NCBI RefSeq assembly: GCF_002797495.1
Contig: NZ_PGEZ01000001.1
Location: 2,728,001 to 2,792,000, forward strand
Direction: 5' to 3'
Source: Mumia flava
Lineage (GTDB): Bacteria; Actinomycetota; Actinomycetes; Propionibacteriales; Nocardioidaceae
DNA length: 64,000 nt
A program made the translations under genes and the position numbers. Of this stretch, positions 1 through 64,000 are shown piece by piece. Position 1 is the stretch's first letter. Each line of letters begins with the position of its first letter. The notes under the pieces were generated by a model that saw only the letters and a program-made list of their open reading frames with translations, was not told the DNA's origin and made no database searches.

Positions 1-336
1 GACGAAGCGGGCCGTGCCCTGGGCGCGTCGGCGCGGCGGACCCGGGGGCTGGCCTTCCTCGCGATCGTGCTGCTGTGCGGGAGCGCGACGGCCGCCGCCG
101 GGCCGATCGCCTTCGTCGGCCTCGGCGTCCCGTTCCTGGCTCGCGCGTGGCTGGGTTCGGACCAGCGCTGGGTGATGCCCGCCTGCGTGCTGCTGGGGCC
201 GGTCGTGCTGCTGGTCGCCGACGTGCTCGCGCGCATCGTGGTCGCTCAGGAGGTACCTGTCGGGATCGTGACCGCTCTGCTCGGCGGGCCGCTCTTCCTG
301 GCGATCGTGGTCCGACCACGGATCGAGGCGCTGTGA
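1..336 (+). CDS. fepD: FecCD-type siderophore permease, C-terminal part (cut by window edge)
   Basis: The last 111 residues of an ABC importer permease of the FecCD (BtuC-like) family; the start lies left of the window. The reading frame is open from base 1. The visible part has the family hallmark DEAGRALGA at residues 1-9 (the coupling-helix region contacting the ATPase), then GPIAFVGLGVPFLAR, which matches the equivalent stretch of the next gene, and hydrophobic helices to the end. The stop codon overlaps the GTG start of the second permease, so the two are translationally coupled and probably form a heterodimeric channel for a ferric siderophore. The fepD name is by analogy with the catecholate context and gene order, not from direct identification. 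The substrate-binding protein is expected upstream, outside the window. Confidence 0.85.
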   Translation, partial: DEAGRALGASARRTRGLAFLAIVLLCGSATAAAGPIAFVGLGVPFLARAWLGSDQRWVMPACVLLGPVVLLVADVLARIVVAQEVPVGIVTALLGGPLFLAIVVRPRIEAL

Positions 337-1379
337 GGGGCACGCCGACGCGCCGGCTGGTGCTCCGGCGCGGTGCTGTGGCGCTGCGGTGGGAGGTGCG
401 GACCGTCGCCGTCGCCGCGGGCCTGGCTGTGGCGCTGGTGATGGGCGCCACGTGTGCGGTGCTTCTGCTCGGCGACTACCCGATCGCACCCGCCGATGCG
501 GTGCGTGCCGTGCTCGGCCAGGGTGCGGACCCGCTCGCGGTCTACTTCGTGCAGGAGCAGCGGCTGCCGCGCGTCGTCTGCGCCATCCTGGTCGGGGCGG
601 CGCTGGCGGCGTCCGGATCGATCATCCAGACCCTGACCGGGAACCCGCTGGGCAGCCCGGACGTGATCGGGTTCACCACCGGGTCGGCGACCGGGGCGCT
701 CGTGATGATCGTGCTCGTCGGTTCGGGGCCGGGCATGGTGGGCGTGGCCGCGGTCGTCGGCGGGCTGGCCGTCGCGGCCCTCGTGGTCCGGCTCACCCGA
801 CGCGGCGGGATGAGCGGGTTCCGGCTCGTCCTGGTCGGGCTCGGGGTCGGACTGATCCTGGAGGCCCTGAACACCCTGCTCGTGGTCAGGGCATCGCTCG
901 CGTCCGCCCAGGACGCCGCCCAGTGGCTGGCCGGCTCGTTGAACGCCACGGGGTGGAGCGACGTTGCCGTGATCGGCGTCGCGCTGGCGCTGCTCCTGCC
1001 GCCGGCCGTCGTCCTCGCGCGGCCGCTCGAGGTGCTGCGGGCCGGTGACGAGCTGGCGGGCGGGCTCGGTGTGGGAGTCCTGCGGGTGCGTCGAGCGGCG
1101 CTCGTCGTCGGGGTGGCGCTGGTCGCGGTCGCGACCGCGGTCTGCGGGCCGATCGCCTTCGTGGCGCTGGCCGCGCCGCAGCTCGCGCGTCGGCTGACCT
1201 GGACCGGGGGGCTCGGGCTCGGGACGTCCTGCCTGGTCGGCGCGGCGCTGGTCCTGGCGTCGGACGCCGTCGCGCAGCGGCTCTTCGCGCCCACGCAGCT
1301 CGCGGTGGGGGTCGTGACCGGGTGCCTCGGCGGCGTGTACCTGATCTGGCTGCTCGTGATCGAAGGACGGAGGGCGTGA
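333..1379 (+). CDS. fepG: FecCD-type siderophore permease, second subunit
   Basis: Full-length inner-membrane permease of 348 residues, within the usual FecCD size, with about nine to ten hydrophobic segments. Family marks are an RLPR motif early in the protein (residues 72-75), a GSIIQTLTGNPLGSPDVIG stretch like the conserved Q-x-x-x-x-NPL-x-x-P segment, and GPIAFVALAAPQLAR near the C-terminus. I chose GTG at 333 because it overlaps the upstream stop and gives a normal N-terminus (VRGTPTRR, then a membrane helix); longer readings run into shadow sequence. It should pair with the preceding permease and the ATPase that follows to move a ferric siderophore into the cytoplasm. Confidence 0.9.
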   Translation: MRGTPTRRLVLRRGAVALRWEVRTVAVAAGLAVALVMGATCAVLLLGDYPIAPADAVRAVLGQGADPLAVYFVQEQRLPRVVCAILVGAALAASGSIIQTLTGNPLGSPDVIGFTTGSATGALVMIVLVGSGPGMVGVAAVVGGLAVAALVVRLTRRGGMSGFRLVLVGLGVGLILEALNTLLVVRASLASAQDAAQWLAGSLNATGWSDVAVIGVALALLLPPAVVLARPLEVLRAGDELAGGLGVGVLRVRRAALVVGVALVAVATAVCGPIAFVALAAPQLARRLTWTGGLGLGTSCLVGAALVLASDAVAQRLFAPTQLAVGVVTGCLGGVYLIWLLVIEGRRA

Positions 1380-2194
1380 TGACGACCGTGAGGACCACCG
1401 CGGAGGTCCGGCTCGAAGGGAGGGGCCTCCAGGTCGCGTACGACGGGCGTGCGGTGCTCGCCGACCTCGACATCCGGCTTCCGACCGGGCGGTTCACCGC
1501 CGTGGTCGGGCCCAACGCCTGTGGCAAGTCGACGCTCCTGCGGACGCTCGCCCGGATCCTGAGCCCGGTCCAGGGGACGGTGCTCCTCGACGGCCGGCCG
1601 ATCACCGACCGCAGCTCGAAGGAGGTCGCGCGGACGCTCGGTCTGCTGCCTCAGGCGCCCGTGGTGGTGGACGGCATCGTGGTGGAGGACCTCGTGGCGC
1701 GAGGCCGGTTCCCGCACCAGAGCCTGCTGCGCCAGTGGAGCCGCGCCGACGAGCGTGCGGTCGAGTCCGCCATGCGGCGCGCCGGCGTGCTCGACCTGCG
1801 CGACCGGGTGGTCGACGAGCTGTCCGGTGGGCAGCGGCAGCGGGTCTGGATCGCGATGGCTCTCGCCCAGGAGACCAGCCTGCTGCTGCTCGACGAGCCG
1901 ACGACGTTCCTCGACCTGGCCCACCAGGTCGAGGTCCTGGACCTGTGCGCCGACCTGGTCGAGAGCGGGACCACCGTGGTGGCGGTCCTTCACGACCTCA
2001 ACCTGGCGTTTCGCTACGCCGACCACGTGGTGGTGATGCACGACGGCGAGCTGGTCGCGCAGGGGACTCCAGCGGAGGTGGTGGACGCCGAGCTGCTCGA
2101 GCGAGTCTTCGCGCTCCCCTGCCGGGTGGTGCCCGATCCGGAGACGCGGACGCCGCTCGTGGTCCCGCTCGCCCGGAGCCGACGATGCGACTGA
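1379..2194 (+). CDS. fepC: Siderophore ABC transporter ATP-binding protein
   Basis: A 271-residue ATPase that powers the two permeases. Visible motifs are Walker A GPNACGKST (44-52), Q-loop Gln92, signature LSGGQ (148-152), Walker B LLLLDEP ending at about 174, and a switch His in the VLHDLNLAF stretch. The FepC/FhuC subfamily normally has GPNGCGKST; here the glycine is Ala. The ATG at 1379 shares its A with the previous stop codon, so it is coupled to the permease. The 3' end overlaps the start of the esterase gene by ten bases, placing uptake and intracellular iron release in one transcript. The fepC symbol is inferred from context. Confidence 0.92.
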   Translation: MTTVRTTAEVRLEGRGLQVAYDGRAVLADLDIRLPTGRFTAVVGPNACGKSTLLRTLARILSPVQGTVLLDGRPITDRSSKEVARTLGLLPQAPVVVDGIVVEDLVARGRFPHQSLLRQWSRADERAVESAMRRAGVLDLRDRVVDELSGGQRQRVWIAMALAQETSLLLLDEPTTFLDLAHQVEVLDLCADLVESGTTVVAVLHDLNLAFRYADHVVVMHDGELVAQGTPAEVVDAELLERVFALPCRVVPDPETRTPLVVPLARSRRCD

Positions 2195-3375
2195 AGCCTC
2201 CGAAGGTCCCACGTCCGACCCCGGCGCGTGTGGTGGAGTCTCCCCTGGTGGCGCGCCTGCTGGAACGCGGCGGCGCGGCGGCGCTCGAGGCGTACGCCGC
2301 GCGGGTGCCGACCCCCTGGGTCGAGAGGGCTGCCGAGGGCGACGACGCGATCGTGACCTTCGTCTGGTCGGACGCCGACGCGGTCGAGGTGCTGCTCTTC
2401 GTGAACAGGCTGACCGACGAGACGGATCTCGGTCGCAGTCTGATGCGCCGTATCGAGGGGACCGACCTGTGGACGCTGTCGTACCAGGTCTCCTCCCGCT
2501 GGCGCGGGTCGTACGCCTTCCTCCCGCGGTTCCCCGGGCAGCATGCTCCCTGGTTGGCCGGTGACCACGTCGCGCTGCGGGCCGCGCTCGACCGGGGTCG
2601 GAGCGACCCTACGAACCCGTCGACCTGCCGCAACCGCGCCGGCGTCGTCCAGTCGGTGGCAGCGGGACCACGAGCACCGGCCGAAAGCTGGCTCCAGCGC
2701 CGACCGGGCGTCCCGCCCGGCACGGTCGAGCGGCGGATCGGACCGCGTGGCCGGACGGTCTGGGTCTACCGGCCACCCGGTGACGCGGGGAGCGGGGGGC
2801 CGTCGGGCGCGGTCGTCGCGCTCGACGGCGACGTCTGGACGTCGACCCAGGACCTGCCCACGTCGCTGGACAACCTGATCGCGGACGGACGGATCCCCCC
2901 GGTCCACGGGTTCCTCCTGGACTCCGGGAGCCGGGAGGAGCGCTGGCGGGACCTGAGCGACGACGGCGGGTTCGAGGACTACCTCGCCGACGACCTGCTG
3001 CCCTGGGCGCGCGAGCAGGAGAACGTCGCGCACGGTGCGGAGTCCGTGGTCGTGGCGGGGCAGAGCCTGGGCGGACTCAGTGCCCTGCGTGCCGGCCTGC
3101 ACCGTCCGGACGCCGTCGGGGCGGTCGTCTCACAGTCCGCGTCACTGTGGCACGACGACCTCGTCGATGATCTCGAACGCTGCACGGCGCTCCCGCGAAC
3201 CTACCTCGAGGTCGGCTCGCAGGAGTGGGTGCTCGTGGAGCCGCACCGGCGCCTGGTGTCCGCGCTCGAGCGCACCGGTGCGCCGTTCCGGTCGGTCGAG
3301 TTCGAGGGCGGGCACGACTACGCCTGCTGGCGCTCGGGGATCGCCGAGGGTCTCGTGTGGGCGCTCGGTACGTGA
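2185..3375 (+). CDS. fes: Enterochelin esterase (Fes-like)
   Basis: A 396-residue cytoplasmic alpha/beta hydrolase expected to cut the trilactone of a ferric enterobactin-type siderophore and release iron. It has the two-part Fes layout: an N-terminal all-beta domain (about 35-180, including VTFVWSD and the LPRFPG region) and a C-terminal esterase-D-like domain. The nucleophile elbow is GQSLGG with Ser294. The catalytic His is His377 in GGHDYACWRSG, which closely resembles the Fes C-terminal motif. It begins with ATG at 2185 inside the ATPase gene and ends 14 bases before the convergent regulator gene. A Fes homologue beside an EntF-like synthetase supports a cyclic DHB-serine ester as the siderophore. 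Confidence 0.88.
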   Translation: MRLKPPKVPRPTPARVVESPLVARLLERGGAAALEAYAARVPTPWVERAAEGDDAIVTFVWSDADAVEVLLFVNRLTDETDLGRSLMRRIEGTDLWTLSYQVSSRWRGSYAFLPRFPGQHAPWLAGDHVALRAALDRGRSDPTNPSTCRNRAGVVQSVAAGPRAPAESWLQRRPGVPPGTVERRIGPRGRTVWVYRPPGDAGSGGPSGAVVALDGDVWTSTQDLPTSLDNLIADGRIPPVHGFLLDSGSREERWRDLSDDGGFEDYLADDLLPWAREQENVAHGAESVVVAGQSLGGLSALRAGLHRPDAVGAVVSQSASLWHDDLVDDLERCTALPRTYLEVGSQEWVLVEPHRRLVSALERTGAPFRSVEFEGGHDYACWRSGIAEGLVWALGT

Positions 3376-3389
3376 GTGCCCGGGCTGGC

Positions 3390-4067
3390 TCAGTCGCCGA
3401 CCACGAGGTCCCGGGCGACGTGCGCGGCCGCTGCTGCCGCGGCAGCGCTGGGGTCCTGTGCCGCGATCGCGTCCAGGATCGCGGCGTGGTCGGAGTGACG
3501 CTGCGCGGTGTCGGCGGCGTGGGCGACCGAGCCGTCCCGCATCCAGGTCCGCAGGCCGGCGGTGATCCCCGCGTAGAGCTCGGCGAGGAACGGGTTGCGC
3601 GCGGCGGCGAACAGCAGCGCGTGGAACTGTCCCGGGGTCAGCCCGCGCTCGATCTGCTGCGCGCTCGCGCCGGCGACGTCGCTCTCGTGGGCGGAGCGCA
3701 GCAGCGCGAGGTCGTCGTCGGTGCGGTTCTTCGCTGCCAGCTCGGCCGCCTCCACCTCGAGCGCACGGCGTACGGCCAGCACGTCGTCGATGGTGTGCTG
3801 GGTGACGACGTCGGACAGCACGGAGCTGACCGGGTTGCGCGCGCGGACGAACGTCCCGCGGCTGCGGGCCGGCTCGAGCATGCCGAGGTTGGCCAGGGCA
3901 CGGACGGCCTCGCGGATCGTGCTGCGGCCGACGCCGAGCTCGGCCGCGAGCTCGCTCTCGGTGGGGATGCGGGAGTTCACCGGCCAGCGCCCGCTGGTGA
4001 TGTTGTCCCGCAGGACGCGCACGGTCTCGCGCGCCCGCTCGGTCCCCAGCCCGCCTGTCTCGTTCAC
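3390..4067 (-). CDS. GntR-family (FadR/FCD subfamily) transcriptional regulator
   Basis: A 225-residue DNA-binding regulator. The N-terminal winged helix-turn-helix (about 1-75) contains RIPTESELAAELGVGRSTIR, typical of GntR proteins. The C-terminal all-helical FCD domain has spaced histidines (in FHALLF, HSDHAAI and AAHVARD) of the kind that bind a metal and small carboxylates in this family. I start it at GTG 4067, preceded by GGGAGA at a good distance; a longer reading to 4145 lacks a site. A TACGAT -10-like hexamer lies at 4108-4113 on this strand. Its ligand is unknown. It stands between the esterase and the glycosyltransferase operon and could regulate either, or itself. Confidence 0.8.
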   Translation of the reverse strand: MNETGGLGTERARETVRVLRDNITSGRWPVNSRIPTESELAAELGVGRSTIREAVRALANLGMLEPARSRGTFVRARNPVSSVLSDVVTQHTIDDVLAVRRALEVEAAELAAKNRTDDDLALLRSAHESDVAGASAQQIERGLTPGQFHALLFAAARNPFLAELYAGITAGLRTWMRDGSVAHAADTAQRHSDHAAILDAIAAQDPSAAAAAAAAHVARDLVVGD

Positions 4068-4173
4068 GGTTCTCCCGTCCTGGCCGGTCCGTCGAGGGTT
4101 CGGGCCGATCGTAGCGGCTCGGGCGGGATCGGTGACCTGCGTCACTTCTCGGACGGGTGTTGGACAGCAACAA

Positions 4174-4220
4174 GATCAGATGAAAGAGTTTGGTTAGGCA
4201 AGGCTAATCAACATCTGATC
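4174..4220. repeat. Perfect 9-bp inverted repeat flanking an iron box
   Basis: GATCAGATG at 4174-4182 and its exact reverse complement CATCTGATC at 4212-4220 bracket the iron box at 4193-4211. Each arm is itself nearly palindromic (CATCnGATG type). The same word occurs beside the two other iron boxes in this window. It looks like an operator for a second DNA-binding protein, but none is identified. Confidence 0.6.
4193..4211 (+). promoter_or_regulatory. DtxR/IdeR-type iron box upstream of the glycosyltransferase operon
   Basis: Reading from 4194, TTAGGCAAGGCTAATCAA matches the actinobacterial iron-box consensus TTAGGTTAGGCTAACCTAA at 14 of 19 positions. It lies about 50 bases before the ATG at 4263 and about 125 bases from the start of the divergent regulator. 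By analogy with IdeR/DtxR/DmdR sites it should repress transcription when iron is plentiful. Its position favours control of the glycosyltransferase operon. Confidence 0.7.
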
Positions 4221-4262
4221 ATATCTCCGCCGTGCAGGCGGACCCGTCGAAGGAACTGCCGC

Positions 4263-5096
4263 ATGACCTCGCGACCCTCCGCGCCCACCGTCACCGTCGT
4301 CGTCCCGGCCTACAACGAGGCACGCAACCTCGAGGTCGTCCTGCCGCAGCTACCTCCCGTCGACGAGGTCGTCGTCGTCGACGGGCACTCGACCGACGAC
4401 ACCGCGGCGGTGGTCGCGCGGGTGATGCCGAAGGCGGTGCTGGTCCAGCAGAGCCGGCGCGGGAAGGGCAACGCCCTGGCGTGCGGGTTCGCGACGGCGA
4501 CCAGCGACATCGTGGTGATGTTCGACGCCGACGGCTCGGCCGACCCGGCCGAGATCGCGCCGATGGTCGACGCTCTGGTCAGCGGTGCCGACGTCGCCAA
4601 GGGATCGCGAGCCCTGCCCGGCGGCGGCAGCGTCGACCTCACCACGATCAGGGCGCTCGGCAACCGGACTCTCACCGGGCTCGTCAACCGGCTGTTCCGC
4701 ACCGGCTACACGGACCTCTGCTACGGCTACAACGCGTTCTGGCGCGACCTGGTGCCGACGTTCGACCTGCCGGACCCGGCACCGCGCGACGACGTGATGC
4801 TGTGGGGGGACGGGTTCGAGATCGAGACCGTCCTGAACTGTCGGGCGGCGGCGGCGCGGATGCGCGTCGTCGAGGTGCCGAGCCACGAGCTGGCGCGGAT
4901 CCACGGCACGAGCAACCTGCACGCCGTCCGCGACGGGATGCGTGTCCTGCGGACGATCATGGCCGAGCGCCGCCGCATGCGCGGTGCCGACCTGGCAGCG
5001 GCGGCCGCGGTCGTGGCGAGCGCGCCCGCAGTCGTCGAGCCCACGGCCGCTCACGTCGACCGCGGTGGCGACGTCCCCGTCGACCGCGCGGCGTGA
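4263..5096 (+). CDS. Family 2 glycosyltransferase (dolichyl-phosphate-mannose-synthase-like)
   Basis: A 277-residue GT-A fold transferase. It opens with TVVVPAYNEA (11-20), has VVVVDGHSTDD for nucleotide binding, KGNAL, and the metal-binding FDADGSAD with Asp88 and Asp90. No membrane helices are evident, so it probably works on the cytoplasmic face with a polyprenyl-phosphate or lipid acceptor. ATG 4263 is preceded by AAGGA at a suitable distance. It is the first gene of a six-gene operon and follows an iron box. The next gene starts ten bases after its stop. The donor sugar and acceptor cannot be told from sequence. Confidence 0.85.
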   Translation: MTSRPSAPTVTVVVPAYNEARNLEVVLPQLPPVDEVVVVDGHSTDDTAAVVARVMPKAVLVQQSRRGKGNALACGFATATSDIVVMFDADGSADPAEIAPMVDALVSGADVAKGSRALPGGGSVDLTTIRALGNRTLTGLVNRLFRTGYTDLCYGYNAFWRDLVPTFDLPDPAPRDDVMLWGDGFEIETVLNCRAAAARMRVVEVPSHELARIHGTSNLHAVRDGMRVLRTIMAERRRMRGADLAAAAAVVASAPAVVEPTAAHVDRGGDVPVDRAA

Positions 5097-5106
5097 CGAG
5101 GCCCTC

Positions 5107-7389
5107 GTGACCCCCGCATCCCCGTCTGCGCCACCGGTCACGGTCGTGATCTGCGCGTACACCGAGCGTCGGCTGGCCGCCCTGCGGCGCGCGGTCGTGG
5201 CGGTGCGCGCCCAGCTCGGTGACGACGACCGTCTCGTGGTCGTCATCGACCACAACCCCGGGCTCCTGCGCGCGTGCCGTGCGTCGCTGGACTGCGAGGT
5301 GGTGGCGTCGCAGGGCAGACCCGGGTTGTCCGGCGCCCGCAACACCGGGGCCGCACGCTCCGTCGGGCGTGGTGTCGTGGCCTTCCTCGACGACGACGCG
5401 TGCCCGCGCGCCGGATGGCTGGCGGCGATGCGCGACGCGTTCGCCGAGGACGACGTCGTGGCGGTCGGTGGTGCCGTCCGAGCGCGGTGGGTCGACGACG
5501 CGCCACGCTGGTTCCCCGTCGAGCTCGGCTGGGTGGTGGGCTGCGACTACCGGGGCCTGCCGGGGGACGGGGCCCAGGTCCGCAACCCGATCGGGGCGAG
5601 CATGGCGGTCCGCGCGGACGCGCTCGACCGCGTCGGCGGGTTCAGCGAGGAGCTCGGACGGGTCGGCGCGCTCCCGGTGGGGTGCGAGGAGACCGAGCTG
5701 GCGATCCGGATCGCCGGGGCCGTCCCCGACGGACGGATCGTGCGGATCACCGGCGCCGTCGTCGACCACGACGTACCGTCCGAGCGCGCTCGCCTCGGGT
5801 ACGTCCTGCGTCGCGGCTGGCACGAGGGGCGCTCCAAGGCTCGGCTGGCCAGGATGGCCGGCCCCGGGACGGCGCTCGCGTCGGAGCGCGACTACCTGCG
5901 CCGGGTCGTCCCCACCGGCGTGGTCACGCACCTGGTCGCGCCGCTGCGGCGCGGTGACGTCGCCGGGCCGTCGAGAGCCGTCGTGCTCGCCGCGGCCGTG
6001 CTGGCGACGGCAGCCGGGTACCTCGGCAGCCGGGCCCTCGGCCTCGGTACGCGCTCGCACGCGACGCCGGCGCTCCGAGCGCGTGGAGGAGCCGACCCGG
6101 GAGCGGGTGCCGACTCACGCGGGTTCGTCCCGATCGCCTGCACCGACCTCGAGCTGGGGGCTGACGCTGACCAGGCCCCGGGGGACGGGGCCGTCAACGC
6201 GCGCGGCGAGGCGGCGGTGCTCGTACGCGACCACGGCTGGCCGACCGCCTTCGTCAGGCTGGACCGGGCAACCCCGCCGCGGCTCCGCGAGCAGGTGAAG
6301 GACGTGGTCGGAGACTCACCCACGACCCGCCCGGAGCGCTGGCCGTGGGGCATGCCGCCCGTCGACGCGTCGATCACCGTGGTCGTCTGTTCGCTCGGAC
6401 AGGACCCGCGCCTGCGCGCGACCGTGGACCTCGTGCTGGCCCAGGACCACCCCGACCTCGAGGTCGTGGTCGTGGACAACGACCCTGCGCGCGGCACCGT
6501 CCGCCGTCTGCTCGCGCCGGTCACCGACGCCCGCGTGCGGATCGTCGACGAACCCCGCCGCGGGCTGTCCGAGGCCCGCAACACCGGTCTGGCGGCGGCT
6601 CGCGGCGCGATCGTCGCCTACACCGACGACGACGCCCGGCCCGACGCCGACTGGGTCTCGGCGCTGCTCCGCGGGTTCGGGCCCGACCTGGCCTCGGGCC
6701 CCGCGTGCGTCACCGGCCTCGTGGTTCCGGCCGGGTTCGACACGTCGGCCCAGCTGCTCTTCGAGGAGACCGGCGGCTTCGGCAAGGGCTTCGCCGCCAC
6801 GTACTGGTCCGCGCGGACGCCGGCGCAGCGCCCGCTCGGCGGCGCCGCCCGCCCGGGTCGGCGCGGCGTCGCGTTCCCGTACGGCGCGGGGGAGATGGGG
6901 TCCGGCAACAACATGGCGTTCCGTGCCGACGTGCTGCGCCGCGTCGGGGGGTTCGACGTCGCGCTCGGCGCCGGGACGCCGACCCGGGGTGGAGAGGACC
7001 TCGACATCCTCCGCACGCTCTACCTCGAGGGGGAGACCGTCCTCTACCTCCCGGCTGCCGTCGTCCGCCACCACCACCGCGACTCGCTCGACGCGCTGCG
7101 CACCCAGATGTTCGGCTACGGGTCGGGGATGGCGGCCTCGGTCACCAAGCTCGTCGTGACCCGGCCGGCCACGGCTCTGCGGGTGCTGCGCGTCCTCCCC
7201 GCGGCGGCGCGTCTGCTGCTCGACCCCGGATCGCCGAAGAACGAGTCGCGCACCGCCGCGTACCCTGCCGACGTGGTGCGGGCCGAGGTGCGGGGGTACG
7301 TCGCGGGGCCCTGGCTGTACGTCCGGTCCCGTGCGGCGACGCGGCGGCAGCGGCCGTCCGCCTCGGTGGGCTGCGAGGCCGGGCGGTGA
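5107..7389 (+). CDS. Tandem two-domain family 2 glycosyltransferase
   Basis: A 760-residue protein with two complete GT2 domains in one chain. Domain one (about 8-300) has VTVVICAYTERRL and the acidic FLDDDACPR motif. Domain two (about 415-720) has ITVVVCSLGQD, VVVVDNDPARG, RRGLSEARNTG and YTDDDARPD. The linker includes a small module (about 335-400: FVPIACTDLELG ... LVRDHGWPTAFVRL) often seen ahead of actinobacterial GT2 domains, suggesting fusion of two formerly separate genes. The start is GTG 5107, ten bases after the previous stop; the end overlaps the next gene by four bases. It could add two successive sugars in one polymer-building pathway. Confidence 0.83.
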   Translation: MTPASPSAPPVTVVICAYTERRLAALRRAVVAVRAQLGDDDRLVVVIDHNPGLLRACRASLDCEVVASQGRPGLSGARNTGAARSVGRGVVAFLDDDACPRAGWLAAMRDAFAEDDVVAVGGAVRARWVDDAPRWFPVELGWVVGCDYRGLPGDGAQVRNPIGASMAVRADALDRVGGFSEELGRVGALPVGCEETELAIRIAGAVPDGRIVRITGAVVDHDVPSERARLGYVLRRGWHEGRSKARLARMAGPGTALASERDYLRRVVPTGVVTHLVAPLRRGDVAGPSRAVVLAAAVLATAAGYLGSRALGLGTRSHATPALRARGGADPGAGADSRGFVPIACTDLELGADADQAPGDGAVNARGEAAVLVRDHGWPTAFVRLDRATPPRLREQVKDVVGDSPTTRPERWPWGMPPVDASITVVVCSLGQDPRLRATVDLVLAQDHPDLEVVVVDNDPARGTVRRLLAPVTDARVRIVDEPRRGLSEARNTGLAAARGAIVAYTDDDARPDADWVSALLRGFGPDLASGPACVTGLVVPAGFDTSAQLLFEETGGFGKGFAATYWSARTPAQRPLGGAARPGRRGVAFPYGAGEMGSGNNMAFRADVLRRVGGFDVALGAGTPTRGGEDLDILRTLYLEGETVLYLPAAVVRHHHRDSLDALRTQMFGYGSGMAASVTKLVVTRPATALRVLRVLPAAARLLLDPGSPKNESRTAAYPADVVRAEVRGYVAGPWLYVRSRAATRRQRPSASVGCEAGR

Positions 7390-8699
7390 GCGTCCTGCCC
7401 GGGTCGCGGATGGAGCGCAACGCAGGCGTCCTGCTGCTCTCGTCGGCCGCGACGAGCATCCTCGGGTTCGCCTACTGGTACGCGGCGGAGCGGACGTTCG
7501 CGACGGCGGAGGTCGGTCGTGCCTCGACCGTCGTCACCACCGCGACGATGCTCGGCACGCTGGCGTGCCTGTCGCTCGGCGGGATGTACGAGCGGTTCCT
7601 CCCTGCGTCCGGCCACCGCGTGCGCGCGCTGATCGCCGGCGGGATCGGCGCGGTCGGGCTCAGCGGGATGCTGATCGGTTGCGTGTTCGCGGCGATCGAC
7701 CCGTCGCCGGCGATGTTCGACGCGTCGGTCGAGCGCGTCGCCTTCCCTGCGGTCGTCGTCGCCCTCGCGCTGTTCGCGCTCGCCGACCCGATCGCGGTGG
7801 GGCTGCGCGAGCCGCGTGCGGTCGCGGCGAAGAACGTCGGGTTCGGTGTCGCGAAGCTCGCCGTTCTCGTCCCGCTCGCCGGTACGGGTGCGGTCGCGAT
7901 CTACGGATCCTGGACGCTGCTCGCGCTGGTCGCCACGACGACGACGCTGGTGTGGGCGCTGGCCCGCGGGAGCCGCGCCGTCGCCGCCGCGGACCCCACC
8001 CTGCCGAGGGTGCGGCTGCTGCTGTCGCACCACGGCGCCGTGCTCGCGCTCATGCTGGTCGGCACGGTGACGCCGCTGTGCCTGCCGCTGATCGTGCTCG
8101 ACCGCCTGGGTCCCGAGAGCGCGGCCCACTTCAACGTCGCCCAGGTGATCGTGGTGGCGGTGACGATGATGATCGCGGCGTGCGGCTCCTCGTTCATCGC
8201 CGAGGCGGCCCAGCCCGGGGCCGACCCCCGAGCGGCGCTGCGGCAGCTCGCCCGGATGCTGGTCGCGCTCGGGCTGGCCGGCGCCGCAGGGCTGGCACTG
8301 ATCGGACCCCTCATGCTGCGGCTGGTCGGCGTCGACTACGCCGCGGAGTCCGGCCGCTACCTGCAGGTCGCCGGAGCGGCCCTGCTGCCGCAGACCTTCG
8401 TCGGGGCGTACGCGTTGCTGTGCCGGCTGGAGAGCCGGCTGCGTCTGCTCGTCGCCGTCCAGGTGGTGGCCGTCGTCGGCATCATCGGGGGCACGCTGCT
8501 GCTCGTCGACGCGCTCGGGGTCACCGGCGTCGGTGTGGCGATGCTGGCCACCGAGTCGGCGTGCGCCGCGATCGTCGCCGTCCCGACGATGCTCGCCGTG
8601 CGACGGATCACCGGGGCCTCGCGCGACGACGCACCCGGCCGGCATCCCGCCGTCGGTGCGGGGTCCACCGTCCCGGCCGATCGGAGGGCGCTGCGATGA
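7386..8699 (+). CDS. Polysaccharide flippase-like membrane protein (MOP/Wzx type)
   Basis: A 437-residue multi-pass membrane protein with about twelve hydrophobic segments, the size and spacing of Wzx-type exporters of lipid-linked oligosaccharides. It begins MERNAGVLLLSSAATSILGF (from residue 9), the usual first helix of these flippases, and contains FNVAQVIV and YLQVAGAALLPQTF in the membrane core. It starts at GTG 7386 overlapping the previous stop by four bases. The protein family is variable in sequence, so the assignment rests on topology, size and neighbours (four glycosyltransferase genes). It would move the product of these transferases across the membrane. Confidence 0.75.
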   Translation: MSVLPGSRMERNAGVLLLSSAATSILGFAYWYAAERTFATAEVGRASTVVTTATMLGTLACLSLGGMYERFLPASGHRVRALIAGGIGAVGLSGMLIGCVFAAIDPSPAMFDASVERVAFPAVVVALALFALADPIAVGLREPRAVAAKNVGFGVAKLAVLVPLAGTGAVAIYGSWTLLALVATTTTLVWALARGSRAVAAADPTLPRVRLLLSHHGAVLALMLVGTVTPLCLPLIVLDRLGPESAAHFNVAQVIVVAVTMMIAACGSSFIAEAAQPGADPRAALRQLARMLVALGLAGAAGLALIGPLMLRLVGVDYAAESGRYLQVAGAALLPQTFVGAYALLCRLESRLRLLVAVQVVAVVGIIGGTLLLVDALGVTGVGVAMLATESACAAIVAVPTMLAVRRITGASRDDAPGRHPAVGAGSTVPADRRALR

Positions 8700-10807
8700 C
8701 GACCGTGCTCGACCGCAGCGACGTCGCGTCGGTCCCGCCGGCAGCGGCGGCCGGTCCGGTGGTCGCAGCCGCGGCGTGCGCCGTGGTCGGGGCGGTCGCG
8801 TCCGCCTCGGTCGCCGTCGGTCGGCCCGTCGGGCCGGCTGTCCTCGGGCTGTACCTGCTCGTCCCCGGCGTCCTGCTGCTGAGCCTGCGCCCGGCCGCGG
8901 CGTCGCGCTACGCCCTGCTCGTCCCCGCGGTCGGCCTGGCGACCACGATCGCGTGCGGCAGCCTCGCCCTGTGGCTGGGTCTGTGGGCCCCGGGCCTCCT
9001 GACCGTCCTCGCCGGCGCCGCGGTGGTGGTGGTGAGCGTACGGACGGTGCTGCGTCGCCGCTCGACGCTGATCGGCTGGGGAGGGGGTCGTCGACGCCTG
9101 CTCCGAGGGCCGGTCCGTCCGAGCCGGACCACGTCCGCGGTGGCGGTCTGCCTGGCCGTCGCGCTCGCCGCCTGGGTGGTCGCGGTCCTGGGTGCGCTCG
9201 ACGCCGACGCCCGTGCGGGCGGGCTGCTCGCGGTCGTCGGGTGGCCGTTCGGCATCGCTGTGGCCGCCGGTCTGGTCGGCTTCGGGCTCGCGCTGCGCGC
9301 TGGACGGACCGGGCTCGCCTCACTGGCGGCCCTCGTGCTCCTCGTGGTCGTGCGCGGCACCGGCACGCTCGCGTCGAGCGTCCCCGTCTACCACTGGACC
9401 TACAAGCACCTCGGCGTCGTCGACCTGATGCAGAGCCGCGGCTCGGTGCTGGGCGGGCTGGACGTGTACCAGGCGTGGCCGGGCTTCTTCGCCGGGGCGG
9501 CGTGGTTGTCGGACGCCTCGGGCATCGCGGCGATCGACCTGGCGCGGTGGACGACCCCGGCGCTCGAGCTCGCGCTCGGGCTCGCGGTCGCCGCGCTGGC
9601 GCGGGCGCTCGGCGGGTCACGGGACGTGGCCGTGGCCGCGGGTCTGGTCGCCGTCGTGGTGAACTGGGTCGGGCAGGACTACTTCGCGCCGCAGGCGGTC
9701 GCGATCGTGCTCGCGACCGCGGTGCTCGCGCTCGTCGTGGACCGTGAGGCTCCGCGCTCGGCGGCCTGGGCGGCGCTCGGGCTGTACGCGGCGCTGGTCG
9801 TGTCCCACCAGCTGACCCCGTACTGGGTGCTCGGGGCGACCCTGCTCCTCACCCTCGTGCTCCGCCGACGGTGGTGGCTGCCCGCCGCGATGGCCGCCCT
9901 CGCGCTCGGCTACCTCGCCCTGCACTACGACGCGGTCGCGCACTACGGGATCTTCAGCGGGTTCGGCGACGCGGTCCAGAATGCACGGACGACGATCGGC
10001 GTCGATCCGTCCGACCAGCAACGTCTCGACTCCACGGTGGCCCGCGCAGCCGCCCTCGCCGTCTGGGGATCGGCTGCCGCGGTGCTCGCCGTCGCGGCAC
10101 TGCGGCGCCGCGAGGGCTGGGTGATCACCGCGATCGTCGCGTTCAGCCCGTTCGCGCTGCTGCTCGCCCAGAGCTACGGGGGCGAGGCGGTCCTGCGGGT
10201 GATGCTGTTCACCGTGCCCGGCTGCGCGGTCGCGATCGCCGGCGCGGTCGTCGCTCTGCTGCGGGCGTCCTGGGTGCGCTTCACGGCAGGGGTCGTGTGG
10301 CTGGGTCTGCTGGCGGCCGTGTGCGCCCAGGCGACGTACGACTCGTGGTTCCTCGACCGGGTCTCGGAGGCGGAGGTCCGGACGTCGCGCCTGCTCCTCG
10401 ACGAGGTGCCGGGCGACGCGTACCTGTCGGCGGCGGTCCCGCGGTGGCCCGACCGCGCCACCGGCGCGTACGCGTGGCGGCTGGAGGACCAGTGGGACTT
10501 CGACCGCTCCGCCTACGCCATCGAGGCGGCCGACCTCGACTTCACCTCGGTCGTCGACGCCGTGCTGCTGGAGCGGTCGATCCGGAGCAGCGCCGCGCTT
10601 CCGACGTATCTGATCTTCTCCGACGCGATGGACGCCTACGCCGACTACTACGGCCTCTACCCTCCGGGGACGCTCGACCGGATGCGCGACCTGCTGGTGA
10701 CGCGCTCCGGGTGGGACGTCGTCCTCGCCGAGGACGGCGTGCTGGTGCTCCGCTACCTTCCGGGCGGGCTCACCGACACGCCTGCTGCGACGTGGCGGGC
10801 ACGATGA
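8696..10807 (+). CDS. Large multi-pass membrane protein, possible GT-C glycosyltransferase or polymerase
   Basis: A 703-residue integral membrane protein with about 13 to 15 hydrophobic helices, then a soluble C-terminal part (about 560-703). After the first helices, an extracytoplasmic-looking loop reads VPVYHWTYKHLGVVDLMQSR and GGLDVYQAWPGFF, and a later one has an FSGFGDAVQNAR stretch. Acidic and aromatic residues in loops are typical of GT-C enzymes that use polyprenyl-phosphate sugars, but I see no diagnostic motif. ATG 8696 overlaps the flippase stop. It may polymerise or decorate the exported glycan. Function is unassigned. Confidence 0.7.
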   Translation: MTTVLDRSDVASVPPAAAAGPVVAAAACAVVGAVASASVAVGRPVGPAVLGLYLLVPGVLLLSLRPAAASRYALLVPAVGLATTIACGSLALWLGLWAPGLLTVLAGAAVVVVSVRTVLRRRSTLIGWGGGRRRLLRGPVRPSRTTSAVAVCLAVALAAWVVAVLGALDADARAGGLLAVVGWPFGIAVAAGLVGFGLALRAGRTGLASLAALVLLVVVRGTGTLASSVPVYHWTYKHLGVVDLMQSRGSVLGGLDVYQAWPGFFAGAAWLSDASGIAAIDLARWTTPALELALGLAVAALARALGGSRDVAVAAGLVAVVVNWVGQDYFAPQAVAIVLATAVLALVVDREAPRSAAWAALGLYAALVVSHQLTPYWVLGATLLLTLVLRRRWWLPAAMAALALGYLALHYDAVAHYGIFSGFGDAVQNARTTIGVDPSDQQRLDSTVARAAALAVWGSAAAVLAVAALRRREGWVITAIVAFSPFALLLAQSYGGEAVLRVMLFTVPGCAVAIAGAVVALLRASWVRFTAGVVWLGLLAAVCAQATYDSWFLDRVSEAEVRTSRLLLDEVPGDAYLSAAVPRWPDRATGAYAWRLEDQWDFDRSAYAIEAADLDFTSVVDAVLLERSIRSSAALPTYLIFSDAMDAYADYYGLYPPGTLDRMRDLLVTRSGWDVVLAEDGVLVLRYLPGGLTDTPAATWRAR

Positions 10808-11784
10808 CCGCTGAGCGCGTCAGCGTCGTGGTGCCGGTCTACCGCGTCGAGGCGTACGTGGCCGACTGCGTCCGCTCGATCGCGGCCCAGACGCGCAGGG
10901 TCGACGAGCTGGTCCTCGTCGACGACCGCGGCGGTGATGCCTCGGTGCGGATCGCCGTGGAGGCAGCGCGCCGTGGCGGGCTGGACCCGACGATCGTCCG
11001 GATGCCGGCGAACGCGGGGCCGGGTGCCGCGCGCAACGCCGGGCTCGCGGCGTCGGGCGGGAGCCTCGTCTGGTTCTGCGACGCCGACGACGTCGCCGCC
11101 CCACGGCTCGTGGAGCGGCTGGTGCGGGCCCTGGAGGCGTCCGGTGCGGACTCCGCGACGTGCCGGACCCTGCGCTTCGGCGGCGGCGCTCCGGAGGGTC
11201 CGGTCGAGGAGCCGCTCGGTGCGGACGTCCTGACCGGGCGTGCGTTCGCGATCGCGCTCCTCGACGGACGCGTGCGTGGATATCCGGCGAACCGGATCTT
11301 TCGCCGCACCGGTCTCGGTGACGCGCCGTTCCCGGACGGAGTGGCGTACGAGGACCTCGGGACCGTCCTGCGTCTGGCGCTCGCGTCGGAGCGGGTCGCG
11401 GTCGTCGACGAGCCGCTCTACCGGTACCGCCGCAGCGCGGGGTCGCTCTCGAGCCGGTTCGGCCCGCACACCTTCGATCTCCTCGCCCAGCTGGCCGACG
11501 TCGAACGGGCGCTGAGCGGGGACCGGGACCCGCAGCTGCGCGCCGCGTTCCGTCGCTACCGCTACCGCGAGGTGATCCTCCCGCTCGCCAACATGGCGCT
11601 GCGGGCGCAGCACGCGGACGGTCGCGCCCCGCTGAACAGCCGGGCCGTGCGCGACGCCCGCGCGCTCGTACGGACCCGCGACCTCGCCGTGCTGGCGGCA
11701 CGAGGATCGTGGCCGCTGGCGCGGGCGGCGGCGGTCCTGCGCACCTCGCCGAGGCTGTACTCCGGTGCATTGAGGGTCCGGTGA
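10804..11784 (+). CDS. Family 2 glycosyltransferase
   Basis: A 326-residue GT2 enzyme. The N-terminus VSVVVPVYRVEAYVADCV, the LVLVDDRGGDAS stretch, GPGAARNAGL and the metal-binding WFCDADD (Asp93, Asp95, Asp96) are all present, as is the later EDLGTVLRL segment that usually supplies the catalytic base region. ATG 10804 overlaps the previous stop (ATGA), and the 3' end overlaps the next gene. The sequence resembles capsule or teichoic-acid transferases of the EpsJ/TagF-N type, but the sugar is unknown. Confidence 0.85.
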   Translation: MTAERVSVVVPVYRVEAYVADCVRSIAAQTRRVDELVLVDDRGGDASVRIAVEAARRGGLDPTIVRMPANAGPGAARNAGLAASGGSLVWFCDADDVAAPRLVERLVRALEASGADSATCRTLRFGGGAPEGPVEEPLGADVLTGRAFAIALLDGRVRGYPANRIFRRTGLGDAPFPDGVAYEDLGTVLRLALASERVAVVDEPLYRYRRSAGSLSSRFGPHTFDLLAQLADVERALSGDRDPQLRAAFRRYRYREVILPLANMALRAQHADGRAPLNSRAVRDARALVRTRDLAVLAARGSWPLARAAAVLRTSPRLYSGALRVR

Positions 11785-12929
11785 GCGCGATGGCCGACCG
11801 GCACCTCGTGCTCGCGATGGACAGCCTGGACGCGCTCGGGGGCGTGCAGCGGGTGCTGCGGCAGGTCGGTGACGGCCTCGCCGACCGCGGGGTCCGGGTC
11901 GAGCTGCTCGGACTGTTCCCCGACGCCGATCCGTACGTGATGCCGAGCCGGGGACTCGCCGACGAGCACGTGCTCGTCGGCGCGTCCCCGACCCTGCTGT
12001 ACTCGCCGACGACACCGTGGCGCCGTGCCAAGCTGCGCGTGCGCGGGCAGGGGGGCGGTGTCGGGGCCTTCGACCGCGGTGTCGTCCGGCTGCGCGACTA
12101 CCTCGCCGCACGGCCGGATGCGGTGGTGGTCGCCACGCAGCTGCGCTCCGCGGAGTACCTCGCCGCCGCCGGGCTGGGTGGCCGACGGTTCGTCGTGCAG
12201 TACCACGACTCGTACGAGGCGGCGCTGCTGCACCGCGACGTCGCGCGGCTGCGCCGGCTCGCCCGGCGCGCGGGCGCGGTCGGACTGCTCAACGAGACCG
12301 ACCGGCGGGCGTTCGAGCGTGCGGGCGTCGCGGGGACGGTCACCCTGCGCAATCCCGTCGACGTCACCGGGCTCGGCCGGGACGGGCTCGTCGAGCGGCG
12401 CGAGCCGGTGATCGTCTCCGGGAGCCGCTACGACGACCAGAAGGCCCTGCACGTGATGATCGAGGCGTGGTCCCGGGTGGCGCCGCGGCATCCGGGGTGG
12501 CGCCTGGACCTCTACGGGGACGGGCCGCTGCGCGGCCCGCTGGCCGGCCAGATCGACCGCCTCGGGGTGCCCGCGCGGCTGTGCGGACCGACCGACGACC
12601 TGCAGGGCGTGTTCGCGCGCAGCTCCGTGCACGCGCTGTCGAGCGTCCACGAGGGCATGGGGCTGGTGATCGCGGAGGCGATGTGCGCGGGCCTGCCGAC
12701 GGTGAGCACCGATGCGGGCGCGGGGGTGCGTGAGCTGGTCCGCCCGGGCCGCAGCGGCGTGCTGGTCGACGTCGGTGACGTCGACGGGTTCGCTGCGGCC
12801 CTCGACGGGCTGGTCGGTTCCCCGGCGCTACGAGCCGAGCTGGGCGCCGGGGCCCGCCGGCTGATCGAGCATCACGACGAGCCTCGCGTGCTGGACGAGT
12901 GGGCGGCGTTCCTCGCCGAGCGGTGGTAG
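11781..12929 (+). CDS. Family 4 glycosyltransferase
   Basis: A 382-residue GT-B fold retaining glycosyltransferase. The N-terminal domain opens LVLAMDSLDALGGVQRVL (the LGGVQR-type acceptor loop of GT4), the hinge follows near 200, and the C-terminal domain has SGSRYDDQKALHVMIEAW, LDLYGDGPLR and the EX7E motif in SVHEGMGLVIAEAM. The GTG at 11781 overlaps the upstream stop; an ATG nine bases later (11790) is a plausible alternative. It is the last gene of the iron-box-preceded polysaccharide operon and converges with the GH16 gene 19 bases away. Confidence 0.85.
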   Translation: MSAMADRHLVLAMDSLDALGGVQRVLRQVGDGLADRGVRVELLGLFPDADPYVMPSRGLADEHVLVGASPTLLYSPTTPWRRAKLRVRGQGGGVGAFDRGVVRLRDYLAARPDAVVVATQLRSAEYLAAAGLGGRRFVVQYHDSYEAALLHRDVARLRRLARRAGAVGLLNETDRRAFERAGVAGTVTLRNPVDVTGLGRDGLVERREPVIVSGSRYDDQKALHVMIEAWSRVAPRHPGWRLDLYGDGPLRGPLAGQIDRLGVPARLCGPTDDLQGVFARSSVHALSSVHEGMGLVIAEAMCAGLPTVSTDAGAGVRELVRPGRSGVLVDVGDVDGFAAALDGLVGSPALRAELGAGARRLIEHHDEPRVLDEWAAFLAERW

Positions 12930-12948
12930 GCCCCGACGCGGCCTCGGC

Positions 12949-13836
12949 TCAGTCGGCGTGCACGCGCACCCAGTCGACCAGCAGCTCGGCCGGGAACACC
13001 GTCGAGTCGTCGGGCGGCCCGGGCCAGCTGCCGCCGACGGCGAGGTTCAGCAGGAGGACCTGCGGGCCGTCGAACGGCCAGCGCTGCTCGCCGCTCAGGT
13101 CCGCGCGCAGGATCCGATGGTGCTCCGTCCCGTCGAGCGTGAAGACCAGCGCGTCGCCGGTCCAGTCCACGCCGTAGACGTGCCACCCGTCGGCCAGCGG
13201 CTCGTCCAGCGTCGTGGTTCCCAGGGCCTGCCAGCGGCCGCCGTCGGCGGGCTCGCGCGAGGCCGCGTGCGCGTTGGCGTGCAGGTCGCGGGTGTCGCCG
13301 AACGTCTCGAGCACGTCGATCTCGCCCGAACGCGGCCAGCCGACCGACTCGTGGTCCTGGCCGAGGGTCCAGAACGCCGACCACAGCCCTTGACCCGCCG
13401 GGACCTTGATCCGTGCCTCGATCCGTCCGTACGTGAACGCCTGCAGCGACTCGATCCGCGCGGAGGTGTACGCGGCCGGGCGTCCTTCGGCGTCGAGGGT
13501 GGGCTCGGCGAGGGCGCGGATCCTCAGGTGGCCCTCGCCGTCCAGCGCGACGTTGTCGGCCTCGGAGGTGTAGGCCTGCAGCTCGTCGTTGCCCCAACCG
13601 CCGGCGCCGGTCAGGATGCGCCAGCGCCCGGTCGACGGCGGTGCCCCGGCATCGCCGTCGAACTCGTCCGACCAGACCAGTGCGGCCGGCTCGTCGGCCC
13701 CGGACGCGGTGCAGCCGACGAGGAGGACCGCGGCGAGCGCCGCCGCCGTCGCCGCGGCGACGCGGGGACGGAGTCGGCCGGAGCGGCGGCGCGTCTGGCG
13801 TGGGTGACCCGGAGCAGGGGCCGGCACGCGGATCAC
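12949..13836 (-). CDS. GH16 endo-glycanase lipoprotein (beta-glucanase-like)
   Basis: A 295-residue exported lipoprotein. The N-terminus is Arg-rich, followed by a hydrophobic stretch and lipobox LVGC with Cys42 as the lipidation site. The mature part is a single GH16 jelly-roll domain (about 53-295) with WSDEFDG near its start and the catalytic EIDVLE motif (Glu172 nucleophile, Asp174, Glu177 acid/base). GH16 enzymes cut beta-1,3 or mixed beta-glucans, agar-type galactans or related polymers; specificity is not readable here. Its GTG start at 13836 overlaps the stop of the chorismate-lyase gene, so it is translationally tied to an aromatic-acid operon, an unexpected partnership. It may trim the polymer made by the adjacent glycosyltransferase operon. 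Confidence 0.85.
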   Translation of the reverse strand: MIRVPAPAPGHPRQTRRRSGRLRPRVAAATAAALAAVLLVGCTASGADEPAALVWSDEFDGDAGAPPSTGRWRILTGAGGWGNDELQAYTSEADNVALDGEGHLRIRALAEPTLDAEGRPAAYTSARIESLQAFTYGRIEARIKVPAGQGLWSAFWTLGQDHESVGWPRSGEIDVLETFGDTRDLHANAHAASREPADGGRWQALGTTTLDEPLADGWHVYGVDWTGDALVFTLDGTEHHRILRADLSGEQRWPFDGPQVLLLNLAVGGSWPGPPDDSTVFPAELLVDWVRVHAD

Positions 13837-14465
13837 CGGCCGAAGACGCACGGGGCGAACCACTCGGTGAACCCGGCCATCGGCCGGCCGTCGTCGCGTC
13901 GCCGCATCAGGTAGCGCCGCGACGGCAGCGGGTCGCCGGCGCGGACCGCGCCCGACAACCGCCGTGCCCGCGGGCCGCACGGACTGAGGCCCCAGCGGCG
14001 CAGCTCGCGATCGACCGTCACGGCGCTCGCGGCGAGCGCGCGTCCGATCGGCTCGTCGCTGGACGCGAGTCGGCGGGCGACGTCGACCGGCAGCCGGTCG
14101 AGCACGATCACGGCGCGCGACGCGCCGTACCGGCGGCCGTCGCGGCCGCGGTGCCCGATCTCGCGTACGAGGAGCGTCTCGTCGCCGTGGGCGTCGAGCA
14201 GGTCGTACGCGTCCCGGACCGCCTCGCCCGTCTGGTGGGCGCTGGTCCCGGTGTACCCGGAGCCCTGGTCTGCGAGCGTCTCCAGGGCGTCGTGGAGCGG
14301 GAGGAGCCAGTGCTCGTCGACGACCACGTCGATCGGGGTCCCGGTGAGGATCTCCAGCGACGTCGTGGTCAGGCCGTCGCCGCGCAGCACCAGCTGCTCG
14401 ACCCGTCCCAGCCCGGGGATGTCGTCGGACGCTCCGCGCGCACTCGGCTCGGTCGACGTCCTCAT
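13833..14465 (-). CDS. Chorismate pyruvate-lyase-like protein (DUF98, Rv2949c type)
   Basis: A 210-residue cytoplasmic protein. From memory it resembles mycobacterial Rv2949c, which converts chorismate to 4-hydroxybenzoate and pyruvate. Corresponding segments here are LTTTSLEILTGTPIDV (32-47), LLVREIGHRGRDG (98-110), VIVLDRLPVDVARRL (119-133) followed by DEPIGRALAAS, and a C-terminal RRYLMRR ... FTEWFAP. ATG 14465 overlaps the stop of the A-T-TE gene (ATGA). In Mycobacterium the lyase gene neighbours fadD22, an A-T enzyme that loads 4-hydroxybenzoate; here it neighbours an A-T-TE enzyme. The predicted product is 4-hydroxybenzoate. The assignment is by remembered motif similarity, so it needs a profile search. 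Confidence 0.7.
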   Translation of the reverse strand: MRTSTEPSARGASDDIPGLGRVEQLVLRGDGLTTTSLEILTGTPIDVVVDEHWLLPLHDALETLADQGSGYTGTSAHQTGEAVRDAYDLLDAHGDETLLVREIGHRGRDGRRYGASRAVIVLDRLPVDVARRLASSDEPIGRALAASAVTVDRELRRWGLSPCGPRARRLSGAVRAGDPLPSRRYLMRRRDDGRPMAGFTEWFAPCVFGR

Positions 14466-17038
14466 CGGGCGTCCTCCCACGTGGCGACGGCGTCGCCGAT
14501 CCGCGCGGCGACGGCGTCGACGTAGGGCGGCTTGAGGATGCCGACGTGGTTCGTCTCCAGCTCGTGCACCCGCCGCGGTCCGACCAGGACCTGGTCCCAC
14601 CAGCGTCGGTCGTCGATGTTCTCGCGAGTCAGGAAGAGCTCGGTGGGGCCGTCCCACGGCCGCGGCCGGTAGCGGTCGGTCAGCCGTAGTCCGTGCTGGA
14701 AGAACACGTCGTTGCGGGTCGGCACGGAGTACGGGTAGAGCCCGGCGCCGAGCAGCTGGAGGCGGGTCCGCCACAGCTCGGTCCGGGTCTGCTCGCGGCC
14801 GCCCGCGATCCTGATCCGGGGGGCGGGGTCGCCGGAGGCGACGGCCGCCGACGGCGGCAGCACGGTGTCGAGCAGCACGAGCAGCGGGGTCGGTCGCCCG
14901 GCGGCCTGGAGGCGGTGGGCGAGCTCGAGCGCGAAGAGCCCGCCGAGCGAGTGGCCGACCAGGACGAGCGGTCCGTCGGGGTGGAGCCGGTCGACGTGTC
15001 GGTGGTAGCGGCGGGCGGCGGCCGCCACGGACCAGTCGGGGATCCCGAGGTTCTCCAGCCCGTGGGTCTGCAGCGCGTGGACGGGCCGGTCGGTGCCGAC
15101 CAGACGGGCGAGGTCGGAGAACAGCAGGCCGGTCCCGCCGGCTCCGGCCAGGCAGACGACCGGCGCCGCGTCGCCCGCCGAGCTCAGGCGGAGCAGGACG
15201 GCCGGGTCGCCGGCCGCCGCGGTGCGCCGGCGACGCCGGGTCCGGGAGGCGACCAGCGCGGCCAGCTCGCGCAGCGTCGCCGCGGAGCCGAGCGCCGAGG
15301 TCGGCAGGTCCACGCCGGTGGCGTCGCGGACCGCGTCGAGCATCTCCTCGACGGCGAGCGAGTCGCCTCCCAGCGCGGTGAAGCTCTCGTCGCGTCCGAC
15401 CTCCTCCAGCTCGAGGCACCGGCACCAGATCCCGGCGAGCAGCGCTTCCCACTGGTCGGCGGGGCCCGGACGGAGGGCGCGTGTCGGCGGCCGGGGCAGC
15501 GCCTGCCGGTCGACCTTGCCGCGCTCGGTGCGGGGGAGGTCGGCGAGCAGGACGACGTGCTGCGGCACCATCCAGGCCGGGAGACGTGCGGCGAGCGCCG
15601 CGCGCAGGGCGGCGACGGACGGCGTACGGCGGTCGGGGTCGGGACAGGCGTAGGCGACGAGTGCGGTCTCGCGGCCGGTTCCGCGGGCCAGGACGACCGC
15701 GTCGACGATCTCGGGCACGTCGCGTAGCACGGCCTCCACCTCGGCCGGCTCGACGAGGTACCCGCGGACCTTGACGGCCGAGTCCGCCCGTCCGCCGAGG
15801 ACCAGCGATCCGTCGGGCAACAGGCGGCCGAGGTCCCCCGAGGTGTACGACGTACGGCCGTCGGGCTCGGTGCCGAAGGCGGCGGCGGTCCGTGCGGGGT
15901 CGCGCCAGTAGCCGCTCGCGAGGTGGTGGGACCGGACCACGATCCGGCCCACGGTGCCCGCCGGTGCGGCTGCGCCGGCCTCGTCGAGCACGAGGACCTC
16001 CTTGCCCTCGACGGGGCGGCCCGCCGGGACGATGCCCTCGGGAGCGGGCTCGTGCGGCTCGAGGTGGAAGAACGTGAGGTGGCCCGTCTCGGACGAGCCG
16101 AGGTAGTTCGAGAACCGTGCCGCGGGCAGCGCCGCGCGGGCTGCCGCGACGTCGCGTCCGTGCACCGGCTCCCCGCAGGTCGAGATCTGCCGGACGGTCG
16201 GGTAGGTCGTGCCGGCGGGCACCGCAGCGGTCAGCGACCGGAGCAGCGAGGGGGTGGCGTGGAGGGTGGTGACCCGCTCGAGCAGGGCGGGCAGGGAGCG
16301 GGTGCCGTGCGTACGCGGGTCGTGACAGACCAGGGTCGCGCCGTTCAGCAGGGTCATGAAGACGACCTCCTGGCCGGCGGCGAACGCGCTCGGGAGCACG
16401 AGCGCGACGCGGTCGCCCGGCACGATGCCCATCGCACGGGCCGACAGCCGTGCGCCGTTCGCGACGGTCGCGTGACTGAGCACGACGCCCTTCGGTGCGC
16501 CGCTCGAGCCGGAGGTGAAGACCAGCGTGGCGGGGTCGTCGGCGTGTCCGACGGCCGTGGGCCACGCGGCCGGGCTCGGGTCCGGTGCCGCCGGGTCGTT
16601 CGGGTGCACCGACAGGATCGTGGGCTCGGAGCCGGCCAGGTCGCGCGCGCGGTGGCGGGTCGCCTCGCTCGCGACGATCTGGGTCGCGGCCGCGCCGTCG
16701 AGGATCGCCCGGAGGCGGTCGTCGGGGAGGGTCGCGTCGAGGGCGACCAGCGGGCGGCCGGACAGCACGACGCCGAGCATCGCCACGATCCCGGCGACAT
16801 CCTGCTCCGCCAGGACGGCGACGGGGCCCTCGCCGCGGGACGTGCGCCGCGCCAGCGCCGTCGCGAGCCGGGCGAGCTGGGCGTAGGTGAGGCGGTGGTC
16901 GTGCGCGACGACGGCGTCGGCAGGGCCGTGGCGCTCCACGACCGCGTGGAGGCGGTCCAGCAGCGGCCGGCGGTCCGGCGAAGCGTCGAGGGGTCCGGCC
17001 GGCGTGGCGACCGCGGAGGGAACGGCGGTGCTGGACAC
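14462..17038 (-). CDS. Free-standing NRPS-like A-T-TE enzyme for a non-amino acid
   Basis: An 858-residue enzyme with adenylation (about 15-520), carrier (about 530-600) and thioesterase (about 615-858) domains and no condensation domain. Motifs: FTSGSSGAPKG (174-184), YTSGDLG (398-404), catalytic Lys508 in RGKVD, phosphopantetheine site LGGDSL with Ser560, GHSLGG with Ser697, Asp724 and His831. In the substrate pocket the Asp that normally binds an alpha-amino group is replaced by Ala (SAFAAGQEVVF), and the usual YGPTE is YLGSSETG. A substrate lacking an amino group, such as an aryl acid, is therefore likely. GTG 17038 is preceded by GGGAGA. An iron box lies 35 bases upstream, and the chorismate-lyase gene follows directly. 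Confidence 0.85.
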   Translation of the reverse strand: MSSTAVPSAVATPAGPLDASPDRRPLLDRLHAVVERHGPADAVVAHDHRLTYAQLARLATALARRTSRGEGPVAVLAEQDVAGIVAMLGVVLSGRPLVALDATLPDDRLRAILDGAAATQIVASEATRHRARDLAGSEPTILSVHPNDPAAPDPSPAAWPTAVGHADDPATLVFTSGSSGAPKGVVLSHATVANGARLSARAMGIVPGDRVALVLPSAFAAGQEVVFMTLLNGATLVCHDPRTHGTRSLPALLERVTTLHATPSLLRSLTAAVPAGTTYPTVRQISTCGEPVHGRDVAAARAALPAARFSNYLGSSETGHLTFFHLEPHEPAPEGIVPAGRPVEGKEVLVLDEAGAAAPAGTVGRIVVRSHHLASGYWRDPARTAAAFGTEPDGRTSYTSGDLGRLLPDGSLVLGGRADSAVKVRGYLVEPAEVEAVLRDVPEIVDAVVLARGTGRETALVAYACPDPDRRTPSVAALRAALAARLPAWMVPQHVVLLADLPRTERGKVDRQALPRPPTRALRPGPADQWEALLAGIWCRCLELEEVGRDESFTALGGDSLAVEEMLDAVRDATGVDLPTSALGSAATLRELAALVASRTRRRRRTAAAGDPAVLLRLSSAGDAAPVVCLAGAGGTGLLFSDLARLVGTDRPVHALQTHGLENLGIPDWSVAAAARRYHRHVDRLHPDGPLVLVGHSLGGLFALELAHRLQAAGRPTPLLVLLDTVLPPSAAVASGDPAPRIRIAGGREQTRTELWRTRLQLLGAGLYPYSVPTRNDVFFQHGLRLTDRYRPRPWDGPTELFLTRENIDDRRWWDQVLVGPRRVHELETNHVGILKPPYVDAVAARIGDAVATWEDAR

Positions 17039-17072
17039 GTGGGGCTCTCCCGATGGCTGAGACAGATCGAAG

Positions 17073-17091
17073 TTACCTTAGCCTACCCTTC
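17073..17091. promoter_or_regulatory. DtxR/IdeR-type iron box between divergent genes
   Basis: TTACCTTAGCCTACCCTTC matches the inverted iron-box consensus TTAGGTTAGCCTAACCTAA at 14 of 19 positions. It sits 35 bases from the start of the A-T-TE operon on one side and about 58 bases from the secreted-protein gene on the other, so one repressor dimer pair could silence both under iron-replete conditions. Confidence 0.7.
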
Positions 17092-17101
17092 ATCAGATGT
17101 T
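17088..17101. promoter_or_regulatory. Shared palindromic motif next to the iron box
   Basis: CTTCATCAGATGTT, containing the odd-centred palindrome CATCAGATG. The identical 14 bases recur at 28938-28951, again directly after an iron box, and near-copies flank the box at 4193. A candidate second operator; the protein that binds it is not known. Confidence 0.5.
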
Positions 17102-17148
17102 ACGGTCCTCCCGAGGACTTCTCCTCACGCGATCCGTGAAAGGACACC

Positions 17149-19659
17149 TTGGAAGTCATGACACGCACCAGCAACTCCCTCCGCGTACGGCCGCGAGGCC
17201 TCCGCGTGACGGTGGCCGGGGCACTGGCGGGCGCGCTCGCCGGCGGCGCCCTGGTCGCGGCGGCGCCCGCGACCGCCGCCACCGTCGACGTCGGCGGCAC
17301 CTCCTACGACGTCACCAGTGCGGTCGCCGGGAAGTACCACTACCAAGCCGCCTACTCCGAGACCAACGACCTCCTCTGGGTCACCAGCACCGCGCACGCG
17401 TTCGTCGACGGCGTCCCGCGGGCGGCCGAGTCCGAGCTGAACGCGCTCGACCCCGACACGCTCGAGGTCCGCCGCACGATCGAGGCCCGTGAGCTCGGCG
17501 CCGGGACCGCGAGCGAGCGGGTCGAGGGGATGTACGGCGTCGCCGTCGACGACGAGAACGACACCGTGTGGACGTCGACCACCCGCGAGGACGCCGTCGT
17601 CGTCTTCGACCAGGACAGCGGCGACCGCGTCGCCACCGTCGAGGCGGGGCACAGCCGTGACATCGCGATCGATCCGTACCGCGACGTGGCCTACGTCTCC
17701 GACCCGCTCGGCGGCACGATCACGAAGATCTCGACCACGACGTACGACGTGGTCGAGACGATCAGCGGGGTGACCGCCGGCTTCTCGCCGATGTCGCTCG
17801 ACCTCGTCGTCGACGAGGACACGGCGCTGCTCTACACGGTCAACCTGAACAACGGGGCGCTGGTCGAGCTCGACTCGCTCGCGAGGCAGACCCGCGTGGT
17901 GTCCCAGACCGGAGGACAGCGCGCCTCCGGCATCGCCGTCGACCTCGACCGCGACCGCGCCTACGTCGCGAGCCAGGACTCGCGCGACCTGCGCACCGTC
18001 GAGCTGTCGACCGGCACCGTCCTGGAGACGGTCGACGCCGGCGCGGCTGCACTGAACGTCGCCGTCGACCACGACGCCGGGCTGGTCTTCACGGCCGTCT
18101 TCGGCGGCAGCCAGGTCCTCGTGACCGACGCCGACACCGGCGCGCGGGTCGGCGCGATCGACGTCGGCTACGCCCCCAACGACGTGGTGGCCGTGGGCGA
18201 TGTGATCTACGCCGTCGACCGTGAGGACAGCGTGGCCGCGGACGGCAACCGCTCCCGGGTCTGGCGGATCGCACCGACCGGCTCCGGCGACCCGGATCCC
18301 GACCCGGATCCGGACCCGGACCCCGAGCCGGCCGAGGCCAGCGTCAGCGTCGCGGCGGACGACGCCGAGCTCGGCGGCACCGTCCGGCTGACGGGCCGGA
18401 ACTGGCTGGTCCGCGACGGCTCCAGCGGGTCGCGGATCGCCGTGAAGCTGAACGACGGGGCGTACTCCCACGTCGCGGGCAGCGGCAACCTGAGCATCTG
18501 GCAGACGGTCGACGCGGCGGACGACGGCTCGTTCTCCGTCGACGTGCCGCTGCCCGACGGCACCGACGCCGGTGCTCGGGGAAGCGCTCCGGCCGCGGAA
18601 CCGGGCACGTACTCCCTGCGGCTGCTGTCCGGCTCGCTCAAGACCGGCGACACCACCCGCTCGGTCAAGACGGCCGACTTCACGGTGGCCGCCGCGGAGG
18701 ACGAGGCCGCCGAGCCGACGGTGACGCTCGACGCGGCCGACGCCCAGGTCGGTGGCACCGTGCGTCTGTCGGGTGAGAACTGGCTGGTCCGGGACGGCTC
18801 CAGCGGGTCCACGATCGCCGTGAAGATCGACGACGGTGCGTACTCCCACACCTCCGGGAGCGGCAACCGGACGATCTGGCAGACGATCGAGGTCGGGGAC
18901 GACGGCTCGTTCTCGTTCGACGTCGCGCTCCCCGACGGATCGACCTCGGGGGCCCGCGGCAGCACGCCCGCCTTCGGGGCCGGCACGCACTCGCTGCGGC
19001 TGCTCACGGGCTCGCTGAAGCCGGGCGACGAGGTTCGCTCGGTGAAGACGGCCGACTTCGCGGTCGCCGCGGCGCCCCGCAACCCGGTCGCCACCACCAT
19101 CGGTGTCTCGGGCGCCAAGAGCGTGCGCCTCGGCAAGCGCGGCGCCGTACGGGTCGCCGTGCGCGGCGACGACCCGACCGGGACCGTGCGGGTCCTCGGC
19201 GCCCGCAACGGCCGCAGCACCACCCTCGGGTCGGCGAAGCTCGGCGGCAACGGCAAGGCGACCGTGCGGTACGCCGCGCGAGGCCCGCTCGGCTACCAGC
19301 GTCTCCGGGTCGCCTACGCAGGGGACGCCGACAACCGCGCGTCGTCGAGCGGGTGGCGGGTCCGGGTCTTCGGCGCCTCCAAGGTCGCGACGAAGGTGAA
19401 GAAGAAGGCGACGCGCAAGCGGCGCGGCAAGGTCAAGGTCGTCGTCAAGGGCCAGGCCCAGCGACCGGTCGGGCGCATCAGCGTGTCCGTCAAGGGCAAG
19501 CGCGGCACGGTGCGCGCGAGCCTGAAGCGGGGCAAGAAGGTCGTGAGGCTGCCGCGCCTCAAGCCCCGCAAGAAGGCGTACAAGGTCGTCGTGCGCTACC
19601 ACGGAAGCGTGAAGCACACGAGCGCGAAGCAGGTGCTGCGCCTCAAGGTGCGGCGCTGA
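17149..19659 (+). CDS. Secreted beta-propeller protein with tandem repeat domains and basic tail
   Basis: An 836-residue exported protein. It has a signal peptide to about residue 43 (PATAA site), a YncE-like beta-propeller (about 45-375, recurrent AVD-x-D and AYVS blades), an Asp-Pro linker (381-393), two about 120-residue repeats (396-515 and 522-641) both containing NWLVRDGSSGS, an Ig-like region (about 645-735), and a Lys/Arg-rich end. No LPXTG anchor or C-terminal membrane helix is seen. TTG 17149 fits AAAGGA four bases upstream; ATG 17158 is the alternative and has poorer spacing. It is divergent from the A-T-TE operon and shares its iron box, so it is probably made under iron starvation. 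Possible roles are siderophore, heme or polymer binding; none is demonstrated by sequence. Confidence 0.82.
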   Translation: MEVMTRTSNSLRVRPRGLRVTVAGALAGALAGGALVAAAPATAATVDVGGTSYDVTSAVAGKYHYQAAYSETNDLLWVTSTAHAFVDGVPRAAESELNALDPDTLEVRRTIEARELGAGTASERVEGMYGVAVDDENDTVWTSTTREDAVVVFDQDSGDRVATVEAGHSRDIAIDPYRDVAYVSDPLGGTITKISTTTYDVVETISGVTAGFSPMSLDLVVDEDTALLYTVNLNNGALVELDSLARQTRVVSQTGGQRASGIAVDLDRDRAYVASQDSRDLRTVELSTGTVLETVDAGAAALNVAVDHDAGLVFTAVFGGSQVLVTDADTGARVGAIDVGYAPNDVVAVGDVIYAVDREDSVAADGNRSRVWRIAPTGSGDPDPDPDPDPDPEPAEASVSVAADDAELGGTVRLTGRNWLVRDGSSGSRIAVKLNDGAYSHVAGSGNLSIWQTVDAADDGSFSVDVPLPDGTDAGARGSAPAAEPGTYSLRLLSGSLKTGDTTRSVKTADFTVAAAEDEAAEPTVTLDAADAQVGGTVRLSGENWLVRDGSSGSTIAVKIDDGAYSHTSGSGNRTIWQTIEVGDDGSFSFDVALPDGSTSGARGSTPAFGAGTHSLRLLTGSLKPGDEVRSVKTADFAVAAAPRNPVATTIGVSGAKSVRLGKRGAVRVAVRGDDPTGTVRVLGARNGRSTTLGSAKLGGNGKATVRYAARGPLGYQRLRVAYAGDADNRASSSGWRVRVFGASKVATKVKKKATRKRRGKVKVVVKGQAQRPVGRISVSVKGKRGTVRASLKRGKKVVRLPRLKPRKKAYKVVVRYHGSVKHTSAKQVLRLKVRR

Positions 19660-19674
19660 CCTGGCGGAGCCTCG

Positions 19675-20328
19675 CTACGCGGCGGGTGGTCGGGCCTCGG
19701 GCTCGGCCACCCGCCGCGCCGTCGCCGCGACCAGCGCGCCGACGGCGTCGAGGGACTCGACGGACGTGTCCCGGACGCAGCGGGCCCACTGTCCGTCGCC
19801 GCCGACGACCGTGACCTCGCCGAGCTCGTCGATCGTCATCGCGCCCGCCTTCACGAGGGCCTCCTTGCGGACCCAGATCATCCCGAAGCGCCTCGCGGGA
19901 TCGTCCGCGCCGCTCACCCATGCCCGCTCCTGCGCGGTCAGGGCCCGGGCCGGGAGCGCCCGACCGCGCAGCCGACCCAGATCCTCCACGTCGATGCCGC
20001 AGGCCTCGTCGGCGGCGAGCGCGGCCACGTGGGTGCGGGTGTGGGCCAGGCTCACGTGCAGCCGGGACTCGCCGTCGATCCGGGGGCGACCGTGCGGGCC
20101 GCCGCAGGTCGCGCAGCACTGGATGACGACCAGGCGCCGGGGGTCGCGTCCGAGAGCCTCGCCGGCGACCTGGCGGACGAGCACGTGCGCGGCCGCGAAC
20201 GCGTCCCGGTCGTCGGCGCGCCGCAGGGCCGACCAGCGGTCCCGCTCGAGCGGCGTCAGCCAGTCGGGAGCGTCCGGAGCCGTGGCCAGGACCGAGGCCG
20301 TGCTCGCGACGCGGCTGCTCAGCTCCAA
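19675..20328 (-). CDS. 4'-phosphopantetheinyl transferase (Sfp/EntD type)
   Basis: A 217-residue enzyme that primes carrier domains with phosphopantetheine from CoA. It has the family signatures: HVSLAHT (91-97), GIDVED with Asp113 and Glu115 for Mg2+, and WVRKEALVK (152-160) with Glu156. The start is a TTG at 20328 inside the end of the synthetase gene, supported by GAGGAG eight bases upstream; no ATG or GTG is suitably placed. As last gene of the operon it would activate the carrier domains of the EntB-like and EntF-like proteins and perhaps that of the separate A-T-TE enzyme. Confidence 0.92.
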   Translation of the reverse strand: MELSSRVASTASVLATAPDAPDWLTPLERDRWSALRRADDRDAFAAAHVLVRQVAGEALGRDPRRLVVIQCCATCGGPHGRPRIDGESRLHVSLAHTRTHVAALAADEACGIDVEDLGRLRGRALPARALTAQERAWVSGADDPARRFGMIWVRKEALVKAGAMTIDELGEVTVVGGDGQWARCVRDTSVESLDAVGALVAATARRVAEPEARPPAA

Positions 20329-23300
20329 CGCTCGATCTCCTCGGTGACGATCGCGCCCACCCTCGCGACGTGCGGTTCGCGGACCAGGTCGGGGTGCGTG
20401 GCCTCGAGCCTACGGACGTCGACCGTGCCGTCGACGTACCGCTCCCAGGCCTTGGCGCTCAACCAGTGCTCCTCCCGCGGTGCCGCTGCGGTGACGTGCA
20501 CGAGGTCGTGGTGCAGGACCTCGTGCCGGGCGTTGCGGACCATCGCCGCGCACGCGTGCACGCTGCGGATGCTCGCCTCCAGCGTCTGCGGCGGCAGCGC
20601 CGCCAGCGCGCTCGCACCCTCGCGGAGGATCTCCACGGTGCGCGCGCGGTCGAGACTCTCGTCGGCGCGCTCCTCCAGACCGGCGATCCGCAGCACACCG
20701 CGGAGGGCCTCGGTCTCGGTCGGCGCACCGAGGTGCTGCCACTGGTCCGAGGGGTAGGCGTCCAGCAGGACGACGGCACCGACCTCGCCACCGCTCGCGA
20801 GGGCGAGCCGCGCCACCTCGTGCGCGGCCATCCCCCCGACGGACCAGCCCACCAGATGGAGAGGGCCGTCGCCGGCGCGCGACCGGATGTCGGAGAGCAT
20901 CAGTCGCGCCCAGGAGGTCAGGCTCTCCGGCCAGCCGCCTTCCTCGTCCTGAGCGCCGTCCAGGCCGGGTGCCTGCAGAGCGTGCACCGGGAGGTCCGGT
21001 GGCAGGTGGCGCAGCAGACTCGTGTAGCACCAGCCGAGGCCGCCTGCCGGCGGGAGCGCGATCAGAGGTGGGCCGGACCGCCCGGGTCGCAGCGTGATCA
21101 TCCGGGCGAGGTCGTGACGCCGGTCCGTGCCGCGCGCGCGGTCCGGGGTCGCGGTGACGAGGCGAGCGAGCGCGGAGGGGCGTGGGTTCTCGAACAGGTC
21201 GGACAGCCGCAGCGTCGCTCCGGTGACGTCCTCGATCTCGCCGAGCAGCCGCAAGGCGAGCAGCGAGGTGGTGCCCAGCGCGAAGAGGTCGTCGTCGGGG
21301 CCCACGCTCGTCTCGAGCAGGCGACCGGCTGCACGGCACACCTCCTCGGTGGTCCGGTCCTGCGGCACGGCCGTCGGTCGGGGGACCGGTGCGCGGGCGG
21401 CGGTCGAGGCGAGAGCGCGTCGGTCGGTCTTGCCGCTGGCGGTGGTCGGGACCGCCGCCAGCGGCACGTAGCGGGACGGGCGCATCGCGTCGGTGAGACT
21501 CGCCCGCGCCGCACGGGTGAGCGCCCGCACGGCGCGCTCGTCGGACGTGGCGTGGTCGTCGGAGGTCGTGCCGGCCGGGGGCGGTCCGCCCGCCGCGACG
21601 ACGTCAGCGGGCCGCGTCGGCACGTAGCAGGCGACGAGCTCGTCGGCGCCCGCAGCGCGGGGGACCACGACGACGGCGACGTCGTCGACCTCCGCGACGG
21701 CACCGAGCACCTGCTCGACCTCGCCGAGCTCGATCCGCTGACCCGCGATCTTCACTTGGTCGTCGAGCCGGCCGAGGTACTCGAGCGTCCCGTCGTGACG
21801 CCAGCGAGCGCGGTCGCCGGTGCGGTACAGGCGGCTGCCGCCCGCGAGCGGATGGCGCACGAACGCCGCGGCCGTCGCGTCCGGCCGACCGGCGTATCCG
21901 TCGGCGAGCTGCACGCCGGCCAGGCACAGCTCACCGGCCATCCCGATCCCGAGGGGACGACCGGCCGGGTCGAGGACGTAGGCACGGGTGTTCCAGACCG
22001 GCCGTCCGATGGGGACCAGGGTGCGGTCCCGGCGCGGGTCGGTGTCGTGCACGGTGACGTCGACGGCTGCCTCGGTCGGTCCGTAGAGGTTGACCGGAGC
22101 GGTCCCGAAGACGGTCGCCGCGCCCTCGACGAGGTCCGGCGTCAGCGCCTCCCCGCTGCAGACGACGTGCCGCACCCGAGCGCCCTGCAGCCGTTCGCGG
22201 GCCCGCCGGTCGGCGAGGAGCACCCGCAGCATCGACGGCACGAAGTGCAGCACGTCGACCCGCTCCCTGACGACGACGTCCGCGAGCGCACGCGGGTCGC
22301 GGTGCGCACCCGGCTCGGCCACCACGACTCCGGCCCTGACCTGCAGCGGCCAGAACAGCTCCCAGACGGAGACGTCGAACGAGATCGGGGTCTTGTGCAG
22401 GACCCGGTCGCCCGGCGCCAGCGGGAGATGGTGCTGCATCCAGGCCAACCGGTTGTCGATCGCGCGGTGGCTCACGACGACGCCCTTCGGCCGTCCGGTC
22501 GATCCGGAGGTGAACAGGACGTACGCGGGGTCGTCGGGGCCGGCGCGACGGCCGGGCGGACGCCCGCGGCGCTCCACCGAGCGCGGCTCCTCCGCGTACG
22601 GCGGGCCTGCGATGTCGATCCGGTGCACGCCGGACGGCAGCGCGCCGTCGGACCCGTCGGAGGTGACGACCACGGAGATCCCGGCGTCCTCGACCATCGC
22701 GGCGATCCGCGCGGGCGGCAGACCCGGTTCGAGGGGGCAGAAGGCGGCGCCGGAGCGGACCACCCCGTGCACGGCGGCGAACAGCGCGGGCGAGCGCTCG
22801 AGCGCGACCCCGACCACGGCGCCGGGGTGGGCGGCCCCGGCCTGCTCGATCGCGTCCGCCACCCGGTCGGCCTCGGCGGACAGCTCGGCGTACGTGAGCG
22901 TCCGTCCGCGCCAGACCAGCGCGACGGCGTCGGGACCGGCGCCGACGGCTTCGTCGAACGCCTCCGCGAGCGTGCGGGGTGCGACCGGGTGGGCGGTGTC
23001 GTTGAACGTCTCGACGACCAGGTGGTGCTCCTGCGGCGGCAGCAGCGGGAGGTCGACGATCCTGGTCTCGGGCGCAGCCGCGGCGAACCGCCCGAGCCAC
23101 GCGGCGATCCGGTGGGCGTGGGCCTCGGTGCTCGCCCGGTCGTACAGACGTGGGTTGGCGTCGATCTCGAGCGCCACCGGGCCCCGCCCCAGGACGCCGC
23201 GCAGGCACCAGGTCATGTCCTCGACCGGGCCCGCGGTGACGTTGCGGATGCGTCCGCGGGCGTCGCCGAGGTCGAGGACCGGCGCGAACGGCACGAGGTT

Positions 23301-24344
23301 CACCTGCGGGCCGAAGGGCGCCGGGACGCCGCGTCGCCGCAGGGTCCGAGCGAGGTCCTCCTGCCGGTAGCACGCGTGCGCGCCGGCGTCGGCGATCTCG
23401 GCGGCGATCACGCCGACCAGGTCGCCGACCCTGACGTCGGTCGGGGCGGTCACGGGGAGGACGTTCGTGGCCGTGCACACGGTGCGGGCCCGTGCCGGCG
23501 GGCGCTCACCGGCCGCAGCGCGGTTCATCAGCGGGAGACCGACCCGGACCGCCGTCGTGCCCGGCTCGACCAGCCGCGCGAGGTAGGCGGCGAGAGCCCC
23601 CACCACGACCTCGGTCCAGCGTGCGCCGAGGCCGCGCGCCTGCGTGAGGAGGGCCTGCTGCACCGCGTCCGGAAGGTCCAGGGTGACCCGCAACGCACGA
23701 TCGGCGACCTCGGCGACCTGGCCCGCGACGTTCGACGGGCCGGTGGCGTCCGCGGTCCGCTCCTCCCAGTGCCGTCGGTCGGCCTCCCGAACCTCGGCGA
23801 GGGCGGCGTCGTCGGTGACCAGGTCCGCGACCCCGGCGGTCACCGGGTCGGGTGTCGCGCCGCGGTAGTACGCGGCCACCCGGCGGGCGAGCTGGACGAA
23901 CCCGAACCCGTCGACGACGAGGTGGTGGGCGGCGTGCAGCCACCAGCACCGTCCGTCGCCGAAGCGCAGCACCGCCGTCCTGGTCACCTCGCCGGCCTCC
24001 AGGTCCATCGGGCGACGGATCGCGGCACCGACCCGGGATCGGGCGTCGGCCTCGTCGGTCACGTCGTGCACCGGCACCACGACCGGACCCGGCCGGAGGA
24101 CCTGCTGCTGCGGTCCGTCCGGTCCCACGCGCACCCGCACCCGCAGCTGCTCGTGGTCGGCGTAGGTCCGGGCGAGGGCGTCGGTCAGCCGCGCGACGTC
24201 GAGGCCCTCGGCCACCTCGACGACCTCGGCCGTGATGTACGCGGGGCTGCCGGGTGCGAGGAGCTGGGCGAAGTACAGGCCCTGCTGTGCCGAGGTCAGC
24301 GGGAACCAGGCGCCCTCGGGCTGGTCCTGCACCGGTCCGGTCAC
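20319..24344 (-). CDS. entF: EntF-like NRPS module C-A-T-TE, predicted serine-activating
   Basis: A 1341-residue synthetase. Condensation domain about 12-435 with HHLVVDG (140-146); adenylation about 450-985 with FTSGSTGRPKG (611-621) and Lys972; carrier about 995-1065; thioesterase about 1090-1341 with GWSVGG (Ser1168), Asp1195 and His1317. Reading pocket residues against GrsA gives Asp657, Val658, Trp661, His700, Val728, Ser730, Leu753, Val761, Asp762, Lys972, i.e. DVWHVSLVDK, a serine-type code. The GWSxGG thioesterase matches EntF, which trimerises and cyclises. The carrier motif is LGTTSL instead of LGGxSL, though Ser1027 is kept. GTG 24344 overlaps the previous stop (GTGA). Predicted job: joining DHB to Ser and releasing an enterobactin-like ester. 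Confidence 0.92.
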   Translation of the reverse strand: MTGPVQDQPEGAWFPLTSAQQGLYFAQLLAPGSPAYITAEVVEVAEGLDVARLTDALARTYADHEQLRVRVRVGPDGPQQQVLRPGPVVVPVHDVTDEADARSRVGAAIRRPMDLEAGEVTRTAVLRFGDGRCWWLHAAHHLVVDGFGFVQLARRVAAYYRGATPDPVTAGVADLVTDDAALAEVREADRRHWEERTADATGPSNVAGQVAEVADRALRVTLDLPDAVQQALLTQARGLGARWTEVVVGALAAYLARLVEPGTTAVRVGLPLMNRAAAGERPPARARTVCTATNVLPVTAPTDVRVGDLVGVIAAEIADAGAHACYRQEDLARTLRRRGVPAPFGPQVNLVPFAPVLDLGDARGRIRNVTAGPVEDMTWCLRGVLGRGPVALEIDANPRLYDRASTEAHAHRIAAWLGRFAAAAPETRIVDLPLLPPQEHHLVVETFNDTAHPVAPRTLAEAFDEAVGAGPDAVALVWRGRTLTYAELSAEADRVADAIEQAGAAHPGAVVGVALERSPALFAAVHGVVRSGAAFCPLEPGLPPARIAAMVEDAGISVVVTSDGSDGALPSGVHRIDIAGPPYAEEPRSVERRGRPPGRRAGPDDPAYVLFTSGSTGRPKGVVVSHRAIDNRLAWMQHHLPLAPGDRVLHKTPISFDVSVWELFWPLQVRAGVVVAEPGAHRDPRALADVVVRERVDVLHFVPSMLRVLLADRRARERLQGARVRHVVCSGEALTPDLVEGAATVFGTAPVNLYGPTEAAVDVTVHDTDPRRDRTLVPIGRPVWNTRAYVLDPAGRPLGIGMAGELCLAGVQLADGYAGRPDATAAAFVRHPLAGGSRLYRTGDRARWRHDGTLEYLGRLDDQVKIAGQRIELGEVEQVLGAVAEVDDVAVVVVPRAAGADELVACYVPTRPADVVAAGGPPPAGTTSDDHATSDERAVRALTRAARASLTDAMRPSRYVPLAAVPTTASGKTDRRALASTAARAPVPRPTAVPQDRTTEEVCRAAGRLLETSVGPDDDLFALGTTSLLALRLLGEIEDVTGATLRLSDLFENPRPSALARLVTATPDRARGTDRRHDLARMITLRPGRSGPPLIALPPAGGLGWCYTSLLRHLPPDLPVHALQAPGLDGAQDEEGGWPESLTSWARLMLSDIRSRAGDGPLHLVGWSVGGMAAHEVARLALASGGEVGAVVLLDAYPSDQWQHLGAPTETEALRGVLRIAGLEERADESLDRARTVEILREGASALAALPPQTLEASIRSVHACAAMVRNARHEVLHHDLVHVTAAAPREEHWLSAKAWERYVDGTVDVRRLEATHPDLVREPHVARVGAIVTEEIERWS

Positions 24345-25222
24345 GGGGTCGCGACGCCCGCCCGGGCGATGCGGGTGAGCAGGAACCCCGTCGAGCCGCT
24401 CGTCGCGAAGTCGACGAAGTCGACGTCGACCCCGAGGTCCGCGAGCTCGTCCAGGAGGTCGAACGCGCGGACCGAGTCCAACCCGGCGTCGAAGACGCTG
24501 CGGGACGGCTCGGCGACGAGCGCGGCGCCGGCCGCCTCGTCGTCGAGCAGCCGGCCGAGCCGGGTCGCGAGCCAGTCGTCCCACGCCGACGGTGGTGTCC
24601 AGGCCGAGACGGCGTCGGCCGTGGTGAGCACGACACCACAGGTCGCGGCGACGTGGTGCAGCGCGCGCGTGTGGTCGGCCGCGCTGAAGTCGGCGACCGC
24701 GTCGGCCGCGACGAACGGGGCGATGTCGAGCATGAACGCGTCGGTCGCGGTCGCCGCGATCCCGATGTGTCCGTAGATCCCGCAGACCATCAGCTGGTCG
24801 CGACCGGCGGCGCGGACCCGCTCCGCCAGGTCGGTGCGCGCGAACGCGCTGTAGCGGTGCTTGGTGAGCACCGTCTCGCCCGGGCGCGGCGCGAGCGCGG
24901 TCACGATGTCGGTCTGGTCCGGGTCCGCGCCGATCCCCGGTCCCCACCGGTCGGCGAGGAGCCCGCGCGCGTGCGCCGGCTGGTCGCCGGGCTGCGCGGT
25001 GTAGACGACCGGGACGCCCGCGCGACGTGCCGCGTCGAGCAGGACCGCGCAGTGGCGGACCGCGTCGGTGTAGGCCACGCAGTCCGGCGCGAAGACGCGG
25101 GTGAAGTAGCGCTGCATGTCGTGCACGAGCAGGACCGAGCGTGCCGGGTCGAGCCGCCACGGCAGCCGGTTCGACCAGGTCGGTTCGTCCGGCGTGTAGG
25201 AGACGGTCTGGGGCAGGGTCAT
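24341..25222 (-). CDS. entB: Isochorismatase with aryl carrier domain (EntB-like)
   Basis: A 293-residue bifunctional protein. The isochorismatase domain (about 1-210) has the acidic LLVHDMQRYF with Asp35, Lys121 in LTKHRYSAF, and CGIYGHIG followed by TDAFMLDI, all as in EntB/DhbB. The C-terminal carrier (about 213-293) carries FDAGLDSVR with Ser250 as the phosphopantetheine site. It hydrolyses isochorismate to 2,3-dihydro-2,3-dihydroxybenzoate and later holds the activated DHB for the condensation domain. ATG 25222 shares a base with the preceding stop (TGATG), and its own stop overlaps the NRPS start. Confidence 0.94.
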   Translation of the reverse strand: MTLPQTVSYTPDEPTWSNRLPWRLDPARSVLLVHDMQRYFTRVFAPDCVAYTDAVRHCAVLLDAARRAGVPVVYTAQPGDQPAHARGLLADRWGPGIGADPDQTDIVTALAPRPGETVLTKHRYSAFARTDLAERVRAAGRDQLMVCGIYGHIGIAATATDAFMLDIAPFVAADAVADFSAADHTRALHHVAATCGVVLTTADAVSAWTPPSAWDDWLATRLGRLLDDEAAGAALVAEPSRSVFDAGLDSVRAFDLLDELADLGVDVDFVDFATSGSTGFLLTRIARAGVATP

Positions 25223-26913
25223 CACTGGCTCCTCTCGGTGTAGCCGCGGGCGAGCGCACGGCGGAGCTCGGCCCGGCTGGTCTTGCCGACCCCCGTGGTC
25301 GGGAACCGGTCGACGATCTCGATCCGGTCGGGGATCTTGAACCCCGCCAGGCCGATCGTCCGCAGGTGGGCGGTCAGCGAGCCCGCGGTGAGGTCGTTCG
25401 CCAGCGGCTCGCCCACGACGAACGCCACGGTGCGCTCGCCGAGGTAGGCGTCCGGCACCGCGACCAGGGCCGCGTCGTGGACGGCCCGGTGGCGCAGGAG
25501 GGCGTCCTCGACCTCGGCGACCGCGATCTTCTCGCCGCCTCGGTTGATCTGGTCCTTCGACCGGCCCGTCACCCGCAGGTGACCGCTCGGCAGCACACGC
25601 ACCCGGTCCCCGGTGCGGTACCACCCGTCGGAGGTGAACGAGGACCGGTCGTCGGTGCCGTAGTAGCCACGGATCGTGTACGGACCGCGGGTGAGCAGCT
25701 CGCCCTCGTCGCCCTCGGCGACCGGAGTGCCGAGGTCGTCGACCACGAGGATCTCGTCGGCCTCGCTGATCGGTCGACCCTGGGTGGTCTCCACGAGGTC
25801 CGCGGGGTCGCCGAGGCGGGTGTAGCAGACCAGGCCCTCCGCCATCCCGAACACCTGCTGCAGCTGCGCACCGAGCTCGGGCCCGACCCGGCGGGCGACG
25901 CTGTCGGGGAGGCGGGCCCCGCCGACGAGCAGGGTGCGCAGGCTGTGCAGCGCGGCGCGGTCCCGCTCGGCACGGGTGAGCCACGCCTGCACCAGGGGCG
26001 GGACCAGGGGGGCCGTCGTGACGCCCTCGGCGGCGATCAGCCCGAACGCCGTGCGCGGACTGGGGTCGCCGGCGAGCACGACCGTCCCGCCGGCCATCCA
26101 GACTCCGAGCATCCCGGGTGAGCTCATCGGGAAGTTGTGCGTGGCCGGGAGCGCCACCAGCATCACCGTCGTGGCGTCGACCCCGCAGATCTGGACCGAC
26201 TCGCGCACCGAGTACAGGTAGTCGGCGTGCGTGCGCGGGATCAGCTTCGGGACCCCCGTGGTGCCGCCGGAGAGCTGCAGGAACGCGACCGCCTCGGACG
26301 CACGTGCGCCGTGCGGGGTGCTGCGGCGCAGCGGCACCGGGTCCGCGGCCTCGAGGTCGCACCGCTCGACGTCGATCACGACCGGCGGGTCGCGGTGCTC
26401 CGCGCGCAGGGTGTCCGCGACGCGGGCGGCGGTCGCGAGGTAGTCGTGGCCCCACCCCTGTCCGGCGACCACGTGCGCGGCGGCGTCGGTGATCCGGCAG
26501 AAGGCGACGAGCTCGGACTCACGGTGCGCCGGGAGCGCGAAGACGGGGAGCGCCCCCAGCCGGAAGAGCGCCATCACGACGACGGCGAGCTCGGCGACGT
26601 TGGGCAGCTGGACGACCACCCGGTCCCCGGGCGCGAGACCCTGCGACGCGAGGACCGCGGCGGCCCGCTCCACGCGGTCGACCAGGGCCTGGTAGGTCAG
26701 CCGGACCCGGGTGTGCCGTGAGCGGGCCGACGGCCCGACCAGGGCGGTGGCACCGGGGTGCCGGCGGGCGGTCTCGGACAGCAGGTCGCCCAGCGTGTCG
26801 TCCCGCCAGTGCCCGGCGGCGCGGTAGCGCGCGGCGACGTCGGGCGGGTACGGGGTGCACGGCGCGAACGGGCTGCGTCGGCTCGGTCGGGGAGTCATCG
26901 GTCGGGGAGTCAT
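25222..26913 (-). CDS. entE: 2,3-dihydroxybenzoate-AMP ligase (EntE-like)
   Basis: A 563-residue stand-alone adenylating enzyme that activates DHB and loads the EntB-type carrier. Motifs: LSGGTTGVPKLIPRTH (214-229), the aryl-acid pocket HNFPMSSPG with Asn260 where amino-acid enzymes have Asp, FGMAEGL, WYRTGD and Lys544 in TGVGKTSR. ATG 26913 overlaps the stop of the entC-like gene (ATGA). A second in-frame ATG lies at 26898 because the first 15 coding bases are duplicated in tandem (residues MTPRP twice), so two starts are possible. Length is slightly above EntE because of this and an extended N-terminus. Confidence 0.93.
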   Translation of the reverse strand: MTPRPMTPRPSRRSPFAPCTPYPPDVAARYRAAGHWRDDTLGDLLSETARRHPGATALVGPSARSRHTRVRLTYQALVDRVERAAAVLASQGLAPGDRVVVQLPNVAELAVVVMALFRLGALPVFALPAHRESELVAFCRITDAAAHVVAGQGWGHDYLATAARVADTLRAEHRDPPVVIDVERCDLEAADPVPLRRSTPHGARASEAVAFLQLSGGTTGVPKLIPRTHADYLYSVRESVQICGVDATTVMLVALPATHNFPMSSPGMLGVWMAGGTVVLAGDPSPRTAFGLIAAEGVTTAPLVPPLVQAWLTRAERDRAALHSLRTLLVGGARLPDSVARRVGPELGAQLQQVFGMAEGLVCYTRLGDPADLVETTQGRPISEADEILVVDDLGTPVAEGDEGELLTRGPYTIRGYYGTDDRSSFTSDGWYRTGDRVRVLPSGHLRVTGRSKDQINRGGEKIAVAEVEDALLRHRAVHDAALVAVPDAYLGERTVAFVVGEPLANDLTAGSLTAHLRTIGLAGFKIPDRIEIVDRFPTTGVGKTSRAELRRALARGYTERSQ

Positions 26914-28154
26914 CGGGCGGCCTCGAGCGCGTCGCGGACGGTGCGCAGCTTGGCGGCGGTCTCGTCGGCCTCCCGGGCCGGCTCGGAGCCCGCGACGATC
27001 CCCGCGCCGGCGTACAGGCGGGCGAGGTCACCGTCGATCAGCGCCGACCGGATGGTGAGGGCGAACTCGCCGTCACCGCGGGCGTCGACCCACCCGGTCG
27101 CTCCGGTCATCACGCCTCGCTCCTGGTGCTCCAGGCGCTCGATCGCGTCGGCGGCCAGGTGGCGCGGCGTCCCGCAGACCGCGGGGGTCGGGTGGAGGAG
27201 CTGGGCGAGCGTGAGCGCGCACGGTGCGGCGCTCGCACCTGCGGCGAGCTCGCCGCGGATGTCGGTGGCCAGGTGCCACATCCGGTCGGTGGCGATCAGG
27301 TGGGGGGACGCGGGGACGTCGAGCGCGCGGCACGGTCCCCCGAGAGCCTCGGCGATCGCGTCGACGACGAAGGCGTGCTCGTGGCGGTCCTTGGCCGAGC
27401 GCACGAGCGCCTCAGCCCGCCGACGGTCCTCGCCCGGGTCGTCGGAGCGCGGCGCGGAGCCCGCGAGCGGCACCGACCGCACCGTACGGCCGCGGCGCGA
27501 GACCAGCAGCTCCGGACTCGCGCCGACCAGGGTCGCGTCGCTGCCCGCGACGGCGTCGGGGGAGAGGAGGTACGCGTAGGCGTGGCCGGCGCGCCGGACG
27601 AGCCGTGACAGCAGCGCGGTCGCCGTGACCCGGGGAGCGGTGACGACGTCGAGCCAGCGACCCAGCACGACCTTGCGCAGCCCGCCGTCGCGGGCGGGAC
27701 CGTCGCGCCCGCAGCGCGGCTCGTCGAGCTCGTCCAGCACGCTGCGCACAGCCGAGCGGTAGGCGGCGTCGTCGGGGAGCAGGTGCTCGACCAGCGCACG
27801 CGGCGCGCCGTCGAACGCACCCGGTCGTGCGCAGCCACCGTCGTCCATCCGCTCGGTCAGCGTGACCGCGTCGACGCGCTCGAGGTGGGCCGGGACGACG
27901 AATGCCGCCGGGCGGTCGTGCCGGAAGCTCAGCGTGCCCAGAGCCGTCGGCACGAGACCGCCTCCGTCCGCGGCTCGTGCGCGCAGACGGGCCCCGACCC
28001 GGGCCGGCAGCGTCGGGTCGTCGCTGCGGGCCGAGGTGACGAGGTCCGCCCGGCCGTGTCCGACGAGGAACCCGCCGAGGCTCCCGAAGACCGCCGTCGG
28101 CGTCGTGTCCCGCTCCTGGCGCGCGGCCTGGTGCTGCGGCTCGGGCCGGGTCAC
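26910..28154 (-). CDS. entC: Isochorismate synthase (EntC/DhbC-like)
   Basis: A 414-residue chorismate-utilising enzyme that isomerises chorismate to isochorismate, the first committed step to DHB. Key features are KVVLGR with the general-base Lys161, GASPELLVSR with Glu215, the LLHPTPAVCGTP segment (319-330) and YAGAGIVAGSEP (381-392) forming the Mg2+/substrate site. The lysine base and absence of a lyase-type signature favour a synthase over a salicylate synthase, and an isochorismatase is encoded nearby. GTG 28154 overlaps the stop of the entA-like gene. It draws on the same chorismate pool as the DUF98 lyase at 13833-14465. Confidence 0.92.
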   Translation of the reverse strand: MTRPEPQHQAARQERDTTPTAVFGSLGGFLVGHGRADLVTSARSDDPTLPARVGARLRARAADGGGLVPTALGTLSFRHDRPAAFVVPAHLERVDAVTLTERMDDGGCARPGAFDGAPRALVEHLLPDDAAYRSAVRSVLDELDEPRCGRDGPARDGGLRKVVLGRWLDVVTAPRVTATALLSRLVRRAGHAYAYLLSPDAVAGSDATLVGASPELLVSRRGRTVRSVPLAGSAPRSDDPGEDRRRAEALVRSAKDRHEHAFVVDAIAEALGGPCRALDVPASPHLIATDRMWHLATDIRGELAAGASAAPCALTLAQLLHPTPAVCGTPRHLAADAIERLEHQERGVMTGATGWVDARGDGEFALTIRSALIDGDLARLYAGAGIVAGSEPAREADETAAKLRTVRDALEAAR

Positions 28155-28912
28155 AGGCTCGCCCCTCCGTCCACCAGGACGCGCTGGAGCGTGACGTGGC
28201 GGGCGTCGTCGGACAGCAGGAACGTGATCACGCCCGCGACGTCGTCGGGCTCGGCGATCCGCCCGAGCGGGATGCCGAGCCGGAACTCGGCCGGGTCGCC
28301 GTCGACGGCGCGCCGGGCGCCGTCGTCCGGATCGCGCCACAGGTCACGCTGCATCCCGGTGTCGGTCGAGCCCGGCTCGACGACGTTGCAGCGCACGCCG
28401 TACGGGGCGGCCTCGAGCCCGAGGCAGCGGGTCAGCGCTGCCGCCGCGGCCTTCGAGGCCGCGTAGGCCGCCATCGAGCGGCGCGGGACCTGAGCGGCGT
28501 TCGAGCCGACCACGACGACCGCGCCCCGGCGCCGGTCGATCATCGGCGGGACCACGGCGCGCAGGGTGTGGAAGGTCCCGGTCGCGTTGACCTGCAAGTG
28601 GTGCTCCCAGTCGGCCGGCGAGCCGTCGAGCACCGTCGCCGGTCGCAGGACCCCGGCAGCGCACACCGCGTGGTCGACGGTGCCGAACCGGGCGGTCGCG
28701 GCGGCGAGCGACCGCTGGACGGCCTCGGCGTCGGTCACATCGGTCGGGAGGGTGGCGACGCGGTCGCCCGCGCCCAGCTCGGCGGCGACCCGCTCGAGCT
28801 GCTCGTGGTCGGAGTCCAGCAGAGCGACGCGTCCGCCGGCGGCGAGCACGCGGCGCGCGACCGCACGCCCGATCCCTCCGGCGGCGCCCGTGATGAGGGT
28901 GGAGGAGCTCAC
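28151..28912 (-). CDS. entA: 2,3-dihydro-2,3-dihydroxybenzoate dehydrogenase (EntA-like)
   Basis: A 253-residue short-chain dehydrogenase. It has the NAD-binding TGAAGGIG (8-15), the VGSNAAQVPR stretch with Ser137, typical of EntA, and the catalytic YAASK (Tyr150, Lys154). It oxidises dihydro-DHB to 2,3-dihydroxybenzoate. I start it at GTG 28912: a TACCAT hexamer six bases upstream fits a leaderless transcript, and the next upstream candidate (TTG 28930) lies inside the iron box. It is first of the operon entA-entC-entE-entB-entF-PPTase. Confidence 0.92.
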   Translation of the reverse strand: MSSSTLITGAAGGIGRAVARRVLAAGGRVALLDSDHEQLERVAAELGAGDRVATLPTDVTDAEAVQRSLAAATARFGTVDHAVCAAGVLRPATVLDGSPADWEHHLQVNATGTFHTLRAVVPPMIDRRRGAVVVVGSNAAQVPRRSMAAYAASKAAAAALTRCLGLEAAPYGVRCNVVEPGSTDTGMQRDLWRDPDDGARRAVDGDPAEFRLGIPLGRIAEPDDVAGVITFLLSDDARHVTLQRVLVDGGASL

Positions 28913-28918
28913 CCTTCG

Positions 28919-28924
28919 ATGGTA
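28919..28924 (-). promoter_or_regulatory. Predicted -10 element of the siderophore operon (leaderless)
   Basis: TACCAT on the minus strand, followed by exactly six bases (CGAAGG) and the GTG start of the entA-like gene. This is the spacing of actinobacterial leaderless promoters. It overlaps the edge of the iron box, so a bound repressor would block it. Confidence 0.5.
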
Positions 28925-28941
28925 AGGCAAGGCTTTGCTTC
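28923..28941. promoter_or_regulatory. Degenerate iron box upstream of the siderophore operon
   Basis: TAAGGCAAGGCTTTGCTTC matches the iron-box consensus at 11 of 19 positions and shares the ten bases AGGCAAGGCT with the box at 4193. It directly overlaps the predicted -10 of the biosynthesis operon, where iron-dependent repression is expected. It is weaker than the other two boxes. Confidence 0.58.
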
Positions 28942-28951
28942 ATCAGATGTT
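28938..28951. promoter_or_regulatory. Second exact copy of the shared palindromic motif
   Basis: CTTCATCAGATGTT, identical to 17088-17101. A related word, CATCTGCTG, follows at 28957-28965, giving a spaced pair like the one around the first iron box. Confidence 0.5.
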
Positions 28952-29072
28952 GGTCTCATCTGCTGGTCGTCGGACCGTCGGCTGCTCCGTCCGGCAGGCG
29001 GCCCGGAGCGCCGTTCACCTGGCGTTGGTCAGGCGTTCGTCCGACCGAAGCCTGTACGGATCATTCGCGCCC

Positions 29073-29078
29073 TACTGT
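29073..29078 (+). promoter_or_regulatory. Predicted leaderless -10 element
   Basis: TACTGT followed by six bases and then the ATG at 29085, with no ribosome-binding site in front. This supports both the start choice for the downstream gene and a leaderless transcript. No clear -35 is visible. Confidence 0.55.
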
Positions 29079-29084
29079 GCCCGC

Positions 29085-32000
29085 ATGGCCTCAGTCCCCC
29101 CAGCCCGTCCGAGTGCCGACCCGCTGCTCAGCGTCGTGATGCCCGTGTACAAGGTCGAGCGCTACCTCCGCTCGGCGGTCGACAGCGTTCTGGGCCAGTC
29201 GTACCGCAACCTGGAGCTGGTCCTGGTCGACGACGGGTCGCCGGACACCTGCGGGGACATCTGCGACGACTACGCAGCGTCCGACTCGCGGGTCCGCGTG
29301 CTGCACCAGCCCAACGGCGGTCTGTCGAACGCCCGCAACAACGGTGTCAAGGAGGCGACCGGCGAGCTCCTCACCTTCATCGACAGCGACGACCTGCTGT
29401 ACGACGACGCCTATCGTCGTCAGGTCTCGAGCCTGCTGACGTCGGGCTCGGACTTCGTCACCGGCAACGTGTACCGCTTCGACGATCAGTCCTCGTGGCA
29501 GTCGTGGAACCAGAAGCTGTCGCACCAGGCCGACCGGACGGCGACCAGCCTCGCGAAGCACACCACGCTGCTCTACGACACCGTCACCTGGAACAAGGTG
29601 TACCGACGCGACTTCTGGGACGGCGCCGACCTGTCGTTCCCCGAGGGCAAGCTGTACGAGGACATCGTGCCGATGTTCCGGGCCTACCGTGCCGCCGCGA
29701 GCGTCGACGTCCTGCGGATCCCGACGTACAAGTGGCGGGTCCGGTCGGAGCAGAGCTCGATCACCCAGCAGAAGTCCGACCTGCGCACGATCACCGACAA
29801 GCTCGAGATGATGGACGTCGTCTACCGCGAGCTCGCGGGCGGCTCCGAGCGGGACCTGCTCGACATCTTCTTCCAGCGCACGCTCGAGGGCGACCTGTGG
29901 ACGCACGTCAAGCACGTCCGTGGCATCGACCACGCCTTCGACGAGGTCGTGGTCCGGGCGGCGCGGCACTACTGGGGCAAGGCGCCGGACCGGGTCAAGC
30001 GCACGCTCCCGCAGGAGCGGCGGGTGCACTACCGCGCTCTCTGCGAGGGCCGACCGGAGATGATCCCGGCGATCCAGCGCTGGTACACCGAGAACCGTGA
30101 CGACCTCCCGGTCGTGCGTCGTCGGCGCAAGGTGTTCCTCGACGGCGCCGCCGTCCCCGAGGACTGGCCGAGCCTCGCCAAGATCGACCGCGAGCTGACG
30201 CTCGAGGCGCGACCGCGGGTGCAGATCAACGACGGGCTGTGGACCGACACCGACTCCCTGGTGCTGTCGGGATGGGCCTACCTCCCGTTCCGGCGACCTG
30301 CCGACCAGCGCCTGTCGATCTGGCTGGAGAACGTGGAGACCTCACGGCGCGCACCGCTGGTCGTGCGGCGCATCCCGTCCCCGCAGGCGATGGCGACCAG
30401 CAGCGACCCGCACCACCACCTCGGCGACGTCGGGTTCGAGGTCGAGATCTCCTACGACGTCGTGGCGCCGCTCAAGAAGGGGAGGCGTCCCGAGCGGTGG
30501 GACCTCGTGGTCGGCATCACCACCGAGTCGGGCGAGGTCGTCGACCGGGTCCGCGGCGTGCTCCGCGGCGGCCCGCTGTCCGCGCTGGCCCCGCGGATCG
30601 TCGGCGACGACCTCCAGGTCGCGCCGGTCTTCGCTCCCGGCGAGGACGTCGGCATCGAACTCCGTCGCCCGCGCCTGATCGCCGAGCGGGTCGACGTCGA
30701 GGACCGTACGCTCACGGTCGAGGCCCGCCTGACCAGCCCGTCGGACCGCAAGCGGCTCGCCTCCGACCCGGTCGGGACCGCCCGGCTGCGCGAGTCGGTG
30801 CTCCTGTGCCAGGAGGTCTCTCCCGTCGAGGTGCTGGGCGAGGACCGGGTCCGGGCGCGCTTCGAGGTCCCCGACCCCTCCCCGCGGGCGATGTGGCGGC
30901 TGCGGATGGACCTGGCGGGACGCGAGGGCCCGGTCGCCTGGGGCAACCAGGTGGAGCCGATCCTGCCGGAGCAGGCCGACGGGCTCGCCGCGCGTCCGAG
31001 CGCCAACGGCTGGCTCCTGGTGGAGGAGGCGGCCGACGCGGTGACCGTCACCGACGCTCGGGTCGGAGCCGACCTGCGCGTCCGCTTCTCCGTCGTCGCG
31101 CTCGGATCGCGGTCGGTGGAGCTCGCCCTGTGCCGGGTCGACGACACGAACCCGCAGTGGCACGAGCCGGCGACGCACCACGGCCGGCCGTCGGTGACGT
31201 TCGACCTTGCCCGCACCGACGCGTACGGCGTGCGTCGACCGTGGTCCGAGGGGCTCTACCTGCTGCGTGCCCGGACGATCGTGCGCGACGCGGCGGGGTC
31301 GGTGGTCGCGGCCCGGCCCATCCCGGTCGCGGCGTCGGCGTCGGCGATGGCCGCCTTCCGGACGATCAGCCGTCAGCAGGCTGCCGACGTCGAGGTGCTG
31401 AGGATCGCCGGCCAGGACGTCGGTGTGAAGATCACGGCCCCGATCCCGCTCGAGGATCGCGGCGGCTGGGCGCGGCGCCAGATGCTCGAGCATCACGGGC
31501 GCCGTTCGGTGGTCCGTCCCGAGGACGCCGTCTTCCTCAGGACCGACGACGGGCACCGGGCCGCCGACTCCGCGCTCGCCCTGCAGCGGGAGATCGAGCG
31601 CCGCGGCCTGGACCTGCAGGTCTACTGGGGCGTGCGGGACCTGTCGGTCCCGGTGCCGCCCGGCACGACGCCGGTGCTCGACGGCTCCCGTGCGTGGTAC
31701 GAGAAGCTCGCGCGGTCGCGGCTCGTCGTGAACAACAGCACCTCGGGGATGTGGGAGTACCCCGCCCACCCGCACCAGACCCACGTGCAGACCTGGCACG
31801 GCACGCCGTTCTCGCTGATCGGGCTGGCCGCCGCCCGGCACGAGAAGGAGTCGCCGACGGTCCTCGAGGAGATCCGCGAGGAGGCCGCGACCTGGGACCT
31901 GCTGCTGTCGTCGAGCCCGTTCTGCACCAAGCTCTTCGGGGAGGACCTGGCCTTCGACGGCACGATCCTCGAGGTCGGCTCCCCTCGCAACGACCTGCTC

Positions 32001-32594
32001 GTGTCGGCGACGGGCCACGACACCGCACGGGTGCGGGATGCCCTGGGGATCCCGGGCGACCGTCGGGTCCTGCTGTACGCGCCGACCTACCGGGAGACCC
32101 TGCGCGTCGGGTGGGCAGCGAAGCGCTACGACGGGCTCGACCTGCAGCGACTGGCGGCCGCGCTCGGACCCGACTGGGTGGTGCTCCACCGCGGCCACCC
32201 GCTGAACGCCCGAGCCGCCGACCGGATCGGCCGGTCCGCCCAGGTCGTGGACGTCACCGACCACCCGGACGTCGCCCCGCTGGTGGTCGCTGTCGACGTG
32301 GTCGTCACCGACTACTCGTCGCTGATGTTCGACGTGCCGGTGACCGGCAAGCCGCTGTACTTCTTCACCCCGGATCTCGCCGACCACCTCAAGACCCGCC
32401 CCGCGTACCACGACCTCGCCGAGATCGCGCCGAGCGCGCTGCACGTCGACGTCGAGGAGCTCGCCGGCGACGTCGCGGAGCACGCCACCTACCACGATCG
32501 CCACGGAGCGGCGTACGCCGAGCTCCGGCAGCGGTTCGCGCCGTGGGACGACGGCAAGGCCGCAGGACGGGTGCTGGACGCCGTCCTGCGCTGA
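29085..32594 (+). CDS. Bifunctional GT2 glycosyltransferase / TagF-type glycerophosphotransferase
   Basis: A 1169-residue fusion. The N-terminal GT2 domain (about 15-330) has LLSVVMPVYKVERYLRSAVD, LVDDGSPD, GGLSNARNNG and FIDSDDLLYDD. A middle region (about 380-830) has two or more beta-rich segments without a motif I recognise. The C-terminal domain (about 850-1165) belongs to the CDP-glycerol/ribitol phosphotransferase family: QTWHGTPFS near 903, GSPRNDLL, LYAPTYRETLR and VTDYSSLMFDVP near 1074. Such proteins build teichoic-acid or capsule chains of sugar and polyol phosphate at the inner membrane face. It stands alone, 172 bases from the divergent siderophore operon. Confidence 0.87.
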   Translation: MASVPPARPSADPLLSVVMPVYKVERYLRSAVDSVLGQSYRNLELVLVDDGSPDTCGDICDDYAASDSRVRVLHQPNGGLSNARNNGVKEATGELLTFIDSDDLLYDDAYRRQVSSLLTSGSDFVTGNVYRFDDQSSWQSWNQKLSHQADRTATSLAKHTTLLYDTVTWNKVYRRDFWDGADLSFPEGKLYEDIVPMFRAYRAAASVDVLRIPTYKWRVRSEQSSITQQKSDLRTITDKLEMMDVVYRELAGGSERDLLDIFFQRTLEGDLWTHVKHVRGIDHAFDEVVVRAARHYWGKAPDRVKRTLPQERRVHYRALCEGRPEMIPAIQRWYTENRDDLPVVRRRRKVFLDGAAVPEDWPSLAKIDRELTLEARPRVQINDGLWTDTDSLVLSGWAYLPFRRPADQRLSIWLENVETSRRAPLVVRRIPSPQAMATSSDPHHHLGDVGFEVEISYDVVAPLKKGRRPERWDLVVGITTESGEVVDRVRGVLRGGPLSALAPRIVGDDLQVAPVFAPGEDVGIELRRPRLIAERVDVEDRTLTVEARLTSPSDRKRLASDPVGTARLRESVLLCQEVSPVEVLGEDRVRARFEVPDPSPRAMWRLRMDLAGREGPVAWGNQVEPILPEQADGLAARPSANGWLLVEEAADAVTVTDARVGADLRVRFSVVALGSRSVELALCRVDDTNPQWHEPATHHGRPSVTFDLARTDAYGVRRPWSEGLYLLRARTIVRDAAGSVVAARPIPVAASASAMAAFRTISRQQAADVEVLRIAGQDVGVKITAPIPLEDRGGWARRQMLEHHGRRSVVRPEDAVFLRTDDGHRAADSALALQREIERRGLDLQVYWGVRDLSVPVPPGTTPVLDGSRAWYEKLARSRLVVNNSTSGMWEYPAHPHQTHVQTWHGTPFSLIGLAAARHEKESPTVLEEIREEAATWDLLLSSSPFCTKLFGEDLAFDGTILEVGSPRNDLLVSATGHDTARVRDALGIPGDRRVLLYAPTYRETLRVGWAAKRYDGLDLQRLAAALGPDWVVLHRGHPLNARAADRIGRSAQVVDVTDHPDVAPLVVAVDVVVTDYSSLMFDVPVTGKPLYFFTPDLADHLKTRPAYHDLAEIAPSALHVDVEELAGDVAEHATYHDRHGAAYAELRQRFAPWDDGKAAGRVLDAVLR

Positions 32595-32634
32595 GGGCGG
32601 GTCACCCCCGCTCGGCGACGCCGGGGCGGCGGCC

Positions 32635-33681
32635 CTACGCGCCGGGTCGGCGGACCTTGCGCGAGCCGCGCGCGAGGAGCGTCAGCGGGTCGCGCCGCTC
32701 CAGCGTCCTCAGACGGTCGGCCTGCTGCTCCCGCGCGGACCGGAGCTGTTCCTTCGCGCTGCGCAGGCGCTCGACCCGGGCCTCGGCCCGGGCGAGGCGG
32801 TCCGCGAGGTCGCGGTTCTCGGCCCGCAGCGCGTTCGCGATCCGCGCCAGGTCCCCGATCCGCTCGCCCATCGTCGCGCGCGACGCGATGTCGCGGAAGG
32901 CCTCAGGCGCCCAGACGGGCTCCCGCGCGAGCACACGGTCGAAGTCCCAACGCTCACCGTAGGCCGCGAGGTCCGGGGCGTAGACCTGCTCGAGGAGCTC
33001 GCGCACCCCGTCGGCGAACAGCGCCCCGTGCACGGCGAGCGCGGTGTCGTTCTCCCGGCCGAGCGTCGGCTCTGCCGGCTTGTCGATCCGCACGAGGTGG
33101 GCTGCGAGGTCCGAGGTCAGCTCGCCGAGCTCGCTGACGTCGTAGACGCGGCTGAATCCGGCCGCCTGGTCGTCGATCCGGGAGGTCTGGAGCCGGAAGT
33201 GGGGATCGTCGTGCAGCCGGTGGCCCCGATCCGAGGCGAACACGCGGACGAAGGACGCGAAGTCCTCGAGGACGTCCTCGGGACGCTGGGGGATGCGGGG
33301 GATCCACGGCTCGCCGCCGTACAGCCTCATGTAGATCGGATCGCGCTGGAGGAACTTCGACTGCCACGCCGAGAACGCGCGCACGCGCGGGTCGCGGACG
33401 ACGGCGAAGCAGAACCAGCCGTTGTCGGGCCGGACCTGAGCCTGCTGGTCGTCGTCGAGCTCGGCCGGACGCAGGACGTGGCGGTAGCGGGACCGGTCGT
33501 GGATCGTCATCCGGGGCGAGACCTCGGCCCGGGTGCTGCCCCGGAAGGCCGCGAGGTCCTCGCCCGCCAGGTCCGCGAGCATCCACTGGAGGCTCGTGCA
33601 GGCGTTCTTGGCGATCGAGACGAACTCGATGCGGTGCTCGGGCAGGATGAACGCGTTGCGGGCCAGCGGCGAGGGACTCAT
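32635..33681 (-). CDS. Sulfotransferase (carbohydrate type) with C-terminal coiled coil
   Basis: A 348-residue PAPS-dependent sulfotransferase. The 5'-phosphosulfate loop is FVSIAKNACTSLQ with Lys25, and the 3'-phosphate site is VVRDPRVRAFSAW with Arg96 and Ser104, as in the HNK-1/chondroitin (sulfotransfer_2) group. Residues about 265-335 form an Arg/Glu/Leu-rich coiled coil (ALRAENRDLADRLARAE), followed by a basic end. ATG 33681 has little ribosome-binding sequence; CATGCT six bases before it could be a leaderless -10. It probably sulfates a surface glycan. Confidence 0.8.
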   Translation of the reverse strand: MSPSPLARNAFILPEHRIEFVSIAKNACTSLQWMLADLAGEDLAAFRGSTRAEVSPRMTIHDRSRYRHVLRPAELDDDQQAQVRPDNGWFCFAVVRDPRVRAFSAWQSKFLQRDPIYMRLYGGEPWIPRIPQRPEDVLEDFASFVRVFASDRGHRLHDDPHFRLQTSRIDDQAAGFSRVYDVSELGELTSDLAAHLVRIDKPAEPTLGRENDTALAVHGALFADGVRELLEQVYAPDLAAYGERWDFDRVLAREPVWAPEAFRDIASRATMGERIGDLARIANALRAENRDLADRLARAEARVERLRSAKEQLRSAREQQADRLRTLERRDPLTLLARGSRKVRRPGA

Positions 33682-33849
33682 GGGTCAAGCATGCTGGGTC
33701 CCGACCCGGCGGTCACGCGCGGCAAGCGACAGTTCGGCGACCGGTTGGTGAACAGTACGTTGCGGGTGCGTGCGAGGCTCGACCGAGGCCGTGGTCGGGG
33801 TGTGGGATGGGTAGGATCGCCGCGTCCGCCCGACGACCCGAGGACCTCC

Positions 33850-34947
33850 ATGGACGACCAGCCGACCGATGCTCGTGAGACGAGCTCGCGTGACACGAGC
33901 TCACGTGAGACGAGCTCACGTGAGGACGCGCGGGTGGTGATCGTGCTCGGCCCCGGTCGCAGCGGGACCAGCTCGATCGCGGGCGCCCTGAGCATGTCCG
34001 GCGTCGCCGTCCCGGGCCCGGCGATCTCGGCCGACGACAGCAATCCTCGTGGCCACTTCGAGCCGAGCTGGATGGTCGGGCTCCAGCACCGCATCCTCAC
34101 CGAGGCGCGCGTCGGGGACCTCGACCCCACGCCGCGGATCGCCGACCGCCTCCGCCCGTACGCCCAGGGCGAGGTCCGGGCCGAGGTGCGCGCGTGGATC
34201 GGCTCGGCGCTCGACGAGCACGACCAGGTCGTGCTCAAGGACCCGCGGACCGTGCACTTCGTCGACCTGTGGACCGAGGCGTGCGACGACCTCGGGGTGA
34301 AGCCGCGCTTCCTCACGATGCTGCGGCACCCCGCGGAGGTCTCCGGCAGCCGCAACACCTACTACTTCCAGGTCACCGACCCCGCCGAGCGTCGTGCCGG
34401 CGCGATCCGCCAGGTCGCGGGATGGCTGAACGCCGCGCTGGAGGCCGAGCGGGCCTCGCGGTCGTACGACCGCGTCTTCGTGCGCTACCAGGACCTGCTC
34501 GCCGACTGGCGTCCGGAGCTCACCCGTGTCGCCGACCAGCTGGATCTGCGGCTGCAGCCGCCGGCCGATGCTTCGCCGCACCCGGTCGAGGACTTCATCG
34601 ACCCGGGTCTGCGTCGCGTCACGGTCTCCTGGGACGACCTCGACGTCCCCGTCGCCCTGGCCGACCTCGCGCAGCGGACCTGGGACGCCTTCGAGCCGCT
34701 CACGACGGGCGCGGACGGGGACCCGGCCGCGTTCGACCGCCTCCGCGAGGACTACGACCGCTACTTCACCGACGCGCTCGACCTCACCCAGGCCGCGCGC
34801 AAGGCAGGGGAGCGGGCCGCCCGCGCCGCGGGCGCCGAGCGTGCGCGCCAGGGGGCCGAGAAGGCCGCGACCCGTGCGCGACGCGAGGCCGAGTCCCGGA
34901 CCGTACGGGCCCGCCTCCGGGCCGCGGCCCGTCGCATCCGCTCCTAG
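33850..34947 (+). CDS. Sulfotransferase-family protein with repeat N-terminus
   Basis: A 365-residue protein with the P-loop-like PAPS motif VIVLGPGRSGTSSIAGAL (30-47) and a later LTMLRHPAEVSGS segment that supplies the 3'-phosphate-binding Arg and Ser. It resembles actinobacterial sulfotransferases acting on glycolipids or polymers. Residues 9-25 are three copies of a five-residue RETSS-type repeat encoded by a 15-base tandem repeat. The last 60 residues are Ala/Arg-rich and helical. ATG 33850 follows GAGGA at five bases. Divergent from the other sulfotransferase, it may act on the same polymer. Confidence 0.78.
   Translation: MDDQPTDARETSSRDTSSRETSSREDARVVIVLGPGRSGTSSIAGALSMSGVAVPGPAISADDSNPRGHFEPSWMVGLQHRILTEARVGDLDPTPRIADRLRPYAQGEVRAEVRAWIGSALDEHDQVVLKDPRTVHFVDLWTEACDDLGVKPRFLTMLRHPAEVSGSRNTYYFQVTDPAERRAGAIRQVAGWLNAALEAERASRSYDRVFVRYQDLLADWRPELTRVADQLDLRLQPPADASPHPVEDFIDPGLRRVTVSWDDLDVPVALADLAQRTWDAFEPLTTGADGDPAAFDRLREDYDRYFTDALDLTQAARKAGERAARAAGAERARQGAEKAATRARREAESRTVRARLRAAARRIRS
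33874..33924 (+). repeat. 15-base tandem repeat inside the sulfotransferase gene
   Basis: Three full units of CGTGAGACGAGCTCG type (33874-33888, 33889-33903, 33904-33918) plus CGTGAG. Units differ at one or two bases. Copy-number change would keep the frame. Confidence 0.9.
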
Positions 34948-35010
34948 AACGGCGCCCGGGCCGTCGCGTCGGTGGGTCTGGACGGTGGTGCGCGCCGCCG
35001 GACCGGGGGA

Positions 35011-35104
35011 CGTGGGTCTCGACATCGACGTGGGTCTCGACATCGACGGTGCTCGGGCAACGGGAATGTCGAGATGCCGGTCCACAGCGCCGCAATGTCG
35101 AGAC
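35011..35104. repeat. Repeat cluster between convergent genes
   Basis: An 18-base direct repeat, CGTGGGTCTCGACATCGA, at 35011-35028 and 35029-35046, followed by two inverted copies of its core (ATGTCGAGA-type) near 35067 and 35094. Transcripts from either side could fold here, so it may serve as a bidirectional terminator; it also resembles dispersed intergenic repeats. Confidence 0.7.
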
Positions 35105-35112
35105 GCATCCGG

Positions 35113-37815
35113 CTACGACTGCGACTGCGCCGCGATCGCGCGCCAGACCCGGTCGCGCGACATCGGCAGCTCGGTCATCCGGACCCCGACGGCGTCGCGG
35201 ATCGCGTTCGCGAGGGCCGGAGCGACCGGGTTGTACGGGGACTCGCTCATCGACTTCGCGCCCTGGGGTCCGACCGTGTCGTACGTCGTCGCGAACAGCA
35301 CGTCGGTCGACGGCACGTCCCCGATCTGCGGCACGTGGTACGTGCGCAGCACCGGCGTCCGGACCACTCCGTCGGCGCCGACCACGACCTCCTCGTAGAG
35401 CGCGGTGCCGATCCCTTGGGCGATGCCGCCCTCGATCTGCCCGCGGCACTGCTCAGGATTCAGGACCACCCCGGCGTCGGCGGCGTGCACCGAGCCGAGG
35501 ATCCGGACCTCGCCCGACTCGACGTCGACCGCCACCTCGAACGCCTGGACGTTGAACGCCACCGAGCGCGGCGAGCCGTCGGCGTGCCCGCGCCCGACGA
35601 GTGGCCCGTCGTCCGTCGCGACGAGGTCGGCGAGCGGGACCCGCGTCGCGTCGACGACGACCGCGTCGGACTCGAGCCGAGCGGACCCCGGGTCGCCGCC
35701 GACCCGCGCCGCCGCTGCCGCGACCAGCTGTTCCGCCAGATCGCGCGCCGCCGCCTGCAGCGCGGCGCCGGCGACGACGATCCCGGTCGAGCCGAACGCG
35801 CCGGTGTCGTGGCCGACCGACGCGGTGGTGCCGTGCACGAGCCGGACCCGCGCGGTCGTGGTGGCGAGCGTCTGGGCCACGAGCTGGAGGTGGGTGGTCG
35901 TGCTCCCGTTGCCGAACTCGGCCGTCCCGCACCGCGCCTCGTACGTCCCGCCGGGCAGGAGCCGCACGGTGGCCTCGCCTCGATGTCCGCGGGGCGGGAT
36001 CGTGTCGATCATCGCCAGCGCGACGCCGCGCCCGACCCGCCACTGCGGACCGGGCGGCGGCGCGTGGCTCTCGAGCCGGTCTGATGCGAGCCGCAGGCAC
36101 TCGAGCGCACCGTGACTGCCGTACACGACGTCGTCGGGCTCCGTCGACCACGCGACCATCGGGTCGCCCGGCAGGACGACGTTGCGTGCACGCGTCTCGA
36201 ACGGGTCGAGCCCGGCCCTGCGCCCCAGCTCGTCGACGACCTGCTCGAGGGCGAAGACGACCTGCCCCAGGCCGTAGCCGCGGAACGCCCCCGCGGGCAC
36301 GGTGTTGGTGTAGACGGCCTCGCCGCGGACCCGCTTGGCGGCACAGCGGTAGATCGCGATCGACTCGTTGCACCCGTGGAAGAGCACCCCCGGCCCGTGG
36401 TTGCCGTAGGCGCCGGTGTCGGAGAGCACGTCGACGTCGAGGGCGCACAGCCGGCCGTCGGCGTCGGCGCCGGCGCGGACCCGGATCCGCATCGGGTGCC
36501 GGGTCGTCGTCGCCGTCAGCTGCTCGGTCCTCGACAGCTCGAGCTGGACCGGCCGTCCGGTCCGCAGCACCGCGAGCGCGACCAGGTCCTCGACCAGCAT
36601 CTCCTGCTTGGCCCCGAACCCGCCGCCGACCCGGGTGGTCTCCACGCGCACGGTCGTCGGGTCGCGACCGAGCAGGAGCGCGAGCTCGTCGCGGACGAGG
36701 TAGGGAACCTGACTGCTGGTGCGCACCACGAGCGTCTCGCCCTCGAGCCAGCCGACGGCGCCGTGCGTCTCCAGGTGCGTCGCCTGCACGCGGCCGGTGG
36801 AGAACGTGGCCTCGACCAGGTGGGCCGCGCCGGCGAGCGCCGCGTCGACGTCGCCGATCTCGGAGTCGATCCGGGCGACGACGTTGCGGGCCGGATCGGC
36901 GATCCCGGCGTCGTCCGGCGCGTCCGCGTGCAGCAGAGGCGCTCCCGGCCGGCGTGCCGCCTCGGGATCGGTCACCGCCTGCAGCGGCTCGTAGCGCACG
37001 GCGACGTCGCGTACGGCTCGCTGCGCGTCCTGCGGGGTCTCCGCCACGACCAGGGCCACGCGCTGCCCGACGAAACGGACGCGGGAGTCCAGCACCCGGG
37101 TGTCGAGGGGGTCGTCGGTGCGGTGGTGGTGCCGGGCCGTGGAGAAGGCGACGTCCGGGACGTCGTGGTGCGTCAGCACGGCGACGACGCCCGGTCGGGA
37201 GAGCGCGGCCGCCGTGTCGACCTCGAGGATCCGGGCGTGCGGGTGGGGCGAGCGTACCACGGCCGCGTGCAGCAGCCCGGCGGGCGGGTCGTCGAGGGTG
37301 AACCGAGCCCGGCCGCGCACGAGGTCCGGTCCTGCGGCCGAGCCGATGCTCCGACCGACCGGACCCTCGACGTCGTCGGGCTCGGTGTTGCGTCGGCCCG
37401 CGATCGCGTCGCGGATCGCGCGGTACCCGGTGCAGCGGCACAGGTTCTGCTTGAGCAGCCGCTCGAGGTCGTCGCCGTCGGCCTCCGAGAGGCACGCGGC
37501 GGTCGTGACCATCCCGGACGTGCAGAACCCGCACTGGAAGCCCTGCGCCTCGCGGAACCGGCGCGCGACGTCGGCGGTGTCCTCGCCGGGGGAGAGGCCC
37601 GCGGCGGTGGTGACGTCGCGGCCCACGGCGCGCACCGCCGGGGTGATGCAGGAGTGCACCGGGACGTCGTCGAGGAGCACCGTGCAGGCGCCGCAGTCGC
37701 CGGCGTCGCACCCCTTCTTCACGTCGCCGCACCCGACGTCGCGCAGGAACGTCCGCAGGCACCGGCCCGCCTCGGGGTGTGCGTCGACCTCGGCGCCGTT
37801 GACCCGGATGCTCAT
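35113..37815 (-). CDS. Xanthine dehydrogenase-type protein, fused 2Fe-2S and molybdopterin subunits
   Basis: A 900-residue member of the molybdenum hydroxylase family. The N-terminal plant-type ferredoxin domain has Cys36, Cys41, Cys44 and Cys56. The second FeS domain has QCGFC (Cys95, Cys98) and CRC (Cys126, Cys128). The molybdopterin-binding part follows from about 160, with GGGFGAKQE, GAFRGYGLGQ and a C-terminal SMSESP in which Glu858 takes the place of the catalytic Glu. Family members usually have these as separate chains or as one with FAD; here FAD is on its own subunit, encoded just upstream. ATG 37815 overlaps that gene's stop. Next to a guanine-deaminase-like gene, xanthine is the likely substrate, though other purines or N-heterocycles are possible. 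Confidence 0.85.
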   Translation of the reverse strand: MSIRVNGAEVDAHPEAGRCLRTFLRDVGCGDVKKGCDAGDCGACTVLLDDVPVHSCITPAVRAVGRDVTTAAGLSPGEDTADVARRFREAQGFQCGFCTSGMVTTAACLSEADGDDLERLLKQNLCRCTGYRAIRDAIAGRRNTEPDDVEGPVGRSIGSAAGPDLVRGRARFTLDDPPAGLLHAAVVRSPHPHARILEVDTAAALSRPGVVAVLTHHDVPDVAFSTARHHHRTDDPLDTRVLDSRVRFVGQRVALVVAETPQDAQRAVRDVAVRYEPLQAVTDPEAARRPGAPLLHADAPDDAGIADPARNVVARIDSEIGDVDAALAGAAHLVEATFSTGRVQATHLETHGAVGWLEGETLVVRTSSQVPYLVRDELALLLGRDPTTVRVETTRVGGGFGAKQEMLVEDLVALAVLRTGRPVQLELSRTEQLTATTTRHPMRIRVRAGADADGRLCALDVDVLSDTGAYGNHGPGVLFHGCNESIAIYRCAAKRVRGEAVYTNTVPAGAFRGYGLGQVVFALEQVVDELGRRAGLDPFETRARNVVLPGDPMVAWSTEPDDVVYGSHGALECLRLASDRLESHAPPPGPQWRVGRGVALAMIDTIPPRGHRGEATVRLLPGGTYEARCGTAEFGNGSTTTHLQLVAQTLATTTARVRLVHGTTASVGHDTGAFGSTGIVVAGAALQAAARDLAEQLVAAAAARVGGDPGSARLESDAVVVDATRVPLADLVATDDGPLVGRGHADGSPRSVAFNVQAFEVAVDVESGEVRILGSVHAADAGVVLNPEQCRGQIEGGIAQGIGTALYEEVVVGADGVVRTPVLRTYHVPQIGDVPSTDVLFATTYDTVGPQGAKSMSESPYNPVAPALANAIRDAVGVRMTELPMSRDRVWRAIAAQSQS

Positions 37816-38684
37816 CGCGCTGCTCCGACCTCGGCGACCACCTCGGCGCCGAGACGGCGCGCACAGTGCCGACGCCAGTCGGCCGCGCCGTACGCGTCGT
37901 CCAGCCACGCGCCACCGACGCGCTCGTCGACGCGCTCGGCGACCAGGTCCGCGTCGGCGTCGGCCGGCAGTCTCAGGACGAGTGGTCGGGGCACCGCAGC
38001 GGACACGGTCAGGACCGCCTCGTCACCGTCGCGCCGCGCGATCAGCACCGCGCCCGAGCGCCCCCGGGTGGCACGCGAGGCCCGGCGGAAGCCGACCGGC
38101 GCGGTGCACGAGGGGAGAGGGACCCGGAACGACCGGACCAGCTCACCCGGCCCCAGCGACGTCACGCCGTCGCCGATCACGAGGTCCGGGACGCGCGTCG
38201 TACGGCTGGTGCCGTCGGGACGCCAGACGAGCACCTCGGCGTCCAGCGCCGCGAGCATCGAGGTCATCGCGCCGGCGGGGAGGCCGAGGCAGACGTTGCC
38301 GCCGACGGTGGCGCTGCTCCAGACCTTGAAGCCGGCGAGCAGGGCGTCGAGGCACTGCCGGGCGAGCGCCGGGAGGGTCCACCCGTCGGGCAGCGCCGTC
38401 GGGCCGGCGGCCCTCACGCCCCCCGCCCGCAGCAGCGGCGCGGGGTCGCCGCAGGCAGCGGCCAGGGTCCCCAGCGTGCACGTCGCCGCGATCTCGAGAC
38501 CGTCGTCGTCCACGACGAGTGCCGGCCAGTCCATCGCGGTCAGGTCCCGCAGCCGCCGCAGGCCGGGCTGCGGCTCGGAGAAGAGATAGGTGCCGCCCGC
38601 GAGCCACGCGTCGCCCGGCCGCACGTCGGACAGCTGACCGCGGTCGGTGACCAGCTCGTGCGCCTCCACGTCCAGGAGGTCCAT
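37812..38684 (-). CDS. FAD-binding subunit of xanthine dehydrogenase-type complex
   Basis: A 290-residue CoxM-like FAD subunit. It has WLAGGTYLFSEP in the first FAD-binding loop, LEIAATCTLGTLA, and the second loop ATVGGNVCLGLPAGAM, both standard for this family, plus a C-terminal CO_deh_flav_C-like region. It passes electrons from the FeS clusters of the partner protein to NAD+ or another acceptor. ATG 38684 shares a base with the stop of the deaminase gene (TGATG), and its stop overlaps the large-subunit start. Confidence 0.87.
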   Translation of the reverse strand: MDLLDVEAHELVTDRGQLSDVRPGDAWLAGGTYLFSEPQPGLRRLRDLTAMDWPALVVDDDGLEIAATCTLGTLAAACGDPAPLLRAGGVRAAGPTALPDGWTLPALARQCLDALLAGFKVWSSATVGGNVCLGLPAGAMTSMLAALDAEVLVWRPDGTSRTTRVPDLVIGDGVTSLGPGELVRSFRVPLPSCTAPVGFRRASRATRGRSGAVLIARRDGDEAVLTVSAAVPRPLVLRLPADADADLVAERVDERVGGAWLDDAYGAADWRRHCARRLGAEVVAEVGAAR

Positions 38685-39208
38685 CAGTACTCCGTCCGGC
38701 GGTCGGTGGCGAGCCAGGCGTCGAACGGACGGACCGCCCCCGCGACCAGGACCTGCCGGACCACCGTGCGGCTCCAGCCCTCGCGGGGCCGGGCCAGCTC
38801 CTCGTAGAACGCCAGGTCGTCGAAGCCGCCGCGCGCGGCGTCGTGCCGGTCGGCGGCGAAGTGGACCGCGTCGAGCCGCGCCCAGAGCGCGGCGGCCAGG
38901 CACATCGGGCACGGCTCGCACGAGGAGTAGAGGACCGCTCCGTCCAGCCGGAAGTCGCCGCGCTCACGGCACGCGGCTCGGATCGCCGTGACCTCGGCGT
39001 GCGCGGTCGGGTCCAGGTCACGGGTGACCCGGTTGCCGGCCTCGGCGACGACCCGGTCGCCGACCGCGATCACCGCCCCGAACGGCCCGCCGCCCTCGGC
39101 GACGTTGGACTCCGCGAGCGCGACCGCACGCTCGAGCAGGGCCCGGGTCGTACGGGTCGCCGCGGCCGGAGTCCCGGCCGTACGGTGGTCGGGCTGTCTG
39201 CTCGTCAT
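38684..39208 (-). CDS. Guanine deaminase-like / nucleoside deaminase
   Basis: A 174-residue zinc deaminase of the cytidine/deoxycytidylate deaminase fold. The active site is visible as HAE (His70, Glu72) and SSCEPCPMC (Cys100, Cys103). Actinobacterial guanine deaminases have this size and motif arrangement. Product xanthine would feed the hydroxylase encoded next in the same operon. ATG 39208 is preceded by GGAGAG at proper spacing; in-frame GTG 39226 and ATG 39220 are less likely. It could alternatively be a tRNA-adenosine or other nucleoside deaminase, but the operon argues for purine breakdown. Confidence 0.8.
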   Translation of the reverse strand: MTSRQPDHRTAGTPAAATRTTRALLERAVALAESNVAEGGGPFGAVIAVGDRVVAEAGNRVTRDLDPTAHAEVTAIRAACRERGDFRLDGAVLYSSCEPCPMCLAAALWARLDAVHFAADRHDAARGGFDDLAFYEELARPREGWSRTVVRQVLVAGAVRPFDAWLATDRRTEY

Positions 39209-39323
39209 CGCACTCTCCATCCGCACAGCATCGGAGACAGGCGTTAAGCCCCGACTCCATCCGCGTAACCCCCAGATTGCCGTACGTGCCCGTCCGTCAT
39301 CCTCGCCTTGTCCGGATCACGGC

Positions 39324-40295
39324 TCACGAGGTCTCTCGACGAGGCGCCCGCGGGGTGCCGGGCTCGGGCTCGGGGCGCGCCTCCGAGGGTGCGTAGGTGC
39401 GGGTGCCGAAGTAGCACGCGACCCGGCTCATCACCCGCTCGGACCGCGACAGCAGCACGTAGCGCTTGCGTCCGCGGGACAGGCCGGTCGGACGGAAGTC
39501 GATCCGGTAGCCGGCGCGCGTCGCGATCCTCAGCAGGGACTCGGGCGAGTAGTAGGCCGTGTGGTCGTGGAAGAACGGGTAGCGGTCCTTGCTGAGCCTC
39601 CAGCCGCCGTAGACGTTCGTGCCGCACACCAGCAGCCCGTCCGAGGCCACGAACGAGAACAGGGTGTCGAAGTCGGCCCGAGGCTCACGGAAGTGCTCCA
39701 CCACCTCGCTCGCGATCACCACGTGGAAGCGGCGACCCGACGAGGGGCGGCCCACGTCGACGAAGTCGGCGTCGTCGCGCAGCCGCACGATGTCGCCGAT
39801 CGCCACGTGGTCCACGCCGTCGAGGCGGGCGATGTGGACGTTGTCGACGCTGCGGCCGGCGCCGTACACCAGGACGTCGACGGGGTCGCGGCGGGCGAGG
39901 ATGTCGACCGCCATGCGCGCCATCTGGTACTCGCGGCCCGGCGTCTCGTGCGTGCCGACCCGGACGGTCCCCGAGGTCCTCACCCGGATCTCGTCGAGGT
40001 CGGTGACGTCGTGGTAGCTGCTGCGACCTTTCGGGATGCCGATGAAACCGCAGACCCGGCACTCGACGATCCGGATCGTGCGGTCGCTGAAGTGCGCCGA
40101 CGTGATCGTCCGGCTCCGCACGCGCGGGGACCCGCACACGCGACACCCTCCGGGCGGCGTGCCCGTCCGGCGCGAGCGTGCAGCGCGACGCAGGGCGTCC
40201 AGGTAGGCGGGACGCGAGACCGGGTCGGTCAGGCCGGCGGCCACCCGGCGGATCCGCCCGGTGGCCGCGCGAACACCTCGGAACGCGTTCGGCAT
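39324..40295 (-). CDS. Zinc-ribbon SAM-dependent methyltransferase
   Basis: A 323-residue protein. An N-terminal four-cysteine knuckle (Cys51, Cys54, Cys79, Cys82) precedes a class I methyltransferase domain with VLVYGAGRSVDN as the SAM loop and VVIASEVVEHF in the motif II/III region. Such zinc-ribbon methyltransferases commonly modify sugars or cell-surface oligosaccharides. The ATG is six bases after TAGGCT on the minus strand, a leaderless arrangement. It is divergent from the ribosomal operon and is the last accessory gene before it. Substrate unknown. Confidence 0.78.
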   Translation of the reverse strand: MPNAFRGVRAATGRIRRVAAGLTDPVSRPAYLDALRRAARSRRTGTPPGGCRVCGSPRVRSRTITSAHFSDRTIRIVECRVCGFIGIPKGRSSYHDVTDLDEIRVRTSGTVRVGTHETPGREYQMARMAVDILARRDPVDVLVYGAGRSVDNVHIARLDGVDHVAIGDIVRLRDDADFVDVGRPSSGRRFHVVIASEVVEHFREPRADFDTLFSFVASDGLLVCGTNVYGGWRLSKDRYPFFHDHTAYYSPESLLRIATRAGYRIDFRPTGLSRGRKRYVLLSRSERVMSRVACYFGTRTYAPSEARPEPEPGTPRAPRRETS

Positions 40296-40301
40296 CGGTC
40301 G

Positions 40302-40307
40302 AGCCTA
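40302..40307 (-). promoter_or_regulatory. Predicted leaderless -10 element
   Basis: TAGGCT on the minus strand, then CGACCG and the ATG of the methyltransferase. Spacing is exactly that of leaderless promoters; no -35 is evident. Confidence 0.55.
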
Positions 40308-40710
40308 GCCGCTCGCGGTGCCGGCGGCGCGCCGGCGACGGAGTCCGGACACGTCCGCCGTCCCGCGCGCTTGGGCGGTCCCGTACGATGGTCGAGAACT
40401 CCGGGTGAGACGCATCTCTCCCGATCGAGCGGGCCTGGATTTGGCATCGCGGGGTCGGGTCTGTCAAACTTGGAAAGTTGCTCCGGTACGGCTGCTCTGC
40501 GGCCGAGCCTGGCCAGGAGGACGGCGATCGCGCCGAAGAGCGCGGCTGACGGACTGGGCCCAACCATCAAACTCCAGAGGTGTGACGGATACGCGCGTGC
40601 TCAGCGCGCGCGACACGCCCGACCTCGGGGGTCGGAGGGGAGCACAGCTTCACCTCGGACCTCGAGGTGGAGAGACCGAGGCAGGACGAAGAGAAGGACG
40701 AAGCGAGAGC
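40308..40710 (+). other. Long untranslated region in front of the S10 operon
   Basis: About 400 bases without a gene. Promoter candidates are TTGGCA at 40441 with CAAACT 18 bases on, and an isolated TACGAT at 40384; neither is convincing. Nearer the start of rpsJ the leader can form at least two hairpins: CCGACC/GGTCGG (40619-40635) and CACCTCG/CGAGGTG (40651-40669). In other bacteria this leader carries ribosomal-protein feedback control. An A/G-rich stretch (40683-40703) supplies the ribosome-binding site. Confidence 0.5.
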
Positions 40711-41019
40711 ATGGCGGGACAGAAGATCCGCATCAGGCTCAAGGCCTATGACCACGAGGTGATCGACACCTCGGCGCGCAAGATCGTCGACACCGTCACC
40801 CGTACGGGCGCCACGGTCGCTGGTCCTGTGCCGCTGCCGACGGAGAAGAACGTCTACTGCGTCATCCGTTCGCCGCACAAGTACAAGGACAGCCGCGAGC
40901 ACTTCGAGATGCGCACCCACAAGCGCCTGATCGACATCATCGACCCCACGCCGAAGACCGTCGACTCGCTGATGCGCCTCGACCTGCCTGCCGGCGTCGA
41001 CATCGAGATCAAGCTCTGA
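40711..41019 (+). CDS. rpsJ: 30S ribosomal protein S10
   Basis: 102 residues, standard length, beginning [19 protein letters not shown] and containing [19 protein letters not shown], the hallmark of S10. It opens the operon that runs to rplQ. The neighbouring upstream gene is a divergent methyltransferase, not tuf as in many actinomycetes. S10 also acts as NusE in antitermination. Confidence 0.98.
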
Positions 41020-41032
41020 GGACCGATCACTG

Positions 41033-41692
41033 ATGAGCAAGCAGAACGCACCCGTCGGGCTGCTCGGGCGCAAGCTCGGCATGACCCAGACGTGGGACGA
41101 GAACAACCGCGTGGTCCCCGTGACCGTGATCGCCGCCGACACCAACGTGGTGACGCAGATCCGCACGGCCGAGACCGACGGCTACACCGCGGTCCAGATC
41201 GGCTTCGGCGAGATCGACCCGCGCAAGGTCAACAAGCCGCAGTCCGGGCACTTCGGCAAGGCCGGCGTCACCGCACGCCGTCACCTCGCCGAGATCCGCA
41301 CCGAGGCCGTCTCCGACTACGAGGTGGGCCAGGAGCTCAGCCCCGAGATCTTCGCCGCCGGTGACTTCGTCGACGTCACCGGCACCACGAAGGGCAAGGG
41401 CTTCGCGGGCGTCATGAAGCGCCACGGCTTCGCCGGCGTCGGTGCCTCGCACGGCGCGCACCGCAACCACCGCAAGCCGGGCTCGATCGGTGGCTGCGCC
41501 ACCCCGGGCCGCGTCTTCAAGGGGCTGCGGATGGCCGGCCGCATGGGCTCGGACCGCGTCACCGCCCAGAGCCTGACCGTCCACGCCGTCGACACCGAGA
41601 AGGGCCTCATCCTGATCAAGGGTGCTGTCCCCGGGCCGAAGGGCGGGGTCGTCATGATCCGCACCGGCGTCAAGAAGGGAGCCGCGAAGTGA
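41033..41692 (+). CDS. rplC: 50S ribosomal protein L3
   Basis: 219 residues with [14 protein letters not shown] at the start and the conserved [16 protein letters not shown] loop that reaches the peptidyl-transferase centre. It starts 13 bases after rpsJ; its stop overlaps the rplD start (GTGA). Confidence 0.98.
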
Positions 41693-42351
41693 CCGCGAAC
41701 GTCCTCGACGTCGATCTCCCCAAGGACATCTTCGACGCGCAGACCAACATCCCGCTGATCCACCAGGTCGTCGTCGCCCAGCTCGCTGCCGCGCGCCAGG
41801 GCACCCACGACACCAAGACCCGCGGCGAGGTCGCCGGCGGCGGCCGCAAGCCGTACCGCCAGAAGGGCACCGGCCGCGCCCGTCAGGGATCGATCCGCGC
41901 GCCCCAGTTCGCCGGCGGTGGCACGGTCCACGGGCCGACGCCGCGCAGCTACGACCAGCGCACCCCGAAGAAGATGAAGGCCGCCGCGCTCCGCGGTGCC
42001 CTGTCGGACCGGGTCCGCAACGGCCGCCTCACCGTGGTCGAGAGCCTGATCGACGGCGACGTGCCGTCGACCAAGCAGGCGCTCGCCGCGCTCCGCGACA
42101 TCACCGCCCGCCCGCGGGTGCTGGTGGTCGTCGACCGCGACGACCAGGTCACGGTGCGCAGCCTGCGCAACGTGCCGGGCGCGAACCTGCTGACGGCCGA
42201 CCAGCTCAACACCTACGACGTGCTGCTCAGCGACGACGTGGTCTTCACCAAGGCAGCGTTCGACGCGTTCGTCGCGCTGCGCTCCAGCGGCGAGGCCGAG
42301 ACCGTCAAGCTGAGCGCCGCCGCGACCGCGAAGGACGGTGACGACAAGTGA
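41689..42351 (+). CDS. rplD: 50S ribosomal protein L4
   Basis: 220 residues, with the extended exit-tunnel loop [21 protein letters not shown]. It uses a GTG start overlapping rplC. L4 represses the S10 operon in E. coli; whether it does so here is unknown. Confidence 0.98.
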
Positions 42352-42653
42352 GCACGCTGCACAAGGATCCGCGCGACGTCCTGATCGCGCCGGTCGTGAG
42401 CGAGAAGAGCTACGGCCTGCTCGACGAGAACAAGTACACGTTCATCGTGCGGCCGGACGCCAACAAGACCGAGATCAAGATCGCCGTCGAGAAGGTCTTC
42501 GGCGTGACGGTCACGGCGGTGAACACCCAGAACCGCAAGGGCAAGACGCGTCGCACCCGCTTCGGCGTCGGCAAGCGTGCCGCCGTCAAGCGGGCGATCG
42601 TGAGCGTCGCCCCGGGCCAGAGCATCGACATCTTCGCTGCGCCGGGCGCCTGA
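42348..42653 (+). CDS. rplW: 50S ribosomal protein L23
   Basis: 101 residues, GTG start overlapping the rplD stop. VVSEKSY and the [16 protein letters not shown] loop identify it. It lies at the exit of the peptide tunnel and is the docking site for trigger factor and SRP. Confidence 0.97.
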
Positions 42654-42674
42654 GGGAACGAGGACTGAGTACGC

Positions 42675-43505
<831 letters not shown>

Positions 43506-43518
43506 GGAAGAACCTGAC

Positions 43519-43800
43519 ATGCCACGCAGTTTGAAGAAGGGGCCGTTCGTCGACGACCACCTGCTCAAGAAGGTGGAGGCTCAGAACGAGGCCGGCACCC
43601 ACCAGGTGATCAAGACCTGGTCGCGCCGCTCGATGATCCTCCCGTCCTTCATCGGCCACACCGTCGCGGTCCACGACGGCCGCAAGCACGTGCCGGTGTT
43701 CATCACCGACGCGATGGTGGGCCACAAGCTGGGCGAGTTCGCACCGACGCGTACCTTCCGCGGACACGTCAAGGACGACCGGAAGAGCCGCCGCCGCTGA
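43519..43800 (+). CDS. rpsS: 30S ribosomal protein S19
   Basis: 93 residues, starting [18 protein letters not shown] and including [15 protein letters not shown]. The 13-base gap after rplB contains GAGGAAG as ribosome-binding site. Confidence 0.98.
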
Positions 43801-43832
43801 CGCGGGCGACAACGAGGGAAGAGTTCGAAGAG

Positions 43833-44264
43833 ATGAGCACATTGGAGCGTAAGGGCGTCAGCGCCCGGCGCGAGAGCCTGCTCGGCGACGAGCCCGGCGC
43901 CTTCGCGGTCGCACGCTTCGTCCGCGTCACTCCGCAGAAGGCGCGACGGGTCGTCGACCTGGTTCGTGGCCTGGACGTGGACGAGGCGCTGGCGCTGTTG
44001 CAGTTCGCGCCGCAGGGCGCGGCGAGCGACGTCTACAAGCTGGTTGCGAGCGCGGTCGCGAACGCCGAGACCACCGAGGGCCTCGACCGTTCGACCCTGG
44101 TCGTCTCGACCGTGAGGGTCGACGAGGGCCCGACCATGAAGCGTTGGCGCCCCCGGGCGCGCGGCGCCGCCAACCGCATCCTGAAGCGCACGAGCCACAT
44201 CACGGTCGTCGTGCAGCCCCGTGACGTCGTCGCGGGCCAGAACAAGAAGGGTGGGAACCGCTAG
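43833..44264 (+). CDS. rplV: 50S ribosomal protein L22
   Basis: 143 residues; slightly long because of an N-terminal extension (first about 25 residues) before the core [20 protein letters not shown]. The beta-hairpin RRWRPRARG-like segment ([15 protein letters not shown]) lines the exit tunnel. TAG stop overlaps the rpsC GTG. Confidence 0.97.
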
Positions 44265-45091
44265 TGGGACAGAAGATCAACCCGCACGGCTTCCGTCTCG
44301 GCGTCTCCACCGACCACAAGAGCCGCTGGTACGCCGACAAGCTCTACGGCAGCTACGTCGGCGAGGACATCAAGATCCGTCGGATGCTGACCAAGGGCAT
44401 GGACCGCGCCGGCATCAGCCGGGTCGAGATCGAGCGCACCCGTGACCGCGTGCGTGTGGACATCCACACCGCGCGTCCGGGCATCGTGATCGGTCGCCGC
44501 GGCGCCGAGGCCGACCGCATCCGCGCGGACCTCGAGAAGCTCACCGGCAAGCAGATCCAGCTGAACATCCTCGAGGTCAAGAACTCCGAGCTCGATGCGC
44601 AGCTGGTCGCCCAGGGTGTCGCCGAGCAGCTCGCGGGTCGCGTGCAGTTCCGCCGCGCGATGCGCAAGGCGCTGCAGTCGACCATGCGTGCCGGCGCCAA
44701 GGGCGTCCGGATCCAGTGCTCGGGTCGGCTCGGCGGCGCGGAGATGTCGCGCTCCGAGTTCTACCGCGAGGGCCGGGTCCCGCTGCACACGCTGCGTGCC
44801 GACGTCGACTACGGCTTCTACGAGGCCCGGACGACCTTCGGCCGGATCGGCGTGAAGGTCTGGATCTACAAGGGTGAGGTCGCCGGGACCCGCGCCGAGC
44901 GCGAGGCCCAGGCCGCTGCCCGTGCCGCCGCTCCGGGTCGCCAGCGCCCCGGTCGTGGTCGCCGTCCGGCGCGTGACGGTCAGCGCGCCGAGCGTCCCGC
45001 CCGTCAGCAGGAGCAGGCCGCCGAGGCCGCTCCCGCGAGCAGTGAGGCCGCTGCCGCTCCGGCGGACGCGGCCAACGGAACGGAGAGCTGA
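44264..45091 (+). CDS. rpsC: 30S ribosomal protein S3
   Basis: 275 residues starting [13 protein letters not shown] (GTG). The KH domain has [17 protein letters not shown]. The last about 60 residues form an Ala/Arg/Gln-rich tail, common in actinomycetes and poorly conserved. Confidence 0.98.
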
Positions 45092-45094
45092 ACC

Positions 45095-45514
45095 ATGCTG
45101 ATCCCGCGCAGGGTCAAGCACCGCAAGCAGCACCACCCGAAGCGTCGCGGCGCCGCCAAGGGCGGCACGTCGCTGGCGTTCGGAGACTTCGGCATCCAGG
45201 CGGTGGAGGGTCACTACGTGACCAACCGCCAGATCGAGTCGGCGCGTATTGCGATGACCCGTCACATCAAGCGTGGCGGCAAGGTGTGGATCAACATCTA
45301 CCCCGACCGTCCGCTGACCAAGAAGCCGGCCGAGACCCGCATGGGTTCCGGCAAGGGTTCCCCGGAGTGGTGGATCGCCAACGTGAAGCCCGGCCGCGTG
45401 ATGTTCGAGCTCTCGGGCGTCTCCGAGCCGGTGGCCCGCGAGGCGCTGCGTCGCGCGATCCACAAGCTCCCCATGAAGTGCAAGATCGTGACCCGCGAGG
45501 CAGGTGACTTCTGA
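45095..45514 (+). CDS. rplP: 50S ribosomal protein L16
   Basis: 139 residues, [15 protein letters not shown] start, with [19 protein letters not shown] as signature. It starts three bases after rpsC; its stop overlaps rpmC. Confidence 0.98.
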
Positions 45515-45738
45515 TGGCGAAGAGCACCACTGCTCACGACCTCCGCGAGCTGAGTGCCGACGACCTCGCGACCAAGCTGAGCGAGGCCAAGGAAGAGCTG
45601 TTCAACCTGCGCTTCCAGGCCGCGACCGGTCAGCTCGAGAACAACGCTCGGCTGCGTACGGTCCGCAAGGACATCGCGCGGATCTACACCGTCGTCCGGG
45701 AGCGCGAGCTCGGCATCATCGAAAGCGAAGAGGCATGA
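45514..45738 (+). CDS. rpmC: 50S ribosomal protein L29
   Basis: 74 residues; two-helix protein with [22 protein letters not shown] and the R-x-DIARI segment. The stop-start overlaps on both sides (TGATG, ATGA) couple it to rplP and rpsQ. Confidence 0.97.
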
Positions 45739-46007
45739 CGAACAACCCCGCAGGCGAGCGCAACCGCCGCAAGGTGCGTGAGGGCCTCGTCGTCAGCGAC
45801 AAGATGGACAAGACCGTCGTCGTGAGCGTCGAGGACCGCGTGAAGCACGCGCTGTACGGCAAGGTGCTCCGCCGCACCAGCAAGCTCAAGGCGCACGACG
45901 AGGCCAACGAGGCCGGCATCGGCGACCGCGTGCTGATCGCCGAGACGCGTCCGCTCTCCGCGACCAAGCGCTGGCGGCTCGTCGAGGTCCTCGAGAAGGC
46001 CAAGTAA
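45735..46007 (+). CDS. rpsQ: 30S ribosomal protein S17
   Basis: 90 residues with [17 protein letters not shown] and [22 protein letters not shown] 45735 overlaps the rpmC stop. The 85-base gap that follows holds a TCGCGG/CCGCGA hairpin (about 46049-46065) at the S10/spc boundary. Confidence 0.97.
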
Positions 46008-46092
46008 GACGCCTTTCCAGGCATAGAAACCACTCGTTCCGTCAGGCTCGCGGCTCCACCGCGAGAACCGGCGAGACAACAGGAGAGAACCG

Positions 46093-46461
46093 ATGATCCA
46101 GCAGGAGTCGCGACTCAAGGTCGCCGACAACACGGGTGCCAAGGAAATCCTGTGCATCCGCGTGCTCGGCGGCTCCGGTCGTCGATACGCAGGGATCGGC
46201 GACACCATCGTCGCCACCGTCAAGGACGCGATCCCGGGCGGGAACGTCAAGAAGGGCGATGTCGTGAAGGCCGTCATCGTCCGTACCGCGAAGGAGCGCC
46301 GTCGTCCGGACGGCTCCTACATCCGGTTCGACGAGAACGCCGCCGTCATCTTGAAGAACGATGGTGAGCCCCGCGGCACGCGCATCTTCGGCCCCGTCGG
46401 CCGCGAGCTGCGCGACAAGCGGTTCATGCGCATCGTCTCGCTCGCTCCGGAGGTGCTGTGA
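46093..46461 (+). CDS. rplN: 50S ribosomal protein L14
   Basis: 122 residues, exactly the family length: [19 protein letters not shown] start, [11 protein letters not shown] and [19 protein letters not shown] end. AACAGGAGAG is a strong ribosome-binding site. It is first gene of the spc part of the superoperon. Confidence 0.98.
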
Positions 46462-46829
46462 TGAGCGACCGCAAGAGCCTCACGATCAAGAAGGGCGACC
46501 ACGTGCGCGTGCTCGCCGGCAAGGACCGCGGTGTCGAGGGCAAGGTCATCGGGGTGTTCCCCGAGTCCGAGCGCGTCATCGTCGAGGGCGTCAACCGCAT
46601 CAAGCGCCACCAGCGCGCGATCCAGCCCGGCGCGACCAGCAGCATCGTGACCAAGGAGGCGCCGATCCACGTCTCCAACGTCGCGCTGCTCGTCGAGGTC
46701 GACGGCGAGAAGGTCCCGACCCGGATCGGCTTCCGCCGCGACGAGGTCACGAAGAAGCGGCCCGACGGGTCCACGTACACGGCGCAGCGCAGCGTGCGCA
46801 TCGCCAAGCGCACCGGAGAGGAGATCTGA
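46461..46829 (+). CDS. rplX: 50S ribosomal protein L24
   Basis: 122 residues with the KOW motif [23 protein letters not shown] 46461 shares a base with the rplN stop and is preceded by GGAGG at seven bases; the in-frame GTG one codon earlier is less likely. Confidence 0.97.
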
Positions 46830-47398
46830 TGAGCGCCGAGACCATCGAGAAGGTCACGCCGCGGCTCAAGACGCGCTACCGCGAGGAGATCCTCCCGGCG
46901 CTGCGCGAGGAGTTCTCGCACGAGAACGTCATGCAGGTGCCCGGTCTGACGAAGATCGTCGTCAACATGGGCGTCGGCGAGGCCGCGCGCGACTCGAAGC
47001 TGATCGAGGGTGCGATCCGCGACCTGGCCGCGATCACCGGCCAGAAGCCGCAGGTCACCCGCGCCCGCAAGTCGATCGCGCAGTTCAAGCTGCGCGAGGG
47101 CATGCCGATCGGCGCGCACGTGACGATGCGCGGCGACCGGATGTGGGAGTTCCTCGACCGTCTGCTGACGATCGCGCTGCCCCGTATCCGTGACTTCCGC
47201 GGTCTGTCGCCGAAGCAGTTCGACGGCAACGGGAACTACACCTTCGGTCTCACCGAGCAGGTCATGTTCCACGAGATCGATCAAGACAAGATCGACCGGA
47301 GCCGCGGGATGGACATCACCGTGGTGACCACGGCGACCAACGACGAGGAGGGGCGCGCGCTCCTCAAGAAGCTCGGCTTCCCGTTCAAGGAGAACTGA
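46829..47398 (+). CDS. rplE: 50S ribosomal protein L5
   Basis: 189 residues with [33 protein letters not shown] and [10 protein letters not shown]. It binds 5S rRNA and the tRNA elbow. ATG overlaps the rplX stop (TGATG). Confidence 0.98.
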
Positions 47399-47399
47399 C

Positions 47400-47585
47400 A
47401 TGGCGAAGACCTCCCTCAAGGTGAAGGCCGCGCGCAAGCCGAAGTACGCCGTGCGCGCCTACACCCGCTGCCAGCGCTGCGGCCGCCCGAAGTCCGTGTA
47501 CCGCAAGTTCGGCCTGTGCCGGATCTGCCTGCGGAACATGGCTCACCGCGGTGAGCTCCCGGGCGTCACGAAGAGCAGCTGGTAA
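47400..47585 (+). CDS. rpsN: 30S ribosomal protein S14, zinc-binding (type Z)
   Basis: 61 residues with the CxxC...CxxC zinc site ([20 protein letters not shown]), the short form of S14. It starts one base after the rplE stop. The following 72-base gap contains a TCCGCGC/GCGCGGA hairpin (47613-47628). Confidence 0.98.
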
Positions 47586-47657
47586 TCCCAACTCGACCCT
47601 GATCGCCGCAGGTCCGCGCACGCGCGGAAACCGTGGCAGGAAAGTGGAAACACCACC

Positions 47658-48065
47658 ATGACGATGACCGATCCGATCGCGGACATGCTGACGCGTGTCC
47701 GCAACGGCAATCAGGCCTTCCACGACGAGGTGAGCATGCCCTACAGCAAGCTCAAGGCCGGCGTCGCGGACATCCTGAAGCAAGAGGGCTACATCAGCGA
47801 GTACGCGGTGGCCGACCCGTCGGAGGGCGAGGTGAGCAAGACGCTCACGATCACCCTCAAGTACGGCAACCACCGCGAGCGGGCGATCGCCGGCATCCGC
47901 CGGATCAGCAAGCCCGGACTGCGCGTGTACGCCAAGTCGAACAACCTGCCGAAGGTGCTCGGCGGCCTGGGAGTGGCGATCATCTCCACCAGCCAGGGCC
48001 TCCTCACCGATCGCCAGGCCAAGAGCAAGGGCGTGGGCGGAGAAGTCCTCGCCTACGTCTGGTGA
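47658..48065 (+). CDS. rpsH: 30S ribosomal protein S8
   Basis: 135 residues: [14 protein letters not shown] start and [27 protein letters not shown] end. An in-frame second ATG (47664) exists; the first fits better with GGAAA upstream. S8 is the translational repressor of spc genes in E. coli. Confidence 0.97.
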
Positions 48066-48081
48066 CGGGAGGACGGAACAG

Positions 48082-48624
48082 ATGTCACGCATTGGCAAGC
48101 AGCCGGTGACCGTCCCCTCGGGCGTCGACGTCGCCATCGACGGGCAGACGGTGACCGTGAAGGGGCCGAAGGGCACCCTGTCGCACACCGTCGCCGAGCC
48201 GATCGCGGTCAGCAAGGACGACGAGGGCCGCGTCGCGGTCGAGCGTCCGGACGACGAGCGCAAGAACCGCTCGCTGCACGGTCTGACCCGCACGCTGATC
48301 AACAACATGGTGCTCGGCGTCACCGAGGGCTACGAGAAGAAGCTCGAGCTCGTCGGCGTCGGCTACCGCGTCCTGGCCAAGGGCCCGGCCGCGATCGAGC
48401 TGAGCCTCGGGTTCAGCCACCCGGTGCCGTTCAACGCGCCGGAGGGCGTCACCTTCACGGTGGAGTCCCCGACGAAGCTCACGGTCACGGGCATCGACAA
48501 GCAGCAGGTCGGCGAGGTCGCAGCGAACATCCGCAAGCTGCGCAAGCCCGAGCCCTACAAGGGCAAGGGCGTCCGGTACGCCGGTGAGCACGTGCGCCGC
48601 AAGGCCGGGAAGGCTGGTAAGTAA
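48082..48624 (+). CDS. rplF: 50S ribosomal protein L6
   Basis: 180 residues, [17 protein letters not shown] start and a C-terminal [14 protein letters not shown] motif. GGGAGGACGGAACAG precedes the ATG. The stop overlaps the rplR start. Confidence 0.98.
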
Positions 48625-49007
48625 TGGCTATCGCTCTCAAGCACCGCAAGCACGAGGCGGCGCGGGTCGCGGGCCGTCGGCGTCGTCAGATGCGCGGTCG
48701 CAAGCGTGTCTCCGGCACGCAGGACCGTCCGCGCCTGGTCATCACCCGGTCGAGTCGGCACATCGTGGCGCAGGTCGTCAACGACCTCGAGGGCCGTACG
48801 CTCGCGTCCGCGTCCTCCATGGAGGCGGACCTGCGTTCGCTCGACGGTGACAAGACCGCCAAGGCGCGTCGGGTCGGCGAGCTGATCGCCGACCGCGCGA
48901 AGGCGGCCGGGGTCGAGAACGTCGTGTTCGACCGTGCAGGGAACAAGTACCAGGGGCGCGTCGCCGCCTTGGCGGAGGGCGCCCGCGAGGGCGGCCTCGC
49001 CTTCTAG
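48624..49007 (+). CDS. rplR: 50S ribosomal protein L18
   Basis: 127 residues; [20 protein letters not shown] and [26 protein letters not shown] are the L18 signatures for 5S rRNA binding. Confidence 0.97.
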
Positions 49008-49049
49008 AACAGACACAGTCTGAGCCAGACGAGAGAGAAGGACAGTCGA

Positions 49050-49655
49050 ATGAGCGGAGCCCAGCGCCGCAGTGGCGGAGGGGACCGTCGGGGTCGCGGA
49101 CGCGACTCGGCGGACAAGACCGCATACATCGAGAAGGTCGTCGGCATCAACCGCGTGGCGAAGGTCGTCAAGGGTGGTCGTCGCTTCAGCTTCACCGCTC
49201 TGGTCGTCGTCGGCGACGGCGACGGCATGGTCGGTGTCGGATACGGCAAGGCCAAGGAGGTGCCGACCGCCATCCAGAAGGGTGTCGAGGAGGCGAAGAA
49301 GGCCTTCTTCCGCGTGCCGCGTATCCAGGGCACGATCCCGCACCCGATCCAGGGTGAGAAGGCCGCCGGCGTGGTCATGCTGCGCCCGGCCGCTCCCGGT
49401 ACCGGCGTCATCGCCGGGGGTCCGGTGCGCGCCGTGCTCGAGGCCGCGGGGATCCACGACGTGCTGAGCAAGTCGCTCGGCTCGTCGAACCCGATCAACA
49501 TCGTGCACGCGACGATCGAGGCGCTGAAGATGCTCGAGGCGCCGGCCGACGTGGCGAACCGCCGCGGCCTGCCGGTCGAGCACGTCACGCCGGCCGCGAT
49601 CCTCAAGGCACAGGCCGAGCCGAGCCCGTCGAGCACCGTGAAGGCGGGTGCGTGA
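49050..49655 (+). CDS. rpsE: 30S ribosomal protein S5
   Basis: 201 residues with a Gly/Arg-rich N-terminal extension, then [19 protein letters not shown] and [15 protein letters not shown]. Its last residues (about 165-201) are variable. AGAGAGAAGGA lies in front of the ATG. Confidence 0.98.
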
Positions 49656-49840
49656 TGGCGTCGCTCGAGATCACCCAGGTGCGCTCGGGGATCGGGCGCA
49701 AGCAGAACCAGCGCGAGACCCTGCGCACGCTCGGTCTCAAGCGCATCGGTGACGTCGTGGTCCGCGAGGACCGCGTCGAGGTGCGCGGCATGATCGACAC
49801 GGTCAGCCACCTGGTCGACGTCAAGACCGTTCAGGATTGA
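49655..49840 (+). CDS. rpmD: 50S ribosomal protein L30
   Basis: 61 residues: [20 protein letters not shown] and [14 protein letters not shown] 49655 overlaps the rpsE stop; a GTG one codon earlier is also in frame. Confidence 0.97.
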
Positions 49841-49854
49841 GGGGAGGTACCAAG

Positions 49855-50295
49855 ATGACGCTCAAGCTCCACCACCTCCGCCCGGCGCCCGGCGCGAAGA
49901 CCGCGAAGACCCGGGTCGGTCGAGGCGAGGCCAGCAAGGGCAAGACCGCCGGTCGCGGCACCAAGGGCACCGGCGCCCGCTACCAGGTTCCGGTCGGCTT
50001 CGAGGGCGGCCAGGTGCCGATCCACATGCGCCTGCCGAAGCTCGGCGGGTTCCGCAGCCCGTTCAAGGTCGAGTACCAGGTCGTGAACCTGACGCGCCTC
50101 GGCGAGCTGTTCCCTGACGGCGGCGAGGTCGACGCGGCTGCGCTCGTGGCCAAGGGCGCGGTCCGCAAGGGCCGCCCGGTCAAGGTCCTCGGCAACGGTG
50201 AGATCACCGTGGCCGTGCAGGTCAAGGCCGAGAAGTTCTCCGCTTCCGCCAAGAGCAAGATCGAGGCGGCAGGCGGCACGGCCACCGAGATCTGA
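49855..50295 (+). CDS. rplO: 50S ribosomal protein L15
   Basis: 146 residues with [30 protein letters not shown] and [25 protein letters not shown] precedes the ATG. It ends the spc ribosomal run before secY. Confidence 0.98.
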
Positions 50296-50434
50296 GGAAT
50301 TCCTCGGGTCCGTAGGCGACATGGCGGTCTCTGGCAGTACCTCACAGGGGTGCTGTTAGAGTCGCCATGTTTCGCATCCGACCATCAGACGAAGCAGCAA
50401 CGGACATCGCCGGCGCTGTCCAGAGGAGGACCAG

Positions 50435-51742
50435 GTGCTCAGCGCCTTCGTGAACGCGTTCAGGACGCCGGATCTTCGCAAGAAGCTCCTGTTCGTCCTG
50501 TTCATCCTCGTGCTGTTCCGGTTCGGGTCGATGCTGCCGGCGCCGGGCATCGACGTCGAGAACGTCCAGTTCTGCCTCAACCAGGCGACGTCCGGTGAGG
50601 ACGCGAACAGCCTGTTCAACCTGCTGAACGTCTTCTCCGGCGGTGCGCTCCTCCAGTTGACGGTGTTCGCGCTCGGCATCATGCCGTACATCACCGCGAG
50701 CATCATCCTGCAGCTGCTCACGGTCGTGATCCCACGGCTGGAGGCCCTCAAGAAGGAGGGCCAGTCCGGCCAGGCCAAGATCACCCAGTACACCCGCTAC
50801 CTGACGCTCGGCCTGGCCGTGCTCCAGGCCTCCGGCATCGTCGCGATGGCCCGCTCCGGGCAGCTGTTCGGCGGCGTGTGCAACCGCGACCTCCTCCAGG
50901 ACAACGACTCGGTCGCGCTGTTCCTGCTGATCGTCCTCACGATGGTCGCCGGCACCAGCATGATCATGTGGTTCGGCGAGCTGATCACCGAGCACGGCGT
51001 CGGCAACGGCATGTCGCTGCTGATCTTCACCCAGATCGTCGCCACCTTCCCCGGCACCATGTGGCTGCTCAAGCAGCAGCAGGGCTGGGCGGTCTTCGCC
51101 GTGGTGCTGATCGTCGGTCTCGCGGTGATGGCTGCGGTCGTCTTCGTCGAGCAGGCCCAGCGCCGGATCCCGGTCCAGTACGCCCGCCGCATGGTCGGCC
51201 GCAAGATGTTCGGCGGCTCGTCGACCTACATCCCGCTCAAGGTGAACCAGGCCGGCGTCATCCCCGTGATCTTCGCGAGCAGCCTGCTCTACCTGCCGGG
51301 TCTCGCCGCGAACTTCAACAGCGACAGCGCGTGGGCGGGCTGGGTGAACGAGAACTTCGTGACCGGCGACCACCCGCTGTACATGCTGACGTTCTTCCTG
51401 ATGATCGTCTTCTTCACCTACTTCTACGTCTCGATCACCTTCAACCCGAAGGAGGTCGCGGACAACATGAAGAAGTACGGCGGGTTCATCCCGGGCATCC
51501 GGGCCGGCCGTGCGACCGAGCAGTACCTCGGCTACGTGCTGTCGCGGATCACGTTCCCCGGAGCGATGTACCTCGGCATCGTCGCCATGCTGCCGCTGTT
51601 CGCGTTCATCCTCGTCGACGCCAACCAGAACTTCCCGTTCGGCGGCACGACGATCCTCATCATGGTGGGCGTCGGGCTGGACACCGTGAAGCAGATCGAG
51701 AGCCAGCTCCAGCAGCGCAACTACGAAGGGTTCCTGAAGTGA
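50435..51742 (+). CDS. secY: Protein translocase subunit SecY
   Basis: 435 residues, ten membrane helices, forming the central pore of the Sec translocon. It has the plug-region [30 protein letters not shown] and the cytoplasmic [13 protein letters not shown] loop that contacts SecA and ribosomes. GTG 50435 follows AGAGGAGGA. The 139-base gap upstream has a possible -10 TAGAGT (50357-50362), suggesting secY-adk-map may have its own promoter in addition to read-through. Confidence 0.98.
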
Positions 51743-52308
51743 TGCGTCTTCTGTTCATGGGTCCTCCGGGAGCGGGCAAGGGCACCCAGGCGACGCTGCT
51801 CGCCGAGAAGCTCGGCATCCCGCACATCTCGACCGGCGACATCTTCCGGGCGAACGTGTCGGAGGGGACCGAGCTCGGGCGCAAGGCGCAGAGCTACATG
51901 GACAAGGGCGAGTACGTCCCCGACGAGGTCACCAACGCGATGGTGCGCGACCGCCTGGCGGCCGACGACGCCCGGGTCGGCTTCCTGCTGGACGGCTACC
52001 CGCGCACGGTCGACCAGGTCGACACCCTCGACGCGATCCTCGCCGACCTCGGTGAGTCGCTCGAGGCGGTCGTCGAGCTCGTCGTGGACCGCGAGGAGCT
52101 GATCGCACGGCTGCTCAAGCGCGCGGAGACCTCCGGCCGTACGGACGACACCGAAGAGGTCATCCGGCACCGGCAGGAGGTCTACGAGCAGACGACCCCG
52201 CTGTTGTCGGTCTACCGCGACCGCGGGCTGCTGGTGCAGGTCGACGGCGTCGGTGACGTCGACGACGTCCAGGCGCGGATCCTCTCGGCGCTCCCGCAGG
52301 GCGCCTGA
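51742..52308 (+). CDS. adk: Adenylate kinase, short-lid type
   Basis: 188 residues. P-loop GPPGAGKGT (7-15), DGYPRT in the NMP-binding region, and a lid reduced to [14 protein letters not shown], with no zinc-finger insertion as is usual in actinobacteria. It balances ATP, ADP and AMP. ATG 51742 shares a base with the secY stop. Confidence 0.97.
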
Positions 52309-52316
52309 CCTCGCTG

Positions 52317-53153
52317 ATGGGGCTGTTCGGCAGCGGGCTGGAGCTGAAGTCGCCCGACCAGGTCGCGGTGATGCGTCGCGCCGGGCTGATCGTCGCCGAT
52401 GCGCTCGCCGCCGTGCGCGACGCGCTGCGGCCGGGGGTCACGACCGGCGAGCTCGACGCCCTGGCCGAGGACCTGATCCGCAGCCGCGGCGCCGCGCCGA
52501 ACTTCAAGGGCTACCACGGTTTCCCCGGCACGATCTGCACGTCGGTCAACGACGAGGTGGTGCACGGCATCCCGGGGGACCGGGTGATCGCCGACGGCGA
52601 CCTGGTCTCGATCGACTGCGGCTGCGTGCTCGAGGGCTGGCACTCCGACTCGGCGATCACGGTCGCGGTCGGGGACGTCTCCGAGTCGAGGCGCGAGCTG
52701 CTGCGGGTCTGCGAGGAGTCGCTGTGGCGAGGCATCGCCGCGGCTCGGCTCGGCGGACGCGTGGGTGACATCGGGTCGGCCATCGAGCAGTACGTCCGCT
52801 CGCAGCCGGGCGGCGAGTCGTACGGCATCGTCGAGGACTACGTCGGTCACGGGATCGGGACCGCGATGCACATGGCCCCGAACGTCCCCAACGTCGCCGC
52901 CGGCGGCCGCGGTCCGAAGCTGGTCGAGGGTCTGGTCCTCGCGGTGGAGCCGATGATCACTGAGGCGACCATCGAGACGACGGTGCTCGACGACGACTGG
53001 ACCGTCGTGACCGACGACGGCGGCTGGGCGGCCCACTTCGAGCACTCGTTCACGCTCACGCGCACCGGTGCGTGGGTGCTGAGCGCTCACGACGGCGGAC
53101 GCGCGCGCCTCGAGGCGCTCGGCGTCGCCTACGGCGGTCCCGACGCGGCGTGA
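52317..53153 (+). CDS. map: Methionine aminopeptidase, type I
   Basis: 278 residues. Metal ligands can be seen in VSIDCG and GWHSDSA (two Asp), GHGIG (His) and VEPMI and FEHSFTLT (two Glu). It removes the initiator Met from nascent proteins. It starts eight bases after adk. A short CCGGTCG/CGACCGG hairpin follows three bases after its stop. Confidence 0.97.
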   Translation: MGLFGSGLELKSPDQVAVMRRAGLIVADALAAVRDALRPGVTTGELDALAEDLIRSRGAAPNFKGYHGFPGTICTSVNDEVVHGIPGDRVIADGDLVSIDCGCVLEGWHSDSAITVAVGDVSESRRELLRVCEESLWRGIAAARLGGRVGDIGSAIEQYVRSQPGGESYGIVEDYVGHGIGTAMHMAPNVPNVAAGGRGPKLVEGLVLAVEPMITEATIETTVLDDDWTVVTDDGGWAAHFEHSFTLTRTGAWVLSAHDGGRARLEALGVAYGGPDAA

Positions 53154-53155
53154 GC

Positions 53156-53171
53156 CCGGTCGCACGACCGG
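53156..53171 (+). terminator. Short hairpin after map
   Basis: CCGGTCG-CA-CGACCGG, a perfect seven-base stem with a loop too tight to form fully; about five pairs would close. A TTTG run starts eight bases later. A weak terminator or attenuator ahead of the infA promoter. Confidence 0.4.
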
Positions 53172-53179
53172 CACCGGAT

Positions 53180-53209
53180 TTGTCCCGGCAGGCTCGGCCT
53201 GGGTACTCT
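53180..53209 (+). promoter_or_regulatory. Predicted promoter for infA-rpmJ-rpsM-rpsK-rpsD-rpoA-rplQ
   Basis: TTGTCC (53180-53185), 18 bases, TACTCT (53204-53209). Good vegetative sigma spacing, located between the map hairpin and infA, leaving a leader of about 130 bases. Confidence 0.6.
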
Positions 53210-53342
53210 TGAGAGTCGGTCCACGACCGCGTGTCGCGCTGCCCTGCGGCTGGTGCCTCTCGAGTCTGCTCGAGGCGGGCGCTCGGGTGTGCGCACGTGC
53301 GTGTTCCGACGTGCCAGGGACGTACGACAGATTGCGGAGGAC

Positions 53343-53564
53343 ATGCCGAAGAAAGAAGGCGTCATCGAACTCGAGGGCTCGGTCATCGAGGCTCTCCCGA
53401 ACGCCATGTTCCGGGTTGAGCTGACCAACGGCCACAAGGTTCTTGCGCACATCAGCGGCAAGATGCGTCAGCACTACATCCGGATCCTTCCCGAGGACCG
53501 CGTAGTGGTGGAGCTGTCCCCGTACGACCTCACCCGAGGTCGGATCGTCTACCGGTACAAGTGA
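53343..53564 (+). CDS. infA: Translation initiation factor IF-1
   Basis: 73 residues, single OB fold: [20 protein letters not shown] and [19 protein letters not shown], ending [16 protein letters not shown] 53343 is preceded by GGAGG at about three bases. Upstream in-frame codons run into leader sequence and are not used. Confidence 0.98.
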
Positions 53565-53643
53565 CCCGCCGTCGTGCGGCGGCCGCCTGGCGGCGACCGT
53601 CGTGCGTGTGGTCTGCCACCCGTCCGTACGAGAAGAGAGCTCG

Positions 53644-53757
53644 ATGAAGGTTCAACCGAGCGTCAAGCCGATCTGTGACAAGTGCAAGGTGATCCGTCGC
53701 CACGGCCGCGTCATGGTGATCTGCGACAACCCGCGCCACAAGCAGCGGCAGGGCTGA
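53644..53757 (+). CDS. rpmJ: 50S ribosomal protein L36
   Basis: 37 residues, [14 protein letters not shown] start. It carries the zinc ligands Cys11, Cys14, Cys27 and His32, so it is the zinc-dependent (C+) form. GAGAAGAGAG precedes the ATG. Confidence 0.97.
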
Positions 53758-53803
53758 AGCCCGACCCACCCAACGTGACCGCTCGTCCCGCCGACGGCAG
53801 GAC

Positions 53804-53847
53804 GCCTCCCCCGGAACGGAGGCCGGGGCCCGACTGAGGCAGTCGGG
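53804..53847 (+). promoter_or_regulatory. Two hairpins in the leader of rpsM
   Basis: GCCTCC/GGAGGC (53804-53823) and CCCGACTG-AGG-CAGTCGGG (53829-53847), the second a perfect eight-base stem. They lie in the 128-base gap before rpsM and could be a processing site, an attenuator, or a ribosomal-protein-binding element. Confidence 0.5.
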
Positions 53848-53885
53848 ATGCGTCACGCACAGACCTCCGCAGTGAAAGGAAGCCA

Positions 53886-54263
53886 ATGGCACGCCTCATC
53901 GGGGTGGACCTCCCGCGCGACAAGCGCGTGGTGATCGGTCTCACCTACATCTACGGCATCGGCCGTACCAGGTCCGAGAAGATCCTTGCCGAGCTCGACA
54001 TCAGCGAGGACCTGCGGGTCCACGAGCTGTCCGAGGACCAGCTCGTCGCGCTGCGCGACAACATCGAGGCCAACTACCAGGTCGAGGGTGACCTGCGGCG
54101 CGAGGTCGCCGCGGACATCCGCCGCAAGATCGAGATCGGGAGCTACCAGGGCCGCCGCCACCGCGCCGGTCTCCCGGTCCGCGGTCAGCGCACGAAGACG
54201 AACGCCCGTTCCCGCAAGGGTCCGAAGCGCACCGTCGCCGGCAGCAAGAAGAAGGGCAAGTGA
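53886..54263 (+). CDS. rpsM: 30S ribosomal protein S13
   Basis: 125 residues: [20 protein letters not shown] start, [12 protein letters not shown] helix-hairpin-helix, and a basic tail after [15 protein letters not shown]-like sequence. AGTGAAAGGAAGCC is the ribosome-binding region. Confidence 0.98.
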
Positions 54264-54661
54264 TGGCCGCGAACCGTCCGGGCGCGAAGAAGGTGCGCCG
54301 CAAGGAGAAGAAGAACGTCTCGGCCGGTCAGGCCCACATCAAGAGCACGTTCAACAACACGATCGTCACGATCACCGATCCGTCGGGTGCGGTGATCTCG
54401 TGGGCCTCGGCCGGCACCGTCGGCTTCAAGGGTTCGCGCAAGTCCACTCCGTACGCCGCGCAGATGGCCGCCGAGGCGGCCGGTCGCCGGGCCATGGAGC
54501 ACGGGATGAAGAAGATCGACGTCTTCGTGAAGGGCCCGGGCTCGGGCCGCGAGACGGCGATCCGGTCGCTGGGTGCGGTCGGCCTCGAGGTCGGCACCAT
54601 CCAGGACGTCACCCCCAGCCCGCACAACGGCGTCCGCCCGCCCAAGCGGCGTCGCGTCTGA
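54263..54661 (+). CDS. rpsK: 30S ribosomal protein S11
   Basis: 132 residues with [18 protein letters not shown] and the C-terminal [21 protein letters not shown] 54263 shares a base with the rpsM stop. Confidence 0.98.
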
Positions 54662-54689
54662 CCGCCGGCCACGCAGAGGAGTTCTTGAC

Positions 54690-55298
54690 ATGGCCCGTTA
54701 CACCGGCCCCCTGACGAAGAAGTCGCGCCGCCTCGGTGTCGACCTCGTCGGTGGCGACGCCGCATTCGAGCGTCGCCCCTACCCGCCCGGCCAGCACGGC
54801 CGCGCGCGGATCAAGGAGAGCGAGTACCGCACCCAGCTTCAGGAGAAGCAGAAGGCGCGCTACACCTACGGCGTTCTCGAGAAGCAGTTCCGCAAGTACT
54901 ACGAGGAGGCGAACCGTCGCCCCGGCAAGACCGGCGACAACCTCCTCCAGATCCTCGAGAGCCGCCTGGACAACGTCGTGTACCGCGCGGGCTTCGCGCG
55001 GACCCGCCGTCACGCACGCCAGCTCGTCGTGCACGGCCACTTCGTGGTCAACGGCCAGAAGGTCAACGTCCCGTCGTTCCAGGTCAGCCAGTACGACATC
55101 GTCGACGTGCGGCCGAAGTCGCTCGAGATGACGCCGTTCATCGTGGCCCGCGAGACGTTCGACTCCGACTCCGTGCCCGGCTGGATCACCAGCGTGCCGG
55201 AGAAGGGGCGGATCCTGATCCACCAGCTTCCGGTCCGCGACCAGATCGTCGTCCCGATCACCGAGCAGCTGATCGTGGAGTACTACTCCAAGATCTGA
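54690..55298 (+). CDS. rpsD: 30S ribosomal protein S4
   Basis: 202 residues, MARYTGPLTKKSRRLG start, with an S4 RNA-binding domain (about 90-160: LESRLDNVVYRAGFARTRR, VHGHFVVNGQKV). The zinc-binding cysteines of some S4 proteins are absent. GCAGAGGAG precedes the ATG. Confidence 0.98.
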   Translation: MARYTGPLTKKSRRLGVDLVGGDAAFERRPYPPGQHGRARIKESEYRTQLQEKQKARYTYGVLEKQFRKYYEEANRRPGKTGDNLLQILESRLDNVVYRAGFARTRRHARQLVVHGHFVVNGQKVNVPSFQVSQYDIVDVRPKSLEMTPFIVARETFDSDSVPGWITSVPEKGRILIHQLPVRDQIVVPITEQLIVEYYSKI

Positions 55299-55306
55299 TC
55301 GCTCGC

Positions 55307-55332
55307 GCCGGCCCGGTTCCCACCGGGCCGGC
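55307..55332 (+). terminator. GC-rich hairpin between rpsD and rpoA
   Basis: GCCGGCCCGG-TTCCCA-CCGGGCCGGC, a perfect ten-base stem, with no T run after it. It may reduce read-through or protect the rpsD transcript end; rpoA has its own strong ribosome-binding site (GGAAAGGAAACC). Confidence 0.55.
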
Positions 55333-55392
55333 ACCACCGCTCCACTCACCGTGTCCGTCAAATAGCGGGCGACGCGGAAAGGAAACCAGAAC

Positions 55393-56403
55393 ATGCTGAT
55401 CGCACAGCGCCCCACCCTGTCCGAGGACGTCGTCGACGACTACCGTTCGCGCTTCGTCATCGAGCCGCTCGAGCCCGGCTTCGGCTACACGCTCGGCAAC
55501 TCGCTGCGTCGCACGCTCCTGTCGTCGATCCCGGGTGCCTCCGTCACGTCGATCAAGATCGACGGCGTGCTCCACGAGTTCTCGACCGTCCCCGGTGCCA
55601 CCGAGGACGTCACCGAGATCATCCTCAACCTGAAGAACCTCGTGGTCAGCTCCGAGCACGACGAGCCCGTCGTGATGTACCTGCGCAAGCAGGGCCCCGG
55701 AGACGTCACCGCCGCGGACATCGCGCCGCCGGCCGGTGTCGAGGTGCACAACCCCGATCTCAAGATCGCGACGCTCAACGACAAGGGCAAGCTGGAGCTG
55801 GAGCTGGTGGTCGAGCGCGGACGCGGCTACGTGTCCGCCGTCCAGAACAAGTCCGGCGACGAGGAGATCGGCCGCATGCCGGTCGACTCGATCTACAGCC
55901 CGGTCCTCAAGGTCACGTACAAGGTCGAGGCCACCCGAGTCGAGCAGCGCACCGACTTCGACAAGCTCATCATCGACGTCGAGACGAAGCGCTCGATCAC
56001 GCCGCGCGACGCGGTGGCGTCGGCCGGCAAGACGCTCGTCGAGCTGTTCGGGCTGGCCCGTGAGCTCAACGTCGAGGCGGAGGGCATCGACATCGGCCCG
56101 TCGCCGGTCGACGAGGCGCTCGCGGCCGACCTGGCCCTGCCGGTGGAGGACCTCCACCTGACGGTCCGTTCGTACAACTGCCTCAAGCGCGAGGGCATCC
56201 ACACCGTGGGTGAGCTGATCTCGCGCTCCGAGCAGGACCTGCTGGACATCCGCAACTTCGGTTCGAAGTCGATCGACGAGGTCAAGGCGAAGCTCCACGA
56301 GATGGGCCTCGGCCTCAAGGACAGCCCGGCGGGCTTCGACCCGACCGCGGTGGTCGACTCCTACGACGACGACGAGAGCTTCGCGGAGGACGAGCAGTAC
56401 TGA
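55393..56403 (+). CDS. rpoA: DNA-directed RNA polymerase subunit alpha
   Basis: 336 residues. The N-terminal assembly domain has [21 protein letters not shown] and the C-terminal domain (about 250-315) has [17 protein letters not shown] and [13 protein letters not shown] for UP-element and activator contact. It ends in a short acidic tail ([12 protein letters not shown]). Confidence 0.99.
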
Positions 56404-56451
56404 GCCACCGGCTCCGCACTGTTCTCCGCACGACACCCAGGAGAAACTGCA

Positions 56452-57045
56452 ATGCCCACGCCTACCAAGGGTCCGCGGCTCGGCGGGAGCCCGGCGCACC
56501 AGCGCCTCATCCTCGCCAACCTCGCGACCAGCCTCTTCGAGCACGGTCGCATCACCACGACCGAGGCCAAGGCCAAGCGCCTGCGGCCGTACGCCGAGTC
56601 GCTGATCACCAAGGCGAAGGTCGACACCGTCGCCAACCGCCGTCAGGTCGTCAAGGTCATCCGTGACAAGTCGATCCTGCACGAGCTGTTCACCGAGATC
56701 GCGCCGAAGTACGCGACCCGTCCCGGTGGCTACACGCGGATCACCAAGATCGGCCCCCGCAAGGGCGACAACGCCCCCATGGCCGTGATCGAGCTCGTCG
56801 AGGAGAAGGACTTCTCCGTGACGACGAAGCCGGCCAAGGCCGAGACTGCGGCCCCGGCCGAGGCGGACGAGGTCAAGGACGCGATCGCCGCGACCGAGGC
56901 CGAGACCGAGGAGGCCGCCGAGGCCGCCGCTGCTGAGGCGACGACCGACGAGGCTCCGGCCGCCGAGGAGACCGAGGCCGCCGAGGCGCCCGCGGACGAG
57001 GCTGCTGCCGAGAAGACCGACGACGCCGAGGCCGACAAGGCCTGA
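56452..57045 (+). CDS. rplQ: 50S ribosomal protein L17 with acidic C-terminal extension
   Basis: 197 residues. The L17 core (about 1-120) has [22 protein letters not shown] and [13 protein letters not shown]. The remaining about 75 residues are almost only Ala, Glu, Asp, Thr and Lys and are probably disordered. This kind of tail occurs in several actinobacterial L17 proteins. It is last gene of the superoperon, followed by strong terminator hairpins. Confidence 0.97.
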
Positions 57046-57060
57046 CGCCGCTCGACCCGC

Positions 57061-57143
57061 CGTACGCCCGCTGTCGCTCGACGGCGGGCGTACGACACCC
57101 GAGGCCGGCGCCCCTGCGAGGGGTGCCGGCCTCGGGCGTTTGT
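57061..57143 (+). terminator. Double-hairpin terminator of the ribosomal superoperon
   Basis: First hairpin: CGTACGCCCGC (57061-57071) pairs with GCGGGCGTACG (57084-57094). Second: CCCGAGGCCGGC (57098-57109) pairs with GCCGGCCTCGGG (57125-57136), with an inner CCCC/GGGG extension, then CGTTTGT. Very stable and placed right after rplQ. Confidence 0.9.
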
Positions 57144-57164
57144 CCTCGCCCCACCCCGACGCTC

Positions 57165-57170
57165 TAGGAT
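57165..57170 (+). promoter_or_regulatory. Predicted leaderless -10 element
   Basis: TAGGAT, six bases (GCTCCC), then GTG 57177. No ribosome-binding site is present, which fits a leaderless mRNA. Confidence 0.6.
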
Positions 57171-57176
57171 GCTCCC

Positions 57177-57446
57177 GTGCTCATCATCGCAATCATCCTC
57201 TTCGGCATGCTCGCCGGCGCCGCCGCCCAGTTCATCGTCGGCCGGGCCTCGTCCGGTGTCGACTGGACCATGGCCTTCGTCGCCGGCATCGCCGGCTCGT
57301 TCATCGGCGGGCTGCTGATCAGCCTGATCTCCGGCGACGGTCTGGACATCCGGCCCAGCGGCATCATCGGCTCCATCGCCGGCGCGGTCATCGTGACGGC
57401 CGTCTGGACCTGGTGGCGCGAGCGCAGCACCGCCGGCCTGGGCTGA
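57177..57446 (+). CDS. GlsB/YeaQ/YmgE-family membrane protein
   Basis: An 89-residue protein with three hydrophobic segments and the Gly-rich pattern of the transglycosylase-associated (GlsB/YeaQ/YmgE) family: FGMLAGAAAQFIVGR, FVAGIAGSFIGGLL and GIIGSIAGAVIVTAVWTWW. Family members are stress-induced inner-membrane proteins of unclear function. The GTG start is supported by the promoter spacing. It stands alone between the rplQ terminator and the monooxygenase gene. Confidence 0.85.
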   Translation: MLIIAIILFGMLAGAAAQFIVGRASSGVDWTMAFVAGIAGSFIGGLLISLISGDGLDIRPSGIIGSIAGAVIVTAVWTWWRERSTAGLG

Positions 57447-57534
57447 GCAGCCCGCGTACCCGTCGCGCCAGGACGACCGCCCAGGACAGCTCCTGCAGGA
57501 ATGGGCGACCGGCCTCGGGACGTTGTCACCTGGT

Positions 57535-58587
57535 ATGGCATCGGTGAAGCTCTCGGTCCTCGACCTCGTCCCCGTCCGTACCGACCAGACGACGGCTGAC
57601 GCCCTCGCTGCGACGGTCGCGCTCGCCCAGACCGCCGACCGGCTCGGGTTCACCCGCTACTGGGTGGCCGAGCACCACAACATGCCCGCCGTGGCAGCGA
57701 CGTCGCCGCCGGTGCTGATCGGCCTCCTCGCCGGCCGTACGGACCGGATCCGGGTCGGCTCCGGTGGGGTCATGCTGCCCAACCACGCCCCGTTGGCGGT
57801 GGCCGAGCAGTTCGCTCTGCTCGAGGCGGCCTATCCCGACCGGATCGACCTGGGCCTCGGTCGCGCCCCGGGTTCGGACCCGGTCACGTCGTGGGCGCTG
57901 CGCGGCGCCGCCGGCCGTGACGACACCGACGTCCAGCAGTTCCCGCAGTACCTCGACGACGTGATGGCGCTGATGGACTCCTCCGTCGGCGTGCGGGTGC
58001 CGATCCGCGGTCAGGACTACCGCCTGCGGGCCACGCCGGCCGCGACGTCGACCCCGCGCCAGTGGCTGCTCGGCTCGTCGACCTACTCCGCGCACCTCGC
58101 CGCGGCGAAGGGCCTCCCGTACGTCTTCGCACACCACTTCTCCGGCCACGGCACGGCCGAGGCACTCGCCATCTACCGCCGTGAGTTCCAGCCGAGCGAG
58201 ACCACGCCGGCGCCGCGGACGTTCCTGACGGTCAACGCCGTCGTCGCGCAGACGCGGGACGAAGCCGTCGCGCTGGCGATCCCGAACCTCCAGTCCATGG
58301 CGAGACTGCGGACCGGGGCGTCGCTCGCCGCGCTCGACCTGGTGGAGGACGCGGAGAAGGCCGAGCTGACGGGGCAGCAGCTGGCCATGGTGGAGGAGGG
58401 GCTGGCCCGCAACATCGTCGGCGACCCGGCGCAGGCCGCGCAGGAGGTCCGCCGGCTCGCCGCGCAGTTCGACGTCGACGAGGTGATGGTGCACCCCGTC
58501 GCCTCGGCCCGGCAGGGAGAGGACCCGCGACGGTCGGACGCACGGGAGCGCACCCTGGCGCTGCTCGCCGAAGCGCTCGACGGCTGA
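57535..58587 (+). CDS. Luciferase-like (LLM class) flavin-dependent oxidoreductase
   Basis: A 350-residue TIM-barrel flavoprotein of the bacterial-luciferase family that uses reduced FMN or F420. It shows SVLDLVPV, YWVAEHHNMPAVAA, IRVGSGGVMLPNHAPLAVAEQF and RIDLGLGRAPGSD, typical of the MsnO8-type subgroup. The substrate is not predictable. ATG 57535 gives the standard N-terminus; TTG 57523 would add four residues. The HAD gene follows within five bases and may be co-transcribed. Confidence 0.88.
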   Translation: MASVKLSVLDLVPVRTDQTTADALAATVALAQTADRLGFTRYWVAEHHNMPAVAATSPPVLIGLLAGRTDRIRVGSGGVMLPNHAPLAVAEQFALLEAAYPDRIDLGLGRAPGSDPVTSWALRGAAGRDDTDVQQFPQYLDDVMALMDSSVGVRVPIRGQDYRLRATPAATSTPRQWLLGSSTYSAHLAAAKGLPYVFAHHFSGHGTAEALAIYRREFQPSETTPAPRTFLTVNAVVAQTRDEAVALAIPNLQSMARLRTGASLAALDLVEDAEKAELTGQQLAMVEEGLARNIVGDPAQAAQEVRRLAAQFDVDEVMVHPVASARQGEDPRRSDARERTLALLAEALDG

Positions 58588-58591
58588 GACG

Positions 58592-59284
58592 GTGGTCGCA
58601 CTGCGTGACGTCGTCGACGTCGTCGTGTTCGACGTCCTCGGCACCCTGGTCGACGAGCCCAGTGGCCTGCGTGCCGCGATCGCGGAGGCGGTCCCGGCCG
58701 CGGACGACGCGGCCCTGGGGGAGCTCGTCGGGCTCTGGCAGACGGTCGTCGAGGACCAGCAGCTGCGGATCGCTGCGGGCGACCGTGCGTACGCCCCCAG
58801 CGACGTCGTCGACGCGGAGGCGGCGGAGGCGGTCGCGGCGCGGGCCGGTCTGGGTGACGTGGAGGTGGTCGCACGGCTGGCAGCCGCCGGACGCCGGCTG
58901 CCGGCGTGGCCCGACGCCGACGGAGGGTTGGAGCGGCTGGCGCGTCGGTATCCGCTGGTCGGGCTCTCGAACGCCAGCCGGGCGTCCCTGCTGCGGCTGG
59001 ACGCGGCGGCCGGGCTGCGCTGGCACCTGGCGCTGTCCAGCGAGGACGCCGGCGCCTACAAGCCGGCCCCGGAGGTCTACGGGCTGGCCCTCAGCGCCGC
59101 GGCGGTCCCGGCGGAGCGCGTCCTGATGGTCGCGGCGCACGCGTGGGACCTCCGGGGCGCCCGGGCCGTCGGGATGCGGACCGCCTACGTCGAGCGACCG
59201 GTGGGCGACCCCCCGAGGACCGACGACGGGTTCGACCTCGAGGTCGGCGGTCTCGACGCCTTGGCGGACGCCCTCGGAGCGTGA
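58592..59284 (+). CDS. HAD-family hydrolase, haloacid-dehalogenase-II-like
   Basis: A 230-residue hydrolase. The motifs are FDVLGTLVD (nucleophile Asp14; the second Asp of phosphatases is replaced by Leu, as in L-2-haloacid dehalogenases), GLSNAS (Ser126, Asn127), AYKPAPEVY (Lys157) and AAHAWDLRGA (Asp186). This pattern fits the type II dehalogenase group more than phosphatases, but actual substrate is unknown. The GTG at 58592 is the best start; a second GTG is one codon later. Confidence 0.83.
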   Translation: MVALRDVVDVVVFDVLGTLVDEPSGLRAAIAEAVPAADDAALGELVGLWQTVVEDQQLRIAAGDRAYAPSDVVDAEAAEAVAARAGLGDVEVVARLAAAGRRLPAWPDADGGLERLARRYPLVGLSNASRASLLRLDAAAGLRWHLALSSEDAGAYKPAPEVYGLALSAAAVPAERVLMVAAHAWDLRGARAVGMRTAYVERPVGDPPRTDDGFDLEVGGLDALADALGA

Positions 59285-59342
59285 CGACACGGATGCGCGC
59301 CCCCCGACGTAATCGCGTTGACGCAGGTATGAGACTGAGCCC

Positions 59343-61049
59343 ATGGGCCACGTCGACCTGAGCAGCATCCGCTACCACCTGCCGGACGGCCGGGTGCTGC
59401 TCGACGACGTCTCGTTCCGGGTCGGGGACGGGGCCGTGGTCGCGCTCGTCGGGGCGAACGGCGCGGGCAAGTCGACGCTCCTGCGGATCGTCTCCGGCGA
59501 GATCGACGCGCACGGGGGTGCGGTGAGCCGCTCGGGGGGACTCGGCGTCATGCGCCAGATGGTCACGCGGTCGATCGACGGTCTCGCCGTCGAGACGGTG
59601 CGGGACCTGCTGCTGTCGGTCGCGCCGCCGCGGGTCCGGGCGGCCGCGCGCGCGGTCGACGCGATCGAGCTCGAGCTGATGGAGCGCGACGACGAGCCGA
59701 CCCAGCTGCGCTACGCGGCGGCGCTCGCCGAGTACGCCGACGCGGGCGGGTACGACGCCGAGGTGGTCTGGGACGCGTGCTGCACGGCCGCGCTCGGGAC
59801 CGGGTACGACCGGGTGCGCTGGCGCGAGCTGACGACGCTGTCGGGCGGTGAGCAGAAGCGTCTGGTGCTGGAGGCGCTCCTGCGTGGCTCCGACGACGTC
59901 CTGCTGCTGGACGAGCCGGACAACTACCTCGACGTCCCGGGCAAGCGCTGGCTCGAGGACCAGCTGCGTGCGACCGCGAAGACGGTGCTGCTGGTGAGCC
60001 ACGACCGGGCGCTGCTCGCGTCTGCGGCCACGCGGGTCGTCACGCTGGAGCTCGGCGCCGCCGGGGCGGTGGCGTGGACCCATCCCGGCGGCTTCGCGAC
60101 GTACCACGAGGCGCGGACCGCACGCTTCGCGCGTCTCGAGGAGCAGCGTCGACGATGGGACGAGGAGCGCCTGAAGCTCCGCGAGCTGGTGCTGCTCTAC
60201 AAGAACAAGGCGGCGTACAACTCGGACATGGCGGCCCGCTACCGCGCGGCGCAGACACGGCTCCGCCGGTTCGAGGAGGCGGGCCCGCCGCAGGCCGTCC
60301 CGATCGAGCAGCAGGTCTCGATGCGGCTGTCCGGCGGCCGTACGGGCAAGCGGGTCCTGGTCTGCGAGCAGCTCGAGCTGACCGGGCTGATGAAGCCGTT
60401 CGACCTCGAGGTGTTCTTCGGTGAGCGGGTCGGCGTGCTCGGCTCGAACGGCTCCGGCAAGTCGCACCTGCTGCGGCTGCTGGCGGGCGGTGGCACGCGC
60501 CCCGAGACCGAGCACCTGCCGGTCGGCGACGAGCCGGTCGACCCGGTCGCGCACACCGGCGTCGCGCGGCTGGGGGCGCGGGTCCGCCCGGGCTGGTTCG
60601 TCCAGACGCACGTGCGGCCCGGTCTGGTCGGCCGGACCCTGCTCGAGGTCCTGCATCGCGGGGAGGTCGGACCGAGCGGCCACGGTCGTGCCGGCATGGG
60701 ACACGAGCAGGCAGCGCGGGCGCTGGACCGCTACGAGCTGGCTCGCGCGGCCGAGCAGCGGTTCGAGGCGTTGTCCGGGGGGCAGCAGGCGCGGTTCCAG
60801 ATCCTGCTGCTCGAGCTCTCCGGTGCCACGCTGCTGCTGCTCGACGAACCGACCGACAACCTCGACGTGGAGTCGGCGGAGGCGCTGGAGCAGGGACTGG
60901 ACGCGTTCGAGGGGACGGTGCTCGCGGTGACCCACGACCGCTGGTTCGCGCGGACGCTCGACCGGTTCGTGGTCTTCCGTGCCGACGGGACGGTCGTCGA
61001 GTCCGACGAGCCGGTCTGGGACGAGAGCCGGGTCGAGCGGGCCCGGTGA
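59343..61049 (+). CDS. ABC-F family ATPase
   Basis: A 568-residue soluble protein with two ABC domains and no membrane segments. Domain one: GANGAGKST (37-45), LSGGEQKRL (166-174), LLLDEPDNYLD. Domain two: GSNGSGKSH (367-375), LSGGQQARF (487-495), LLLLDEPTDNLD. The linker (about 255-315) is Arg/Glu-rich helical, as in ribosome-binding ABC-F factors. In the second Walker A the usual Thr after Ser is His. Such proteins act on translating ribosomes; some confer antibiotic resistance. No resistance claim can be made from sequence. Confidence 0.9.
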   Translation: MGHVDLSSIRYHLPDGRVLLDDVSFRVGDGAVVALVGANGAGKSTLLRIVSGEIDAHGGAVSRSGGLGVMRQMVTRSIDGLAVETVRDLLLSVAPPRVRAAARAVDAIELELMERDDEPTQLRYAAALAEYADAGGYDAEVVWDACCTAALGTGYDRVRWRELTTLSGGEQKRLVLEALLRGSDDVLLLDEPDNYLDVPGKRWLEDQLRATAKTVLLVSHDRALLASAATRVVTLELGAAGAVAWTHPGGFATYHEARTARFARLEEQRRRWDEERLKLRELVLLYKNKAAYNSDMAARYRAAQTRLRRFEEAGPPQAVPIEQQVSMRLSGGRTGKRVLVCEQLELTGLMKPFDLEVFFGERVGVLGSNGSGKSHLLRLLAGGGTRPETEHLPVGDEPVDPVAHTGVARLGARVRPGWFVQTHVRPGLVGRTLLEVLHRGEVGPSGHGRAGMGHEQAARALDRYELARAAEQRFEALSGGQQARFQILLLELSGATLLLLDEPTDNLDVESAEALEQGLDAFEGTVLAVTHDRWFARTLDRFVVFRADGTVVESDEPVWDESRVERAR

Positions 61050-61064
61050 GCGCGGCCGCGTGGC

Positions 61065-61664
61065 TCAGCCGCGCCGCGTCGCGAGCACGCGGAAGCCCTT
61101 CGCGCTCGTGACCCGCTCGGTCGGCCAGCCCTGCTCGGTCAGCCATCGCTGGAGGGAGTCGGAGCCGAGGTTGCGGCCGACGACCATCCGCGCCACCCCG
61201 TCGGGTGCCAGTCGGTCGAGCCAGCGCAGCAGGAGCTCGTGCAGCGCCGCCTTGCCGATCCGGATGGGCGGGTTCGACCAGATCTCGTCGTAGGTCGCCT
61301 CGGACGGGACGTCGTCCGGTGCCATCACGGCGACCCGGTCGGCGACCCCGGCACGCTCCGCGTTGAGCCGGGCCAGCTCCCGGGCACGCTCGTTCGGGTC
61401 GATCGCGTGCACCGTCGCCTGGGGAACCTCCCGGGCGACCGGGACGGCGATCGCGCCCCACCCGCACCCCAGGTCGAGCACGGACCGTGCCTGCGACGGT
61501 GGCGCGCAGGTGCGCAGCAGGATCGCGGTGGCCTTGTCGAGGCCGTCGCGCGCGAAGACGCCCCCGGCGGTCGTGAAGGTGTAGGAGCGGCCCCAGACCT
61601 CCGCCGTCACCTCGCGCCGGTTCTGCGGCCCGCTGGGGGTCTGTCCGAAGTAGTGCTCGGTCAT
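61065..61664 (-). CDS. RsmC-like class I methyltransferase
   Basis: A 199-residue SAM-dependent enzyme with LDLGCGWGAIAVP (63-75) and the target-base motif SNPPIRIG (130-137). This is the architecture of single-domain small-subunit rRNA guanine-N2 methyltransferases (RsmC C-terminal half). It lies nine bases after truA on the same strand, so it likely belongs to an RNA-modification operon. Confidence 0.85.
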   Translation of the reverse strand: MTEHYFGQTPSGPQNRREVTAEVWGRSYTFTTAGGVFARDGLDKATAILLRTCAPPSQARSVLDLGCGWGAIAVPVAREVPQATVHAIDPNERARELARLNAERAGVADRVAVMAPDDVPSEATYDEIWSNPPIRIGKAALHELLLRWLDRLAPDGVARMVVGRNLGSDSLQRWLTEQGWPTERVTSAKGFRVLATRRG

Positions 61665-61673
61665 CGCGACCGC

Positions 61674-62510
61674 TCAGTCCTCGGAGTCGAGAGCGGAGTC
61701 GGCCTCGAGCGGGCCGCGGAAGCTGCGGGCCTCCTCGGCGCGGGCCGCGAGCCGTGCGTCGGCGGGATACTCGACCTCCTCCAGGGTGAGGCCGTGAGCC
61801 GGCATCACCTTGACGCGCGGGTCGCGGGTGCGTGCGCCGAGCACCCGGGCCATCCAGGCCGGCTCGTGGCGTCCCTCGCCGACCGCGGTGAGGGCGCCCA
61901 TCAGCGAGCGCACCATCGAGTGGCAGAAGGCGTCGGCGACGACGGTCGTCTCGACGATCCGGGAGTCGGTCCGGCGCGTGGTGAGCTGCTGGAGCGTGCG
62001 GATCGTGGTGGCGCCCTCACGGCGACGGCAGAAGGCCGCGAAGTCGTTCTCTCCGAGCACGCCCACCGCTGCGTCGTTCATCGCGGAGACGTCGAGCGGC
62101 CGCGGGTGGTGGACGATGTGGTTGCGGTGCAGCGGGTCGGGCCCGCTCGGCAGGTCCCACAGCCGGTACACGTAGCGGCGTCGCATCGCGGAGAATCTCG
62201 CGTCGAAGCCCTCGGGTGCCGCGGCGAGCGCCCGCACGACCACGTCGTCGGGCAGGGCCCGGTCGAGCCGGCGGACCAGCGGCTCCGGATCGAGCTCGAG
62301 GTCGTCGGGCAGGTCGACGTGCGCCACCTGCCCGCGGGCGTGGACGCCGGTGTCGGTGCGTCCGGCGACCGTCAGCCGGGCGGGCTCGTCGAGCCGCAGC
62401 ACCAGCGTCAACGCGTCCTCGACCGTCTGCTGGACCGAGGGGTGGTCGGGCTGTCGGGCCCAGCCGCGGTACGCAGAGCCGTCGTAGGCCAGGTCGAGTC
62501 TCACGCGCAC
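61674..62510 (-). CDS. truA: tRNA pseudouridine synthase A
   Basis: A 278-residue enzyme that makes pseudouridine at positions 38-40 of tRNA anticodon stems. The catalytic Asp53 lies in [23 protein letters not shown] and FCHSMVR are further family motifs. I choose GTG 62510 because a TACGGT hexamer lies exactly six bases before it and the protein then begins [11 protein letters not shown], the usual TruA N-terminus. GTGs at 62516 and 62504 are in frame but fit less well. In many actinomycetes truA directly follows rplQ; here five genes separate them. Confidence 0.93.
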
Positions 62511-62516
62511 CCGCAC

Positions 62517-62522
62517 ACCGTA
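62517..62522 (-). promoter_or_regulatory. Predicted leaderless -10 element for truA
   Basis: TACGGT on the minus strand, six bases before GTG 62510. Confidence 0.5.
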
Positions 62523-62543
62523 CCCGGCGGGGCGCCCGACGCG

Positions 62544-62581
62544 ACGACGCCGTCCCGCCGCGTGCGGCGGGACGGCGTCGT
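62544..62581 (-). terminator. Perfect 18-bp inverted repeat after gltA
   Basis: ACGACGCCGTCCCGCCGC (62544-62561) and its reverse complement (62564-62581) with a two-base centre. Located 24 bases beyond the gltA stop. No T run, but its stability makes it a likely terminator or mRNA 3'-end stabiliser; as a palindrome it reads the same from both strands. Confidence 0.8.
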
Positions 62582-62604
62582 ACGGAGGGTGCCGGCGGTG
62601 CCGG

Positions 62605-63918
62605 TCAGGCCCAGCGCTGCTCGCGCGGGGTGAAGGTGAGCTGGCGGCCCCCGGTGTAGATCTGCTTCGGGCGGGCGATCTTCTGCTCCTTGTCGTCGAC
62701 GAGCTCGACCCACTGGGCCAGCCAGCCGGCGGTCCGCGGGATCGCGAACAGGACGGTGAACATCTCCGGCGGGAACTGGAGCGCCTCGTAGATCAGGCCG
62801 GAGTAGAAGTCGACGTTCGGGTAGAGCTTGCGCTTGACGAAGTACTCGTCCTCGAGCGCGATCTTCTCGAGCTCCACGGCGATCTTGAGCAGCGGGTTGA
62901 CCCCGGTGACCTCGAAGACGTCGTCGCAGGCCTTCTTGATGATCGTGGCGCGCGGGTCGTAGTTCTTGTAGACCCGGTGGCCGAAGCCCATCAGCCGCTC
63001 GTCGCCGGCCTTGACGCCCTCGATGAACGCGGGGACGTTGCTCACGTCGCCGATCCGGCGCAGCATCCGCAGGACCGCCTCGTTCGCGCCGCCGTGCAGC
63101 GGGCCGTACAGCGCGGCGATGCCGGCCGACAGCGAGGAGTACGGGTCGACCTGCGTGGACCCGACGGAGCGCACGGCGTTGGCGGAGGCGTTCTGCTCGT
63201 GGTCCGCGTGCAGGATGAAGAGGATCTCGAGCGCCTTGGCCAGCCGCGGGTCGGCCTCGAACTTCGGCTCGCTCATCTTGAAGAGCATCGCGAGGAAGTT
63301 CTCGGCGTACGACAGGTCGTTGTCCGGGTAGACGTACGGCTTGCCCTGCGCGTGCCGGAAGGCCCAGGCGCCGAGCGTCGGCATCTTGGCGATCATCCGC
63401 ACGATCTGGAGGTGCCGGACCTCCGGGTCGCTGATGTTGCGGGCCTCGGGGTAGAACGTCGAGAGGCCGCCGACTCCGGACAGCAGCATGCCCATCGGGT
63501 GCGCGTCGTAGCGGAAGCCCTGCATGAGGGACTTGATGTTCTCGTGGACGAACGTGTGGAACGTGATCTCGTGCTCCCACGCGTCGTACTGCTCCTTGGT
63601 GGGCAGCTCGCCGTTGATGAGCAGGTAGGCGACCTCGAGGTAGTTGGAGTGCTCGGCGAGCTGCTCGATCGGGTAGCCGCGGTACTCGAGGATCCCCTTC
63701 TCGCCGTCGATGAACGTCACCGAGCTCCGCGTCGATGCGGTGTTGGTGAAGCCGGGGTCGTACGAGACGAGGCCGGGCTCGTCTTCGGTCTTGCCGATCT
63801 TGCCGAGGTCGGCCGCTCGGATCGCCCCGTCGACGATCGGAACGGTGTACTCCTCGCCGGTCCGGTTGTCGCGGATCGAGAGGGACTCGTCGGGGACGGC
63901 GGGCGTGGCATCTGTCAC
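62605..63918 (-). CDS. gltA: Citrate synthase (type II, hexameric class)
   Basis: A 437-residue enzyme condensing acetyl-CoA with oxaloacetate. Catalytic residues are His275 (GPLHGGANE), His314 (GFGHRVYK) and Asp370 (PNVDFYSG). Length and the N-terminal beta-rich extension (about 1-60) match the long bacterial type. The GTG start is preceded by AAGGAG on the minus strand. An inverted repeat CGCATCG/CGATGCG lies 27 bases upstream (63945-63961); nothing else is recognisable up to the window end. Confidence 0.97.
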
Positions 63919-64000
63919 GGGGAGATCTCCTTGCGCCGTGCGTGCGCATCGCGTCGATGCGATTGCTCGAATCGTTGGCCCGAGGGTGATGGACCACCTT

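Follow-up and report, generated by a model that had tools for sequence, protein, structure and literature searches.

The locus raises the question of what an operon with a candidate iron box makes from a chorismate-lyase-like protein (CL), an adenylation-carrier-thioesterase enzyme (A-T-TE), and a GH16 lipoprotein, and what the acceptor of its product might be. The window (the whole stretch of DNA analysed, 64,000 nucleotides) places this operon between genes for glycan assembly and genes for siderophore synthesis. Its features are as follows.

378..3375, plus strand: ferric-siderophore uptake genes, namely a FecCD permease, an ABC ATPase, and an enterochelin esterase (Pfam)
4189..4212, no strand: predicted iron box of two overlapping matches (15/19 and 14/19) before the glycan operon, with a GntR gene on its opposite side
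4263..5096, plus strand: GT2a glycosyltransferase, polyprenyl-phosphate hexosyltransferase-like (PF00535, 82 bits)
5146..7389, plus strand: double GT2 glycosyltransferase (Pfam; AglG-like by NCBIfam, below cut-off)
7386..8699, plus strand: multi-spanning membrane protein with 8 hydropathy segments, possibly a flippase (role guessed)
8696..10807, plus strand: multi-spanning membrane protein with 13 hydropathy segments, possibly a polymerase or GT-C (role guessed)
10804..11784, plus strand: GT2b glycosyltransferase (PF00535; NCBIfam below cut-offs)
11790..12929, plus strand: GT4 glycosyltransferase, convergent with GH16 (PF13692/PF00534; NCBIfam below cut-offs)
12949..13836, minus strand: GH16 secreted lipoprotein, endoglycanase type (PF00722, 78 bits; lipobox-like LVGC; EIDVLE motif)
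13833..14465, minus strand: CL, a chorismate pyruvate-lyase-like member of the PF01947/UbiC family and predicted to be a 4-hydroxybenzoate synthase (PF01947, hhalign)
14462..17038, minus strand: A-T-TE with adenylation, carrier, and thioesterase domains, putative aryl-acid activation (Pfam; no Asp235)
17073..17091, no strand: predicted iron box of the DtxR/IdeR type, with the A-T-TE operon on one side and the divergent gene for the beta-propeller on the other (14/19 to consensus)
17149..19659, plus strand: secreted YncE-like beta-propeller with an Ig-like domain, transcribed away from A-T-TE on the other side of the same box (YncE, Big_3_5)
19675..28912, minus strand: 2,3-dihydroxybenzoate (DHB) siderophore cluster with PPTase, EntF, EntB, EntE, EntC, and EntA (Pfam/NCBIfam)

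The glycan locus (4263-12929) comprises four glycosyltransferase genes and two multi-spanning membrane proteins, neither of which has a significant Pfam family; homologues of the smaller one (7386..8699) lie in related glycan loci, and GT2a is 72% identical to the copy in Streptomyces G785. The propeller gene has an uncertain start (17149-17206), and its product scores 56 bits on the YncE model, far under the cut-off of 400, and above the cut-off for Big_3_5.

The conserved pair and its enzymes

The GH16, CL, and A-T-TE genes all lie on the minus strand with overlaps of four bases each (ATGA and GTGA), and their coordinates confirm the gene order given in a first-pass annotation of the window. 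The notion of a three-gene set stands in part: the genes for A-T(-TE), with or without the TE domain, and CL are kept together in 11 genomes, but GH16 belongs to the operon only in the window. The genomes are the window's own, Streptomyces sp. NBRC 109706 (G785), Spirilliplanes yamanashiensis (G786), Nakamurella leprariae (G789), Glaciihabitans tibetensis (G790), three Micropruina MAGs (G787, G791, and G360), an uncultured actinobacterium MAG (G788), G116, and G881. The pair is adjacent and co-directional in 10 of the 11; in G881 the two genes are about 13 kb apart on opposite strands. A fixed place for GH16 in the operon was rejected, since among the 10 other genomes with the pair it is only close by, in 5 of them (G785, G787, G360, G789, and G116, which with the window make 6/11). 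The conserved unit is A-T(-TE) plus CL, often joined by PobA (4-hydroxybenzoate 3-hydroxylase).

CL had been described as a DUF98-type lyase, and this family assignment is borne out, with one reservation at the level of the individual sequence. PF01947 is matched by 14 of 15 CL family members at E ≤ 0.01, and its cut-off of 22 bits is passed by the copies of G360 (23.4 bits) and G116 (31.6 bits), but the window copy falls just below it in the Pfam scan (21.8 bits), and a PF01947 search of the whole window genome does not recover CL at E ≤ 0.001. A profile of 15 CL relatives finds the solved protein 2nwi, labelled “hypothetical protein”, with an E of 1.2e-11, and E. coli UbiC aligns with the CL profile at an hhalign probability of 82 and an E of 1e-5. 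The catalytic residues of UbiC, which we take to be R76 and E155 (numbered without the first Met, with their catalytic roles likewise assumed), align with R101 and E201 of CL, and both are invariant in 15/15 sequences. CL is accordingly placed in the chorismate-lyase/DUF98 family, and activity on chorismate is predicted. Trees of CL and A-T-TE resolve few forks (4/12 and 3/7 inner branches well supported, respectively) and carry no weight in the argument.

The A-T-TE gene has a GTG start, and Pfam finds AMP-binding (189 bits), PP-binding (39 bits), and Thioesterase (65 bits) domains in its product and no condensation domain. Position 235 (GrsA numbering), presumably the site of the amino-binding Asp, is Ala in the window A domain and aligns with an Asp in the A domain of the EntF encoded in the window. 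The substitution pointed out in the first-pass annotation is general, since position 235 is A, M, S, or G in 11/11 A domains (the window and ten others) and never Asp. The carrier Ser is present in 11/11 A-T(-TE) sequences and the TE Ser/Asp/His triad in 9/11, the exceptions being the Nakamurella enzyme, which is A-T only, and that of G881, for which the fetched sequence ends early. This 11-sequence comparison leaves out two incomplete copies, from G791, which aligns as two pieces, and from G788, where the gene is cut by a contig end. The missing Asp235 and the neighbouring genes predict an aryl-acid-activating enzyme, and the hydroxybenzoate-type genes next door make 4-hydroxybenzoates, often 3-substituted, the predicted substrates.

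Distribution, iron boxes, and glycan context

CL is sparsely distributed. It turns up in 4 of 391 whole genomes of the order (the window's, G116, and G360, plus G223 as a weak match), in 8 of 396 genomes of a phylum sample (the window's and seven weak matches), and, with a profile, in 10 of 394 genomes of a class sample. The latter are the window's, G881, four strong matches in genus g290 (strong matches include G998, G1047, and G1033), and four weak ones (G540, G1031, G950, and G935). A contig scan with a three-sequence CL alignment yields 12 loci, one of which is the G360 contig; the same type of scan with a single CL sequence finds no relative, and a plasmid collection holds no CL match. 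Among 382 genomes of the order, 5 have an A-T-TE match at E ≤ 1e-90 (the window's, G360, G116, G012, and G354), and neither protein occurs in the other sampled members of the window's genus (four genomes). Each partner also occurs without the other: G012 and G354 carry A-T-TE with no CL in the region, G354 also having no iron box nearby, and four loci (L023-L026; three from Frankia/Protofrankia and one from Thermoleophilia) carry CL with no A-T-TE in the fetched stretch. Genes in the relatives' fetched regions were called with a codon-usage script.

Iron boxes were scored throughout against the palindromic 19-base sequence that we take to be the DtxR/IdeR consensus. Only two places in the window reach at least 14/19, the box at 17073 and the overlapping pair at 4189/4194. 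The former begins 35 bases from the A-T-TE start, where the first-pass annotation had put it, and its score is reached by 0/300 shuffles (first-order chains, as for all shuffles) of its 460-base stretch. Of the 10 testable two-gene genomes, 7 have a box of at least 14/19 at the A-T(-TE) gene (the window's, G785, G786, G787, G789, G791, and G360; the truncated G788 gene is outside the count), which upholds the earlier suggestion of iron-box control. Among these seven the window box scores lowest; those of the six relatives score 15-17/19, with 0/300 shuffles each. No box at this threshold occurs at A-T(-TE) in G116, G790, or G881, and the best sites of G116 and Glaciihabitans (11/19) are equalled by 59/300 and 85/300 shuffles, respectively. 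The Nakamurella box is 128 bases away from the start of the divergent propeller gene and 365 bases away from the called start of A-T.

Further boxes mark the surrounding loci. They precede GT2a in the window, G785, G787, and G360, fall between GH16 and a large membrane protein in G785, and separate the epimerase(-GH16) from the GT2 genes in G787 and G360. G012 has boxes before GH16, before GT2a (which reads as two pieces there), before an aldolase gene, and in the interval from Fes to PobA. Shuffling each of the 11 regions three times gives 0 sites, the G012 region being outside this control. A stricter pattern finds 5 sites in the window's genome and 0 in its control, and the window's own weaker boxes are not among these. 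Iron regulation of the module is predicted from the conserved boxes.

The earlier suspicion that a polymer is involved gains strength from the glycan context: GT2a or the membrane protein is present in the fetched region of 7/11 genomes (the window's, G785, G787, G788, G360, G116, and, with the membrane protein only, Nakamurella), a count that, like all co-occurrence counts here, ignores kinship. The membrane protein occurs in 8 other genomes, and its surroundings were examined in 7 (G287 left out). One 60 kb region of G785 holds homologues of all the window glycan genes, GH16, Fes, EntA/B/C/E, an EntF-like gene, and the cassette. In Spirilliplanes, a gene for a sugar transferase (PF02397) lies near the pair in place of GT2a and the membrane protein, and G012 has a glycan locus with iron boxes and a GH16 that is 56% identical to that of the window. 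Propeller homologues adjoin A-T(-TE) in 5 other genomes, one as a fragment only, and those of G785 and Nakamurella have WxL wall-binding matches above cut-off. Candidate acyl-handling genes lie close by in some relatives: two Micropruina (G787 and G360) have GDSL acylhydrolases inside their glycan loci, and in Nakamurella GH16 and CL flank a gene for an esterase of the BD-FAE family.

Substrate clues

A PobA homologue directly follows CL in 5/11 genomes (G785, G786, G787, G791, and G360), the copies being about 47-87% identical to that of G360 (G360 itself aside); in G788 and G789 a homologue with 41-45% identity to the G360 copy lies 6-6.5 kb off. Model scans cover the G360 and G012 copies. 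On NF006091, the subfamily model for 4-hydroxybenzoate 3-monooxygenase, the former reaches 467 bits (cut-off 351), and on a stricter equivalog it reaches 406 bits (cut-off 539). G881 has a 26% PobA match, and no PobA lies near the pair in the window, Glaciihabitans, or G116. The only strong PobA match of the window's genome sits among pca-catabolic-like genes, as read from their translations, with no iron box, and was rejected as a part of the system.

G012, which is absent from the CL-positive genomes of the order and has no CL-profile match in its 55 kb region, appears to reach the same substrate class by another route. Its A-T-TE gene starts 85 bases past a gene whose product resembles 3-dehydroquinate synthase II (473 vs 375 bits for subfamily NF002625; 408 vs 750 for BagC/FevH). 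Before that gene comes one for an aldolase of the DhnA type (272 vs 241 bits for NF005556; 259 vs 500 for BagB/FevI), and genes for a PobA-like protein (437 vs 351 bits) and an N-acetyltransferase are nearby. Because the G012 genes miss the cut-offs specific to BagB and BagC, 3-amino-4-hydroxybenzoate is put forward there only as a probable product. Unrelated routes to 4-hydroxybenzoates, CL/PobA and that of G012, thus seem to converge on one type of activating enzyme, and this convergence is the best evidence on substrate class. The 4-hydroxybenzoate substrate proposed in the first-pass annotation survives as a class, with the amendment that the PobA and G012 genes make a 3-substituted form common. 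The comparison points to a 3-substituted 4-hydroxybenzoate as a common substrate, with the window having no dedicated PobA.

Possible functions and relation to known systems

The reading placed ahead of siderophore tailoring and of a free small molecule is the aroylation of an exported glycan, or of its precursor, during iron starvation; it is held tentatively, at somewhat less than an even chance. A DtxR/IdeR-type repressor would leave the boxes and the operons would be transcribed, as the conserved boxes suggest. CL would convert chorismate to 4-hydroxybenzoate, judging from its family and catalytic residues, and PobA would extend this to 3,4-dihydroxybenzoate in 5 to 7 of the 11 relatives. 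A 3-amino-4-hydroxybenzoate-type pathway would replace CL in G012, and the window may rely on unmodified 4-hydroxybenzoate or on the catabolic PobA of its genome. The A domain, given the domain content and the absent Asp235, would adenylate the acid and load it onto the carrier domain. Going by the gene neighbourhood only, the TE would then move the aroyl group onto a hydroxyl of a sugar precursor, and the aroylated precursor would be polymerised and exported, with GH16 trimming the polymer outside. Versions bearing a catechol or an aminophenol would act as iron chelators or as crosslinkers of the matrix. A glycan is the predicted acceptor of the aroyl group; against this counts that a TE inside the cell would require a cytoplasmic acceptor. 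Recurrence in distant relatives suggests an undescribed phenol- or catechol-decorated glycan under iron scarcity. More doubtful is a broader proposal, that iron-starved Actinobacteria make a catechol- or aminophenol-decorated surface polysaccharide as a matrix-bound iron trap, through CL/PobA (or 3-amino-4-hydroxybenzoate) and an A-T-TE aroyltransferase, in coordination with a soluble catecholate siderophore.

The module may instead supply a second aryl cap or an aryl ester to the neighbouring 2,3-DHB siderophore, which is judged unlikely. The cassette adjoins DHB-siderophore genes in the window and G785, the G012 A-T-TE shares 55 kb with EntA/EntC-like genes, and iron boxes are common to both systems. 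A DHB-AMP ligase match above 490 bits is present in 7 of the 10 two-gene genomes searched (G881 left out), although the curated cut-off of 724 is passed by G785 and G786 only (window, 621). Matches are weak (141-178 bits) in G116, G790, and G791, the ligase is on a different draft contig in Spirilliplanes, Nakamurella, G787, G360, and G788, and A-T-TE has no condensation domain. Similarly improbable is the release by the TE of a phenolic ester, amide, or dimer that acts as an exported chelator or signal unrelated to the glycan. Glaciihabitans, whose fetched 35 kb hold the pair but lack GT2a, the membrane protein, PobA, GH16, and any iron box, and G116, which has an MFS transporter gene upstream, fit such a product, and bagremycin and ferroverdin provide a precedent in that esters of 3-amino-4-hydroxybenzoate can be iron-related small molecules (PMC6692506). 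The bagremycin ester enzyme FevW, however, is described there as an adenylating ligase similar to the phenylacetate-CoA ligase family rather than as an A-T-TE (PMC6692506), and the recurrent glycan, GH16, and propeller neighbours, several behind the same type of box, speak against a free product.

The least probable account, and a distinctly improbable one, is that iron-regulated genes have simply gathered and that glycan locus and aryl module serve separate functions. Related glycan loci in four same-family genomes (G216, G155, G159, and G210) have neither iron boxes nor the module, so the glycan is independent of the module there, and Glaciihabitans shows the converse; kinship, again, is not factored into the counts. 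Yet the same combination is found in the window, Streptomyces, and Micropruina with differing gene orders, which argues against coincidence. If glycan aroylation is correct, aromatic and potentially iron-chelating glycans would be made on purpose, NRPS-type chemistry would be tied to exopolysaccharide assembly, and iron acquisition would have a second, surface-bound arm. Chorismate lyase would gain a new role in organisms that lack ubiquinone, and an enzyme would become available for placing catechols on polymers. Cultured strains with the locus, e.g., Streptomyces sp. NBRC 109706, make the idea directly testable.

Among the matches listed in searches of the open-licence literature, none describes the A-T-TE/CL/GH16 set, and the systems nearest to it share only parts. 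Mycobacterial Rv2949c and FadD22 serve p-hydroxybenzoate formation and phenolic glycolipid synthesis. The likeness lies in a chorismate lyase of the same Pfam family beside an aryl-acid adenylating/carrier enzyme, and the Nakamurella version is likewise A-T only. A FadD22-type loader, however, would be an A-T protein that has no TE and lies next to a PKS, whereas the window enzyme has a TE, an iron box, and glycan, GH16, and DHB-siderophore neighbours, and Pfam finds no PKS among the scanned window genes, which span about 1-32.6 kb of the window. E. coli UbiC is homologous to CL, with its catalytic Arg/Glu aligned, but distant, as the hhalign probability indicates; UbiC serves ubiquinone, and Actinobacteria use menaquinone. 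Fungal and bacterial A-T-TE synthetases of the atromentin and ralfuranone type dimerise arylpyruvates. They resemble the window enzyme, by description only, in domain order and in a substrate that is not an amino acid, but the neighbouring genes here would supply benzoates. The enterobactin-type EntABCEF set is also present in the window; unlike the A-T-TE module, it constitutes a separate aryl acid route from isochorismate with a separate NRPS.

Bagremycin/ferroverdin and ahbamycin are the counterparts of the G012 arrangement, in which an aldolase and a synthase gene, over the subfamily and under the BagB/BagC cut-offs, stand beside A-T-TE. The activating enzymes differ: as described, those systems use adenylating ligases, the ahbamycin one being the acyl-CoA ligase AhbL2 (PMC10179220), and the word “thioesterase” is absent from both main texts (PMC6692506, PMC10179220), whereas the enzyme here is an A-T-TE.

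Relatives of the lyase and the adenylation enzyme

The adenylation-carrier-thioesterase (A-T-TE) enzyme and the chorismate-lyase-like protein recur in differing company.

L082:12600-17315 (genome G012): A-T-TE and 3-amino-4-hydroxybenzoate-type genes, side by side, with iron boxes
L048:3974-6669, on the minus strand in Nakamurella: TE-less A-T protein, immediately preceding the lyase homologue

The G012 locus also carries a PobA-like gene and an N-acetyltransferase gene, and its 3-amino-4-hydroxybenzoate-type genes seem to represent a second predicted aryl-acid source feeding the A-T-TE family. Inspection of the three frames of the Nakamurella stretch revealed no TE. Frankia/Protofrankia genomes (L023, L024, L025) encode a lyase homologue that retains the invariant residues, with no A-T-TE found near it in the fetched stretches.

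Siderophore cluster and glycan-type genes

Window 20319-24344: EntF, whose A domain carries the residues D V W H V S L V D K
Window 29085-32594: GT2-CDP-glycerol glycerophosphotransferase domain fusion, teichoic-acid-like, adjoining the siderophore cluster

Because the EntF A domain agrees at 8/10 residues with the serine code, and a TE is present, a 2,3-dihydroxybenzoate-serine siderophore is suggested as the cluster product. A related glycan locus, comprising GT2a, double GT2, GH16, and a membrane-protein homologue, occurs in four same-family genomes (L072-L075; G216, G155, G159, and G210), where these loci lack iron boxes.

YncE-like propeller

Window 17149-19659: secreted beta-propeller protein, YncE-like (YncE model 56 bits, under cut-off)

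E. coli YncE is regulated by iron and has no known function; the window protein may represent a parallel to it.
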